Shown piece after piece: positions 1 to 64,000 of a stretch of DNA of 64,000 nt. The stretch's first letter is position 1. Each line of letters starts with the position of its first letter. The stretch is from contig NZ_CP048289.1 of NCBI RefSeq assembly GCF_014084105.1, positions 5,403,922 to 5,467,921 on the forward strand, written 5' to 3'. The notes below the pieces were generated by a model. It was not told the origin of the DNA. It worked only from the letters and a program-made list of their open reading frames with translations, and ran no database searches. The stretch comes from Streptacidiphilus sp. P02-A3a. GTDB lineage: Bacteria; Actinomycetota; Actinomycetes; Streptomycetales; Streptomycetaceae. A program made the translations under genes and the position numbers.

Positions 1-34
1 CCGGGAACCGGGTGCACTAGTACGGAGGAGCGGC

Positions 35-1015
35 ATGGAACAGCGGGAAGCACCGCGCTACAGCCGGATCGTGTCCGAGTTGCGGCAACGGATCGAGGCG
101 GGCGAGCTGGCGGCCGGCCAGCGCGTGCCCTCGACCAGGGAGATCACCCGGCAGTGGGGGGTGGCCATGGCCACCGCGACCAAGGTGCTGGCCGAGCTCC
201 GCCGCGAGGGCCTGGTGCACGCGGTCCCGGGCGTCGGCACGGTGGTCTCGGTCGGCGGCACGCCGCGCCCCGCCCCGGCCGAGCGTCCGGCCGGGCGACC
301 GGCGGAGCGCCGCCGGAGCGCCCCCGACCAGGCACTCTCCCTGGAACGGATCGTCATCGCCGCGATCGCGGTCGCCGACGAGGAGGGGCTGGCCGCCGTC
401 TCGATGCGCCGGGTCGCCGCCGAACTCGGGGTGGCCACCATGTCGCTCTACCGGCACGTGGACGACAAGGAGGCGCTGCTGACCCGGATGATGGACGCCG
501 CCTTCGCCGGGCAGCCGCTCCCGGCCGACCCGCCGGAGGGCTGGCGCGAACGGCTCACCCTGGCCGCCCGGCTGCTGTGGGAGATGTTCCAGCGGCACCC
601 GTGGCTGGCGCCCGCGCTGTCGGTGACCCGCCCGCAGCCGGTGCCCAGCGCCCTGCCCTACACCGAGTGGGTGCTGACCAGCCTGGACGGCCGGGGCCTC
701 GACCTGTCGACCATGATGACCACGCACATCACCCTGTTCAACTACGTGCGCGGCACCGCCGTCAACGTCGAGCTGGAGACCGAGGCCGAGGCGGCCAGCG
801 GCCTCGACAACGACGCCTGGATGGACAGCCAGGAGCCGGCGCTGATGGAGGTCATGGCCAGCGGCCGGTTCCCGACCCTGCGCCGGCTCCTGCAGGGGGG
901 CTACGACTTCAACCTGGACCACCTCTTCGAGTTCGGCCTGCAACGGCTGCTCGACGGAGTCTCGGGACTGATCGAGCCCGCCCCCTCCGCGGGCGAGCGC
1001 CTTCTCCTAGAGTGA
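35..1015 (+). CDS. GntR-TetR fusion transcriptional regulator
   Basis: One-component regulator of 326 aa carrying two DNA-binding modules. Residues 1-75 resemble a GntR winged helix (PSTREITRQWGV), residues 76-104 are a Pro/Arg-rich linker, and residues 105-150 are a TetR helix-turn-helix (RRVAAELGVATMSLYRHV). The rest is a helical TetR C-terminal ligand domain of the tetracycline-repressor type. The ATG follows GGAGGAG at 24-30 with a 4-nt spacer, and a GTGCACTAGTAC stretch just upstream could be its own operator. The next gene starts 4 nt after the stop, so the two are probably co-transcribed. The fused architecture recurs in Streptomyces; the ligand is unknown. Confidence 0.88.
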   Translation: MEQREAPRYSRIVSELRQRIEAGELAAGQRVPSTREITRQWGVAMATATKVLAELRREGLVHAVPGVGTVVSVGGTPRPAPAERPAGRPAERRRSAPDQALSLERIVIAAIAVADEEGLAAVSMRRVAAELGVATMSLYRHVDDKEALLTRMMDAAFAGQPLPADPPEGWRERLTLAARLLWEMFQRHPWLAPALSVTRPQPVPSALPYTEWVLTSLDGRGLDLSTMMTTHITLFNYVRGTAVNVELETEAEAASGLDNDAWMDSQEPALMEVMASGRFPTLRRLLQGGYDFNLDHLFEFGLQRLLDGVSGLIEPAPSAGERLLLE

Positions 1016-1019
1016 CCGC

Positions 1020-1868
1020 ATGACGCTACCTGCCAGTAAGCGCTGTTTCCGGGCGCTCAACCCGCTGCACACGCTGATCTACTTCGTGCCCGAGGCCGAG
1101 GAGGAGTACACCGCCGCCGGGCTGCGGCCGGGCCGGATGGGCTACTTCGCCAGCCGGTCGGCCGCGCTGGGCGCCGTCGGCCCGGGCCCGGTGGCCGCGA
1201 CCTTCTTCAACTTCAAGCCCGCCCTGGTGGCGCGTCACCTCCCGCGCGCCTGGACGCTGGCCACACCGGAGCAGGTGCTGGCCGCGCGGCTGCGCGCGGT
1301 CGACCGGGCACTGACCCGGCTGCTCGGCGCCGAGGCGCTGGCGGACCCGGCCGTCGCCGAGGCCGCCGAGCTCGCCGGGGCGGCCGCCGCCGCGTGCACC
1401 TTCGAGGGCCGCCCGCTGGCCGCCGCGCACGCCGAACTGCCGGTGCCGGAACCCGCGCACCTGGCCCTGTGGCACGCCGCGACGGTGCTGCGCGAGCACC
1501 GCGGCGACGGACACCTGGCCGCGCTGATGACCGCCGAGCTGGACGGCCTGGAGGCGCTGGTCACCCACACCGCCACCGGGAAGGGCTTCAAGGCGGAGTT
1601 CGCCAGGGTCAGCCGCGACTGGTCGCAGGAGGAGTGGGACGCCGCGGTGGAGCGGCTCCGGGCACGCGGCCTGCTCGACCGGGAGGGCGCGCTGACCGAG
1701 GCCGGGACGGAGCTGCGCCGGGGCATCGAGCGGCAGACCGCGCGCCTGGCCGCGGGCCCGTACGAGCGCCTGGGCGAGAAGGACCTGGAGCGTCTGGCGG
1801 AGCTCACCGCCCCGCTGGCCACCGCCGTCCTCGCCAACGGCGCGATCCCGTCCGGCCCCTTCGCCTGA
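1020..1868 (+). CDS. SCO6745-family protein (SalK-like)
   Basis: A 282-aa protein matching the actinobacterial SCO6745 family. The N-terminal signatures are a Cys-x-x-x-LNPLH stretch (residues 9-17), a YFVPEAEEEY segment and ATFFNFKPALV. The C-terminal third resembles a winged helix (WDAAVERLRARGLLDREGALT). The biochemical role of the family is not established. It begins 4 nt after the GntR-TetR regulator with no clear Shine-Dalgarno sequence, which suggests translational coupling, and it may be that regulator's target or partner. No signal peptide or membrane segment is visible. Confidence 0.82.
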   Translation: MTLPASKRCFRALNPLHTLIYFVPEAEEEYTAAGLRPGRMGYFASRSAALGAVGPGPVAATFFNFKPALVARHLPRAWTLATPEQVLAARLRAVDRALTRLLGAEALADPAVAEAAELAGAAAAACTFEGRPLAAAHAELPVPEPAHLALWHAATVLREHRGDGHLAALMTAELDGLEALVTHTATGKGFKAEFARVSRDWSQEEWDAAVERLRARGLLDREGALTEAGTELRRGIERQTARLAAGPYERLGEKDLERLAELTAPLATAVLANGAIPSGPFA

Positions 1869-1920
1869 CCGCGAGCCCGGCGCCGGGACGGGCCCGGGCG
1901 GGGCTGCCGCAGGGCCGACG

Positions 1921-1936
1921 GGGTGAAGTCTCACCC
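1921..1936. terminator. Hairpin between convergent genes
   Basis: A perfect 6-bp stem GGGTGA/TCACCC with an AGTC loop sits where the SCO6745-family gene and the PHP gene converge. The last base of the 3' arm overlaps the PHP stop codon. A second GC palindrome (CCCGGCGCCGGG, 1876-1887) lies just upstream. There is no T-tract, so any termination would be of the U-less actinobacterial kind. Confidence 0.4.
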
Positions 1937-2964
1937 TAAGCCCGAGGTTCGGACTCCCCCGCCCGGGTCCACTCCAGCAACTCCTCCGCCGTCCAGGTGT
2001 TCACCACCCGCTCCGGCGGGACGCCGCACTCCTCGGCGCGGGCGCAGCCACGGATCTGCCAGTCGAGCTGGCCGGGGGCGTGCGCGTCGCTGTCGACCGC
2101 GAACAGGGCGCCCGCGTCGACGGCGAGCCGCAGCAGCCGCCGGGGCGGGTCCAGCCGGTCCGGGCGGCTGTTGATCTCCACCGCCGTCCCCGACTCCGCG
2201 CAGGCGGCGAAGACCTGCTCGGCGTCGAACCCGGACTCCGGTCGGCGTTTGCCGCCGAGCAGCCGCCCGGTGCAGTGGCCGAGCACGTCCACCAGCGGGT
2301 CACGGACCGCGGTGAGCAGCCGTCGGGTCATCGCCTCCGGGGCCATCCGCAGCTCGGAGTGGGCCGAGGCGACCACCAGGTCCAACCTCGCCAGCAGCTC
2401 CCGGTCCTGGTCCAGCCGCCCGTCCGCGAGGATGTCGCACTCGATGCCGGTGAGCAGCCGGAACGGTGCCAGCTCGCGGTTGACCCCGGCGACGACCGCC
2501 AGCTGTTCCCGCAGCCGCTCGGCGCTGAGCCCGCGCGCGATCCGCAGTCGGGGCGAGTGGTCGGTCAGCACCGCCCACTCGTGGCCGAGGTCGCGGGCCG
2601 CCCCGGCCATGGTCGCGATCGGGCTGCCGCCGTCGGACCAGTCCGAGTGCAGGTGGCAGTCGCCGCGCAGCGCGGCCCGCAACCGCCGCCCGCCGTCGAC
2701 CAGCGGGGTCCGCGCGCGCTGCTCCAGGTCGGCCAGGTACGCCGGGGTGCGGTCGGCGGCGGCCTCGGTGATCACCGTCGCCGTGGTCGGTCCGATGCCC
2801 TCCAGCTCGGTCAGCCGCCCGGCCACCGCCCGTCGCAGCAGCTCCACCCGCGGCAGTCCGCGCACCACCTCGGCCGCGTGCCGGAAGGCCGCGACCTTGT
2901 AGGTCGGCGCGTCGGCGCGCTCCAGCAGGAAGGCGATCCGTTCCAGTGCCACAACCGGTTCCAT
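1936..2964 (-). CDS. PHP-domain phosphoesterase with DNA polymerase X-type N-terminus
   Basis: A 342-aa protein. Residues 1-90 resemble the helix-hairpin-helix region of family X polymerases (TELEGIGPTTATVITEAA). Residues ~100-330 are a PHP metal-dependent phosphoesterase with all metal motifs visible: DCHLHSDWSDGG, LTDHSP, GIECDI, ASAHSEL, LGHCTGR, EINSRPDRLD and VDSDAHAP. The polymerase palm domain of full-length PolX is absent, so this is a PHP enzyme with a DNA-binding-like head, possibly a histidinol-phosphatase-like or nucleic-acid phosphoesterase. AGGTGA precedes the ATG. It is monocistronic and convergent with the previous gene. Confidence 0.85.
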   Translation of the reverse strand: MEPVVALERIAFLLERADAPTYKVAAFRHAAEVVRGLPRVELLRRAVAGRLTELEGIGPTTATVITEAAADRTPAYLADLEQRARTPLVDGGRRLRAALRGDCHLHSDWSDGGSPIATMAGAARDLGHEWAVLTDHSPRLRIARGLSAERLREQLAVVAGVNRELAPFRLLTGIECDILADGRLDQDRELLARLDLVVASAHSELRMAPEAMTRRLLTAVRDPLVDVLGHCTGRLLGGKRRPESGFDAEQVFAACAESGTAVEINSRPDRLDPPRRLLRLAVDAGALFAVDSDAHAPGQLDWQIRGCARAEECGVPPERVVNTWTAEELLEWTRAGESEPRA

Positions 2965-3146
2965 AGGTCACCTGTCCCCGGAGCGGCCCACTCCATGCCC
3001 ATAGGCCGACAGAATGGGTGAAACCGGACCCTTTGCCGGAGCTTCAGGTTTTCCTCGGCCCAGCGCGACGAGTTCCGGCGCTCCCGCCGGTATGTACTGG
3101 TGGGCCTGTCGCAGGCCATGAGGATCCGAGCAGCAGGGAGCGAACG

Positions 3147-3554
3147 ATGACTGTGACCCGAACACACGACGAGACCGCGATCAGGGGCGTCCTGGAGGGT
3201 GTCTACCGGGCCTGGGACGCCGGTGACGCGGAGGCCTTCGTCGCGGACTACCGGGAGGACGCCACCGCGATCCTGCCCGGTTCCTACCGCAGGTCCAAGG
3301 AGGACGTCCGGGCGGACATGGCCGCCGGCTTCGCGTCCTACCTCAAGGGCAGCACCACCGTCGACCGGCTGGAGAGCATCCGCTTCCTCGGCGGGAACGC
3401 CGCGGTCGTGGTGAGCGAGACCGGCGTCAGGTTCCCGGGCGAGACCGAGGTCCCCGCCGAGCGCGTCGTGTACGCGACCTGGGTGCTGGAGAAGCGTGAC
3501 GGCGCCTGGCTGCTCGTGGCCTACCACAACAGTCCGGCCGTCCTGCCGAGCTGA
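3147..3554 (+). CDS. SgcJ/EcaC-family (SnoaL/NTF2-like) protein
   Basis: A 135-aa single-domain protein of the NTF2-like cone fold (SgcJ/EcaC family). It starts with a helix (AIRGVLEGVYRAWDAGDAEA) and ends with the conserved strand WVLEKRDGAWLLVAYHNS. An open frame extends upstream to 3018, but the ATG at 3147 gives the family's usual N-terminus. It converges on an ECF sigma gene whose own C-terminus carries the same kind of fold. The substrate is unknown. A GGGTGAAA motif at 3016-3023 in its upstream region resembles motifs at 13133 and 19559. Confidence 0.82.
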   Translation: MTVTRTHDETAIRGVLEGVYRAWDAGDAEAFVADYREDATAILPGSYRRSKEDVRADMAAGFASYLKGSTTVDRLESIRFLGGNAAVVVSETGVRFPGETEVPAERVVYATWVLEKRDGAWLLVAYHNSPAVLPS

Positions 3555-3571
3555 CCCCCGCGGCGCGCGTC

Positions 3572-3606
3572 CCGCGTCCCGTCCCGGTCGGCCGGGCGGG
3601 GCGCGG
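3572..3606. terminator. Bidirectional GC-rich terminator hairpin
   Basis: A long imperfect stem (about 13-15 bp with G-T pairs and one bulge, loop about TCG) formed by the inverted arms at 3572-3587 and 3592-3606. It lies in the 63-bp gap between the convergent SgcJ-like and sigma-factor genes. No T-tract follows on either strand. Confidence 0.45.
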
Positions 3607-3617
3607 GGCGGCTGCCG

Positions 3618-4583
3618 TCAGGGGGTCGCGGGCAGGACCTCCGCGAGCCCGAAGGCGGCGAACACCTCGGCGTCCTGGAACACCGTGTTGCGGCTGATCC
3701 CGGCCGCGGTGACGGTGAACACCTGCAACGTGTGCAGGTGGTAGCGACCGTCCTCGACCCGCCAGTAGGCGGCCAGCGCGGGCTGTCCGTTGGCTGCGGT
3801 CCGCACCATCCGCCAGTCCCGGCACATCGAGAAGACCCAGTCCATGAAGCTGCCGTAGTGTTCGCGGCCGATGAACCAGTTGACCATCGGCGGCATCTCC
3901 AGCAGCACGTCGCGGGTCAGCAGTTCCTTGATCGCGGCCACGTCGGCGCGCTCGAAGGCCTCGACGAACCGGTCGATCCGCGCCCGCACCTCCTGCTCGG
4001 AGGGTTCGGCGACCTCGTCCTCGGGGACCGCGGTCGCGCGCAGCCGCCCCCGGGCGCGGACCAGCGCGCTGTTGACCGCGGGCGTCGACATGCCGAGGAT
4101 CTCGGCCGACTCCGCCGCGGAGAAGTCCAGCACGTCGCGCAGGACGAGCGTGGCCCGCTGCCGGGCCGAGAGGTGCTGGATCGCCGCGACGAAGGCCAGC
4201 CGGAGCGACCCCCGGTCCACCGCGGTCCGGCCCGGATCCGCGCCGAGCAGCGCGTCCGGCAGCGGCTGCAACCAGCTCACCTCACCGCGCACCAGCGGCG
4301 CGGACGGGTCCTCGCTCGGGGCCGCCAGGCCCGACGGCAGGGGGCGGCGCCCCCTGCCCTCCAGCGCGGTCAGGCAGGCGTTCGTCGCGATGCGGTACAG
4401 CCAGGTGCGGACCGACGCCCGGCCCTGGTCGTAGCTGTCCCGGGCCCGCCACGCCCTGAGGTAGGTCTCCTGGACCACGTCCTCGGCGTCGTGGACCGAT
4501 CCCAGCATCCGGTAGCAGTGCGCCAGGAGTTCCGACCGGTACGCGTTGATCCGCAGGTCGAAGCCCTCCGCGACGGGCGCCAT
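3618..4583 (-). CDS. ECF RNA polymerase sigma factor with C-terminal SnoaL-like domain
   Basis: A 321-aa ECF sigma factor of the SigG/TIGR02960 type. Region 2 is at residues ~15-85 (AHCYRMLGSVHDAEDVVQET), region 4 at ~140-200 (RQRATLVLRDVLDFSAAE, then STPAVNSALVRARGRL). A C-terminal NTF2/SnoaL-like domain (~215-320) replaces the usual anti-sigma partner and is thought to control activity in cis. The frame is open to 4703, but the ATG at 4583, after GGAGAGGCAGGGGA, gives the canonical start. The convergent SgcJ-like gene encodes a related fold. Confidence 0.88.
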   Translation of the reverse strand: MAPVAEGFDLRINAYRSELLAHCYRMLGSVHDAEDVVQETYLRAWRARDSYDQGRASVRTWLYRIATNACLTALEGRGRRPLPSGLAAPSEDPSAPLVRGEVSWLQPLPDALLGADPGRTAVDRGSLRLAFVAAIQHLSARQRATLVLRDVLDFSAAESAEILGMSTPAVNSALVRARGRLRATAVPEDEVAEPSEQEVRARIDRFVEAFERADVAAIKELLTRDVLLEMPPMVNWFIGREHYGSFMDWVFSMCRDWRMVRTAANGQPALAAYWRVEDGRYHLHTLQVFTVTAAGISRNTVFQDAEVFAAFGLAEVLPATP

Positions 4584-4692
4584 CGTCCCCTGCCTCTCCG
4601 GTCCCACAACTGCGGCGACCCTATCGCAACGGCCGCCCGGGGACCCGGCTCCACCATCTGCGGGCGGCGCGGAGCCGAGGCAAGCTTGTCGC

Positions 4693-5613
4693 ATGGCCAG
4701 CAACAGGGCCCGAGCCGCGCACGAGCCGCCCGGCGATCCCGTCCGGGAATCCGCGGACCCGTCCGCCGCGGACGTGGAGCAGATCGCGGAGGGCCTCTAC
4801 GGGCTGCCCCCGCCCGAGTTCACCGCCGCCCGCGAGGCCGCCGCCGCGCGGGCCCGGGCCGCCGGGGAACCGGCGGCGGCCGAGCGGGTGCACCGGCTGC
4901 GGCGGCCGACGCAGGCCGCGTGGCTGGCGAACCTGCTGGTCCGCGAGTACCCGGACGAGGTGCGTGCGCTGCTGGAGCTGGCCGCCGGGCTGCGGGCGGC
5001 GCAGGACCGGCTGGACGGCGCGCAGCTGCGTGAGCTGGCCCGGCGCCGCCAGGCCGTGGTCGCCGCGCTGACCCGTCAGGCCGGGCAGGCCGCGGCCCGG
5101 GCCGGTCTGGCCGTGGGCGAGGGGCCGCTGGCCGAACTGGAGCAGACCCTGCACGCGGTGCTGACCGACCCGGCGGTCGCCTCGGCCTTCGCCACCGGGC
5201 GGCTGACCAGCGCCCGCGACCCCGGCCGGGCCGCCGGGGGCGGCGGCCCGCCCGCCGCGCGGGCACCGCGCGCCCCGGTCAAGGCGCTGCGCACCGGCGA
5301 CGAGCAGCGCCGCTCCCAGGCGCGGCAGCTCAGCGACCGGACGGCCGAGGCGGCGCGGTCGGCCGAGGCCGCCGCGGCCGAGGCCCGCGAGCAGCTGGAA
5401 CGCGTCACCGAGCGGCGGGCGCGGCGGCTGGCCCGGATCGAGGAGCTGACCGGTCGGCTCGACCGGGCCCGCGCCGAGGAGCGCGCGGCCGCCACCGAGG
5501 AGCGCGACGCCCGGGCCCGGGTGGAGGTGACCGACCGCGAGGCCCGCCGGGCCCGGGGCCGGGCCCGCGACGCCGCCGACCGCCTCCGCCATCTGGACCA
5601 GCGGGCGGCCTGA
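4693..5613 (+). CDS. Hypothetical Ala/Arg-rich coiled-coil protein
   Basis: A 306-aa protein of unknown function. It is strongly helical and rich in Ala, Arg and Glu. The N-terminal half has repeated amphipathic helices (YGLPPPEFTAAREAAAARAR, then RLRRPTQAAWLANLLVREY). Residues ~205-300 form a long predicted coiled coil of alternating Glu/Arg/Ala without signal peptide or membrane helix. The ATG at 4693 is preferred over upstream in-frame codons that would overlap the sigma-factor leader. It lies 72 bp upstream of Ku in the same direction, so a link to DNA-end metabolism is possible but unproven. Confidence 0.72.
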   Translation: MASNRARAAHEPPGDPVRESADPSAADVEQIAEGLYGLPPPEFTAAREAAAARARAAGEPAAAERVHRLRRPTQAAWLANLLVREYPDEVRALLELAAGLRAAQDRLDGAQLRELARRRQAVVAALTRQAGQAAARAGLAVGEGPLAELEQTLHAVLTDPAVASAFATGRLTSARDPGRAAGGGGPPAARAPRAPVKALRTGDEQRRSQARQLSDRTAEAARSAEAAAAEAREQLERVTERRARRLARIEELTGRLDRARAEERAAATEERDARARVEVTDREARRARGRARDAADRLRHLDQRAA

Positions 5614-5685
5614 GTCCCACCCCTGTTCCCACCCCTGTTCCCACCCCGCGAGCAGCACCGGCAGTCGAGGAGAAGGAGCGCGGCA

Positions 5686-6732
5686 ATGGCACGACCGATA
5701 TGGACCGGGGCCCTCAGCTTCGGGCTGGTGACCGTTCCGGTGTCGCTCTACAGCGCCACCGAGGACCACACGACGCACTTCCGGCAGATCCAGCGGGGCA
5801 CCAGCGACCGGGTGCGCATCCGCCGCGTCAACGAGCGCACCGGCGAGGAGGTGGCCTTCGGCGACATCGTCAAGGGCTACGACCTGGGCGACCACCAGTA
5901 CGTGGTGATCGACCCCGGCGAGCTGGACGAGATCGCCCCCGGCCGGTCCCATGTCATCGCGGTCTCCGCGTTCGTGGACCTCTCCGCCGTCGACCCGGTC
6001 TACTTCAGCGGCAGCTACTACCTGGCGCCGCGCGGCGAGGAGTTCGCCCGGATCTACGCGCTGCTGCTGGAGGCGCTGGAGGAGAGCGGCCGGGCCGCCG
6101 TGGCCTCCTTCGTGATGCGCGGCAAGGAGTACCTGACCGCGATCCGCCCCGCCGGGGAGGTGCTGCAACTGCACACGCTGCACTACGCGGACGAGGTCCG
6201 CGACCCGCGCCAGGAGCTGCCCGGCCTGCCGGACCGCGCCGGGGTCGACCCGCAGCAGCTGACCGCCGCGCGGCAGCTGATCGACGCGCTGAGCGCCGAG
6301 TGGAACCCGGAGGAGTACCGCGACTCGTTCGAGGACCGGGTCCGCGAGCTCATCGACGCCAAGCGGGCCGGGAACGAGATCACCAGCGCCGAGACCGCGC
6401 CCGAGGCCACCAACGTGATCGACCTGATGGCGGCGCTGCGACGGAGCCTGGACCGGGCCGAGGGCAGGCCGGACGCCGCCGAGGCCGCCGAACCGGCGCC
6501 GGAGCAGCCGGAGCAGCCGGAGCGGCCGGACCCGCAGGCACCGCGGGCGGGGGACGGCGGCGGGAAGGTCTCCCGGCTGCCGGAGAACCTGAGCGGGCTG
6601 AGCAAGGCCGAGCTGTACGCCCGCGCCACCGCCCAGGGCATCCCCGGCCGTTCCAAGATGACCCGGGACCAGTTGCGGGAGGCCCTGACCGGCGCCTCCC
6701 GCAAGCGCGGCCGCCGCAGCTCGGTCGCCTGA
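5686..6732 (+). CDS. ku: Ku protein of bacterial NHEJ
   Basis: A 348-aa bacterial Ku that binds double-strand DNA ends as a homodimer and recruits LigD-type enzymes. The N-terminus RPIWTGALSFGLVTVPVSLY is diagnostic, and the Ku core spans residues 1-255. An acidic/proline linker (~255-295) leads to a C-terminal SAP/Rho-N-like helical segment (LSKAELYARATAQGI) and a basic tail (RKRGRRSS), which often contact DNA. A GAGGAGAAGGAG tract lies upstream of the ATG. The neighbours are a convergent LigD-type polymerase and, further on, a LigD-type ligase. Confidence 0.96.
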   Translation: MARPIWTGALSFGLVTVPVSLYSATEDHTTHFRQIQRGTSDRVRIRRVNERTGEEVAFGDIVKGYDLGDHQYVVIDPGELDEIAPGRSHVIAVSAFVDLSAVDPVYFSGSYYLAPRGEEFARIYALLLEALEESGRAAVASFVMRGKEYLTAIRPAGEVLQLHTLHYADEVRDPRQELPGLPDRAGVDPQQLTAARQLIDALSAEWNPEEYRDSFEDRVRELIDAKRAGNEITSAETAPEATNVIDLMAALRRSLDRAEGRPDAAEAAEPAPEQPEQPERPDPQAPRAGDGGGKVSRLPENLSGLSKAELYARATAQGIPGRSKMTRDQLREALTGASRKRGRRSSVA

Positions 6733-6751
6733 CCCGGCCGCCCGCGCGCCG

Positions 6752-7645
6752 CTACGGCAGCGGCGCGGCCTGCTCCGGGTCGCACAGCCCGGCCAGCAGG
6801 TCGCCGTGGTCGGCCACCCGCGCCAGCACCTGGTCCGGGGTGAACGCCAGCTCCTCGGCCGAACCGCAGGCCGCCACCTCGTCCCAGGTCAGCGGGGTGG
6901 AGACGGCCGGCACCGGCAGTGCGCGGAGTGTGTACGGCGCGGCCGTGGTCTTCGCGCTGGAGTTCTGCCCGGCGTCCAGCAGCACCCGGCCGTGCCGCCG
7001 CGCCTTGGCGATCGAACTGACCATCAGCTCCGGATGCCCGCTCTCAAGCCGCCGGGCCAGCCCCTTCGCGTACGCCAGCACCGCCTCCTCGCCGGTCGGC
7101 CGCAGCGGTGCCAGCAGGTGCAGGCCCTTGCTGCCGGAGGTCTTCACCCAGCAGCCGAGGCCGTCCGCCGCCAGCGCCTGGCGTACCCACAGCGCCGCCC
7201 GGCAGCAGTCCACCACGTCGGCCCCCGGCCCCGGGTCCAGGTCCACCACCAGCCGGTCGTGCAGGTCCGGCCCGCTTCCGGCACTCCACTGCGGCACGTG
7301 GACCTCCAGCGCGCCCAGGTTCGCCATGGCCATCAGCACCGCGAGGCTGTCGACCGCGACGTGCGGCTTGACGCCGTCCCGGCCCGGCACCCCGACCGTG
7401 GGTACCCAGTCGGGCAGCCCCGGCGGCGGGTTCTTGGCGTAGAACCGCTGGCCCTCGACCCCGTCCGGGAAGCGCAGGAACGAGGCGGGCCGACGCCGCA
7501 CGTGCGGCAGCATCGCCGGGGCCACCTGGGCGAAGAAGGACAGCGCCGCCGCCTTGGTGGTCCCGGTCCGGGGCCAGAGCACCTTGTCCAGGTGGGACAG
7601 CACCAGCCGGTGCCCCTCGACCTGCGTCGGAACCCGTTCCGACAT
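6752..7645 (-). CDS. ligD: Stand-alone LigD-type NHEJ polymerase (primase-like)
   Basis: A 297-aa archaeo-eukaryotic primase-superfamily polymerase equivalent to the polymerase domain of LigD. It fills gaps or adds ribonucleotides at ends held by Ku. Visible motifs are HLDKVLWP near the N-terminus, the metal-binding DLDPGPG (after RLVV), KTSGSKGLHLLAPL and a SSIAKARR segment. There is no ligase or phosphoesterase domain, so LigD is split in this organism. The ATG at 7645 follows GGAGAG; the frame continues upstream to 7714 without a better start. It converges with ku and is divergent from the ligase gene. Confidence 0.92.
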   Translation of the reverse strand: MSERVPTQVEGHRLVLSHLDKVLWPRTGTTKAAALSFFAQVAPAMLPHVRRRPASFLRFPDGVEGQRFYAKNPPPGLPDWVPTVGVPGRDGVKPHVAVDSLAVLMAMANLGALEVHVPQWSAGSGPDLHDRLVVDLDPGPGADVVDCCRAALWVRQALAADGLGCWVKTSGSKGLHLLAPLRPTGEEAVLAYAKGLARRLESGHPELMVSSIAKARRHGRVLLDAGQNSSAKTTAAPYTLRALPVPAVSTPLTWDEVAACGSAEELAFTPDQVLARVADHGDLLAGLCDPEQAAPLP

Positions 7646-7827
7646 CGCCGCTTCCCGCTCTCCTCGTGGCCGCCCCCGCCCTTCGAGCATGGCCGACCGA
7701 CCGCCCGGCGACATCTCGGCCGACCGCGCTGCGCGCCGGACGGGCCCGTGCGACGGTGGAGCTTCCGGAGCTCCCCGGGGGGCCGGGCAGGCAGGGGCGC
7801 CGGGCCAGGCAGAGAGGCAACCCGACC

Positions 7828-9189
7828 GTGGGCACTCCCGCGAGACCGCCGCAGCTGGAGCCGATGCTGGCCACTCCCGGCGCGATGCCGGGGCACCCGG
7901 AGGGGTTCGCCCTGGAGGTGAAGTGGGACGGCATGCGGGTGCTGGCCCGGCTGGACTCCGGTGAGCTGGAACTGCTCGCCCGCAGCGGCAACGAGGCCAC
8001 CACCCGCTACCCGGAGCTCGCCGAACTGGCGGCGCTGCTGCCGGGGCGGAGCGCGGTGCTCGACGGCGAGGTGATCGCCACCGACGCGCGCGGCCGACCG
8101 TCCTTCGGCGCGCTGCAGGAGCGGATGCCGCTGCGGCGGCCGACCGAGATCGCCGCCGCGATGCGCCGCTACCCGGTGACGCTGATGCTGTTCGACGTGC
8201 TGTGGCTGGACGGCCGGTCGCTGCTGGACGAGCCGTACGAGCGGCGCCGCGCGCTGCTGGAGGCGCTGCCGCTGGCCGGTACCCGGGTGGTGGTGCCCCC
8301 GGCCTGGCCGGGTTCGACCTCGGCCCAGGCGCTCGCCTGGACCAGGGGCGAGGGCCTGGAGGGGCTGATCGCCAAGCGGCTGGGCTCGCGGTACCGGCCG
8401 GGGGTCCGCTCCCGGGACTGGATCAAGATCAAGCACGTCCGGTCCGTCGACGTGGTCATCGGCGGCTGGGTCTCCCGCGACCCCGAGGGACAGGTGCTCA
8501 AGTCGCTCCTGCTCGGACTGCCCGGCGAGGGCGGCCCGAGGTACGTCGGCGCGGTCGGCACCGGCTTCTCCGACGCCGAGCGCCGCGCCCTGGCGGCCCG
8601 GCTGGGCGCCCTGGCCGTCGCCGACTCCCCCTTCACCGGCGCGGTGACCGACATCGACCGGGGCGATCCGCTCCGCTTCGTCCGCCCGGAACTGACCGGC
8701 GAGGTCGAGTACCTGGGCATCGGCTCGGGCGGCAGCCTCCGCCAGCCGGTCTGGAAGGGCCTGCGCGGCAGCCACCGCGACGGCCGCTTATCCGCTCCGC
8801 CGGTCGGCGGCCCGGGTGCGGGCGACCGGCCGGTCCCAGGAGGCCGGCGCGGCCGGGTAGTCGCCGTGCTCCAGGTCGTCGAGCAGGGTCGGGTGGGTGG
8901 GCGACCAGCCGAGCAGTTCCCGCGTGCGGGCGCTGGAGACGGGCGCGTCGATGGTGTAGACGGTGGCCATGAACGGGTTCCCGAAGTGCGCGGCGGCCTC
9001 GTCCGGGTCGGCGGGGCCGCCGGCAGGCCGAGGCCCCGGGCGATCGTCTCCGCGATGCTCCTCCGGGTGACGCCCTCCTCGCCCACGCCGTGCGGCACGC
9101 CGCCCGCCGGGTCGCCTTCCGCAAGGTCAGGGGGATCCTTGAGGGCAACCTCTCGTTCGCCGGGCCGCGGATGGCCGTCATCGCCGTGA
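7828..9189 (+). CDS. LigD-type ATP-dependent DNA ligase, 3' end altered
   Basis: ATP-dependent DNA ligase of the NHEJ type. The catalytic lysine lies in EVKWDGMR, motif III is LDGEVI, motif IV EGLIAKR and motif V WIKIKH. The OB-fold follows to about PVWKGLRG (base ~8770), where homologues normally end. The frame stays open for about 140 further codons with no ligase character and is antisense to an epimerase remnant, so the native stop has probably been lost. A GTG at 7828 after AGAGAGG is the best start; the open frame reaches back to 7666. The long tail may be unfolded or trimmed. Confidence 0.8.
   Translation: MGTPARPPQLEPMLATPGAMPGHPEGFALEVKWDGMRVLARLDSGELELLARSGNEATTRYPELAELAALLPGRSAVLDGEVIATDARGRPSFGALQERMPLRRPTEIAAAMRRYPVTLMLFDVLWLDGRSLLDEPYERRRALLEALPLAGTRVVVPPAWPGSTSAQALAWTRGEGLEGLIAKRLGSRYRPGVRSRDWIKIKHVRSVDVVIGGWVSRDPEGQVLKSLLLGLPGEGGPRYVGAVGTGFSDAERRALAARLGALAVADSPFTGAVTDIDRGDPLRFVRPELTGEVEYLGIGSGGSLRQPVWKGLRGSHRDGRLSAPPVGGPGAGDRPVPGGRRGRVVAVLQVVEQGRVGGRPAEQFPRAGAGDGRVDGVDGGHERVPEVRGGLVRVGGAAGRPRPRAIVSAMLLRVTPSSPTPCGTPPAGSPSARSGGSLRATSRSPGRGWPSSP
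8788..9130 (-). pseudogene. Remnant of NAD-dependent epimerase/dehydratase (SDR), frameshifted
   Basis: The minus strand keeps the C-terminal third of an extended-SDR epimerase. One frame reads GEEGVTRRSIAETIARGLGL; a one-base shift near 9015 leads into DPDEAAAHFGNPFMATVYTI, then ELLGWSPTHPTLLDDLEHGD and a TAA at 8788-8790. The Rossmann N-terminus and catalytic YxxxK are missing. Further decayed text (AMTAIRGPANERL, about 9150-9190) may come from a second SDR gene. The fragment overlaps the ligase 3' extension on the opposite strand, which suggests a deletion fused two once-separate gene ends. Nothing else is seen from 9190 to 9372. Confidence 0.6.
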
Positions 9190-9372
9190 CACCAGCGGCC
9201 TGCGCGCCCTGCTGACCGCCGGACGCCGGCGCGACCCGCGGACTTCGGGCATCGCCACCCGTTCGGGTGACTGAATCCGGGTGGTACGGGTAAGCGGGGT
9301 GGGGGGAGAAATCGCTGGAAGATCTGACAGAAGGTACCGAGCGCAGGTACCGACATCCGCTCACATCGCTCC

Positions 9373-9378
9373 AGGAGG
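9373..9378 (+). promoter_or_regulatory. Perfect Shine-Dalgarno for the proline-rich ORF
   Basis: AGGAGG ends 6 nt before the ATG at 9385. It is the strongest ribosome binding site in this part of the window and is the main reason to accept the short proline-rich frame as a gene. Confidence 0.75.
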
Positions 9379-9384
9379 TATCTC

Positions 9385-9612
9385 ATGCGGGTTCCCTCGC
9401 CCTCGGACCCGGACATCAGGCCGGTCGGACCGGACCCGGTACCGCCGGTCCCGCCGCAGCCGCCGCTTCCGCCCGACCCGATCCCGCCGGGGCCCGGTCC
9501 CGACCCGGCGCCGCCGCAGCCCGTGCCCGAACCGGGACCGCCGCTGCCGGACCCGGCCCCCGGCCCGACGCCGGAGCCGATGCCGGTCGGGCGCGCCGCC
9601 GCCACCGGCTGA
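9385..9612 (+). CDS. Small proline-rich peptide
   Basis: A 75-aa peptide; over 40% of residues are proline, with runs of Pro-Asp, Pro-Gln and Gly-Pro and a short RAAATG tail. No domain, signal peptide or membrane helix is visible. The perfect AGGAGG argues for real translation, as does a start 64 bp upstream of a semialdehyde dehydrogenase gene on the same strand. The low-complexity composition would also arise from random GC-rich sequence, so the protein's existence rests on the ribosome binding site. Function unknown. Confidence 0.55.
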   Translation: MRVPSPSDPDIRPVGPDPVPPVPPQPPLPPDPIPPGPGPDPAPPQPVPEPGPPLPDPAPGPTPEPMPVGRAAATG

Positions 9613-9676
9613 CCCCCGCCCGACCCACGTCACCGCCTGCCCACCGCCGCCCACCGCCGCTGAAAGGCCCCCGCTG

Positions 9677-11083
9677 ATGCCCATCGCCACCGTCAACCCC
9701 GCGACCGGGGAGACCCTGGAGACCTTCACCCCGCACACCGCCGAGGAGGTCGAGATCGCCCTCACCCGCGCCTCGGAGGCCTTCGCCGTCCATCGGCTGA
9801 CCTCCTTCGACGAGCGCGCGGCGCTGCTGCGTGCCGCCGCCGACGCGCTGGAGTCCGAGCTGGAGGACACCGCCCGGACGATGACCGTCGAGATGGGCAA
9901 GCCGCTCGCGCAGGCCCGGGGCGAGGTCGCCAAGTGCGTGAAGGCGATGCGGTGGTACGCCGAGCGGGCGGAGTCGCTGCTCGCCGACGAGCACCCGAAA
10001 CCGGCGGACGTGGCCGACTCCGGCGGGGTGGACGCCTATGTCCGCTACCGGCCGCTGGGGCCGGTGCTCGCGGTCATGCCGTGGAACTTCCCGCTCTGGC
10101 AGGTGGTGCGGTTCGCGGCCCCGGCCCTGATGGCGGGCAACACCGCGCTGCTGAAGCACGCCTCCAACGTGCCGCAGACCGCGCTGCTGCTGGAGCAGGT
10201 GTTCACCCGGGCGGGCTACCGCCCGGGCTGCTTCCAGACCCTGCTCATCCCCTCCTCCGGCGTCGACGCGGTGATCCGGGACCCCCGGGTCGCGGCGGTG
10301 ACGCTCACCGGCAGCGAGGGCGCGGGCCGCTCGGTCGCCGCCGTCGCCGGGGACGAGGTCAAGAAGACCGTGCTGGAACTGGGCGGCAGCGACCCGTTCC
10401 TGGTGCTGCCGAGCGCCGACGTCCGCCGGGCGGCGGAGGTCGCGGTCACCGCCCGGGTCCAGAACAACGGGCAGTCCTGTATCGCGGCCAAGCGCTTCAT
10501 CGTCCACCGCGAGGTGTACCAGGAGTTCGCGGACGCCTTCACCGCGCGGATGTCCGCGCTGCGCGTCGGCGACCCGCTGCTGGCGGAGACCGAGGTGGGC
10601 CCGCTGGCCACCGAGCAGGGCCGGGACGAGCTGGAGGAGCTGGTGCAGGACGCGCTGCGGCTGGGCGCCGAGGCGCGCTGCGGCGGACGCCGTCCGGCCG
10701 ATCTGCCGCAGGGCTGGTTCTACGAGCCGACGGTGCTCGCCGGGGTGACCCCCGAGATGCGGGTGCACCACGAGGAGTGCTTCGGCCCGGTGGCCACCCT
10801 GTACCAGGTGGACAGCCTGGAGGAGGCGGTGCGGCTGGCCAACGACACCCCGTTCGGCCTCAGCTCCAACGCCTGGACCCAGGACCCGGAGGAGCAGCGG
10901 GTCCTGGTCCGCGACCTGGAGGCGGGCGCGGTCTTCTTCAACGGGATGACCGCCTCGCACCCGGCGCTCCCCTTCGGCGGCGTCAAGCGCTCGGGTTACG
11001 GCCGGGAGCTGTCGGCGCAGGGCATCCGGGAGTTCTGCAACGTGACCACCGTCTGGCACGGACCGGCCGGTGGTCGCGACTGA
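9677..11083 (+). CDS. Succinate-semialdehyde dehydrogenase (aldehyde dehydrogenase family)
   Basis: A 468-aa aldehyde dehydrogenase of the succinate-semialdehyde type, oxidising the aldehyde to the acid with NAD(P). The start IATVNPATGETL, PWNFPLWQVVRFAAPALMAG, the catalytic Glu in LELGGSDPF, the catalytic Cys in NNGQSCIAAKRF, the ECFGPVA segment and the C-terminal PFGGVKRSGYGREL are all intact. Length and order match the family. The ATG at 9677 is used; the frame continues upstream through the proline-rich ORF in another phase. It is likely co-transcribed with that ORF and convergent with the DUF998 gene 7 bp away. The role is presumably GABA or aldehyde catabolism. Confidence 0.9.
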   Translation: MPIATVNPATGETLETFTPHTAEEVEIALTRASEAFAVHRLTSFDERAALLRAAADALESELEDTARTMTVEMGKPLAQARGEVAKCVKAMRWYAERAESLLADEHPKPADVADSGGVDAYVRYRPLGPVLAVMPWNFPLWQVVRFAAPALMAGNTALLKHASNVPQTALLLEQVFTRAGYRPGCFQTLLIPSSGVDAVIRDPRVAAVTLTGSEGAGRSVAAVAGDEVKKTVLELGGSDPFLVLPSADVRRAAEVAVTARVQNNGQSCIAAKRFIVHREVYQEFADAFTARMSALRVGDPLLAETEVGPLATEQGRDELEELVQDALRLGAEARCGGRRPADLPQGWFYEPTVLAGVTPEMRVHHEECFGPVATLYQVDSLEEAVRLANDTPFGLSSNAWTQDPEEQRVLVRDLEAGAVFFNGMTASHPALPFGGVKRSGYGRELSAQGIREFCNVTTVWHGPAGGRD

Positions 11084-11090
11084 CCGCGGA

Positions 11091-11711
11091 TCACCCGTTC
11101 GACGTAGCCCGGCCGCGCTCGGCGCGCCGCCGGGCCGCGTGCCACGCGCAGGCGACCGCGACCACCAGCGGCCACAGCGCCTGCGCCGTGGTCAGCACCC
11201 GTTCGGCGGATCCGATCGGACCGTGATGGCGCAGGATGTAGAGGAACCACATGGCCCCGGCGAACAGCGCCGCGGTGACCGTGATCGACGGGGTGGTCCG
11301 CAGCGGCCAGGGCCAGGCTTCGCCACGTCTGGCCGCCATCACCGGCCACAGGGCGAGGGCGATGAAACCCACGGTGGTGGACGCGGTGTGCTGGACGATG
11401 GCGCCGCTGTCCGGCTCCGGGAACAGCGCGACCGCGACGCAGGCGACCCCGCCGAAGGCCAGCACCATCCGGCCGATGGGTGCGGCGGGGCGCAGTCCGA
11501 GGGCGCTGACCACGTGGCACCCGCCGAGGGCGAGCAGCGCCCCGGTCATCACCCAGCGATCGGTGGCGCCGTGGGCGGCGAGGGTGCTGATGGTCTGGGT
11601 GATGGGGTTGTATCCCGGGGGCTGGAGCACGGCCGCGGTCATCCAGCCGCCGATGAGGAAGAGGGGGGCGCACCCGGAGGAGAGCAGCGCCCACCAGGGG
11701 ATGACTGGCAT
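11091..11711 (-). CDS. DUF998 integral membrane protein
   Basis: A 206-aa polytopic membrane protein of the DUF998 family with about six hydrophobic helices: ALLSSGCAPLFLIGGWMTAA, GALLALGGCHVVSALGL, MVLAFGGVACVAVALF, TTVGFIALALWPVM, ITVTAALFAGAMWFLYIL and ALWPLVVAVACAW. The family signature between helices 1 and 2 (YNPITQTISTLAAHG) is present. The C-terminus is arginine-rich and cytosolic. AAGG precedes the ATG. Molecular function is unknown for the family. It converges with the aldehyde dehydrogenase gene. Confidence 0.85.
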   Translation of the reverse strand: MPVIPWWALLSSGCAPLFLIGGWMTAAVLQPPGYNPITQTISTLAAHGATDRWVMTGALLALGGCHVVSALGLRPAAPIGRMVLAFGGVACVAVALFPEPDSGAIVQHTASTTVGFIALALWPVMAARRGEAWPWPLRTTPSITVTAALFAGAMWFLYILRHHGPIGSAERVLTTAQALWPLVVAVACAWHAARRRAERGRATSNG

Positions 11712-11834
11712 GGATCGACCTTAGGTGCGGATCGGGCGCAGTCCCGGGAGGCAGCGGCGTGCCGCCCGCGATTCACCCGCGTCGCGAACCGCTCGCCGGA
11801 CGCGACCGGCGCGGACGCCGGTCGGCCCGGGGGC

Positions 11835-12686
11835 TCAGTGGGGGCGGGTGACCGCCCAGAACAGGCCGCCCTCGCGGTCGCGCAGTTGGATGACCCGGCC
11901 GTAGGGCGTGTCCTCGGCCGGAGTGGCCACGCTGCCACCGAGCTGTACGGCCTGCCGCGCGGCCGCGTCGGCGTCGCTCACCGCGAAGAAGACATGCCAC
12001 CGGGGGCGGACCCGAGGGTCGAACGCGGCCTCGGTGCCGCCGCCGAAGAGCGAGGCCAGCGTCCGCTCCCCGCCGGGCGTGTGGTCTCCTCCGGGCGCGT
12101 GGTCTCCGGACGTGTGGTCTCCGGGCGCGTGGCCGCCGCCGAGCAGCAGTACCCGGTCGTGTTCCCAGCGGACGTCGAACCGGCTGGGGTCGTCCCAGGC
12201 GAACACCGCGCCGTAGAACATGGCCGCGGCGAACGCGTCCGAGGTGCGCAGCTCGCTCCAGGCCAGGGCGCCGGGCCGCTCCAGGTCGTCGACCGGCCCG
12301 GCGCGTCCCTGCCAGATACCGAAGGCCGCGCCCTGCGGGTCGGTGGCCAGCGCGATGCGGCCGGCGTCGAAGGCGAGCGGGCCGACCACCACCATGCCGG
12401 TGCGCTCCCGCACCCGGGCGGCGACCAGGTCGGCGTCGTCGGTGCCGAAGTAGGTGGTCCAGGCGACCGGGAACTCCCAGCTCGCGGCGACCGCGCCGAG
12501 CCCGGCCACGGCGACTCCGTCGAGCACCGCGCGGCAGTAGGGGCCCCACCGGTCCGGCCCCTGTTCGAACCGCCAGCCCAGCAGCGGACCGTAGAAGCCC
12601 TGCGCGGTCTCCAGGTCCCGCGCCATCAGGCTGACCCAGCACGGGGCGCCGGGCACGCAGCGCGCCTGTATCGTCTTCCGGTCCAT
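11835..12686 (-). CDS. VOC-family (glyoxalase-like) protein, two domains
   Basis: A 283-aa protein of two tandem vicinal-oxygen-chelate domains (residues ~12-125 and ~138-280), typical of the Streptomyces glyoxalase/bleomycin-resistance-like group. Signatures are VSLMARDLETAQGFYGPLLG in domain 1 and FAAAMFYGAVFAW in domain 2. Each ends with a strand of the form FGIW or FWAV. The loop in domain 2 (about residues 184-208) is enlarged by a His-Asp-Pro-Gly repeat. A strong AAGGAGG supports the ATG at 12686. The substrate is unknown. Confidence 0.85.
   Translation of the reverse strand: MDRKTIQARCVPGAPCWVSLMARDLETAQGFYGPLLGWRFEQGPDRWGPYCRAVLDGVAVAGLGAVAASWEFPVAWTTYFGTDDADLVAARVRERTGMVVVGPLAFDAGRIALATDPQGAAFGIWQGRAGPVDDLERPGALAWSELRTSDAFAAAMFYGAVFAWDDPSRFDVRWEHDRVLLLGGGHAPGDHTSGDHAPGGDHTPGGERTLASLFGGGTEAAFDPRVRPRWHVFFAVSDADAAARQAVQLGGSVATPAEDTPYGRVIQLRDREGGLFWAVTRPH
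12073..12132. repeat. 15-bp tandem repeat inside the VOC gene
   Basis: Four imperfect copies of CCGGGCGCGTGGTCT (12073-12087, then after 3 extra bases 12091-12105, 12106-12120 and partial 12121-12132). All indels are multiples of three, so the frame is kept and the protein gains a repetitive Asp-His-x-x-Gly loop. Confidence 0.8.
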
Positions 12687-12776
12687 CAGCTGTCCTCCTT
12701 CGTGCCGGTGGCCCCGTGGCCGGGGCGTCGAGACCGCCCTGGGCCTACCGGCGGACGGGGGTGGGCGCGGGGCCGG

Positions 12777-12989
12777 TCAGGTGACCTGGCGCAGGTAGAG
12801 GGCGCCGCAGGTGTGGCAGAACTTCTCGTGGGTGTGGCTCCAGGCGTCCGCGGACATCCGCTCGGCGTCCACGTTCACGGGATGGCCGCACAGGCCGACG
12901 TCGGCACCGTCGGAGGTCATGTGCCACTGCCGGACGGGACCGCCGGTAGTGCCGTCCTCGTATTCGGCGCGCATCTCGAACACGTGCAT
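12777..12989 (-). CDS. Small hypothetical protein with CGH and CHTCG cysteine motifs
   Basis: A 70-aa protein. The motifs LCGHPVN and FCHTCGALYL provide three Cys and two His that could bind one zinc. The remainder is a compact alternating pattern (VFEMRAEYEDGTT, then VRQWHMTSDG). The frame is open upstream to 13220, but the ATG at 12989 preceded by GGGAGACGACC is the sensible start. It lies 90 bp downstream of the VOC gene's divergent promoter region on the opposite side. No family name is recognised. Confidence 0.68.
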   Translation of the reverse strand: MHVFEMRAEYEDGTTGGPVRQWHMTSDGADVGLCGHPVNVDAERMSADAWSHTHEKFCHTCGALYLRQVT

Positions 12990-13132
12990 GGTCGTCTCCC
13001 TGTCTCCGCGGCTCGTCCCGATGGCCGGTGTCGGGCCGGACGGTCGCTCACCCTCACACCATGCCGTGAGGTCTCCCGCCCCCGCCTGCCGACAGCCACC
13101 GGGGGCCTGCCCGGGGCCGACCGGCACGCTTC

Positions 13133-13143
13133 CGAACGGGTGA
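13133..13143 (+). promoter_or_regulatory. CGAACGGGTGA motif upstream of the CYTH-CHAD gene
   Basis: CGAACGGGTGA lies 97 bp upstream of the ATG at 13241. An identical 11-mer occurs at 19559-19569 ahead of a lipoprotein gene. Near matches occur at 3012-3022 and 9261-9270. It resembles a -10-like GGGTRA element, but no -35 partner at a constant distance was found. Confidence 0.35.
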
Positions 13144-13240
13144 ACCACGGAGCGGGGATGCCCCGCCGCGCGCCGCCGGTCCGGGGACGCCGACTGCGAG
13201 AATCCAATCAGGAGCTCCACCAGTGAGAGGAGACATCCAC

Positions 13241-14797
13241 ATGGCCACCACCCATGTCGAGCGGGAGCGGAAGTTCGACCGCAGGGCCGCTGCGACCCTG
13301 CCCGACCTGCACGGACTTCCGCAGGTCAGCGCCGTCGAACCGGCCGCGACCGAGGATCTGGACGCGGTCTACTACGACACCGAGGACCGCCTGCTGCTGG
13401 CCCACCGGGTCACCCTGCGCCGCCGCACCGGCGGCCACGACCAGGGCTGGCACCTGAAGCTGCCGAACGGCCCGGACAGCCGCCGGGAGGTTCGGCTGCC
13501 GCTCACGGCCGGGGAGCCCGGGGCGGTGCCGAGCGAACTGGAGCTCCGGGTGCGCTCCCGGACCAGGGGCGGAGCCCTGGCCCCGGTCGCCCTGCTGCAC
13601 ACCCGTCGGCACCGGCGACTGCTCCTCGACGCGCAACGGCGCCCCCTGGCGGAGATCGCCGAAGACGCGGTCACCGCCCGGATCCCGCAGCCCTCCGGGG
13701 AGGTGCTGCTGCGCGACTGGGAGGAGGTGGAGGCGGAGCTGGAACTCGGTGACACCGCCCTGCTGGACGCGCTGGAGGAACGCTTCCGCGCGGCGGGGCT
13801 GGAACGTTCCGCCAGCGGCTCCAAGCTGGCCCGGGCACTGGCCGGACCCGGCGGTGGCGGCGACGGCGACGGCGCTGACGGTGACGGCGACGGCCGCGCG
13901 GCCGGTCCGGGTGGGGCGGCTCCCGGTGCGCCCGTCCCCGGCTCGATCGGGGAGCTGCTCACCGAGCTGGTGCGCGCCCAGGTGGAGGACCTGCTCACGC
14001 TGGACGGCGCGGTCCGCCGCGACCGGCCCGAGGGTGTCCATGACCTGCGGGTGGCCGCGCGCCGGTTGCGCAGCACCCTGCGCAGCCACCGGCGCACGCT
14101 GGACCGCGCGGCCGCCGAACCGCTGGCGGCGGAGCTGCGCTGGCTGGGGCACTGCCTGAGCGAGGCCCGGGACAGCCAGGTCATCGGGGAACTGCTGCTC
14201 AGCCGGACGGCGGAGCTGCCGGAGCCGGAACGGCCGGGGCCGATGCCCGGGCGGATCACCGTCTGGTCCGCCGACCGGTACCGGCGGTACCACGGCGAGG
14301 TGCTCACCGAGCTGGACGGCGCCCGGTACTTCGCGTTGCTGGCCGGGCTGGAGCGGTTCGCCGCCCGCCCGGTGCCGACGGGCCGGGGGGAGGGCGCGGC
14401 CCGGGCGGAGCTGCGCCGGGTGCTGAGGCGGGAGCGGCGCCGGTTCGGCGGCCGACTGGCCACCGCCCGTGACCTGCCGCCGGGGGCGGACCGGGACCAG
14501 GCGCTGCACGCGGTACGCCGGGCGGCCAAACGCGCCCGCTACGCGGCCGAGGGCGCCGCGCCGGTCTGCGGGAAGGGTGCCCAGCGGCTGGCCCGGCGGA
14601 TGAAGGCGGTGCAGACCCTGCTCGGCTCGCGTCAGGACGCGGTGCTCGCCCGCTGGGCGCTGCCGCGCATCGCCGCGAGCGCCCACGCGCACGGTGAGCC
14701 GGGCTTCGGCTACGGCGTGCTGTACGCCGTCCAGGCGGCCGACCTGGCCAGGTACGACGCCGACCTGCCGGAGCTGTGGGCCGCTGCCGCGCGGTGA
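13241..14797 (+). CDS. CYTH and CHAD domain protein
   Basis: A 518-aa fusion of an N-terminal CYTH (triphosphate tunnel) domain, residues 1-205, and a C-terminal CHAD helical domain, residues ~240-510. The CYTH metal/phosphate motif ERERKF is at the N-terminus. The CHAD helices carry conserved basic patches VHDLRVAARRLRSTL and ALHAVRRAAKRARYAAE, which bind polyphosphate. A Gly/Asp-rich linker (about residues 208-232) separates them. The ATG at 13241 follows GAGAGGAGA; a GTG at 13223 is less likely. The likely role is in inorganic polyphosphate or triphosphate metabolism. Confidence 0.9.
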   Translation: MATTHVERERKFDRRAAATLPDLHGLPQVSAVEPAATEDLDAVYYDTEDRLLLAHRVTLRRRTGGHDQGWHLKLPNGPDSRREVRLPLTAGEPGAVPSELELRVRSRTRGGALAPVALLHTRRHRRLLLDAQRRPLAEIAEDAVTARIPQPSGEVLLRDWEEVEAELELGDTALLDALEERFRAAGLERSASGSKLARALAGPGGGGDGDGADGDGDGRAAGPGGAAPGAPVPGSIGELLTELVRAQVEDLLTLDGAVRRDRPEGVHDLRVAARRLRSTLRSHRRTLDRAAAEPLAAELRWLGHCLSEARDSQVIGELLLSRTAELPEPERPGPMPGRITVWSADRYRRYHGEVLTELDGARYFALLAGLERFAARPVPTGRGEGAARAELRRVLRRERRRFGGRLATARDLPPGADRDQALHAVRRAAKRARYAAEGAAPVCGKGAQRLARRMKAVQTLLGSRQDAVLARWALPRIAASAHAHGEPGFGYGVLYAVQAADLARYDADLPELWAAAAR

Positions 14798-14815
14798 GGG
14801 CGCCGGGGCGACCGC

Positions 14816-14834
14816 TGAGCCGGGGCGGGGCTCA
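14816..14834. terminator. Short hairpin between convergent genes
   Basis: A TGAGCC/GGCTCA stem of 6 bp with a 7-nt G-rich loop, overlapping the MscS stop codon. It lies in the 34-bp gap between the convergent CYTH-CHAD and MscS genes. No T-tract. Confidence 0.32.
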
Positions 14835-15557
14835 CTCCCGCGGCGGGGCGACCGGCTGCGGCGGGGCGACCGGCTGCGGCGGGGGCTCGGTGGGCGCCGC
14901 GGCCTGGGGGCGGTAGCCGGGGGCGATGGCCGAGTTCAGCACCGAGCTGTTGGGCAGCAGCACGGTGCCCTCGGCCGTCCGCAACTCCACGAAGAGCAGG
15001 GTCATGTCGGTGACCCGCCCCTGGATCCGGCCGCCCAGCGCCCCGGCCTGGATGGCGACGTCCTGGCCGGTGTGGAAGGGCCGGGCGGTGAGCAGCACCA
15101 GGCCCGCGCAGATGTTGCCGAGTACCGGCTGGGCCGCGATGCCGACGATCACCCCGGTCAGCGCGCCGCCCAGGATCAGCCTGCTCCAGGGCACGTGCAA
15201 CAGGCTCAGCGCACCCAGTACGACCATGGCGTAGCCGGTCAGCAGGCAGAGCACGCGCAGGGTGGTGACCCTGCTGTCGCCGAACCGCTCGGGGACCAGC
15301 GCGACCAGGTCGTCGGTGGCGCCGCGGACCGCGATCAGGGCGAAGACCAGGAAGACCAGGGCGCTGGCTCCGGCCACCGCCCGGTCGGTCACCGCGTGCG
15401 CCCGGGGTTCGCCGAGGAGTCCCCCGTAGTGCGTGGACACCACCAGCCCCGCCAGCGCGAGCAGGGTGGTCGCCACCGCCTTGCGTACCCGGATGCCACT
15501 GGGGTGGACCCGGCTCAGGACCGATCGGCGGTCACGGCGATCCTTCGTGCTGTCCAT
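14832..15557 (-). CDS. MscS-like mechanosensitive channel
   Basis: A 241-aa membrane protein with four hydrophobic helices: ATTLLALAGLVVSTHY, AGASALVFLVFALIAV, LLTGYAMVVLGALSLLHV, and a Gly/Ala-rich pore-like helix ILGGALTGVIVGIAAQPVLG. A short MscS beta domain follows (FHTGQDVAIQ, then GRVTDMTLLFVELRT, then LLPNSSVLNS). The C-terminal cage is replaced by a tail of repeated Pro-Gln-Pro-Val-Ala-Pro encoded by an 18-bp direct repeat. The ATG at 15557 is chosen after GGTGAGCAG; the frame opens upstream to 15623. It probably relieves osmotic pressure or conducts small ions. Confidence 0.85.
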   Translation of the reverse strand: MDSTKDRRDRRSVLSRVHPSGIRVRKAVATTLLALAGLVVSTHYGGLLGEPRAHAVTDRAVAGASALVFLVFALIAVRGATDDLVALVPERFGDSRVTTLRVLCLLTGYAMVVLGALSLLHVPWSRLILGGALTGVIVGIAAQPVLGNICAGLVLLTARPFHTGQDVAIQAGALGGRIQGRVTDMTLLFVELRTAEGTVLLPNSSVLNSAIAPGYRPQAAAPTEPPPQPVAPPQPVAPPRE

Positions 15558-15683
15558 CTGCTCACCGTGCCCTGAAGTCGCGGAACGACTCGGGAGCAGA
15601 TCGGCCCCCGGCGTCCGCCGCATGCTAGCCGCCCGGGGCGGCGTCCCGCTCCCCGGGCGGCCGGCGGTTCCCGGCGAGCAGGG

Positions 15684-16019
15684 TCAGGCGATCACCATCG
15701 GCGTTGACGGCTGGGCGCGGTCGGCCAGGAGCCGGCGAGCACGGCTGAGTGCCTGCTCGGGCTGCCTGAGGCCGGTGGAGACACACAGGGTGTAGTACAG
15801 GTCCTCACGGCGGGCGGCCGTCTGCGGACCGTCGTCCAGCAGGTCGAGCTCGGTCACCAGACGCTGCAACAGGGCAAGATTGATCAACGGCATAGCCAAC
15901 TCCAGTAAAACTACCGGGGAGATGAGAGTGCCGTCGGGGGCCCGACACTGGGCCTCGACGGAAACGCGTAACCTTCGGTATCGGCGGCCGGATGAGCGGG
16001 TCCGATCCGAGTCATCCAT
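15684..16019 (-). CDS. DUF5133-family protein with a TTA codon
   Basis: A 111-aa Streptomyces-type protein. The C-terminal motif YYTLCVSTGLRQPEQALSRA is characteristic of DUF5133, whose function is unknown. The N-terminus is arginine-rich (RTRSSGRRYRRLRVSV). Codon 17 (plus-strand 15969-15971) is TTA, the rare leucine codon read by the bldA tRNA, so translation may be limited to late growth. It is a single gene with an AT-richer 394-bp region upstream. Confidence 0.75.
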   Translation of the reverse strand: MDDSDRTRSSGRRYRRLRVSVEAQCRAPDGTLISPVVLLELAMPLINLALLQRLVTELDLLDDGPQTAARREDLYYTLCVSTGLRQPEQALSRARRLLADRAQPSTPMVIA

Positions 16020-16413
16020 CGCGCTACTACCCTCGATGACTGAGGCGAATCGTACCGATACTCAGCCGGTAATGTCCAATTCCGCCCCAAAAAATCATGA
16101 CTGACGTCGCGTCAGCGAGCTCGTGCCGAGCCGCCCCCCGGAGCCTCCCGGCCGTCGGCCCGAGTGGCGACAACACGCTTGGCGGGCAAGGATGCTGACC
16201 CGGCATCAGCATCACCGTCCCGTGGTCGGACCGGGTGAACAGAGGCGTGGCCCCGAGCCGAACGGCCCGGAGCCACGTAATGACAAGACGTCAGAAAGAA
16301 CCGCCGCCCCGGGGCGGAGAGCCGCCCACGAGGTTTGTCACCTGGTCAGAAAGCACAGCGAAAAAGGGAGTTGCCCGTCAGGGAGCCGTGGCTCCCCGGT
16401 CGGCCGGGCGGGC
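16020..16413. other. 394-bp intergenic region
   Basis: Relatively AT-rich for this genome, particularly at 16040-16120, consistent with promoter DNA for the DUF5133 gene that diverges to the left. The short minus-strand frame at 16027-16215 has no ribosome binding site and no coding character. The right end holds a terminator-like hairpin for the NADP oxidoreductase gene. No RNA gene was recognised. Confidence 0.5.
16361..16396 (-). terminator. Terminator-like element after NADP oxidoreductase
   Basis: Reading the minus strand past the stop at 16414, a GGGAGC/GCTCCC stem (16381-16396, 4-nt loop) comes first. About 15 nt later there is a run of five T (16361-16365 on the plus strand as A). 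The T-run is further from the stem than usual, so efficiency is uncertain. Confidence 0.4.
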
Positions 16414-17073
16414 TCAGCCGCGGAAGTCGTCCGGACGCACCGGCGAGGCCTCGGCCAGGGCCTTGGTGATCGCGTCCGCGTCGGCGGACAGGCCGTAGAC
16501 GGGGGTCCCCGGCTGCTGCCGCCAGGACTCGTCCAGACCGCCCGCGTCCACCGTGTCGAAGCCGATCTCGTCGACCAGCGCGCGGACCCGCTGCTTGGCC
16601 GCCTCGTCGTCACCGGCGACCGGCAGCGCCACCCGGCCCGGTGTGCCCTTGGGCTGCGGCTTGTCCAGGATGTGCTGGGCGTAGGTGCCGTTGAACACCT
16701 TGATCACCGGGTGGCCCAGGTGCTCCGCGGTCCAGCGGCTCTCGGTGACCCCCTCCTCGATCGCGGCGATCCGCCCGTCGCGCTCCTTCGGGTAGTAGTT
16801 GCCGGTGTCGATCACGGCCACTCCCTCAGCCGCCTCGGCGAACAGCCCGGACGGGAGGTCGGGGATGTTCTTCAACGGAATGGTCACCACCACCACGTCA
16901 GCGCCGCGCGCCGCCTCGGCGACCGTGACCGCCTTCGCGCCGGTCTCCTCGACCAGGGCCGAAAGGGTCTCCGGGCCACGGCTGTTGGCAACGGAGACCT
17001 CGTGGCCGACAGCTGTGAACCGACGGGTCAAGTTGCCGCCGATGTTGCCGGCGCCGATGATGCCGATCTTCAT
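16414..17073 (-). CDS. NADPH-dependent oxidoreductase, F420-reductase-like
   Basis: A 219-aa Rossmann protein of the F420:NADP oxidoreductase-like (YfjR/FNO-type) family. The N-terminal dinucleotide motif is IGIIGAGNIGGNLTRRF, followed by ANSRGPETL, which contacts the NADP phosphate. Further motifs are VVVTIPLKNIPDLP, DTGNYYPKERDG and VFNGTYAQH. The protein resembles the N-terminal domain of STEAP-type reductases. The ATG at 17073 is certain by homology although the frame stays open upstream into the deaminase region. The physiological substrate is unknown. Confidence 0.88.
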   Translation of the reverse strand: MKIGIIGAGNIGGNLTRRFTAVGHEVSVANSRGPETLSALVEETGAKAVTVAEAARGADVVVVTIPLKNIPDLPSGLFAEAAEGVAVIDTGNYYPKERDGRIAAIEEGVTESRWTAEHLGHPVIKVFNGTYAQHILDKPQPKGTPGRVALPVAGDDEAAKQRVRALVDEIGFDTVDAGGLDESWRQQPGTPVYGLSADADAITKALAEASPVRPDDFRG

Positions 17074-17207
17074 AGTGGAATCCTCACACTCGCTGGGCGT
17101 GCCGACTGACGAACCGTGGGAGCGCTGCCGCGTCCCACGGCCATCCGTAACCGGTCCGCCCGGGTGGGTATTCCTGTACTGGTCCGAATGGGCGGGGCCG
17201 CCGGGGG

Positions 17208-18320
17208 CTACGCCGCCTGCCCGTAGCCCGGCTTGATCACGTCCTCGATCAGCGCCAGCCGCTCGTCGAACGGCAGGAAGGCCGACTTCATCGCGTTCAC
17301 CGTGAACCACTCGATGTCGCGCAGCGTGTACCCGAAGGCGTCCACCAGGTGCTCGAACTCCCGGCTGAGGCTGGTCCCGGACATCAGCCGGTTGTCGGTG
17401 TTGACCGTCACCCGGAAGCGCAGCCGCCGCAGCAGTCCGATCGGGTGCGTGGCGTAGGAGTCGGCGGCGCCGGTCTGCAGGTTGGAGGTGGGGCACATCT
17501 CCAGCGGGACCCGCTGGTCGCGGACGTAGGCGGCGAGGCGGCCGAGCTTGACCGCGCCGTCCTCGGCGACACCGATGTCGTCCACGATGCGAACCCCGTG
17601 GCCGAGCCGGTCGGCGCCGCAGCACTGCAGCGCCTCCCAGATGGACGGCAGGCCGAACGCCTCCCCGGCGTGGATGGTGAAGTGGTTGTTCTCCCGCTTC
17701 AGGTAGTCGAAGGCGTCCAGGTGCCGGGTCGGCGGGTGACCGGCCTCGGCTCCGGCGATGTCGAAGCCGACCACGCCGAGGTCCCGGTGGCGGTTGGCCA
17801 GTTCGGCGATCTCCCGGGAGCGGGCGGCGTGCCGCATCGCGGTGAGCAGCGTGCCGATCCTGATCCGCTGCCCCCGGCGGCGGGCGGCGGCCTCGCCCCG
17901 GCGGAAGCCCTCGTTGACGGCGTCGACCACCTGGTCCAGGCTCAGCCCGGCGTCCAGGTGCTGCTCGGGCGCGAAGCGGACCTCGGCGTAGACCACGCCG
18001 TCGGCGGCCAGGTCCTCGGCGCAGTCGGCGGCGACCCGGACCAGGGCCTCGCGGGTCTGCATCACCGCGCAGGTGTGGGCGAAGGTCTCCAGGTAGCGCA
18101 CCAGCGAGCCGGAGTCGGCGGCCTCGCGGAACCAGCGGCCGAGCCCGGCCGGGTCGGTGCTCGGCAGGTCCTGGTATCCGGCGGAGGCGGCGAGGGCGAC
18201 CACGGTCTCCGGGCGCAGGCCGCCGTCGAGGTGGTCGTGCAGCAGCACCTTGGGGACCCGGCGCACCACGGCGGCGGGGAGGGGGGCGGCTGCGGGCTGG
18301 GGCGCGGGGCTGGTGTCCAT
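17208..18320 (-). CDS. add: Adenosine deaminase
   Basis: A 370-aa adenosine deaminase converting adenosine or deoxyadenosine to inosine. Zinc and catalytic motifs are intact: [13 protein letters not shown], the HAGEAFG catalytic Glu, DRLGHGVRI, and the zinc Asp in [13 protein letters not shown]. The substrate loop EVRFAPEQH is present. The N-terminus carries a short Pro/Ala-rich extension. GGAGGT lies 11 nt before the ATG, and a perfect palindrome CTACGCGCGTAG lies just upstream. A SAM hydrolase elsewhere in this window would release adenosine, but the genes are not linked. Confidence 0.95.
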
Positions 18321-18336
18321 CGTCGGATGCTACCTC

Positions 18337-18348
18337 CTACGCGCGTAG
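18337..18348. promoter_or_regulatory. Palindrome upstream of add
   Basis: A perfect 12-bp palindrome CTACGCGCGTAG located 17-28 bp upstream of the adenosine deaminase start and next to its GGAGGT. The size, symmetry and position fit an operator or a 5'-UTR hairpin. The cognate factor is unknown. Confidence 0.45.
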
Positions 18349-18439
18349 AGTGGCGGGGATTTCTCGTTCCCTGGCCGCCCGGCGGGGGCGGTCCACCGCT
18401 CTCGTCGCTGAGCACCGATCCGCGGCGCGAGCAGTGCTC

Positions 18440-19432
18440 TCAGACCTGAGCGGCGGCCGGGTCGAGCGGGCCGAGCTCGATGGGCCCCGGGTCGACGATG
18501 CCGGGCGCGGCCGGGCCGGGCTCGGCGAGCCCGCTGCCGGTACCGGTGGCGGTACCGGTGGCGGTGGCGGTGGCGGCGGGGGAAGGCGAAGCGGTCGCCG
18601 GGACCGAGACCGTGGCGCTGGGCACGGCGCTGGGCACGGCGGCCGTGGCGCTGGGCGTGGCGGCCGTGGCGCTGGGCGTGGCGGCCGTGGCGCTGGGGGT
18701 GGGCAGTCGGCGCGGGAGCGGCTGGGCGGGGTGCAGCGCCCGCTGCGCGGCGGCCCAGCCCCAGACCTCCGACAGCGCGTTCGGCGCCAGTCGCACCAGG
18801 TGCGAGGGCGCGTAGTAGTGGTAGCCGTAGTCGAGCCGGGCGTTGTTGTGCGCGTCCACCCCCGCCTCGCCGGTGGCGGTGGCAGCCTGGGCGACCAGCC
18901 CGGTGTGGCTGGCCGTGCCGTTCGTCCCCAGGTAGGTCACCACCACGTCGCCGGGCTGTGCCTGGCCGAGCTGCTCGCCGACGTCCTGTCCGACGCCGCT
19001 GTCCCGCAGGTAGGCGTAGAGGTTGTTGTACTGCGGCAGGACCGAGATCAGCAGCAGGTCGTAGACCTTGCCGTTGGGCGCGGAGTAGGCGCGGTAGCCG
19101 TTCTGCGGGTCGTTCGGCCCGAGCCCCGGGACCAGTCCGGCGGCGGCCAGCGAACGGGCGACGAACTCGGCGCACTCGTAGTTCGGCTGGGCGCGGCCCG
19201 GGGCCACCGGTGCGCTGTCGTTCCAGGCCGTCCAGTTCCAGTGCGCGTTCGCGTACCGGACTTCGAGGGTGCGGGCGGCGGCGTCGGTGTCCGACGACCG
19301 CTGCGTGTGCCCGGCCCGGTTAGCGGTCGGCCGTGCGGCGAACGCCGGTGCGGTCGGCGCGTACGCCCCGGCGGCGACGAGTCCCAGGGTGATCACGGAG
19401 GAGGCCAGTCGCCTCCGAACGGCATGCGTCAA
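18440..19432 (-). CDS. Secreted amidase/NlpC-P60-like protein with Ser-Ala-Thr tail
   Basis: A 330-aa exported protein. A Tat/Sec-like signal (RRRLASSVITLGLVAAGAYA, cleavage near AFAA) is followed by a Trp-rich entry and a cysteine-peptidase/amidase-like core. The likely nucleophile Cys is in NYECAEFVARSLAAAG and the His in ASHTGLVAQ. GQAQPGDVVVTY and GYHYYAPSHLV are also present. The C-terminal ~100 residues are a low-complexity Thr/Ser/Ala/Pro tail built on repeats, consistent with a wall-spanning or glycosylated stalk. The role is probably peptidoglycan or surface-protein hydrolysis. Confidence 0.78.
   Translation of the reverse strand: MTHAVRRRLASSVITLGLVAAGAYAPTAPAFAARPTANRAGHTQRSSDTDAAARTLEVRYANAHWNWTAWNDSAPVAPGRAQPNYECAEFVARSLAAAGLVPGLGPNDPQNGYRAYSAPNGKVYDLLLISVLPQYNNLYAYLRDSGVGQDVGEQLGQAQPGDVVVTYLGTNGTASHTGLVAQAATATGEAGVDAHNNARLDYGYHYYAPSHLVRLAPNALSEVWGWAAAQRALHPAQPLPRRLPTPSATAATPSATAATPSATAAVPSAVPSATVSVPATASPSPAATATATGTATGTGSGLAEPGPAAPGIVDPGPIELGPLDPAAAQV
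18639..18701. repeat. 21-bp tandem repeat in the secreted protein's tail
   Basis: Three consecutive 21-bp copies (18639-18659, 18660-18680, 18681-18701, the last slightly changed), each encoding TPSATAA. Flanking shorter copies extend the pattern. The unit length keeps frame, so copy number can vary without breaking the gene. Confidence 0.85.
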
Positions 19433-19558
19433 CGTCGGTCCCTTGCTCTCGCGTCCTCACGGCGGTGGTGAACACCTGTCAGGCCGCCGTACCTCAGCAC
19501 GAACGTAGTCCCGCCCACCCCCTGACACACCCGCTCCCGCGCCGCGTGGCGCAGCCGC

Positions 19559-19569
19559 CGAACGGGTGA
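19559..19569 (+). promoter_or_regulatory. CGAACGGGTGA motif upstream of the lipoprotein gene
   Basis: An exact copy of the 11-mer found at 13133-13143, here 132 bp upstream of the lipoprotein ATG. It lies in the divergent region shared with the secreted amidase-like gene. Confidence 0.35.
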
Positions 19570-19700
19570 AATCGGGTCACCGGGGCCGCCTGCGGCCGAG
19601 TCGGCGCTCTTGCGCGCTCGGCCCGGACGCGGTGGGCTGGCGCCGGGAGCGGCCTCAAGGGCCCGTGGGCTCAAGCGAATACCCGAGGAGAAGCGTGCTG

Positions 19701-20006
19701 ATGCGCCGATTAGTGTCCGTGATCGCCCTGGTGCTCGCCTGCGGCGGACTCACCGCCGGATGCACCGGGGACGCCAGCGCCGGGTGCGCCTCCGGCGACT
19801 GCCACCTGTCGCTGTCGGAGGGCGGGAGCCTCACCCTGGACGGCCAGAAGCTCACCGTGAAGCGTCTGGACGACGACACCGTCACCTTCGACTCGCACGG
19901 GATCGACCTGACCCTGAGCCGGAGCACCGATCTCTCCTTCGGCCGCTACCACCTGCACTTCGGCGGCACCGACGGCTCCTCGGTGAAGATCGACGTCAGC
20001 CAGTGA
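19701..20006 (+). CDS. Small lipoprotein with a TTA codon
   Basis: A 101-aa predicted lipoprotein. A basic N-terminus and hydrophobic stretch (VSVIALVLACGG) end in a lipobox LTAGC, then TGDASAGCASGDC with two more cysteines. The mature part is a beta-rich domain (LSLSEGGSLTLDGQKL, then DDTVTFDSHGIDL). Codon 4 is TTA (19710-19712), implying bldA-dependent translation. The start is either this ATG or GTG at 19695; AGGAG at 19686-19690 is compatible with both. Its last 11 bp overlap the convergent DinB gene. Function unknown. Confidence 0.78.
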   Translation: MRRLVSVIALVLACGGLTAGCTGDASAGCASGDCHLSLSEGGSLTLDGQKLTVKRLDDDTVTFDSHGIDLTLSRSTDLSFGRYHLHFGGTDGSSVKIDVSQ

Positions 20007-20622
20007 CCCGGAGCTCGCGGTAGAGGTCGCGCAGCAGGGCGATCTCGGCGCCGTGGTGCAGCAGTTCCTGGTTCACCCACCAGACGATGTCGATGAAGGG
20101 CTCCTCCGCGTCGCTTCCGCTGGGAAAGGTGCAGTGGCCGACGGTGTCCAGCGCGGTGTCGTCGGCCGCCAGCAGCGCCTCCCGCCAGTGCGCCGCCGCG
20201 CGGTCGAAGGCGGCGACCGCCCCCGCCGCGTCACCGCTGAAGCGGTAGTCGGCACGGGTGAGGCTGTGGCCGCCGATCGTGTAGTCGGCGCGGCGGGCCA
20301 GCATCTCGCTGAGGTGCCCGAGCCGCCAGGCGATGGTGGTGAACGGCGGCGGCCAGGGCTGCTCGTCGCCGCTCGCGTCGCGTCCCCAGTCGCCCGCCCC
20401 GACCAGCGCGGACGCGCGCTCGCCCGGCCCGTGCGCGCGCGGACGGATCGACCAGCAGCCCGGTACCGGCTCCCAGAGGTACTCGTCGTCGGTCATCGCC
20501 GGGACCTCGATCGGCACCCCGTCCCCGCTCTCGCCCCGCGGGCCGGTCATCCGGTCGGTGAGCCGCTTCCGGGTGTAGTCGTACTGGTCCAGCAACGGCG
20601 CCAGGCGTGGCGGGATCGCCAT
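19996..20622 (-). CDS. DinB-family (mycothiol transferase-like) protein
   Basis: A 208-aa four-helix DinB-fold protein. The metal-ligand histidines are probably those in HLSEMLARRADY and NQELLHHGAEIALLRDLYR; tryptophan-rich loops (YLWEPVPGCWSIRP) are typical of the family. Actinobacterial members include mycothiol-dependent transferases, but the exact reaction cannot be read from sequence. AGAGGAGG four nt before the ATG fixes the start. It is convergent with and overlaps the lipoprotein gene by 11 bp, and diverges from the hydrolase-ABC gene. Confidence 0.85.
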   Translation of the reverse strand: MAIPPRLAPLLDQYDYTRKRLTDRMTGPRGESGDGVPIEVPAMTDDEYLWEPVPGCWSIRPRAHGPGERASALVGAGDWGRDASGDEQPWPPPFTTIAWRLGHLSEMLARRADYTIGGHSLTRADYRFSGDAAGAVAAFDRAAAHWREALLAADDTALDTVGHCTFPSGSDAEEPFIDIVWWVNQELLHHGAEIALLRDLYRELRVTG

Positions 20623-20787
20623 CGGTCCTCCTCTGCGGGGTGGTCTCGGTGCACGCTACACGGCACTGCCCGGTCCGCCACCGGATCGCGCGGCGGGCGA
20701 CGCGGTGGTGGGACCCGCTGACCGGGGCCCGAGTGGGGACAGCGTAAGTTGACGACTCGACAGTGGTCGTCCCGCGAGAGGTCCCAC

Positions 20788-23622
20788 GTGCGCATCGCGT
20801 TCCCCGAGCAGCTGACCCGGCGGCTCACCGCTCGACTCACCGCGCGGCTCCCCGAACGGCTGCGCGCGCGTTCGCGGGCCGGTCGCCGACTCGCCGCGCT
20901 GCTGGCCGTACTGGCGGTGCTGGCCGTCGGCATCGGCGGCTACAGCGCGCTGGGCCAGGCCCCGCCGAAGGTGCGCCAGCAGGTGCTGAGCATCGCGGGG
21001 GTGCCCGAGCCGGACGGCACTCCGGTGCGGCTGGACGCCACCCTGTACCTGCCGCGGTCCAGCACCCCGCTGCCCGCGGTGGTGCTGGCGCACGGCTTCG
21101 GCGGCAGCAAGGACGACGAGGCCGCCGACGCGCTCTACCTGGCCCAGCACGGCTATGTGGCGCTGACCTACTCCGCGCGCGGCTTCGGCCACTCCGGCGG
21201 GCTGATCCACCTCGACTCGCCGCAGTACGAGGTGAAGGACGCGGAGCGGATGATCGACCTGCTCGGCACCCTGCCGGAGGTGCTGAAGGACGGCCCCGGC
21301 GACCCCCGGGTGGGCTTCACCGGTCCCTCCTACGGCGGTGCGCTGAGCCTGCTGGTGGCCGCCTACGACCACCGGGTGGACGCCATCGCCCCGCAGATCA
21401 CCTGGAACAGCCTGGGCGGCTCGCTGTTCGGCCAGGCGGCGACGTCCGGTCAGGGCACGGCCGGGCCCGGGGTGTTCAAGAAGGCCTGGGCCGGGGACTT
21501 CTTCGGCTCCGGGTCGGACGACGCCAGTGGGACCAACAGCGCGAGCGGCAGCAGCGGCACCGGCAACCCCTGCGGCCGGTTCGCGCCCGACATCTGCTCC
21601 GCCTACCGGGCCACCGCGGCCGGTGACGGCACGCCCGCGCCCGGGCTGCTGGGCCTGCTCGCCGCGTCCAGTCCGGCCGGGGTGCTGAACCGGATCGACG
21701 CGCCGACGCTGCTGGTCCAGGGCGAGGACGACTCGCTGTTCGGCCTCGACCAGGCCGACGCCAACGCCCGGGGCATCGCCGCCCACGGCACCCCCGTCAA
21801 GGTCGCCTGGTACTCCGGCGGCCACGACGCGCCCGGTACCGCCGCCGAGACCACCGAGCTGCGCTCGCTCACCCTGGCCTGGTTCGACCACTACCTCAAG
21901 CACCAGGGCCCGGCCCCGTCCGGCAGCTTCAGCTTCACCAAGACCGGCACCAGCCTGTCGTTGGAGAGCGGCACCGTCAGCAGTTCCGTGCTGACCGCTC
22001 CCGGCTACCCCGGGCTGCCCGGCGCCGCGCCCGCGCGCAGCACGCGGCTACGGCTGGACGGACCTGAGCAGACCGTGCTGGCCCCGGCCGGGGGCTATCC
22101 CGCGGCCACCACCAGCCTGCCCGGCCTCGGCGGGACGCTGTCCCAGCTCGCCACCGGCACCCCGGCGCTGGGGGCCGCCCTGGCCGGGCCGACCGACCAG
22201 CAGGCGGTGTTCACCAGCGCGCCGCTGACCGCGACCGTCCGCGACGTGGGCGCGGCCAGGGTCGCGCTGCGGGTCACCCCGGCCACCCCCGGTACCACCG
22301 ACGCCACGCTGTTCGCGAAGCTGTACGACCTCTCCCCCGACGGCAGCCAGAGCGTGCTGCCGAACCAGCTGGTCGCCCCGGTCCGGCTGACCGGGCTGAC
22401 CCCGGCGGGCACCATCGTCACCGTGGCGCTGCCGGGCGTGGTGCACGACTTCCCGGCCGGGGACCGGCTGCGGCTGGTGGTGTCCACCACCGACGCCGCG
22501 TACCAGCTGCCGCTGGACCCGCGCGGCTACCGGATCGCGCTGGCCGGGGGCGGCACCGTCAGCGTGCCGCTGGTGGCCGCGAACACCGACGACAGCGGCT
22601 CCACCACCGTGCTGTGGGCCATCGCCGCGGTGGCCGCGCTGATCGCGCTGGCGGCGGCGGCGCTGTGGCTGCGCCACCGCAGGCCCGGCGGCGGCATCGA
22701 CCTGGAGCCGGAACTGGCGGCGCTGCCGGTCTCCATCGCCGGGCTGGGCAAGGCGTACGGCGACGGCTTCCGCGCCGTCACCGACCTGAGTTTCACCGTG
22801 GAGGCCGGGCAGGTGCTGGGGCTGCTCGGCCCCAACGGCGCGGGTAAGACCACCACGCTGCGGATGCTCACCGGCCTGATCCAGCCGAGCTCCGGCGAGA
22901 TCCGGGTGTTCGGCCACCGGATCGTCCCCGGCGCGCCGGTGCTGTCCCGGGTCGGCGCGTTCATCGAGGGCCCCGGCTTCCTGCCGCACCTGTCCGGCCT
23001 GGACAACCTGACCCTGGCCTGGGCCGCCACCGGGCGTCCGGAGCAGGACGCCGACTTCAGCGCCGCGCTGGAGATCGCCGGGCTCGGCAAGGACCTGCAA
23101 CGCAAGGTCCGCACCTACAGCCAGGGCATGCGCCAGCGGCTGGCCGTCGCCCAGGCCATGCTGGGGCTGCCGGACCTGCTGATCCTGGACGAGCCGACCA
23201 ACGGCCTCGACCCGCCGCAGATCCGCGAGATGCGCGAGTCGCTGCGCCGCTACGCCGCCACCGGGCGCACCGTGGTGGTCTCCAGCCACCTGCTGGCCGA
23301 GGTCGAGCAGACCTGCACGCACTGCGTGGTGATGGCGCGCGGGCGGCTGCTGGCGGCCGGTCCGGTGGCCGAGCTGATCGGCGCGGCGGCCTCGGTCCAC
23401 ATCGACGTGGACCAGCCGGAGCGGGCGGCGGCGCTGCTGGCGGAACTGCCGGGGGTGCGCGAGGCCCGCGCCGGGGCCGACGGCACGCTGGTGGTCGACC
23501 TGGACCAGGTCCGGCCCGCCGAGGCGGTCCGGACGCTGGTGGACGCCGGGCTCTCGGTCGACCGGATCGCGCCCAGACGCCGCCTGGAGGACGTCTTCCT
23601 CGACCTGGTCCACGAAAGCTGA
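20788..23622 (+). CDS. Fusion of alpha/beta hydrolase (CocE/NonD-type) and ABC ATPase
   Basis: A 944-aa fusion. A basic start and one helix (LLAVLAVLAVGIGGYSALG, ~residues 35-55) precede a hydrolase of the X-Pro dipeptidyl peptidase/CocE type (~60-600). It has VVLAHGFGGSKDDE, nucleophile GPSYGGALS, an acid in QGEDDSLFG and a His in YSGGHDAPG. A jelly-roll-like region and a second helix (LWAIAAVAALIALAAAALWL, ~610-630) lead to an ABC ATPase (~650-944): Walker A GPNGAGKTT, signature YSQGMRQRLAVA, Walker B LLILDEPTNGLDP. Orientation places the hydrolase outside and the ATPase inside. GTG at 20788 after GAGAGG is preferred to the upstream TTG at 20749. The next gene is its permease. Confidence 0.88.
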   Translation: MRIAFPEQLTRRLTARLTARLPERLRARSRAGRRLAALLAVLAVLAVGIGGYSALGQAPPKVRQQVLSIAGVPEPDGTPVRLDATLYLPRSSTPLPAVVLAHGFGGSKDDEAADALYLAQHGYVALTYSARGFGHSGGLIHLDSPQYEVKDAERMIDLLGTLPEVLKDGPGDPRVGFTGPSYGGALSLLVAAYDHRVDAIAPQITWNSLGGSLFGQAATSGQGTAGPGVFKKAWAGDFFGSGSDDASGTNSASGSSGTGNPCGRFAPDICSAYRATAAGDGTPAPGLLGLLAASSPAGVLNRIDAPTLLVQGEDDSLFGLDQADANARGIAAHGTPVKVAWYSGGHDAPGTAAETTELRSLTLAWFDHYLKHQGPAPSGSFSFTKTGTSLSLESGTVSSSVLTAPGYPGLPGAAPARSTRLRLDGPEQTVLAPAGGYPAATTSLPGLGGTLSQLATGTPALGAALAGPTDQQAVFTSAPLTATVRDVGAARVALRVTPATPGTTDATLFAKLYDLSPDGSQSVLPNQLVAPVRLTGLTPAGTIVTVALPGVVHDFPAGDRLRLVVSTTDAAYQLPLDPRGYRIALAGGGTVSVPLVAANTDDSGSTTVLWAIAAVAALIALAAAALWLRHRRPGGGIDLEPELAALPVSIAGLGKAYGDGFRAVTDLSFTVEAGQVLGLLGPNGAGKTTTLRMLTGLIQPSSGEIRVFGHRIVPGAPVLSRVGAFIEGPGFLPHLSGLDNLTLAWAATGRPEQDADFSAALEIAGLGKDLQRKVRTYSQGMRQRLAVAQAMLGLPDLLILDEPTNGLDPPQIREMRESLRRYAATGRTVVVSSHLLAEVEQTCTHCVVMARGRLLAAGPVAELIGAAASVHIDVDQPERAAALLAELPGVREARAGADGTLVVDLDQVRPAEAVRTLVDAGLSVDRIAPRRRLEDVFLDLVHES

Positions 23623-23630
23623 GGCCCGCC

Positions 23631-24617
23631 ATGTCCACTCCCTCGACCGAGTCCACCGAGTCCACCGAGTCAGCCGAGTCGACCGGGTTCACCGGGGCGG
23701 GGCGGCGCGGCGTCGGCCGGGGCAGCCACACCGAGCTGTCCCACGCCGACGTGCCGCCGCCGACCGCGGCCCCGCACGGTGGCGCACCCGGCTACGACCC
23801 GCGCCGCACCCTGCCGCTGCGGGTCGAGCTGCGGCGGCAGCTGGGGCGGCGGCGCACCCAGATCACCCTGGGCCTGCTGGTGCTGCTGCCGCTGCTGCTG
23901 GTCGCCGCGTACAAGCTGGGCGCCTCCCCGCGCGACCGTTCCAACGAGGTCACCCTGGCCGACTTCGCGACCGTCGGCGCGGCCAACTTCACCCTGTTCA
24001 CCATCTTCGCCTCGTCCAGCTTCCTGCTGGTCATCGTGGTCGCGCTGTTCTGCGGCGACACCGTTGCCAGCGAGGCCGGCTGGTCCAGCCTGCGGTACCT
24101 GCTGCTGGCTCCGGTCGGCCGGTCGCGGCTGCTGCGGCAGAAGCTCACCGTGGCGCTGGGGCTGTCCGGCTTCGCGCTGCTGCTGCTCCCGGCGGTCTCG
24201 CTGCTGGCCGGGCTGGCCGCGTTCGGCTGGCACCCGGTCCAGTCGCCGACCGGCAGCGGTCTCGGCGGCGGGGCGGCGCTGCTCCGGCTGGCGCTGATCA
24301 TCGGCTACCTGGCGGTCAGCCTGCTGTTCGTGGCCGCGCTGGCCTTCTACGCCGGGGTGCGCACCGACGCGCCGCTGGGCGCGGTCGGCGGGGCGGTGCT
24401 GATCGTCATCGTGTCCTCGATCCTGGACAACGTGACCGCCCTGGGCGGGCTCCGCGACTGGCTGCCGACGCACTACTTCGGCGCCTGGCTGGACGCGCTG
24501 GACCCGACCGTCCAGTGGGACTCGATGCTGCGCGGGGTGCTCTCCTCGATGGTCTACAGCACCGTGCTGTTCGCCCTGGCCTGGCGGCACTTCCTGCGCA
24601 AGGACGTGGTCAGCTGA
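23631..24617 (+). CDS. ABC-2 type transporter permease
   Basis: A 328-aa permease. A soluble 60-residue head begins with a Ser-Thr-Glu repeat (about residues 3-18) encoded by repeated GAGTCCACC units. Six hydrophobic helices follow, among them ITLGLLVLLPLLLVAAYKLG, FLLVIVVALFCGDTVASEAG and LIIGYLAVSLLFVAALAFYA. The pattern VASEAGWSSLRYLLLAPVGR is typical of ABC-2/NatB-like permeases. It starts 8 bp after the hydrolase-ATPase fusion and presumably forms the exporter with its ATPase half. The substrate is unknown; lipid or peptide export is possible. Confidence 0.87.
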   Translation: MSTPSTESTESTESAESTGFTGAGRRGVGRGSHTELSHADVPPPTAAPHGGAPGYDPRRTLPLRVELRRQLGRRRTQITLGLLVLLPLLLVAAYKLGASPRDRSNEVTLADFATVGAANFTLFTIFASSSFLLVIVVALFCGDTVASEAGWSSLRYLLLAPVGRSRLLRQKLTVALGLSGFALLLLPAVSLLAGLAAFGWHPVQSPTGSGLGGGAALLRLALIIGYLAVSLLFVAALAFYAGVRTDAPLGAVGGAVLIVIVSSILDNVTALGGLRDWLPTHYFGAWLDALDPTVQWDSMLRGVLSSMVYSTVLFALAWRHFLRKDVVS

Positions 24618-24669
24618 GCGGCGCGTCTCACCGTTCGGGCGGTCGGCACGAGGCCGCCGGACGGGGTGC

Positions 24670-24675
24670 TAGGAT
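24670..24675 (+). promoter_or_regulatory. -10 element of the Met-leader transcript
   Basis: TAGGAT matches the actinobacterial TAGRRT -10 consensus and ends 6 bp before the ATG at 24682. Transcription would therefore start at or next to the ATG, giving a leaderless mRNA. No convincing -35 hexamer is seen. Confidence 0.5.
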
Positions 24676-24681
24676 CCGTCC

Positions 24682-24747
24682 ATGCCGAACACCGCCACCC
24701 TCGCCATGATGCGAATGATGCCCCCGCTACCGGAGGCGCTTCGCTAG
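24682..24747 (+). CDS. Methionine-rich leader peptide (candidate attenuator peptide)
   Basis: A 21-codon ORF reading MPNTATLAMMRMMPPLPEAL plus R, ending in TAG. Five of 21 codons are Met, four of them in the block ATG ATG CGA ATG ATG (24706-24720). A Pro-rich stretch with the rare Leu codon CTA follows. The ATG lies where transcription from TAGGAT should begin, so translation would be leaderless. The stop codon sits inside an 18-nt palindrome, and a terminator lies 26 nt further on. The layout copies classical amino-acid leader peptides. The main gene downstream encodes a SAM hydrolase that would release methionine. Confidence 0.62.
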   Translation: MPNTATLAMMRMMPPLPEALR

Positions 24748-24784
24748 CGAAGCGGTGTGCGCGCAGGACGCCACGGACCTCCGG
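24730..24784 (+). promoter_or_regulatory. Candidate antiterminator with 18-nt palindrome
   Basis: CCGGAGG (24730-24736, leader codons 17-19) is perfectly complementary to CCTCCGG (24778-24784), which belongs to the 5' arm of the terminator. The pairing would enclose the perfect palindrome at 24737-24754 (CGCTTCGCTAGCGAAGCG) and block the terminator. A ribosome stalled on the Met codons leaves 24730-24736 free. A ribosome reaching the stop at 24745 covers it. Confidence 0.5.
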
Positions 24785-24803
24785 AAACGGGGGTCCGTTT
24801 TTT
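24773..24803 (+). terminator. Intrinsic terminator (attenuator) upstream of SAM hydrolase
   Basis: An 11-bp stem (arms 24773-24783 and 24788-24798, one G-T pair) closed by a GAAA tetraloop and followed by an uninterrupted T-run to 24803. Such a complete stem-plus-U-tract is unusual in this GC-rich DNA. It lies between the leader ORF and the main gene rather than after a gene, as expected for an attenuator. Confidence 0.75.
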
Positions 24804-24907
24804 GTTGCCCCGATACCTGCGGCTGGTCCCTCCGCCTGTCTTTTCCTCACCCTTTTCTCCCGCTTTTCCCGACAATCGCTTCCGAACACCAGAAGGCGAA
24901 GGCCCTC

Positions 24908-25750
24908 ATGTCCCACCGCCCGGTCATCTCTCTCACCGACTGCGCCGATCCGAACGCCGTGGCCCGGCAGTCCGCCCGGATCGCGGCGCTGTTCGGCACC
25001 ACGCCGAGCATCCTGCCGCTGGCCGGTCCCGACCCGGAGGGCGTGGCCGCACTGACCCTGCTGGACCTGCTGCGCGCCACCGACCTGGTCGGCGGCCCGA
25101 CGCACCCCTCGGTGGTGCTGGTCAACATCGCGCCCCGGGACGGCCATTGGCCCAACGGCGTGCCCTTCTGCTACTTCTGGCACGGCGAGCACCTGGTGAT
25201 CAGCACCCTCACCCCCCGGGTGCTGGCGCCGCTGCGGACGTACTTCGGGCTGGAACTGGTCCAGGTCACCGACGTGCGCGAGGTGGTGCAGGCCGCCGCC
25301 GGGCAGTGGGCCGAGCTCTCCGCCGCGCAGGTCGAGGAGATCGTCCGGACCCAGTTCCGCAGCCTGTGGTACGTGCCGCTGCTGGCCCGCTGGCTGGTCG
25401 ACGGCCGCCCGGTGCCCGCGACGGCCGCGCCGGTGCCGGACGCGGCCGACACGACGGCGCCGGTGCGGGTCGCGGTGGTCGACAACTTCGGCAACTGCAA
25501 GCTGGACCGGCCGGCCGCCGCCGTCTTCGGCCGGGTCGGCGCGGACGCGCTGCACCTGCGCCGGCACCACGACGGCGGGACGATCGCGGTGCGCGGCTTC
25601 GACCGGCTGCCGGACGTGCCGCGTGGCGAGCCCGGCATCACCACCGGCAGTTCCGGCGTCGGCTTCGCCGAACTGGTGGTCCGCGGCGGCTCCGCCGCGG
25701 AGCTGTTCGGCCTGCGCGAGGGCGACCCGCTGCCGCAGCTGACCAGCTGA
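24908..25750 (+). CDS. SAM hydroxide adenosyltransferase-like (DUF62) protein
   Basis: A 280-aa protein resembling SAM hydrolases of the chlorinase/fluorinase superfamily, which split SAM and water into adenosine and methionine. The C-terminal barrel is the clearest match: VRVAVVDNFGNCKLD, GSSGVGFAELVVRGGSAAEL, then LREGDPL. The N-terminal half (VISLTDCADPNAVARQSARI, then VVLVNIAPRDGHWPNG and CYFWHGEHLVIS) is less like the classical enzymes, so this may be a distinct subfamily. The ATG at 24908 follows GAAGGCGAAGG. The 226-bp leader holds the Met-rich ORF and attenuator, which fits a methionine-linked function. Confidence 0.68.
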   Translation: MSHRPVISLTDCADPNAVARQSARIAALFGTTPSILPLAGPDPEGVAALTLLDLLRATDLVGGPTHPSVVLVNIAPRDGHWPNGVPFCYFWHGEHLVISTLTPRVLAPLRTYFGLELVQVTDVREVVQAAAGQWAELSAAQVEEIVRTQFRSLWYVPLLARWLVDGRPVPATAAPVPDAADTTAPVRVAVVDNFGNCKLDRPAAAVFGRVGADALHLRRHHDGGTIAVRGFDRLPDVPRGEPGITTGSSGVGFAELVVRGGSAAELFGLREGDPLPQLTS

Positions 25751-25783
25751 CATCCCACTGCCGGTCATCTCACCAGCTGACAT
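25742..25783. repeat. Direct repeat at the end of the SAM-hydrolase gene
   Basis: ACCAGCTGACAT occurs at 25742-25753, spanning the stop codon, and again at 25772-25783, a 30-bp period. It looks like a small duplication of the gene's 3' end. The rest of 25784-26004 holds the promoter region of the transporter; no clear -35/-10 pair was identified. Confidence 0.6.
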
Positions 25784-26004
25784 GAGACCTTGGCGTTACC
25801 GGATGGTAGCCGACCCGATTGACACCGCCCGAGGCCTCCCGGAATGCTGAAACGCATGTCCGGAGCTCTCGCCTTGGTACGTCGCCGCCACGTTGACCAC
25901 GCACGTTGCGCCGCCGATCTGTGTCTCTGAACCCACGCACGATCCGCGACTCCGCGCTTCCCCGTACCGTCCCTCCCGGACTCCACCGCAAAGGACCCAC
26001 CCTC

Positions 26005-26898
26005 GTGACCCGTGCCCGTATAGCCTTCGCCGCCTCCGTGGGGGCCGCGCTCGTGCTGACGGCCTCGGCGTGCGCGCCGCAGCCCAGCAGCACCGCGAAC
26101 GCCTCCAGCAGCTCGTCCACCAGCGCCTCCGCCGCCGCGTCCGCCTGCTCGACCAGCAGCCCGGACCTCTACAAGTCGGGGCAGCTGACCGTGGCCACCG
26201 ACTCCCCGGCCTACTCCCCCTGGTTCGACAACAACACCCCGGCCGACGGGAAGGGCTTCGAGAGCGCGGTGGCCTACGCGGTGGCCGCCAAGCTCGGCTT
26301 CAGCAAGAGCCAGGTGAAGTGGGTGGTCGAGCCCTTCGACAACTCCTACGCGCCGGGTGCGAAGAACTTCGACTTCGACGTCAACGAGATCTCGATCACC
26401 CCGCAGCGGGCGCAGGCGGTGGACTTCTCCACCGGCTACTACACCGCCGACCAGGGCGTGCTGGTACTGAACAACTCCAAGTACGCCAAGGCCGACTCGC
26501 TGGCGGCACTCAAGGGCGCCCGGATCGGCGTGCAGGTGGCGACCACCAGCTACCAGGCGGTCCAGGACGAGATCAAGCCGACCCACCAGCCCAGCGTCTA
26601 CAACACCACCAACGACGAGGTGAACGCGCTGCAGGACGGTCAGATCGACGCCATCGTGACCGACATGCCGACGGTCTTCTACCTGGCCAGCGCGGAGCTG
26701 AGCCACGGCCAGATCCTCGGCGAGTTCAACTACGACAGTGCCACGCCGGAGCAGTTCGGCCTGCTGCTGAAGAAGGGCAGCGGGCTGACCAGCTGCGTGG
26801 ACCAGGCGATCGCCGGGCTCAAGGCCGACGGCTCGCTGGCCAAGATCACCGAGCAGTGGCTGTCCGCCTCCGCCGACGTCCCGCACCTGAAGCAGTAG
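26005..26898 (+). CDS. Amino-acid ABC transporter substrate-binding lipoprotein
   Basis: A 297-aa family 3 (polar amino acid) solute-binding protein. The signal peptide (IAFAASVGAALVLTASAC) ends in a lipobox cysteine, followed by a Ser/Ala linker. The binding fold starts at SGQLTVATDSPAYSPWF and contains GFESAVAYAVAAKLG, ITPQRAQAVDFSTGYY and GARIGVQVATTSYQ. The GTG at 26005, 9 nt after AAAGGA, places the signal correctly; the open frame runs back to 25906. It forms an operon with permease and ATPase. Proximity to the Met-attenuated gene hints at methionine or a related amino acid, but specificity is not readable. Confidence 0.9.
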   Translation: MTRARIAFAASVGAALVLTASACAPQPSSTANASSSSSTSASAAASACSTSSPDLYKSGQLTVATDSPAYSPWFDNNTPADGKGFESAVAYAVAAKLGFSKSQVKWVVEPFDNSYAPGAKNFDFDVNEISITPQRAQAVDFSTGYYTADQGVLVLNNSKYAKADSLAALKGARIGVQVATTSYQAVQDEIKPTHQPSVYNTTNDEVNALQDGQIDAIVTDMPTVFYLASAELSHGQILGEFNYDSATPEQFGLLLKKGSGLTSCVDQAIAGLKADGSLAKITEQWLSASADVPHLKQ

Positions 26899-26904
26899 CC
26901 GGCA

Positions 26905-27804
26905 GTGGAACACGAGACCACGGCCGCGCTGAACAAGCAGGCCACCGGGCAGGACGAGGACTACCGGCCGAGCCCCCGGCAGGAGGAGCGGCAGCGGTTC
27001 CGCCGCTCCCGCAAGCGGCGCGACACCTGGATCGCCACGCTGTGCACCGTGGCGTTCCTGGTGGCGCTCTGCGCGGCCGTGGTCGCCTCGCCGGGCTGGT
27101 TCCGGGTACACACCCTGTTCCTGAACGGCGCGGAGTTCCGCAAGACCTTCCCCACGATCCTGCACGGCTTCTGGCTGAACATCCAGATGTTCCTGATCGC
27201 CGAGGTGCTGATCCTGGCCCTCGGGCTGCTGATCGCGCTGGTCCGGGCGACCCGGGCGCCCGGACTCCAGCCGCTGCGGCTGGCCGCGACCGTCTATGTG
27301 GACGTGTTCCGGGGCGTGCCGACGCTGCTGCTGGTCTTCCTGATCGGCTACGGGCTGCCCGCGCTGCAACTCCAGGGCACGCCCTCGCAGCCGTGGGTGC
27401 TGGGCACGATCGCGCTGGTGCTCTCGTACTCCGCCTACGTGGCGGAGGTGTTCCGGGCCGGGCTCAACTCGGTGCACCCGGCGCAGCGCAACGCGGCCCG
27501 GGCGCTGGGGCTGAGCGAGCCGCAGACGCTGCGGCACGTGATCCTGCCGCAGGCGGTGCGCAACGTGGTGCCGCCGCTGCTGAACGACTTCATCGCGCTG
27601 CAGAAGGACACCGCCATGGTGGCCGTGCTGGGCCCGCTGGAGGCGCTGCGCGAGGCCCAGATCAACGCGGACTACGACTTCAACTACACCCCCTACCTGG
27701 GTGCGGCGCTGCTGTTCATCGCGGTCACCATCCCGCTGAGCAGGTACGCCGACCGGTTGCAGCGGCGCGCCGCGCAACGGCAGCGGGCGGAGGCGGCACG
27801 ATGA
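26905..27804 (+). CDS. Amino-acid ABC transporter permease
   Basis: A 299-aa inner-membrane permease of the HisMQ/GlnP type. A charged cytosolic head of about 45 residues precedes TM1 (IATLCTVAFLVALCAAVVAS). The permease domain contains TILHGFWLNIQMFLIAEVL, VYVDVFRGVPTLLLVFLIGY, and the EAA loop AARALGLSEPQTLRHVILPQ. The C-terminus is basic (LQRRAAQRQRAEAAR). GTG at 26905 lies six nt after the upstream stop, and its own stop overlaps the ATPase start as ATGA, so the three genes are translationally linked. Confidence 0.9.
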   Translation: MEHETTAALNKQATGQDEDYRPSPRQEERQRFRRSRKRRDTWIATLCTVAFLVALCAAVVASPGWFRVHTLFLNGAEFRKTFPTILHGFWLNIQMFLIAEVLILALGLLIALVRATRAPGLQPLRLAATVYVDVFRGVPTLLLVFLIGYGLPALQLQGTPSQPWVLGTIALVLSYSAYVAEVFRAGLNSVHPAQRNAARALGLSEPQTLRHVILPQAVRNVVPPLLNDFIALQKDTAMVAVLGPLEALREAQINADYDFNYTPYLGAALLFIAVTIPLSRYADRLQRRAAQRQRAEAAR

Positions 27805-28541
27805 ACGAGGCACTGCTGCGGATCAGGGGCCTGCGCAAGCAGTACGGCTCGCGCCTGGTCCTGCGCTCGATCGACCTGGACGTCGCCGAGCACCAGGTGG
27901 TCTGCCTGATCGGCGGTTCCGGATCGGGCAAGTCCACGCTGCTGCGCTGCGTGGACCTGCTGGACCAGGTCGACGACGGCACCATCCACCTGGGCGGGAC
28001 CGAGCTGACCGACCCGCGCCTGGACGCCAACACCGCCCGGCGCCGGATCGGCGTGGTGTTCCAGTCGTACAACCTGTTCCCGCACCTGAACGTGCTGGAC
28101 AACATCACCCTGGCCCCGATCCGGGTGCACCGGGTGCCGCGACGGCAGGCGGAGGACGCGGCCCGGGAGCTGCTGGACCGGCTGGGGCTGGCGGACAAGG
28201 CGCAGGACTACCCGGACCGGCTCTCCGGCGGCCAGCAGCAGCGGGCGGCGATCGCCCGCGCCCTGGCCACCGAACCGGAGCTGCTGCTCTTCGACGAGAT
28301 CACCTCGGCGCTGGACCCGGAGCTGGTCGGCGAGGTGCTGGACGTGGTCACCGATCTCAAGCAGCACGGGCTGACCATCCTGATGGCCACCCACGAGATG
28401 GGCTTCGCCCGGCACGCCGCCGACCAGGTCTGCTTCCTGGAGGACGGGGTGATCCGCGAGCGGGGCAGCGCGGAGCAGGTCCTCAACGACCCGCAGCACG
28501 CCTCGACGCAGCGCTTCCTGTCGCGGGTGCTGAACCACTGA
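27801..28541 (+). CDS. Amino-acid ABC transporter ATP-binding protein
   Basis: A 246-aa GlnQ/HisP-type ATPase. Walker A is GGSGSGKST, the Q-loop is VVFQSYNLFPHLNV, the signature is LSGGQQQRAAIARAL, Walker B is LLLFDEITSALDP and the switch His is in MATHEMGFA. The full family length is present. It overlaps the permease gene by 4 bp (ATGA) and ends the transporter operon; the convergent ATP-grasp gene stops 28 bp away. Confidence 0.94.
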   Translation: MNEALLRIRGLRKQYGSRLVLRSIDLDVAEHQVVCLIGGSGSGKSTLLRCVDLLDQVDDGTIHLGGTELTDPRLDANTARRRIGVVFQSYNLFPHLNVLDNITLAPIRVHRVPRRQAEDAARELLDRLGLADKAQDYPDRLSGGQQQRAAIARALATEPELLLFDEITSALDPELVGEVLDVVTDLKQHGLTILMATHEMGFARHAADQVCFLEDGVIRERGSAEQVLNDPQHASTQRFLSRVLNH

Positions 28542-28569
28542 CCCGCGTTCCTCCGCCCCGGGCCCGGCC

Positions 28570-29451
28570 TCAGCCCAGCCCGGCGGCGGCGACGAAGGCC
28601 TCGGCGGCGGTCCGCGCCGCCGCCGGGCGCAGGTGCAGGAACAGGTTCGGCTCGACCAGTTCCAGCTCGGTGACCACCGGGGCGCCCTGGTCGTCGTCGA
28701 CCACGTCCACCCGGGCGTAGAGCAGTTCCGCCGCGCCCGGGACCGCCGCCAGGGCCTGCTCGGCCAGGGCGAGCTCCGACTCGGTCGGGCTCCACAGCCG
28801 GATCCCGGGGTGCGCGGTCTTCCGCTCGTCGAAGCGGACGCCGGGGGCCAGCACCGGCTCCTTGCGGGTGGTGTGCAGCAGTCGGCCGCCCACGAAGACC
28901 AGGGCGCGCTCCCCGGTTTCGGCTATCCGGTGCATGTAGGGCTGGACCATCGCGGTCAGGCCCTCGGCGTGCATCTGCCGCAGCTGCTCGCGGGCCTGCT
29001 GGTGCTGGTCCGGGCGGTAGCGGGCGGCGAACCTGGCGCCCGCGCCCAGGATCGGCTTGACCACGAACTCGTGCTGCCGCGGCAGCTCGGCCTCCTCCCC
29101 GGGCCGCAGGTAGCGGGTCGGCACCACCGGCACGCCGCGGTCCCTGAGCTCGCCGAGGTAGGACTTGTCGCCGCTCCAGCGCAGGACCGAGGGCGGGTTG
29201 CCCAGCCGGGTGAGCCCGGCGCAGCGGTCGGCCCAGGCGGTGAACTCGGCCCAGCGCCAGGTGTAGTCCCAGCTGGAGCGGATCACCGCGAGGTCGTACC
29301 CGGCCCAGTCCGCCTCGGCCTCGTCCCAGGCCACGGCCTCGGCTCGGGCCCCGGCGGCGGTGACCGCCGCCAGCAGCAGCTCCATGTCGGGGTCGGGGTT
29401 GACCCCGGGGCCGGGGCGGGCGGTCACCAGGGCGATCTTCGGCTGCGGCAC
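28570..29451 (-). CDS. ATP-grasp family enzyme
   Basis: A 293-aa ATP-grasp protein, a fold that ligates a carboxylate to an amine, alcohol or thiol through an acyl-phosphate. Visible features are IALVTARPGPGVNPDPDMEL at the start, RSSWDYTWRWAEF, the phosphate-binding FVVKPILGAGARFAARY, QPYMHRIAETGERALVF, and the metal site ELELVEPNLFLHL. It resembles RimK/CycF-like ligases and the O-ureidoserine cyclo-ligase group. GTG at 29451 after AGAGGA is preferred to a TTG at 29478. It borders the polyketide cluster, so it may be a tailoring enzyme, or only a neighbour. Confidence 0.82.
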   Translation of the reverse strand: MPQPKIALVTARPGPGVNPDPDMELLLAAVTAAGARAEAVAWDEAEADWAGYDLAVIRSSWDYTWRWAEFTAWADRCAGLTRLGNPPSVLRWSGDKSYLGELRDRGVPVVPTRYLRPGEEAELPRQHEFVVKPILGAGARFAARYRPDQHQQAREQLRQMHAEGLTAMVQPYMHRIAETGERALVFVGGRLLHTTRKEPVLAPGVRFDERKTAHPGIRLWSPTESELALAEQALAAVPGAAELLYARVDVVDDDQGAPVVTELELVEPNLFLHLRPAAARTAAEAFVAAAGLG

Positions 29452-29582
29452 GGTGTTTCCTCTGGGCTCGGGCTGCAATTCCGGCGGTGATTTCCCGCGC
29501 GGAACGGGCGGAGCGACAGAGAATACGGGGGATGAGGCGGATCATTCCAGTGAGTTGCCGTGGTTGCTGAATTCTTCGGGGT

Positions 29583-30710
29583 TCAGTACAGCCCCTCCGG
29601 GGCCGAACTGGTGGTCTGCAGCGGGCGGATGTTCGCGACCCCGTCACTGGGCCAGCGGTCGCTGCGGTGCCGCAGCGCCTGGTCGCGTTCCAGGATGTTG
29701 GGCAGGAACAGGTCCTCGTGCAGCACGGTGAGCCGGACCTGTCCCGGCGACCCCGGCTCGACCAGGGTCGACCAGTCGTCCTTGCGCACCACGGCCATGG
29801 TCACCTGCGGGTAGTTGGGCACGTAGGAGATCAGCGCGGCGTCCCGGGCCACCTCCAGGCAGGCGGCGTTGCCGAAGGTGTTGCCGTAGGTCAGGCCGCA
29901 GATTCCGCCGTGGAGCGCGGCCCGGAAGGCCCGGTACATGTCGGCGCTGATCTGGGTGCCGCTGAGGCGTACCCCGTCCAGGGCGGCGACCTCCTCCGGG
30001 AAGCGCTGCCGCAGCGCCTGGAACAGTGCCGGGGTGGTGTTCAGGTAGTGCACCTGCCCCTGCCGCAGCACGTCGGTGATCTGCTCCAGCAGGTGCCCGG
30101 TGTACTCGTCGGCCTCGGCCAGGCGTCCGGCGCGGATCAGCCGCTTGACCCAGCGCGGGTCCATGTCGATGGCGTACGCCTGGCCCGCGTACAGCTCGGA
30201 GACCTCCCACACGCCGTTGCCGATCAGGTGCGGGCCGGTGGGGGTCGCCTGGAGCCAGGACCGCCCGGGTTCGAAGCCCTCGTGGGCGAAGGACCAGCGG
30301 CGCCAGAGCGCCCGGTGCAGCAGCATGTCCGGGGTGTAGTGGACCCGGCAGGGCGTGCCGGTGGTGCCGCCGGTGTCCCAGATCCGGCCGGTGAGCGGGC
30401 GCGGGACGGCCAGCGGCACCAGGTCGGCCGGGTCCCGCCGGCGCAGGGTGTCCAGCGGGAACGGGCCGAAGGCGCTGAGCTGGTCGTAGCGGGTGAGGTC
30501 GCGGGGGTCGAAGTCCAGCGTCCGGGCGCGCTCCAGCCAGTAGGGGCTGCCGGTCTCGGGGTGGAAGTGCCGCCGGACCACGGTGCGGCACCAGGCGTCC
30601 AGGTCGGTGTCGAGTCGCCGGGCGATCCAGTCGTCGGCCTCGGCGCCGGTGGGCGGCGCGGCCGGGGCACCGGTGTTCACCGGCTGGCTGCTCAGGGCCG
30701 GGGCGGTCAT
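29583..30710 (-). CDS. PaaK/EhpF-like adenylating enzyme (candidate fumarate adenylyltransferase)
   Basis: A 375-aa enzyme of the phenylacetate-CoA-ligase-like/EhpF group that activates a carboxylic acid as its AMP ester. The P-loop-like IWDTGGTTGTPCRVHY, NTTPALFQALRQRFPEE and ICGLTYGNTFGNAACLE are visible. The C-terminal lid domain is short, as in EhpF. Its ATG overlaps the stop of the upstream FabD-like gene, so both are made together. From memory, the bafilomycin pathway of S. lohii uses an adjacent adenylase/acyltransferase pair (Orf3/Orf2) to attach fumarate. This pair has the same logic, so fumarate is the favoured substrate, by inference. Confidence 0.75.
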   Translation of the reverse strand: MTAPALSSQPVNTGAPAAPPTGAEADDWIARRLDTDLDAWCRTVVRRHFHPETGSPYWLERARTLDFDPRDLTRYDQLSAFGPFPLDTLRRRDPADLVPLAVPRPLTGRIWDTGGTTGTPCRVHYTPDMLLHRALWRRWSFAHEGFEPGRSWLQATPTGPHLIGNGVWEVSELYAGQAYAIDMDPRWVKRLIRAGRLAEADEYTGHLLEQITDVLRQGQVHYLNTTPALFQALRQRFPEEVAALDGVRLSGTQISADMYRAFRAALHGGICGLTYGNTFGNAACLEVARDAALISYVPNYPQVTMAVVRKDDWSTLVEPGSPGQVRLTVLHEDLFLPNILERDQALRHRSDRWPSDGVANIRPLQTTSSAPEGLY

Positions 30711-31693
30711 GGCCGCGCCCGGGAGCCGGTGAGGTCGATGCCGAGGTCGTAGGCGGTGCTGAGGGCCTGCTGGATGTGCTCGGGCTGGTCGACGTGGACC
30801 ACCGGGAAGGGGAAGGCGAGGATCCCCTCCGGGATCGACGGGCCCATGACCAGGCCGAGTTCGACCCCCTGCTGCTGCATCCCGGTGTAGACGTCGACCA
30901 GGCTGATCGGGTCGGTGGAGTTCCGCTGGAACAGGTCACGGACGTCGTCGGCCGAGGTCAGCACCTTCGGTTCGAGGCAGGACAGCAGCGGCAGCAGCGG
31001 GTCCGCGAAGGTCATCGAGTCGATCCGGGGGGCCATGAACTCGCGGAAGGGGCGCCGCAGCGGGGAGTGCACGGCGATGGTGCGGCCGGGCAGCGGCACC
31101 ACGCTGCCGGGCGGGACGTCGGCCGCCAGCCGGGCCAGCGCGTCGGCGCGACCGGCCAGCATCAGCAGCCGCTGCGAGCCGTCGGCGGTGGGGCCGAAGT
31201 CGCCCGCGAGGTACACCCCGGGGACGCCCTGACCGGGGTGGTCGACGGTGCCCGCGCCCGCGCCCTGGGCCTCGCCCGCCGACGCGGGGGCGAAGGCGAT
31301 GGCTATCCCCTGCTCCGGCTCGTCCGGGCCGGGCTCGGGGGTGTGCCGGGCGTGCGCCAGCATCTCGAACAGCTCCCGGCGGTCCACCGCGCCGGCCAGG
31401 CAGCTGGCCGCCATCGCGCCGAGGCTGAGCCCGCCGATCGCGGCCGGGCGCAGGTCGTACTGGGCGAGCGCGTCGTGGACGGCGACCGCCAGGGCCGCCT
31501 CCCGCACGGTGCCGACGCTCTGCCGCTCCTCCTGCGCGGTGGGCAGCTCCTCCTCCAGGATCTGACCGACGGTCAGACCGGTCCAGGCGGAGACCTCCGC
31601 GTACCACTGCCGCACCACCGGGAAGGCCCGGTAGAGCTCCAGGCCGTGCGGCTCGGTGCCGACGCCGCCGCCGAACAGGTATCCCAAGGACAT
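30707..31693 (-). CDS. FabD-like acyltransferase (candidate fumaryl transferase)
   Basis: A 328-aa stand-alone acyltransferase of the malonyl-CoA:ACP transacylase fold. The start LGYLFGGGVGTEPHGLELYR replaces the usual GQG motif, and the nucleophile is in IGGLSLGAMAASCLAG (GLSLG rather than GHSLG). A basic ACP/CoA-binding Arg is not obvious in its usual place. Later PGRTIAVHSPLRRPFREFM holds the second catalytic His (HSP). The altered nucleophile elbow and glycine motif suggest a changed donor. Coupled to the adenylase gene by ATGA, it may pass an acyl-AMP to a macrolide hydroxyl. Confidence 0.72.
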   Translation of the reverse strand: MSLGYLFGGGVGTEPHGLELYRAFPVVRQWYAEVSAWTGLTVGQILEEELPTAQEERQSVGTVREAALAVAVHDALAQYDLRPAAIGGLSLGAMAASCLAGAVDRRELFEMLAHARHTPEPGPDEPEQGIAIAFAPASAGEAQGAGAGTVDHPGQGVPGVYLAGDFGPTADGSQRLLMLAGRADALARLAADVPPGSVVPLPGRTIAVHSPLRRPFREFMAPRIDSMTFADPLLPLLSCLEPKVLTSADDVRDLFQRNSTDPISLVDVYTGMQQQGVELGLVMGPSIPEGILAFPFPVVHVDQPEHIQQALSTAYDLGIDLTGSRARP

Positions 31694-31868
31694 TGCGGGC
31701 TCCCAACGGTGATCCGAACTGGGTGATCCGAGGATTGGGGTGCTGCCGCTGAATTCCTCCCGCGGAAGGATTCCGACCGCCTCGCCACGGTACTACGCGG
31801 GCCGCGCAACTGTCAGTCGAAAATGGAAAACTTCGCCAGCGGACGATCACCGGCCAACTGTCACGCCC

Positions 31869-31888
31869 GGCGATATCGAGGCGATATC
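31869..31888 (-). promoter_or_regulatory. Candidate SARP box upstream of the acyltransferase operon
   Basis: On the minus strand GATATCGCC occurs twice, at 31888-31880 and 31877-31869, an 11-bp period. SARP regulators bind such heptamer direct repeats spaced one helical turn apart, about 8 bp before a -10. GACAGT begins 7 bp after the second copy. TGACAGTTG recurs near 31813. The AfsR-type gene in this cluster is the obvious candidate regulator. The 218-bp region 31694-31911 holds no gene. Confidence 0.45.
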
Positions 31889-31911
31889 CCCGACTGCGAC
31901 AATGCGCCCGG

Positions 31912-32304
31912 CTATTCCACGAAATCAGCCATGACCCGGGGCGGCCAGCTCCCCACGCTGAGCACGCCGAGCGAGTGCGCCCGGGACACCAGCGCCGCCC
32001 GGTTCGGCACCTTGAACTGACGCAGCATCAATCCGATGTGGTATTCGACGCCTTGGCGGCTGAGGTAGAGCGCGGCGGCGAGTTCGGCGGTGGAGGCCCC
32101 GGACGCCACGCCCTCCAGGATGCAGGCCCCCAACGCGGTCAGCCGCTCCTGGCAGGGCGGCACCTCGGCGCTCCCGGCCTCCCGTCCGCCCCGGCGGGCG
32201 GGGCGCCTGCGAGCGGGCTCGGCCGCGGCGCAGCCGTCCTCCGGGGCCGGGGTCCGCCGCGCCGAGGTGGCGCCGGCCGCCGCAGTACCGCGCAACGGTG
32301 TCAT
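31912..32304 (-). CDS. LuxR-type HTH regulator, short form
   Basis: A 130-aa regulator with a single recognisable domain, a LuxR/GerE C-terminal helix-turn-helix (about residues 55-120): ERLTALGACILEGVASGAST, ELAAALYLSRQGVEYHIGLM, RAALVSRAHSLGVL. The first 50 residues are a disordered Ala/Arg-rich arm. No receiver or ATPase domain is present. ATG at 32304 is chosen over a GTG at 32313 because GGGGAGG needs the extra distance. It lies inside the polyketide cluster, between the acyltransferase pair and the thioesterase, and is probably pathway-specific. Confidence 0.8.
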   Translation of the reverse strand: MTPLRGTAAAGATSARRTPAPEDGCAAAEPARRRPARRGGREAGSAEVPPCQERLTALGACILEGVASGASTAELAAALYLSRQGVEYHIGLMLRQFKVPNRAALVSRAHSLGVLSVGSWPPRVMADFVE

Positions 32305-32392
32305 TCCCTGCACCGCCTCCCCTGTACGTGGGTGGTCGCGAACGGGACCGGACCGGGCCGTCCGCCGGTCGCGGACGGCCCGACCGACAGCG

Positions 32393-33196
32393 TCAGACCC
32401 GAGACTGACGGGTCGTCATCTCCGATGCCGGCAGCAGCGCGGCGAAATGGTCGCTGAGCACGCCGATCACCTCGGCCGGGCGGCTGCTCAGGAAGAAGTG
32501 GCCGCCCTCGAAGACCTTGAGGTCGAACGCGGCGGTGGTGTGGGCCTTCCAGGCGCGCGCCTCGTCCACCGGCGTCCGCGGGTCCCGGTCCCCGGTCAGT
32601 GCGGTGACCGGGCAGTCCACCACCGCGCTCGGCTCGCCCCGGTAGGTCTCCACCGCGCGGTAGTCGCCACGCAGCGCCGGAAGCACCATCTCCAGCAGTT
32701 CGTCGTCCTCCAGGATGCTGTCCTGGGTCCCGCTCATGGCCCTGACCTCGGCCAGGATCCCCTGGTCGTCGCGCAGATGGACGTCCTCCACCCGGCTCAC
32801 CGCCGGGCCCCGGCGGCCGGAGACGAAGAGGTGGTCGATCCCGCGGCCCGCCGCCTGGAAGCGCTGGGCCACCTCGAAGGCCACCAGCGCGCCCATGCTG
32901 TGGCCGAAGAAGGTCAGCGGCCGGTCGTCCCACGGGCGCAGCGCCTGGTAGACGGCGTCCGCCAGTTCGCGCAGATCGGTGATCACCGGCTCGGCCCTGC
33001 GCTCCTGCCGTCCGGGGTACTGCACGGCCAGCACGTCGACCTGCGACCGGAGTTGGGCCGACACCGGATAGTAGAAGCTCGCCGAACCGCCCGCGTGCGG
33101 GAAGCAGACCAGCCGCCCCGGCGCGGACGGGGCGGGATGGAATCGGCGGATCCAGAGTTCGTTGTTCGCGGAGCTGTTCGCGGGGATGGCAGTCAT
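32393..33196 (-). CDS. Type II thioesterase
   Basis: A 267-aa alpha/beta hydrolase of the type II PKS/NRPS thioesterase family, which clears stalled or wrong acyl groups from carrier proteins. The oxyanion region LVCFPHAGGSASFY, nucleophile FFGHSMGALVAFEVAQ, acid in ALTGDRDPRTP and catalytic His in FEGGHFFL are all intact. Length is standard. It is distinct from the TE domain at the end of the terminal PKS. Its promoter lies in the divergent region shared with the metallophosphoesterase gene. Confidence 0.93.
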   Translation of the reverse strand: MTAIPANSSANNELWIRRFHPAPSAPGRLVCFPHAGGSASFYYPVSAQLRSQVDVLAVQYPGRQERRAEPVITDLRELADAVYQALRPWDDRPLTFFGHSMGALVAFEVAQRFQAAGRGIDHLFVSGRRGPAVSRVEDVHLRDDQGILAEVRAMSGTQDSILEDDELLEMVLPALRGDYRAVETYRGEPSAVVDCPVTALTGDRDPRTPVDEARAWKAHTTAAFDLKVFEGGHFFLSSRPAEVIGVLSDHFAALLPASEMTTRQSRV

Positions 33197-33591
33197 CTCG
33201 CCCAGTCGTTCCCTTCAGGTCCCACCGGCACGGCGGCACGGCGGTCAGTCGTCGAGTCCCCCCGTTCCGGCCGGACGACGGGCCCGCGCCGAAAGGCAGG
33301 GGCGGCCACCCACCGGAAGAAACCGGGCATGGTGTATCACAGACTGCCATGTCCACTGGAATGTCAGCAAGTACACAAACGGTAATCGGACGTCTGTACA
33401 GCGCTTGTGGCTCATTCGCGAGAATTCACACGGCGAGGCCCCGTGAGCTGTGGCGCGGCCGGGTCCGACTGGGATTAACTTGACGCGGAATCACGATAAC
33501 CGCTTCGGTCAGGCGTTCGCCGACCGACCGGGGAGGGCACGGAGCCGTGGGCGCCGGCGGTCGCCCCGGACACCGAGACGAGGAGTACCGC
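33197..33591. other. 395-bp divergent intergenic region in the cluster
   Basis: It separates the thioesterase (left) and metallophosphoesterase (right), which are transcribed apart, so it should hold both promoters. It is AT-rich from 33320 to 33500. TTGACG at 33480-33485 resembles a rightward -35, but no good -10 follows at 16-18 bp. An imperfect inverted repeat ATTC-4-GAAT lies near 33415. No ORF with a ribosome binding site is seen apart from the GAGG just before 33592. Confidence 0.5.
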
Positions 33592-34461
33592 ATGGCCACC
33601 GCAGCCTCCGGAACGCCGCCCCATCGGCCTTCCCACGCCAGGCTATACGCCGTCAGCGACCTCCACGTGGCATACCAGGAGAACCGGGACACCGTGGAGG
33701 GGATCTTCCCCACCCACGAGGGTGACTGGCTCCTGGTCGCGGGCGACATCGCCGAGCAGGCCGAGGATGTCGAATGGGCGCTGCGACTGCTGGCCGACCG
33801 CTTCGAGCAGGTGGTCTGGGTGCCCGGCAACCACGAACTGTGGACGCATCCCAGTGACAGCCTGCAACTGCGCGGGGAGGCCCGGTACCGGCACCTGGTG
33901 GAGATATGCCGCGGCATCGGCGTGCTCACCCCGGAGGACCCGTTCCCGGTCTGGACCGGGCCCGGCGGGCCGGTCACCCTGGCCCCGCTGTTCCTGCTGT
34001 ACGACTACAGCTTCCTGCCGCTCGGCGCCACCGACGCCGCGAGCGGACTGGCCGTGGCGGAGGCCGCCGGGGTGGTCTGCACCGACGAGTACCTGCTGCA
34101 CCCGGACCCGCACCCGTCCCGCGCCGACTGGTGCCGGGCCCGGGTGGAGTACAGCCGGGCCCGGCTGGAGGCCTGCGACCCGGAACTGCCGACGGTCCTG
34201 ATCAACCACTGGCCGGTGGTCCGCGAGCCCACGGCGGTGCTGTACCACCCGGAGTTCGCCATGTGGTGCGGGACCACCGCCAGCGCCGACTGGCCGGTGC
34301 GCTACCGGGCCTCCGCCGTGGTCTACGGGCACCTGCACATCCCCCGGGTCATCCACCACGAGGGGGTGCGCCACGTCGAGGTGTCGCTGGGCTACCCGCG
34401 CGAGTGGCGCCGCCGGGGCAAGCCCGAGCCGCTGCTGCGGGACGTCTTCCCGGACGCGTAG
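33592..34461 (+). CDS. Metallophosphoesterase (calcineurin-like)
   Basis: A 289-aa calcineurin-fold phosphoesterase. The metal motifs are complete: AVSDLHVAY (DxH), LLVAGDIAEQ (GD), WVPGNHELW (GNHE), TVLINHWPV (His) and VVYGHLHIPR (GHxH). The ATG at 33592 is set by AGGAG six nt upstream; the frame opens earlier at 33547. Position within the methoxymalonyl/PKS cluster and ahead of the AfsR regulator suggests a tailoring or resistance-related role, such as removal of a protecting phosphate. The substrate is not known. Confidence 0.86.
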   Translation: MATAASGTPPHRPSHARLYAVSDLHVAYQENRDTVEGIFPTHEGDWLLVAGDIAEQAEDVEWALRLLADRFEQVVWVPGNHELWTHPSDSLQLRGEARYRHLVEICRGIGVLTPEDPFPVWTGPGGPVTLAPLFLLYDYSFLPLGATDAASGLAVAEAAGVVCTDEYLLHPDPHPSRADWCRARVEYSRARLEACDPELPTVLINHWPVVREPTAVLYHPEFAMWCGTTASADWPVRYRASAVVYGHLHIPRVIHHEGVRHVEVSLGYPREWRRRGKPEPLLRDVFPDA

Positions 34462-34572
34462 GACTCGGGCGGAAAGCCGGAATACCGCGACTGACATATC
34501 GTCAGCCAGGTCCGGACCTGCGAAAACCATATCCTACGGTCAGCAAACATGACATGCGCCCGATGAGGGTGC

Positions 34573-34590
34573 TCTAGGGATATGCCTAGA
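34573..34590. promoter_or_regulatory. Inverted repeat upstream of the AfsR-type gene
   Basis: TCTAGG/CCTAGA, six bp each way around a 6-nt spacer, ends 15 bp before the -35 hexamer. The spacing and AT-rich context suit an activator or repressor site. Its centre GATATGCC resembles the GATATCGCC units of the candidate SARP box at 31869. Confidence 0.4.
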
Positions 34591-34605
34591 CATCTCATCA
34601 ATTCG

Positions 34606-34634
34606 TTGACCTGGGCAAACCCTCCCAAGATGCT
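34606..34634 (+). promoter_or_regulatory. Candidate promoter of the AfsR-type gene
   Basis: TTGACC (34606-34611), a 17-bp spacer and GATGCT (34629-34634) fit a housekeeping-type promoter. The inferred start near 34641 would give a ~108-nt untranslated leader. Confidence 0.42.
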
Positions 34635-34748
34635 GGAGACACCGCTGAGCGCCGTTGGCCGAGGACAGTCCTGTCCTCGGCCGCGCCGCCACGGCCCGGC
34701 GCGCTGCGCCGAGGACGTCCATCACGCACAGGGCGATTAGGGAGTCCG

Positions 34749-36731
34749 TTGAAATTCTTGCTGCTCGGCCCGCTCACCGTCCGACTGCACGAGCGGGAGG
34801 TGCAGGTGTCGGCGCCGAGACAACGCGTGGTCCTGGCGACCCTCCTGCTCAATGCCAACCATGTGGTCTCGGTCGAGCGGATCGCGAGGTACGTCTGGGA
34901 CGGCGCCCCGCCGCCCAGCGCCGCCGCGACGGTGCGCACCTATGTCATGCGGCTGCGGCAGGCGCTGGGCGAGCAGGCGGCGGCCCGGATCGTCACCCGG
35001 GCCCCCGGCTACCTGATAGCGCTCGACGAGCAGGAGAGCGACCTCGGGCAGTTCACCGCCCACCGCCGCCGGGCGGCCTGCCTGGCCGAGTCCGGTGACC
35101 TGGCGGGCTCCGCCGCCGAACTGGTCCGGGCCCTGTCCCACTGGCGGGACGACCCGCTGGCGGACATCCCCTCGCAGACGCTGCGCGACGTCGAGGGCCG
35201 CTACCTCAACGAACTGCGGTTACAGACCCTGGAGCTGCGCTTCGACGCGGAACTCGCGCTGCGCCGGCACGCCGAACTCGTCCCCGAGCTGTGGCGGCTG
35301 GTCCGGGAGCACCCGATGCGGGAGGCCCTGGTGGGCCGGCTGATGCTGGCCCTGTTCCGCTCCGGGCGGCAGTCCGAGGCCCTCGACCTGTACCAGCGCA
35401 CCCGGTCGCTCCTGGTGGAGCAACTCGGCGCGGAGCCCAGCGCCGCGCTGCGCGAGATGCAGCGGCGGATCCTGTCCGCCGAGGACCGCCCCGAGGCGGG
35501 CGAGCGGAGCCACCCGGCCGACCGTCCGGACCGGTTCCGGCCGCCACCGGCGACGGGTGCCCCGGCCGCCGCCGCACGGTCGGCCCGACCGGAGCGACCG
35601 GTCCTCTCCGGGGGGCGGCAGGCGCCGCCGTCCTGGGACGGCCCGGGGCGCCCCCGACCGGCCCAGCTGCCCGCCGTGGTGCCGGTGCTGACGGCCCGCG
35701 CCGAGCAGTTGCAGGAGCTCCACCGGATCCTGACCACCGCCGAGCCGCCCACCGGTTCGGTGACCACGGCGGTGGTGACCGGACGGGGCGGCATCGGCAA
35801 GAGCGCGCTGGCCCTGCGCGCCGCGCACGCGGTACGCGGGCGCTTCCCGCACGGCCAGCTCTACGCGGACCTCGGCGGCGGCGGTCGGCCGCTGGCCCCC
35901 GGCGTGGTACTGCTCCGGTTCCTCACCGACCTGGGCGTGCCCCGGGCGGCGATCCCGGCCGGTGCGGCCGAGCGGGAGGCCCTGTACCGCTCGCTCACCT
36001 CCGGCAACCGGGTGCTGGTGCTGCTCGACGACGCGCACGACAGCGCGCAGATACGCCCGCTGGTGCCGGGCAGCGGCGGCAGCAGGCTGCTGGTGACCAG
36101 CCGCCGCAGGCTCGCCGAGCTCGACAGCGCGCAGACCGTGGCGCTGCCGCCGCTGGACGAGGCCGGATCGCTGGAGCTGCTGGCCGGCGTCATCGGCGCG
36201 GCCCGGGTCGAGGCCGAACCGCAGGCCGCCCGCCAGGTGGTCGCGGTCTGCGCCGGCCTGCCGCTGGCGGTCCGGATAGCCGGGGCCCGGCAACTGGAGC
36301 GCCCGCACCGGAGCCTGGCCGACCTGGCGCAACGGCTCACCGCCGCCCCCCGGCTGCTGGACGAGCTGCACACCGGCGGTCTCGGCGTCCGCCCCTGCCT
36401 GGACGCCGACCACACCGGGCTGCGGCGGCGTCCGCCGAACGGCCTGGACCCGGCGGCGGTGTTCTCGCTGCTGGGCGCGACCAACGCCGCGTACACCTCG
36501 CGCGGCCGGGTGGCGGCCCTGCTGGGCTGCTCGGAGGAGCGCGCGGAGGAGGCACTGGACGCCCTGGTCGAGGCGCACCTGCTGCACCCGCCCCGGGCCG
36601 GGCGGTACCGGCTGGACGCGCTGCTCCAGGCGTACGCGCGGGAGCGGGCGCAGGACGCGGACCTGGGCGAGCCGACCGGGCAGGGCGAGCTGTTCGCGGC
36701 CACCCGCACCCCGGTCACCCGGGCCGGTTGA
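34749..36731 (+). CDS. AfsR/SARP-family pathway regulator with TTA codon
   Basis: A 660-aa large SARP. Residues 1-95 are the OmpR-like winged helix ([15 protein letters not shown], then [17 protein letters not shown]), residues 96-245 the bacterial transcriptional activation domain, and residues ~300-600 an NB-ARC ATPase (Walker [19 protein letters not shown], Walker [30 protein letters not shown]). The TPR domain of full AfsR is missing. A TTG start follows AGGGAG. Codon 158 (35220-35222) is TTA, making translation bldA-dependent. It should be the main activator of the cluster and resembles the AfsR-type regulators of bafilomycin clusters. Confidence 0.9.
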
Positions 36732-36828
36732 CCCGCGCCGACACGACCCCTGCCACGACGCACCGCACCGCCGCTGTCGCACCGCACCGAGTGTCGAGTT
36801 CACCGAGTTCCGAGGGAGTTGCTTCGCC

Positions 36829-37491
36829 ATGGCCTACCAGACAACCGCCACCGCCGAATTGCTCACCTATGTCCGGGAGGCGTCACTGCGGGACGACGTG
36901 ATCCTGAGAGAACTGCGCGAGGCCACGGCCGGGCTCCCGGCCGGCGAGGCGATGCAGGTGATGGCGGAGGAGGGCCAACTGCTGGCGCTGCTGGTCGGCC
37001 TGACCGGCGCCCGGTCGGTACTGGAGATCGGCACCTTCACCGGCTACAGCACCCTCTGCATGGCCCGCGCGCTGCCCACCGGGGGCCGGCTGGTGACCTG
37101 CGACCTGGACGAGCGCTGGCCCGGGATCGCCGCGGAGTACTGGCGGCGGGCCGGGGTCGAGGACCGGATCGAGCTGCGGCTCGGCGCCGCCACCGACACC
37201 CTGTCCGAGCTGCTGGCGGAGCGCGGCCCGGCCGGGTTCGACCTGGCCTTCATCGACGCCGACAAGCCCAACTACGTGAAGTACTACGAGGCTTCGCTGG
37301 AGCTGGTGCGGCCGGGCGGGCTGGTCGTGATCGACAACACGCTGTTCTTCGGCCGGGTGGCCGAACCCGAGGCCCAGGACCGGGACACGGTCGCGGTCCG
37401 CGAACTCAACCAGCTGCTGCGGCACGACCCGCGGGTGGAGCTGTCGATGCTGATCATGGCGGACGGGATCACCCTGGCCCGGAAGCTCTGA
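36829..37491 (+). CDS. SAM-dependent O-methyltransferase, FkbG-like (methoxymalonyl-ACP pathway)
   Basis: A 220-aa class I O-methyltransferase of the catechol-OMT/FkbG type. The SAM motif is [16 protein letters not shown], followed by the acidic CDLDERW, the metal-site [13 protein letters not shown] and [12 protein letters not shown]. It should methylate the hydroxyl of hydroxymalonyl-ACP. The other four genes of that pathway lie on the facing strand from 37643. It is separated from AfsR by 97 bp and preceded by GAGGGAG. A double terminator follows. Confidence 0.9.
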
Positions 37492-37528
37492 GGGGCCGCC
37501 CACCGACGGCGGGGCCGGACGGTACGGG

Positions 37529-37561
37529 GCCCGGCAGCGAGCGATCGGCTCGCTGCCGGGC
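37529..37561. terminator. Strong terminator hairpin between convergent cluster genes
   Basis: A perfect 14-bp stem (arms 37529-37542 and 37548-37561, 5-nt loop) followed on the plus strand by TTCCCTTGT. It stands where the O-methyltransferase transcript meets the PKS/methoxymalonyl transcript from the other side. Confidence 0.75.
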
Positions 37562-37574
37562 TTCCCTTGTGTCC

Positions 37575-37616
37575 GTCCGGTGACCGGCCGCCCGATCGGG
37601 CGGCCGGTCACCGGAC
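37575..37616. terminator. 42-nt perfect palindrome, second terminator
   Basis: A perfect inverted repeat of 21 nt per arm with no spacer (centre at 37595/37596), 13 nt after the first hairpin. As RNA it would form about 19 bp with a tetraloop on either transcript. It ends 26 bp before the FkbH-like stop codon, so it can serve the long minus-strand operon. Confidence 0.72.
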
Positions 37617-37642
37617 CCGGGGAGAGCAGATCCGACTGGATG

Positions 37643-38764
37643 TCAGGTCTGGTCGCAGACTCTCCCCTTCCGGCCGCGCGCGCCCAGGTCGGGCGCGTCC
37701 AGCCGGATGGTCTCGGATGCGCCGCGGGTCCCGGGGACCAGGTGCAGCCGCTGTACCTGGTCGCCGACGTCGGCGGCCTCGGCGTACCCGCAGTCGCAGG
37801 GCTGGTCGTCGAAGCCCGCGAACCGGTAGGCGATCTCCATCATCCGGTTGCGCTCGGTGGCCCTGAAGTCCGCGGCCAGGTGCACGCCCGCACGGGCGGC
37901 CTGGTCGGTCAGCCAGCTGAGCAGGGTCGCCCCGACGCCGTAGGACACCACCCGGCAGGAGGTGGCGAGCAGCCGCAGCCGCCAGTAGCGGGAGCTCCGC
38001 TCCAGCAGCAGCACGCCCACGGCGCCGTGCGGGCCGAAGCGGTCGGTCAGGGTGACCACCAGCACCTCGTGGTCCGGATCGGCCAGCAGGCCGCGCAGCC
38101 GGGCATCGGAGTAGTGCACCCCGGTGGCGTTCATCTGGCTGGTGCGCAGCGTCAGTTCCTCCACCCGGGAGAGCTCCCCGGGGGTGGCCGGGGCGATCCG
38201 CATCAGCAGCCCGAGCGAGCGCAGGAACTCCTCGTCCGGCCCCTTCGCCTCGGCCCGCTCGGCCTCGCGGCGGAAGCCCGCCTGGTACATCTCCCGGCGC
38301 CGACGGGAGTCGACGGTGCTGGTCGCCGGGGTGAACTCGGGCAGGTCGGGCAGCGCCGCCGCGCGTTCGGCCGGGTACACCCGCACCTCGGGGAGGTGGA
38401 AGGTGACCTCGGCCCGCTCGGCCGGCTGGTCGTCCACGAAGGCGATCGCGGTGTGGGCGAAGTTGAGCCGGTCCGCGATCCGGCGCACCGACTCGGACTT
38501 GGCCCCCCAGCCGATCTCCGGCAGCACGAAGTACTCGGCGATGCCGAAGGCCTCCAGCCGCCCCCAGGCGTGCTCGTGGTCGTTCCGGCTCGCCACCGAC
38601 TGCAGGATGCCCCGGGAGTCGAGTTCGAGCACCACCTTGCGCAGTTCCTCCGGCAGCACCACCTCGCCGTCCTCCAGCAGCGTGCCCTGCCAGAGCGTGT
38701 TGTCGAGGTCCCAGACCAGGCACTTGACGGTCGCCGGGGGGTCGTCCGGCCTCCGGTCGGTCAT
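37643..38764 (-). CDS. fkbH: FkbH-like HAD enzyme (glyceryl-ACP formation)
   Basis: A 373-aa FkbH-family protein that captures 1,3-bisphosphoglycerate, dephosphorylates it and loads the glyceryl unit onto the pathway ACP. The HAD domain (residues 12-165) shows LVWDLDNTLWQGTLLED, SVASRNDHEHAW, EIGWGAKSESV and IAFVDDQPAERAEV. The C-terminal GNAT-like half contains LRTSQMNATGVHY and ATERNRMMEIAYRFAGF. The ATG overlaps the stop of the acyl-CoA dehydrogenase gene. It is the last gene of the long minus-strand operon. Confidence 0.93.
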   Translation of the reverse strand: MTDRRPDDPPATVKCLVWDLDNTLWQGTLLEDGEVVLPEELRKVVLELDSRGILQSVASRNDHEHAWGRLEAFGIAEYFVLPEIGWGAKSESVRRIADRLNFAHTAIAFVDDQPAERAEVTFHLPEVRVYPAERAAALPDLPEFTPATSTVDSRRRREMYQAGFRREAERAEAKGPDEEFLRSLGLLMRIAPATPGELSRVEELTLRTSQMNATGVHYSDARLRGLLADPDHEVLVVTLTDRFGPHGAVGVLLLERSSRYWRLRLLATSCRVVSYGVGATLLSWLTDQAARAGVHLAADFRATERNRMMEIAYRFAGFDDQPCDCGYAEAADVGDQVQRLHLVPGTRGASETIRLDAPDLGARGRKGRVCDQT

Positions 38765-39897
38765 CCCGCCTCCCGTACTCGTGGCGCCAACCCGTCCGCC
38801 GCCAGCACGTGCTGGGCGAGCATCAGCTGGCACATCTCACTGCTGCCCTCGATGATCTCCATCAGCTTGGCGTCCCGGTAGGCGCGGGCCACCGACTGGC
38901 CGTCGGTCGCCCCGGCGGACGCCAGGACCTGTACCGCCGAGGCCGCGCCCGCCGCCGCCCGGCCCGCGCTGACGTGCTTGGCCAGGACCGTGGCGACCAC
39001 CTGCTCCGGGGATCCGGCGTCCCAGCAGCGGCTGGCGTGCTCGCAGACCCGGGTGGCTATCTGCTCCCCCGCGTAGAGCTCGGCGAGGTGCCTGGCGACC
39101 AGCTGGTGCTCCGCGAGCGGTCGGCCGAACTGCTCGCGGGCCGCGGCGTGGGCGGTGGCGGCGGCCAGGCAGGCCCGCAGGATTCCCACACAGCCCCAGG
39201 CCACCGACATCCGGCCGTAGGCCAGTGCCGTGGTGACCAGCAGCGGCAGCGGCAGGCCGTAGCCGCCGAGCACGCTGCCGACCGGCAGCCGGACCGAGTC
39301 CAGCCACAGGTTCGCGTGCCCCGCGGCCCGACAGCCGAGCGGATCGGCGATCCGCTCCACCCGGACGCCGGGCGCGTCGGCGGGGACCAGCACTGCCGCC
39401 GCGCCGTCCTGGTAGCGGCCGAACACCACCAGCAGATCGGCGTAGTGCGCGGCCGTCACCCACTTCTTCCGGCCGTCGACCAGCACCGATCCGCCCTCCT
39501 GGCGGATGGTGGTGCCCAGCGCGGACAGGTCGCTGCCGGCCTGCGGCTCGCTGAAGGCGACCGCCGCCAGCGCGCCGCCGGTCAACCGGCCCAGGATGTC
39601 GGCCTGTTGCTGCGCGGTACCGAAGCGCTGCACGGTCCAGGCCGCCATCCCCTGCGAGGTCATCACGCTGCGGAGCGAGCTGCACAGGCTGCCGATGTGC
39701 GCGGTGTACTCGCCACCGGCCAGGCTGCTCAGCCCCCAACCGCCGTACTGGACCGGCACTTCGGCGCAGAGTCGGCCCTGCGTGCCGAGCTCCCGGAGCA
39801 GCCCCGGCGGCAGCAGGCCGCTCCGGTCCCACTCCCCCGCCCGGTCGCCGACGAGCGCGGTGGCCGAGGCGACGGCCTCGGCGAGGTCCTCACCCAT
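38761..39897 (-). CDS. Acyl-CoA dehydrogenase-type enzyme of methoxymalonyl-ACP pathway (FkbI-like)
   Basis: A 378-aa flavin acyl-CoA dehydrogenase-fold enzyme expected to oxidise the ACP-bound glyceryl-derived intermediate. Motifs include AFSEPQAGSDLSAL, KKWVTAAHYADLLVVF, AAAREQFGRPLAEHQLV and YRDAKLMEIIEGSSEMCQLM, where Glu of IIEGSSE is at the usual catalytic position. Full family length. Its start overlaps the ACP stop by 8 bp and its stop overlaps the FkbH start, so the four small genes are translationally chained. Confidence 0.92.
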   Translation of the reverse strand: MGEDLAEAVASATALVGDRAGEWDRSGLLPPGLLRELGTQGRLCAEVPVQYGGWGLSSLAGGEYTAHIGSLCSSLRSVMTSQGMAAWTVQRFGTAQQQADILGRLTGGALAAVAFSEPQAGSDLSALGTTIRQEGGSVLVDGRKKWVTAAHYADLLVVFGRYQDGAAAVLVPADAPGVRVERIADPLGCRAAGHANLWLDSVRLPVGSVLGGYGLPLPLLVTTALAYGRMSVAWGCVGILRACLAAATAHAAAREQFGRPLAEHQLVARHLAELYAGEQIATRVCEHASRCWDAGSPEQVVATVLAKHVSAGRAAAGAASAVQVLASAGATDGQSVARAYRDAKLMEIIEGSSEMCQLMLAQHVLAADGLAPRVREAG

Positions 39898-40189
39898 CGC
39901 GGCCGTCCGCCTGCGCCTGCTGGAGTCGGCAGACCAGGGCCGACATCAGCCGCACGGTACGGAAGTTGTCCAGCCTGAGGTCGGCGCCACGGATGGCGAT
40001 GTCGTAGGACTTCTCCAGGTGCACCACCAGCTGCATGGCGAACAGCGAGGAGAGGCCGCCGTCCCGGTAGAGGTCGGTCTCCGGCTCCCAGGGGGAACGG
40101 GTCTGCTCCTCAAGGAAGTTGAGCAGTTCCGAGACCACGGCCTCGGGCTCGGCCAGCGGGTCGGTGTGCGAGCGGTTCTGAGACACCAT
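39890..40189 (-). CDS. Discrete acyl carrier protein for methoxymalonyl unit (FkbJ-like)
   Basis: A 99-aa carrier protein. The phosphopantetheine serine is in GGLSSLFAMQLVVHLE; SSL in place of DSL is usual for this carrier type. LRLDNFRTVRLMSAL forms the last helix region. It carries the extender unit from glyceryl through hydroxymalonyl to methoxymalonyl and delivers it to an AT domain. The ATG follows AAGGG. It sits after the 17-bp tandem repeats that separate it from the dehydrogenase gene. Confidence 0.92.
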   Translation of the reverse strand: MVSQNRSHTDPLAEPEAVVSELLNFLEEQTRSPWEPETDLYRDGGLSSLFAMQLVVHLEKSYDIAIRGADLRLDNFRTVRLMSALVCRLQQAQADGRDG

Positions 40190-40205
40190 CAGATCCCTTC
40201 AGGTT

Positions 40206-40290
40206 GTCAGTGCCAGTCGGTCGTCAGTGGTAGTCGGTCGTCAGTTGCAGTCGGTCGTCAGTTGCAGTCGGTCGTCAGTGGTAGTCGTAG
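40206..40290. repeat. Five 17-bp tandem repeats between fkbK-like and ACP genes
   Basis: Consecutive units of about GTCAGTGGTAGTCGGTC at 40206-40222, 40223-40239, 40240-40256, 40257-40273 and 40274-40290. Copies 3 and 4 are identical; the last contains the stop and final codons of the 3-hydroxyacyl-CoA dehydrogenase gene. The array therefore looks like repeated duplication of that gene's 3' end. 17 is not a multiple of three. Confidence 0.9.
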
Positions 40291-41141
40291 AAGCCGGAGC
40301 CGGACTTGCGGCCGTGGCGGCCCTCGCGGACCAGGCGCAGCAGCAGCTCGCACGGGCGGCAGCCCTCGTCGCCGGTCCGTTCGTGCAGCACCCACAGCGA
40401 GTCGACCAGGTTGTCCAGGCCGATCAGGTCGGCCGTGCGCAGCGGTCCTGTGGGGTGTCCCAGGCAGCCCTGCATCAGCGTGTCCACGGCCTCGGCGGTG
40501 GCGGTGCCCTGCTCCACCACCCGGGCCGCGTCGTTGATCATCGGGTGCAGGATGCGGCTGGTCACGAACCCCGGCGCGTCGCGGACCACGACCGCCTCCC
40601 GGCGCAGCGCCGCCAGCAGCGAGGCCACCGACGCCATCACCGGGTCGCCGGTCCGGCGCCCGCGGATCACCTCGGCCGTTCTGATCAGGTACGGCGGGTT
40701 CATGAAGTGGGTGCCGACGAGCTCGGCCGGGCGCTCGACCGCCCCGGCCAGTTCGTCCACCGGGATCGAGGAGGTGTTGGTGATCAGCGGCGTCCCCGGC
40801 CGGACCAGTGCCGAGACCTCGGCCAGGACCTTGGCCTTGAGCTCCGCGTTCTCGGTGATCGCCTCGATCACCGCCGCGGCTCCGGCGGCCGGGTCGGTGC
40901 CGGTGCCGGTGGTCAGCTCGCCCGGGGCGGTGTCCGGCGGCAGGGCGCCGAGCAGGTGGGCCAGCCGCAGTTCCTCGGCGATCCGGTCGCGGGCCCGGGT
41001 CAGCCGCTCCGGGTCGACGTCGACCAGGTGGACCGGCAGGCCGTGGCCGAGGGCGAGGGTGGTGATGCCGACCCCCATCACCCCGGCTCCGAGGACGACG
41101 AGCGGGTTGGCTGGGTCGTACGGTGGCGGTGCTGTGGTCAT
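40275..41141 (-). CDS. 3-hydroxyacyl-CoA dehydrogenase-type enzyme (FkbK-like)
   Basis: A 288-aa enzyme of the 3-hydroxybutyryl-CoA dehydrogenase family acting on the ACP-bound glyceryl unit. The NAD motif is VVLGAGVMGVGITTLAL, the catalytic region AELVGTHFMNPPYLIRTAEV (GTHFMNP), and APGFVTSRILHPMINDAARV, GHPTGPLRTADLIGLD and GRKSGSGFYDY follow. The ATG overlaps the terminal PKS stop codon as ATGA, so extender-unit genes are translated together with the PKS. Full length. Confidence 0.93.
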   Translation of the reverse strand: MTTAPPPYDPANPLVVLGAGVMGVGITTLALGHGLPVHLVDVDPERLTRARDRIAEELRLAHLLGALPPDTAPGELTTGTGTDPAAGAAAVIEAITENAELKAKVLAEVSALVRPGTPLITNTSSIPVDELAGAVERPAELVGTHFMNPPYLIRTAEVIRGRRTGDPVMASVASLLAALRREAVVVRDAPGFVTSRILHPMINDAARVVEQGTATAEAVDTLMQGCLGHPTGPLRTADLIGLDNLVDSLWVLHERTGDEGCRPCELLLRLVREGRHGRKSGSGFYDYH

Positions 41142-44100
41142 TCGGCCTTGCTCCTCGGGGATCGTCGGGCGGTGGCTGCGACTCCGGCGGCGGTTCCGGG
41201 GTCGGGGTCGGGGGCGGGGTCGGGTCCGGGGGCGGGCAGGACGGTCTCCAGCCAGTCGGCGACGGCCCGGCCGGTGGTCTCGACATGCTGTTCCATGATC
41301 GAGAAGTGGTCGCCGGGCACGTCCGCCACCGTGTGCGCGCCGGGCCAGCTGGACCGCCACTCACCGGCGGCGGCGGACGGCGTACCCAGCGGCGTGGAGG
41401 CACGTACCAGCAGTACCGGCGCGCTGACGGCGGGCGGCACCCAGTCGTCCAGCAGCCGGAAGTACCGGCCCATCGCGGTCAGCCGGGTGCCGTCCATCGG
41501 GGCCGCGCGCTCCTCGCGGGCGAACATCCCGCCCAGCAGGACGTCGTTGAACTGGGTGATGCCCTCGTTGTCGGACAGGTAGGTGTCGAGCAGCACCACC
41601 GCCGCGGGCCCGCTCCCGATCCGCTCCAACTCGGCGGCCACGCCGTGCGCGAGGGTGCCGCCGGAGGAGGAGCCGACCAGTACCAGCCGCCTTTCCGGCA
41701 GGGCTTGACGGATCGTCAGTGCCTGGTAGCGGAGCAGCGTGGCCATGTCGGCGGGCAGCGGCTGGTCCGCGGTGAACCCCGGGGCGTCCAGCGCGCTGAC
41801 GCCGTAGCGGCCGCGCAGGCAGGCGGCGAAGCGGGCGTACTGGTGCGCGCCGCCGAGGGCGACCACGGAGCCGAGGCAGACGACCACCGGGGCGTCGGCC
41901 TCGGGTGCGCTGATCCGCAGCAGTCGCGGGCCGGTCCCGGTCGCCAGCTGCTCCTCGGCGCTGTGGAACCGCGGCCGCAGCGCGGAGGCGTGTTTCAGCA
42001 GCGCGATGCCCTCGTCGGTCTGGCCGAGCGCGCAGGCCTGGCGGAACAGCAGGCTGACCGGATCAGCGGCGGCCTCGTCGTCGGCGCCGGGTGCCGGCGC
42101 GGCGGCGGTCGGGGTGTGCTCGGCGGGGGTGGCCCCGGCGGTGGCCATGGACTGGGCGAGCAGTGCCGCCAGTCCGGCCGGGGTGCCGCTGTCCAGGACC
42201 GCCGAGGGCCGCAGCCGCACGCCGGTCGGCCCGGCCAGCCGGTTGCGCAGTTCGACGGCGGTCAGCGAGTCGAATCCGACCGAGAGGAAGCTGTCGGTGT
42301 CGGACAGCGCCGCCGCGTCGCTGTGGCCGAGCACCGCCGCGGCCTCGGTGCGGACCAGCTCGCGCAGCAGTTGCTCGCGCTGCTCCGGGGCGGCCGCGGC
42401 GAGCCGCTGCCCGGGTGAGCTGTCGACCGCCGGGCGGCGGCGGGCCCGGACCAGCGAGCGCAGCAGCGGGGGGACCGGCTGGTCCCGGTAGGCGGCCAGG
42501 TCGAGCCGGATCGGGACGGCCAGCGCCAGGCCGGTGCCGAGCGCCGCGTCGAACAGCGCCGTGCCCTGTGCGTCGCTCAGGGCGCCGACGCCGCTGCGCT
42601 CCATCCGCTGCTGGTCGGTCCCGGCCAGGTCCGCGGTCAGGCCGCTGCGCCGCGCCCACAGGCCCCAGGCCAGCGAGGTTCCCGGCAGGCCCAGCCGCCG
42701 CCGCTCGGTGATCAACGCGTCCAGGGCGGCGTTGGCGGCGGCGTAGGCGGACTGACCGGGGCTGCCGAAGACGCCCGCCGCCGAGGAGTAGACGACGAAG
42801 GCGGAGAGGTCGGCCGTGCGGGTCAGCTCGTGCAGGTGCCAGGCGGCGTCGATCTTGGGCCGCAGCACGCCGCTCAGCCGCTCCGGGGTGAGGGCGTGCA
42901 GCAGGCCGTCGTCGAGTGCGCCCGCGGTGTGCACCACCGCCCGCAGCGGGTGCTGCTCGGGGATCTGCGCCAGCGCCGCGGACAGCTGTTGACGATCAGT
43001 CACATCACAGCTGATGGAAATGAGTTCCGCCCCCTGAGTGGCGAGTTCGGCGGTGAGCCGCGCCAGCTCGGGGCGGTCGGCGCCGCGTCGGCTCAGCAGC
43101 CGCAGGTGGCGCACGCCGTGCTCGGCCACCAGGTGCCGGGCCAGCGCGGCGGCCAGCGCGCCGCCGCCGCTGAGCAGTACCGTCCCCTCGGCGTCGAACC
43201 CGCTGAGGCCGTCGGGGACGCCGGTGGCCGACGGTGCGGCGGCGGGGTGCGCGCGGGCCAGTCGGGGCGCGTGCGGGACTCCCCCGCGCAGCGCCAGTTG
43301 CGGCTCCTCGGCCGACAGTACGGCGTCCAGCGCCCCGGCGGTGCCGTCCGGACCGTCGGTGTCCAGCAGCAGGAACCGGTCCGGGTGTTCCAGTTGGGCG
43401 GAGCGGAGCAGGCCCCAGACAGCCGCCGCGCCGAGGTCGGGTCGCGGCCCGGGTGCCTGTGCCGCGCCCCGGGTGAGCACCACCAGCGGGACCTGGCCGA
43501 ACCGCTCGTCGTCCAGCCAGTCGCGCAGCCGCCCGAGGACGGTGGCGACCGCGGTGTGGACGGCTTCCGGGCCGGGAGCGGCGGCGGGCGGGCAGAGCAG
43601 CAGCGCGGCGTCGGGGGTCCCGCCGTCCAGGGGCACGGTGGCGAATTCGGGCGGCAGCAGTCGCGCGTCACCGGGGCCGAGCAGCGCCCAGCGGCGCGCG
43701 GGGACCGGGTCCGGCCGGGCCGGGAGCGGGGTCCACTCCAGCTGGAACAGCGCGTCCGCCGGGGTCCCCGGCTGCTGGTTCCGGGCGGCGCGCAGCAGCA
43801 GCGAGCCGACGGTCGCGACCGGGTTCCCGGCCGGATCGGTGATCCGCAGCGACACCGCGTCCGGGCCGTCCGACCGCAGCGCCACCCGGAGCACCGGCGC
43901 GGCGGAGGGTTCGAGGACGACCTGCTGCCAGCTGAAGGGCAGTGGCACGCCCGCTTCGGCCGGTGCCGCCGCCCGCGTGCGCAGGCCGGTGGTCTGCAGG
44001 GCGGCGTCGAGCAGCGCGGGGTGGACCGCGAAGCCGCCGCGACCGGCACCGGACAGCCCGGCCGGGAGCGCCACCTCGGCGAACACCTCGCCGAAGCGGT

Positions 44101-47100
44101 CACCGGCCGCTTCGGGGCCGCCGCGCCAGGCCGCGCGCAGTCCGCGGAAGGCCGGGCCGTACTCGATGCCCTGCGCCTCCAGCAGGCCGTAGAGCTCGTC
44201 CAGGTCGACCGGGACGGTCCCGGGCGGCGGCCACGGGGCGGGCTCGGCCGGGCGGTGCGCGGGGTCGTCGACGCCGAGGACGCCGTCCGCGTGGCGGGTC
44301 CACGGCTGGTCCGGCTCGGCCTGTTCCAGGGACTGCGGCCGGGAGTGGAACTCGACCGGACGCCGCCCGGCCTCGTCCGGCGGCCCGACCAGCAGCCGCA
44401 GCTGCACCCCGTCGGCGGCCTCGGCCGGGAGCAGCAGCGGTGCGGCCAGGGTCAGTTCCTCCACCACTGGGCAGCCGAGCCGGCGTCCGGCGTGCGCGGC
44501 CAGTTCCAGGAAGGCCACCCCGGGCAGCAGCGCGGTACCGGAGACCGCGTGGTCGGCCAGCCACGGATGGGTGCCGAGTGACAACCGTCCGGTGAACAAC
44601 GTGCCTGCCCCGTCCGGTAGTTCGACGGCGGCGCCGAGCAGCGGGTGGCCTGCGTCGGCCTGCCCCACGGACTGCGGATCGCCCGCCGTCGGGGGCGCGT
44701 CCAGCCAGTAGCGCTGCCGCTGGAAGGGGTACGTCGGCAGCTCGGTGTGCCGGGCCCCGGTTCCGGCGTAGAGGGGTTCCCAGGCCACCGGCAGGCCGAC
44801 CACCTGCGCCGCGGCCAGGGACAGCAGCAGTCGGTGCGGGCCGCCGTCGTCGCGGCGCAGGGTGTCCAGCACCACGGTGTCCGCGGCGCCGGCGTCGGCG
44901 GCCGTGTCCTCGGTCCCGAAGGTGAGCGTCGGATGCGGGCTGACCTCAAGGAACGTCCGGTGACCGGCGTCGAGCAGGCGTTGCGTGGCCTCCTGGAAGC
45001 GGACGGTGCGGCGCAGGTTGCGGTACCAGTACTCGGGCCCGAGCGCGGCGGGGGCGATCCAGTCCGCGTCGACGGTGGACAGCATCGGGACGGTTCCGGC
45101 GCGGGGGGTGATCCCGGCCAGTGCCGCGCACAGGTCCGCCCGGACCGACTCCACCCCGGCGCTGTGCGAGGCGTGGTCGACCGGCATCCGCCAGGCCATC
45201 ACCCCGTCCGCGGTGAGGTTGTCCACCAGGGCGTCGAGCTCCTCCTCGGAGCCGGTCACGGTGACCGTCCTCGGGCCGTTCACCGCCGCTATGGACAGCT
45301 TTTTGTGACGATTCGTCAGATACTCGCCGAGTTCCGCCTCGGGCAGCAGCACCGCCGCCATCGCGCCTCCGGGCAGGCTCGCCAGGGCCCGGCTGCGGGC
45401 CACCGCCACGAGTGCCGCGTCCTCCAGCGAAAGGGCGCCCGCGACGCAGGCGGCGGCCACCTCGCCCTGGCTGTGCCCCACCACGGCCACCGGCTCCACG
45501 CCGTGGCCGCGCCACACCGCCGCCAGCGACACCATCACCGCGAACAGCACCGGCTGCGCCACCTCCACCCGCTCCAGCGTGGGTGCGCCCGGCGCACCCC
45601 GGAGCACCGCGCTCGGAGACCAGTCCAGGTGTCGGCCGAGCGCCCGCTCGCAGTCGGCCATCCGCTCCGCGAACAGCGTGCAGGAGTCCAGCAGTTCGGC
45701 TCCCATTCCGGGCCAGTGGGCGCCCAGGCCGGGGAAGACGAACACGCCTGTGCGGCCGCCCTGCGGGGCGGTTCCGCGCACTGCCGACGGGGGCCGCTCG
45801 CCCCGGGCGAGGGCGGCGAGTCCGTCGAGCAGTTCGGCCCGGTCCGCACCGACGACCACCGCCCGCTCGGCGAACCGGGAGCGGCCGAGTGCCAGCGAGC
45901 GGCCGACGTCGTGCGGGTCGGTCCCCGGCTCTGCGGACAACTGGGCGTGCAGTGACCCGGCCTGGGCGCGCAGCGCGGCGTCCGTCCTGGCCGACAGCGG
46001 CCAGGCGACCGGTCCGCCGGGCGGCGCCTCCCCGGGCGGCCCCGGATCGGCGGGCACCGACTCCAGGATCAGGTGGGCGTTGGTGCCGCTGGCACCGAAG
46101 GAGGAGACTCCGGCCCGGCGCGGCTGCCCGGCCTCCGGCCAGGGCGCCGCCGAGGTGAGCAGCGAGACCTGGCCCTGGGACCAGTCCACCTGGGAGCTGG
46201 GGCGGTCGATGTGCAGGGTCCTCGGCAGCAGGCCGTGCCGCATCGCCAGCACCGTCTTGATCACCCCGCCGACCCCGGCCGCCGCTTGAGTGTGCGTCAG
46301 GTTCGACTTCAGCGAGCCGACCCGCAACGGCCGGTCCGCGGGCCGGTCCTGGCCGTAGACCGCGAGCAGCGCCTGGGCCTCGATCGGGTCGCCGAGCACC
46401 GTTCCGGTGCCGTGCGCCTCCACCGCGTCCACCTCGGCCGGGCGCAATCCGGCGCGCTCCAGGGCCTGTTGGATCACCCGCTGCTGCGCGGGGCCGTTGG
46501 GCGCGGTCAGCCCGTTGCTCGCGCCGTCCTGGTTGACGGCGGAGCCGCGCACCAGCGCCAGTACCGGATGCCCGTTGCGGCGGGCGTCGGAGAGCCGCTC
46601 CAGCAGCAGCAGCCCGACGCCCTCGCCGAAGCCCGCGCCGTCGGCGGCGTCGGAGAAGGACTTGCTGCGCCCGTCGGGGGCGAGTCCGCGCTGGCGGGAG
46701 AAGCCGATGTACAGGCCGGGGGTGGACATCACGGTGGCCCCACCGGCGAGCGCGAGACTGACCTCCCCGGCCCGCAGCGCCTGGCAGGCGAGGTGCACCG
46801 CGACCAGGGAGGAGGAGCAGGCGGTGTCCAGCGTCACCGCCGGGCCCTCCAGGCCCAGCAGGTAGGAGATCCGGCCGGAGGCCACACTGGGGATGCTGCC
46901 GGTGCCGAGGAAGCCCTCCAGCTCCTCGGGCGCCCGGCCGAGCCGGGACGCGTACTCGCTGTAGATGACGCCCGCGTAGACGCCGGTGCGGCTGCCGCGC
47001 AGCGTCAGCGGGTCGATCCCGGCCCGCTCCACCGCCTCCCAGGCGGTCTCCAGCAGCAGGCGCTGCTGGGGGTCCATCGCCAGCGCCTCCCGGGGGAGAT

Positions 47101-47466
47101 ACCGAAGAACGCCGGGTCGAACCCGCAGGCGTCGTCGAGGAAGCCGCCCTCGCGGACGTAGAGGGTGCCGGGCGCGTCCGGATCGGTGTCGAAGCGGCTC
47201 TCGACGTCCCAGCCCCGGTCGGCGGGGAACGGGCCGACCGCGTCCCGCTCCTTGACCAGCAGCTCCCACAGGTCCTCCGGGGTCGCCACGCCGCCCGGGT
47301 AGCGGCAGCTCATGGCCACGACGGCGACCGGCTCGGCGGCGTCCTCCCGGTGCTGCCGGAGCTGCTGCCGCAGCCGCTGGTTGTCCAGCAGCGAGGCCCG
47401 CAGCGCGGCGACCACCTGCTCGGTTCCGGTCTGCTCGCTGCCTGCCGCTTCGGTACCTGTGGACAT
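41138..47466 (-). CDS. Terminal type I PKS: KS-AT-DH-KR-ACP-TE, with a one-base frameshift in the KS
   Basis: Terminal module, 2109 aa if the frameshift is corrected. A docking coiled coil (residues ~10-40) precedes KS (~41-465, Cys217 in VDTACSSSL), AT (~570-870, Ser666 in GHSQGEVAA), DH (~940-1230, [10 protein letters not shown] and [10 protein letters not shown]), KR (~1420-1600), ACP ([10 protein letters not shown]) and TE (~1836-2080, GSSSGG, GDHFSIM). The frame breaks at a G5 run (47092-47096, plus strand): FFGISP is followed by the wrong phase until one base is added. The AT motif is HASH (765-768) rather than YASH, a candidate for methoxymalonyl. The KR glycine motif reads SGGGALAA. 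Start ATG at 47466. The predicted role is addition of C1-C2 and macrolactonisation. Confidence 0.9.
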
Positions 47467-47488
47467 CGTCATTCCCTCCCGCGCTGGA

Positions 47489-57670
<10,182 letters not shown>

Positions 57671-57713
57671 CGGACACCGCCGCCTTCTTCGTCGGGAATG
57701 GTCCACGCGAGGC

Positions 57714-60700
57714 TCATGAGATCCCCAACTGCCGGTCGATGTAGGCGAATACCTCGTCGTCGGTGGCTGCCTCGATGCGGTCGGCCGAGAGCGGCTGCGC
57801 CTGGTCGACGCCGGGCTCCAGCCGGGTCAGCGCCTGCCGCAGCCGCTGCGCCAGCTGTTCGCGGATGCCCGGGTCCGGTGGCAGCCCGGTCCAGCGCGCC
57901 TCCAGCCGGTCCAGCTCGGACAGCACCGCGGCCTCGGCGGACGGCCGGTCCGCCGTGGTCCGGGCGAGCAGGTGCCGGGCCAGGGCCTCCGGGGTGGGGT
58001 GGTCGAAGACCAGCGCGGCGGGCAACCGCAGACCGGTCGAGGTCGTCAGCCGGTTGCGCAGTTCCACGCCGGTGAGCGAGTCGAACCCGATCTCCTTGAA
58101 CGGCCTTGCGGGCCGCACCAGTTCCGGTGAGCTGTGCCCGAGCACGGCCGCCGCGCTGCCGCGTACCAGGTCCAGCAGCACCCGGTACGCCTCCGCCTCG
58201 GGCAGCACGGCCAGTTGGTCGGCCATCGAGCGGACCGCCAGGGCCGGGGCGGCGGTTCGGGCCCGGCCGGGGCGGAGCAGGCCGCGCAGCACCGAGGGCA
58301 GCCGTTCGGCCGAGCGCAGCGCGGACTGGTCGATCCTGGCCGCCAGTCGGTAGGCGTCGGGCCCGAGCAGCGCCGCGTCGAACAGCGCCAGCCCCTCCGC
58401 CGAGGACAGTGCCCCGGCGCCGCCGGAGACCCCGGCGGTCATCGTGCTGCGCTGCTGCCAGAGCCCCCAGCCGATGGACACCCCCGGCCGTCCCGCCGCC
58501 CGCCGTTCGGTGGCCAGGGCGTCCAGTACCGCGTTGGCCGCCGCGTAGTTGGCCTGTCCGGCGGCGCCGAACAGGGCCGCCCCGGAGGAGAACAGCACGA
58601 AGGCAGCCAGGTCGGCGTCCCGGGTCAGCTCGTCCAGCAGCAGCGCGGCCTCGGCCTTGGGCCGCAGCACCCGATCGAGCTGATCCGGCGTCATGTCGCC
58701 CACCAGGCCGTCGTCGAGGACCCCGGCGACGTGCACCACCCCGGTCAGCGGATGGTCGGCGGGGACGGCCGCGAGCAGCGCGGCCAGGGCTCCCCGGTCG
58801 GCCACGTCGCAACCGGCCACGGTCACCCGGGCACCGTGTTCGGACAGCTCCGCCAGCAGGGTTGACATGCCGTCAGCCGTGCCGCCGCGTCGCCCGGCGA
58901 GCAGCAGGTTCCGTACGCCGTGCCGGGTGACCAGGTGCCGGGCCAGGAGTTGACCGAGGGTGCCGGTGCCCCCGGTGACCAGCACCGTGCCGTCCGGATC
59001 CAGCGGGACCGGGAGCAGCAGCACGTTCTTGCCGGTGCCCCGGGCCTGGCTGAGGTGGCGCAGGGCGCGCGGCGCCCGGCGGATGTCCCAGCCGGTGACC
59101 GGCAGCGGGCTGAGCACACCCCGCTCGAACAGGTCGAGGATCTCGGTGAGCATCTCGCCGACGCGCCGTGCTCCGGCCTCCATCAGGTCGAACGCGCGGT
59201 AGTGGACGCCCGGGTGGCGGTCGGCGACCTCGGCCGGGTCGCGGACGTCGGTCTTGCCCATCTCCACGAACCGCCCGCCCCGGGGCAGCAGCCGCAGCGA
59301 GGCGTCGACGAACTCCCGGGCCAGGCTGTCGAGGACGAGGTCCACCCCGCGTCCGCCGGTGGTCCGCAGGAACCGCTCGGCGAAGTCCACGGACCGGGTG
59401 GAGGCGATCTGCTCCTGGTCCAGGCCGGCTGCCCGGAGCACGCCCCACTTGGCCGGCTGGGCGGTGCCCAGGACGGTGGCCCCGGCGTGCCTGGCCAGTT
59501 GCACGGCCGCCATGCCGACTCCCCCGGCCGCCGAGTGGATCAGCACCGACTCCCCGGCGCGCAGCCCGCCCAGGTCGAACAGGCCGTAGTAGGCGGTGAG
59601 GAACGCCACCGGCACGGCGGCAGCCTGGGCGAAGGACCAGCCGGAGGGCATCGGGGCGATGGTGGTCCGGTCGGCGATCGCGACCGGTCCGAAGGCGCCG
59701 CTGAAGACGCCCATGACCCGGTCGCCGGGGGCCAGGTCGGCCACGTCGGGGCCGACCTCCAGCACCACGCCCGCGCCCTCGCTGCCCAGCCCGGTCTGGT
59801 CCGGGTCCAGGCCCAGGGTGGCGATGACGTCGTGGAAGTTGAGTCCGGCGGCGCGGACGGCGATCCGCACCTCACCTCCGGCCAGCGGCGCCAGGGCGGC
59901 CGGGGCCGGGACCAGCGCCAGGCTCTCCCACGTGCCCCGGCCGCCGCCGTCCAGCCGCCAGGCCCGCTGGTCCGGCGGCGGCACCAGGTCGGATCCGCCG
60001 CGTTCCGGCCTGGCCAGCCGGGGCAGCAGCAGGGTGTCGCCGCGTACCGCCAGCTGCGGTTCGCCGCCGGCCAGGGCGGTCGGCAGCAGCCGGGTCGGGG
60101 CGTCGTCCCGTTGGTCGAGGTCGAGCAGCAGGAACCGGTCCGGGTGCTCGGCCTGGGCCGAGCGCAGCAGGCCCCACAGGGCCGCCTGGGCCGGGTCGGC
60201 CGGACCGTCGGCCGGGCCGGTGCGGACGGCGTTCCTGGTGAGCAGCGCCAGCCGGGCCTCGGCGAACCGCTCGTCGGCGAGCCACCGCCGGACCAGGGCG
60301 AGCCCGTCGCGGGCGGTGGCGCGGACCCGGTCGGCCGGGTCGGCGAGTCCGGGTGTCGGGCAGGCGGCGACGACCGTGCCCGGCGGACTGGTGCCGCGCT
60401 CGGCGTGCAGGGCGTCCAGGTCCGGCCAGCCGACCGTGCCGGGGACGGCGTCACCGAGGGCCACCCAGTCGGGCGCCGGTTCGCCCCCGGCCCCGGTCCG
60501 CTCCTCGGGCGGCCAGTCCAGCCAGTCCAGCCCGAACAGCAGGTCAGCGGTGTCCACGGTCCCGGTGGGCGCTCCGGCTGCCAGCGGCCGGAGCAGGAGT
60601 GAGCCGACCGTGAGTACCGGCTGTCCGGCCAGGTCGTGGACGCTGAGGGCGACCGCGTCCGCGCCGTCGGCGGCGAGCCGGACCCGGAGCGAGGTGGCCC

Positions 60701-63700
60701 CGGTGGTGTGGCTGGTGACGCCGGTCCAGCTGAACGGCAGCCGGGCGCGGCCGTCCTGTTCCGGCAGCAGCGCGGCGGTCTGCAGCGCGGCGTCCAGCAG
60801 CGCCGGGTGGACCCCGCAGCCGGCCGCGTCGGCGTGCTGCGGCTGCGGCAGCGCGACCTCGGCGAAGACCTCGCCGTCGCGGGTCCAGGCGGCGCGGATG
60901 CCCTGGAACGCGGGGCCGTAGTGGTAGCCGGCGTCGGCGAAGCGCTGGTAGAGGTCGTCCACCCGGACCGGTTCGGCTCCGGCCGGGGGCCAGCTCAGCA
61001 GTCCGGCTCCGGCGACCGGCGCGGGCGCGGGGGCGAGGGTGCCGCGGGCGTGCCGGGTCCACGGCTGGTCGGGGCGCTGCTGCGGCCTGGCGAAGACGCT
61101 CAGCGCCCGGCGTCCGTCGGCGTCGGGTTCGTCCACCCGGACCTGGAGCCGCAGCGCGCCCTGTTCCGGGACCGGCAGCGGTGCCTCCAGCGTCAGCTCC
61201 TCGACCTGCGGGCAGTCGGCCTCGGCGGCGGCGCGCAGCGCCAACTCCAGGAAGGCGGTGCCGGGCAGCAGCACGCCGCCCTGGACGGCGTGGTCGGCGA
61301 GCCAGGGGTGGGTGCGCAGCGACAGCCGTCCGCTGAGCAGCAGCGCGCCGGACTCGGCGACCTCCAGTGTCGCGCCGAGCAGCGGGTGCCCGGTGCTGCC
61401 GAGTCCGGCCGAGGCGACGTCCCAGCTGGTGGTCGGCACGTCGAGCCAGTAGCGGCGGTGCTGGAAGCGGTAGGTGGGCAGGTCGACCCTGCGGGCGTCG
61501 GGGAACACCGGGGACCAGTCCACCGGCAGGCCCTGCGACCAGGCCTCGCCCAGCGACCGCAGCACCCGCTCCCAGCCGCCCTCGCCGCGCCGCAGCGTAC
61601 CCACCGCGACCACCGGCACCCCGAGTGCGTCGGCGGATTCCTGCACGCCGACGGTCAGCACCGGATGCGGGCTGGGTTCCACGAAGAAGCGGAAGCCCTC
61701 GTCCAGCAGCGTGCGGACGGCAGGTTCGAACGCCACCCGCCCGCGCAGGTTGTCGAACCAGTACCCGGCGTCCATGGTGGTGGTGTCCAGCCAGTCGCCG
61801 GTCACCGTGGAGTACAGCGGGATCTCGCCGGTGCGCGGGGTGATCCCGGCCAGGTCCGCCAGCAGCCGCTCCCGGATCTGCTCGACCTGCGCGGAGTGCG
61901 AGGCGTAGTCCACGTCGAGCCGCCGGGCCCGCACCCCGCCGCCGACCAGCAGTCCGACCAGTTCCAGCACCGCGGCCACCTCGCCCGACACCACCGTCGA
62001 CGCCGGGCCGTTGACCGCCGCCACCGACAGCCGTCCGTCCCAGTCCGACAGCAGGTCCTCCACCTCGGCCACCGGCAGGCCGACCGAGGCCATGCCGCCA
62101 CCGCCCGCGAGCACCGCCAGCGCCCGGCTGCGCAGTGCCACCACCCGGGCCGCGTCCGGCAACGACAGTGCCCCCGCCACGCAGGCCGCCGCGATCTCGC
62201 CCTGCGAATGGCCCACCACCGCGTCCACCGGCAGCCCCAGCTCGCGCCACACCTGGGCCAGCGACACCATCACCGCCCACAGCACCGGTTGCACCACGTC
62301 CACCCGCTCCAACGACGCCGCTCCGTCGCGCAGCACCTCGGTCAACGACCAGTCCACGTGGGGCGCCAGAGCCCGTTCGCAGGCGTCGATCCGCTCCGCG
62401 AACACCGGCGACCCGCTGAGCAGTGCCGAGCCCATGCCCACCCACTGCGCGCCCTGCCCGGGAAAGACCAGCACGGTCCGCCCGGAGGTTCCCGCCACCC
62501 CGGTCACCAGTCCTGGTGCGGGCTGTCCCTCGGCCAACGCACGCAACGCCGAAGTCAGTTGCGTTCGGTCGCCGACTGCCGTCGCCCGCTGGGCCAGCCA
62601 CGAGCGGCCGTTGGCGAGGGAGTGGCCGACGTCGGCCGGGTCGAGCTCCGGTTCGGCCGCCAACGCGGCCAGCAGGGCCGAGGCCTGGTCGCGCAGCGCC
62701 TCCGGGGTCCGGGCCGACAGCGGCCAGGCGGCGGTCGCACTGACCGGACGCGCGGTGGCCGTCGGCTCGACGGGTTGCTCCAGCACGACGTGGGCGTTGG
62801 TGCCGCTGACGCCGAAGGAGGAGACCCCGGCGCGGCGCGGCCGGTCCGCCGCCTCCCACGGACGGGCCTCGGTGAGCAGCCGCACCGCCCCGGCCGACCA
62901 GTCCACCTGCGGCGAGGGGGCGTCCACGTGCAGGGTTTTCGGCATCACGCCGTGCCGCATCGCCAGCACGGCCTTGATCACGCCGCCGACCCCGGCCGCC
63001 GCGGAGCTGTGGCCGATGTTGGACTTCAGTGAGCCGAGCCACAACGGGTTTGCCTCGGACCGTTTCTGACCATACGTCGCCAACAGTGCCTCGGCCTCGA
63101 TCGGGTCGCCGAGGCGGGTTCCGGTGCCGTGGCCCTCGACCAGGTCGACCTCGGCGCCGCTGAGTCCGGCGTCCGCCAGCGCCGCCCGGATCACCCGCTG
63201 CTGCGAGGGGCCGTTGGGGGCGGTCAGGCCGTTGCTCGCGCCGTCCTGGTTCACCGCCGAGCCGCGCACCAGCGCGAGTACCGGATGCCCCTTGCGCCGG
63301 GCGTCCGACAGCCGTTCCAGCAGCAGTACGCCCACGCCCTCGCCGAAGCCGGTGCCGTCGGCGGCGTCGGCGAAGGGCTTGCAGCGGCCGTCGGGGGCGA
63401 GGCCGCCCTGACGGCTGAACTCCACGAAGAGCTCCGGGCTGCACATCACGTTGACGCCGCCGGTCAGTGCCATCGTGCACTCGCCGGAGCGCAGCGCGCG
63501 GACTCCCAGGTGCAGCGCCACCAGCGAGGAGGAGCAGGCGGTGTCGACGGTGACCGCCGGACCCTCCAGGCCGAAGAAGTAGGCCAGCCGCCCGGAGACG
63601 ATGCTGCCGGAGTTGCCGGTGCCGAGGAAGCCCTCGACGTCCTCCGGGATGTACGGCAGCAGCCGTGCCGCGTAGTCCTGTTGCATCAGGCCGACGAAGA

Positions 63701-64000
63701 CGCCGACCGGGTCGCCGCGCAGCTCGGCCGGGTCGATCCCGGCTCGCTCGAACACCTCCCAGGCCGCCTCCAGCAGCAACCGCTGCTGCGGGTCCATCGC
63801 CAGCGCCTCGCGCGGCGAGATGCCGAAGAACTCCGCGTCGAACTCGGCGGCGTCGTAGAGGAATCCGCCCTGCCGGGTGATCGAGGTACCGGGACCGGCC
63901 GCCGGGTCGGGGTCGTACAGCTCGTCCAACGGCCAGCCGCGGTCGGTCGGGAAGTCGGCGATGCCGTCGGAGCCGGAGGCGACCAGCCGCCACAGGTCCT
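57714..64000 (-). CDS. Type I PKS, last module KS-AT-DH-ER-KR-ACP (5' end outside window)
   Basis: A partial protein of ~2095 aa, running off the window upstream. Domains by position: KS 64000-62780 (Cys codon 63534-63536), AT ~62475-61640 ([14 protein letters not shown], methylmalonyl), DH ~61400-60580 ([20 protein letters not shown]), ER ~59945-59030 ([32 protein letters not shown]), KR ~58990-58430 ([21 protein letters not shown]-type) and ACP ~58160-57960 ([10 protein letters not shown]). A C-terminal docking segment ends [17 protein letters not shown]. All reductive motifs are intact, so the module should give a methyl-branched saturated unit. It lies 43 bp upstream of the two-module PKS in one operon. 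Confidence 0.93.

Follow-up and report, generated by a model that had tools for sequence, protein, structure and literature searches.

The window, a stretch of 64,000 nucleotides from Streptacidiphilus sp. P02-A3a, carries on its plus strand a gene for a 280-aa protein of the DUF62 fold (SAM_HAT_C; 24908..25750) that contains no internal Met, and this gene is preceded by a compact leader region. A -10 promoter box, TAGGAT (24670..24675), is separated by a 6-nt spacer from the ATG at 24682, which opens a leader ORF of 21 codons (24682..24747, peptide MPNTATLAMMRMMPPLPEALR followed by a stop codon). Within this ORF lies a run of putative control codons, ATG ATG CGA ATG ATG (24706..24720), inside which is the octamer TGCGAATG (24710-24717), invariant among the leaders described below. 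An 18-nt palindrome, CGCTTCGCTAGCGAAGCG (24737..24754), straddles the leader stop codon, and further downstream there is an intrinsic terminator (3:4; 24773..24803), i.e., an 11-bp stem including one G-U pair and closed by a GAAA loop (24773-24798), with six T residues at 24798-24803. The CCGGAGG strand (24730-24736) is complementary to CCUCCGG (24778-24784), so that a 2:3 antiterminator is possible (24730..24784), within which the hairpin of the palindrome is retained. The octamer apart, these elements had been named in the original prediction, and each was found where it had been placed. In addition, the leader can form a 1:2 protector hairpin (24683..24765), in which 24711-24726 pairs with 24731-24744 and is closed by the pairing of 24683-24704 with 24747-24765. 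The window leader RNA folds more stably than shuffled sequences do (z = -3.41).

In the surroundings of the element, a single ORF at 20749-23622 fuses an X-Pro peptidase/alpha-beta hydrolase part to an ABC transporter ATPase, and an ABC-2 permease follows it. Behind the controlled gene, and outside the attenuator, a second leaderless-looking leader peptide (MSGALALVRRRHVDHARCAADLCL and a stop codon; 25856..25930, plus strand), which contains Cys, begins after 105 nt and stands ahead of the next operon, which encodes an amino-acid ABC transporter (SBP_bac_3, permease and ATPase; 26005..28541, plus strand) whose permease most resembles cystine permeases, though with a score below the cut-off. 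No terminator was seen by eye at this second leader (25856-25930). When 44 loci were searched with a strict pattern, its peptide (RRRHVD[HN]xRCAADLC) was present behind the gene in 14 (the window, L001, L003-L006, L009-L011, L015, L017, L018, L021 and L041). Four plus-strand matches to the Rfam ASpks sRNA were also observed in the window (46307-46381, 51860-51934, 56567-56641 and 63024-63098); three of the four lie opposite large minus-strand ORFs at 41141-57826, and the matches probably correspond to conserved coding sequence rather than to RNAs.

When genome contigs were searched for matches to the downstream protein, 65 loci were obtained (L001-L065). The octamer TGCGAATG was found upstream of the same gene in the window and in 43 of the 44 actinobacterial loci (L001-L043, from Streptomyces, Kitasatospora, Streptacidiphilus, Actinospica, Kribbella, Jiangella and Catellatospora), 107-281 nt 5′ of the protein match in L001-L043. 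It was not found upstream of L044 (Kitasatospora MBT63), a locus that covers protein residues 124-280 only, and it was absent upstream of the 21 distant homologues L045-L065, two of which have the octamer within the gene. These distant homologues, mostly titled Patescibacteria, belong to the same divergent DUF62 branch and have the invariant residues in common, but lack the leader. In 44/44 leaders the octamer is read in frame as (A/C)TG CGA ATG: the CGA codon is invariant, the codon preceding it is ATG in 42 leaders and CTG in 2, and the codon after CGA ATG is ATG in 26 and CTG in 18. The leader is conserved beyond chance level, since each segment between the leader ATG and the U-run has a mean column identity of 0.82-1.00 among 22 Streptomycetaceae sequences, as against 0.58 far upstream and 0.57 past the U-run. 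In one locus, L041, the leader lacks 1 nt and the gene frame is broken, possibly by assembly error.

The leader and the gene travel together. The gene was present in 7 of 150 Streptomycetaceae genomes and the leader pattern in 8, which are the same 7 plus one stray, and a covariance model of the leader (R1) matched in 15 of 394 Streptomycetaceae genomes, with the gene directly behind in 15/15. The window's own genome has one exact core and 13 further cores with one mismatch. The 7 gene-bearing genomes contain 14 core matches, i.e., 7 leaders (one per genome) and 7 others, and a boxed leaderless start accompanies all of the former and none of the latter. Of the 396 genomes in a phylum-wide sample, only the window's own carried the gene, and the search of phage and plasmid records for a relative of the protein gave no match at E 1e-5. 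As for the start itself, a TANNNT box is located 6-8 nt 5′ of the leader start in 44/44 leaders and at 0 of the 719 other ATG/GTG triplets of the same regions; the leader starts were chosen partly by this box, and hence the fair wording is that each region has one boxed start, in frame with the octamer. A Shine-Dalgarno-like motif was observed at 2 of 44 leaders. From these sequence features we infer that transcription starts at 24682, the A of the leader ATG, and that the message is leaderless.

We analyzed the Met content of the leaders and of the proteins behind them. Among 43 leaders (L041, with its frameshift, was omitted), 24 have 4 internal Met codons, 12 have 2, 5 have 5, and single leaders have 3 and 1; the Kribbella leaders have only 2, and L027 only 1. 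Relative to the Met rate of neighbouring ORFs (272/20,478 residues in 68 ORFs, 1.33%), the excess gave a Fisher p of 3e-8 over four clade representatives (window, L022, L034 and L029, with single-leader p values of 0.0001, 0.02, 0.0001 and 0.03), of 2e-7 with the poorest Kribbella leader and of 2e-6 at a 2% background, in a test that is partly circular because the octamer that defines the set holds one ATG. An unplanned observation was that the proteins behind the leader are depleted in Met, with 25 Met (0.22%) among the 11,596 internal residues of 42 proteins, L041 and L043 being left out because their frames are broken or run on; 18 of these proteins have no internal Met, 23 have one and 1 has two. 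The homologues without the leader have 1.31% (72/5,498; 21 proteins), close to the neighbour rate. When all 20 residues were ranked against the neighbours, Met was the most depleted (log2 -2.62), followed by Lys (-1.5), and Arg was at +0.20. The downstream protein and its neighbours have 0.24 and 0.58% Met, respectively, in Streptomycetaceae, where the neighbours are themselves Met-poor, 0 and 1.15% in Actinospica, 0.09 and 1.76% in Kribbella, 0.43 and 2.37% in Jiangella, and 0.36 and 2.24% in Catellatospora. Taken alone, the window protein (0 Met in 279 internal residues) is unremarkable (p 0.06 at the window's rate), and 13% of the neighbour ORFs have at most 0.3% Met. The Met-poor downstream proteins would thus support, but not prove, methionine as the signal, the sequences being related.

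Three clades that have the octamer in common and unlike stem sequences present the same layout, with a 1:2 protector, a 2:3 antiterminator and a 3:4 terminator. The antiterminator strands are CCGGAGG/CCUCCGG in Streptomycetaceae and GUGCGG/CCGCAC in Jiangella (CCGCAU in L031), and in Kribbella they lie around CGGAGG; the stems of Kribbella, Jiangella and Catellatospora differ in sequence though the octamer is kept. A terminator was parsed in 43/44 leaders, the exception being L041, and these 43 were cut before the 3′ arm of the terminator and folded with a ribosome at the Met codons or with no ribosome. In 42/43, a ribosome placed on the Met codons left 6 or more bases of the terminator 5′ arm paired with the leader, whereas with no ribosome none of the bases of this arm were so paired in 37/43. 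The observed pair count was reached by 16-32% of shuffles in Streptomycetaceae other than L002, which with an earlier placement of the ribosome mask showed no pairing between the terminator 5′ arm and the leader. Full-length folds were computed for 13 representative leaders in three states, namely with the ribosome mask over the Met codons, with the mask over the stop, and with no ribosome. In the stalled state the antiterminator was part of the minimum-energy fold in 3/13 leaders with the earlier mask (window, L025 and L032) and in 0/13 with the later one, the terminator being preferred in 10/13 and 13/13, respectively. The minimum-energy fold is therefore mostly the terminator, and in the leaders where it is, the antiterminator would have to win kinetically.

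The 2:3 duplex is moderately above that of shuffled leaders, with p values of 0.011 (window), 0.24 (L022), 0.23 (L025) and 0.31 (L029), and a combined Fisher p of 0.027, 0.0002 or 0.006 depending on the representatives. For the energy of the stalled state, which stands out less from the shuffles, p was 0.12 in the window, and the Fisher values were 0.08, 0.002 or 0.01 by representatives; for the 1:2 pairing the combined p was 0.001, 9e-6 or 0.02, again by representatives. The 1:2 protector has 88% of its cells paired and almost no covariation. The original prediction had proposed an alignment of the leaders as its own check, and the in-frame octamer of all 44 leaders and the conservation up to the U-run agree with it, but the compensatory stem changes that it expected did not appear within Streptomycetaceae and Actinospica: in an alignment of 22 sequences from these groups, changes on both sides numbered 0 for 2:3 and 1 for 1:2, no better than in shuffles. 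We consider the terminator and the leader ORF firm and the 1:2 protector arm fairly firm, and the putative 2:3 antiterminator is likely.

The gene product had been called a SAM hydrolase. Its AlphaFold model (pLDDT 88; alignment of 43/66 sequences) was compared with known structures, and the best 21 rows were DUF62 proteins, chlorinase and fluorinase, with VIA Z values of 14.7-18.8, while the next unrelated fold scored 6.7. According to the model, then, the protein has the DUF62 fold, in common with the (R)-SAM hydrolase/SAM hydroxide adenosyltransferase structures (DUF62; PDB 2wr8, 2zbv and 22uy; VIA Z up to 18.8), from which it differs in being only 13-21% identical to the DUF62 rows. The C-terminal Pfam domain SAM_HAT_C was matched in 43/43 members at E<=1 and in 35/43 at E<=1e-5, the N-terminal domain PF01887 was unmatched in all 43 members scanned, and the NCBIfam (R)-SAM hydrolase model scored 16.8 against a cut-off of 350. 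The residues invariant among 43 aligned sequences include N73, A75, P76, R77, G79, N83, G84, F150, R151, S152 and the DNFGNCK stretch 192-198. The canonical DUF62 catalytic residues are Asp-Arg-His, and the title of the PDB entry 22uy also suggests an Arg. In a remote profile alignment with 9 canonical actinobacterial DUF62 proteins (9 of 21 loci parsed), Ala75 and Arg151 fall at these Asp and His positions and Pro82/Asn83 at the Arg, so that in the controlled protein the catalytic Asp and His have apparently been replaced. Thus the fold stands, but with PF01887 unmatched and Ala75 and Arg151 apparently at the catalytic Asp and His positions a SAM hydrolase activity is not secured.

From the ORF, its codons, the possible pairings, the conservation, the gene linkage and the Met-poor product, we propose that the element is most probably a ribosome-mediated transcription attenuator, off by default, that reads the methionine supply. 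Transcription would begin with the first base of the leader ATG, and a ribosome would initiate on the leaderless message. With no ribosome present, the 1:2 hairpin would join the leader to the strand that follows the Met codons, and the terminator would form; since the CGGAGGCGCUUCGC strand is able to base-pair with the leader codons, termination is the outcome predicted by default, with no need for translation. When methionine is ample, the ribosome would reach the stop codon and cover CCGGAGG, so that the terminator would form again. When elongator Met-tRNA is short, the ribosome would stall at ATG ATG CGA ATG ATG and block 1:2, and CCGGAGG would then pair with the terminator 5′ arm (2:3), so that RNA polymerase would read on into the gene for a protein that needs almost no methionine. 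Here the stalling, the read-through and the signal are what we infer. The attenuator logic, the leaderless start and the methionine signal of the original prediction thus gain comparative support from the octamer, the boxed starts, the gene linkage and the Met-poor proteins, and its scheme has to be completed with the 1:2 protector arm, which it had missed.

A methionine attenuator is awkward, since a shortage of this same amino acid should also lower initiation at the leader. The present one is compact and leaderless-looking, with a frozen codon core, and the CGA of that core deserves attention. In the rival explanation that survives best, although we think it unlikely, the switch is the same and the trigger is another one, i.e., a stall at CGA, a rare codon, because of its wobble decoding or of the supply of tRNA-Arg, or else a stall caused by the nascent chain or by a ribosome-targeting antibiotic, the Met codons being secondary. 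CGA is invariant in the leaders yet makes up 40 of the 945 Arg codons (4.2%) of the downstream genes, and the Met codons that flank it can be replaced by Leu on either side (2/44 and 18/44 leaders, as given above). Furthermore, in folds without a ribosome the GAA of the octamer is paired in Streptomycetaceae and Jiangella and unpaired in Kribbella and Catellatospora, so that pairing does not fully explain the invariance of CGA. Against this rival, however, the controlled protein shows a depletion of Met and none of Arg, only one Arg codon is fixed in the leaders, and CGA is not rare elsewhere in them (18 of the 66 other Arg codons). We regard as quite improbable that the ORF encodes a functional small peptide, with the hairpin merely as its terminator and the downstream gene under its own promoter: the peptide is well conserved inside Streptomycetaceae and the 72-246 nt between the leader stop and the start of the gene (or of the tblastn match) leave room for a promoter, but across clades little of the peptide is retained except M/L-R-M-M/L, and conservation is at background after the U-run, where a conserved promoter would be expected. 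Least credible of all is a ligand-binding riboswitch, e.g., for SAM, with an accidental ORF, for although DUF62 proteins act on SAM (PMC12120602) and Streptomyces has SAM riboswitches (PMC8079986), all Rfam families were below the cut-off (the best weak matches had E 0.7, one being a Phe leader) and visual comparison of the clades showed the codon core as the only RNA sequence common to all of them.

Within the methionine attenuator that we prefer, the invariant CGA-AUG pair may tentatively be read, although we would not count on it, as a stalling element: slow, inosine-decoded CGA would park the first ribosome, and the next AUG would sample elongator Met-tRNA apart from the initiator. If true, such a stall would solve the problem of a methionine shortage that also blocks initiation. 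The same tentative reading makes the leader and its Met-free DUF62 relative with an altered active site a cassette of patchy distribution that responds to methionine scarcity. The proposed attenuator itself suggests methionine shortage as a condition in which this Met-poor branch of the fluorinase/DUF62 fold may be used.

Leaderless attenuators are already known in Streptomyces, a point on which the original prediction, which took such a peptide to be undescribed for this family, needs correction: leaderless leader peptides of attenuators have been reported in Streptomyces lividans, namely trpL, leuL, ilvL, thrL and a putative methionine one, metL (PMC8079986). The kind of switch is thus known, whereas its methionine version seems new. 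Besides S. lividans metL, no methionine leader-peptide attenuator and no leader peptide of a SAM hydrolase were recognised in the open-access literature, which is weak evidence of absence since subscription papers were mostly outside its scope, and a 2005 survey did not see a conserved RNA structure at the methionine operons of actinobacteria. As for the canonical enzyme, DUF62 from Salinispora is reported to hydrolyse (R,S)-SAM (PMC12120602). The S. lividans leaders (PMC8079986) have in common with the window a short leaderless ORF that precedes amino-acid genes and contains codons for the amino acid that regulates them, and some of them have hairpins and a U-rich stretch, as here; metL differs in that it precedes metNIQ, encodes MSTTSDRTPATEATTTPGARCMCRRMCAF and has no typical Rho-independent terminator, and none of 61 Streptomycetaceae genomes matched an exact pattern built on the metL core. 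In mycobacteria, the polycysteine leaderless sORF attenuators (Canestrari et al. 2020, as cited in PMC9094748) likewise signal to the operon behind them how much of a sulphur amino acid is available, in their case Cys instead of Met, and PMC1262725 gives no conserved terminator hairpin for the mycobacterial cys leaders, in contrast to the terminator and possible antiterminator found here. With the classical actinobacterial trp, trpS and leuS attenuators (PMC1262725), the window element has in common the leader peptide, the control codons, the terminator and the putative antiterminator.
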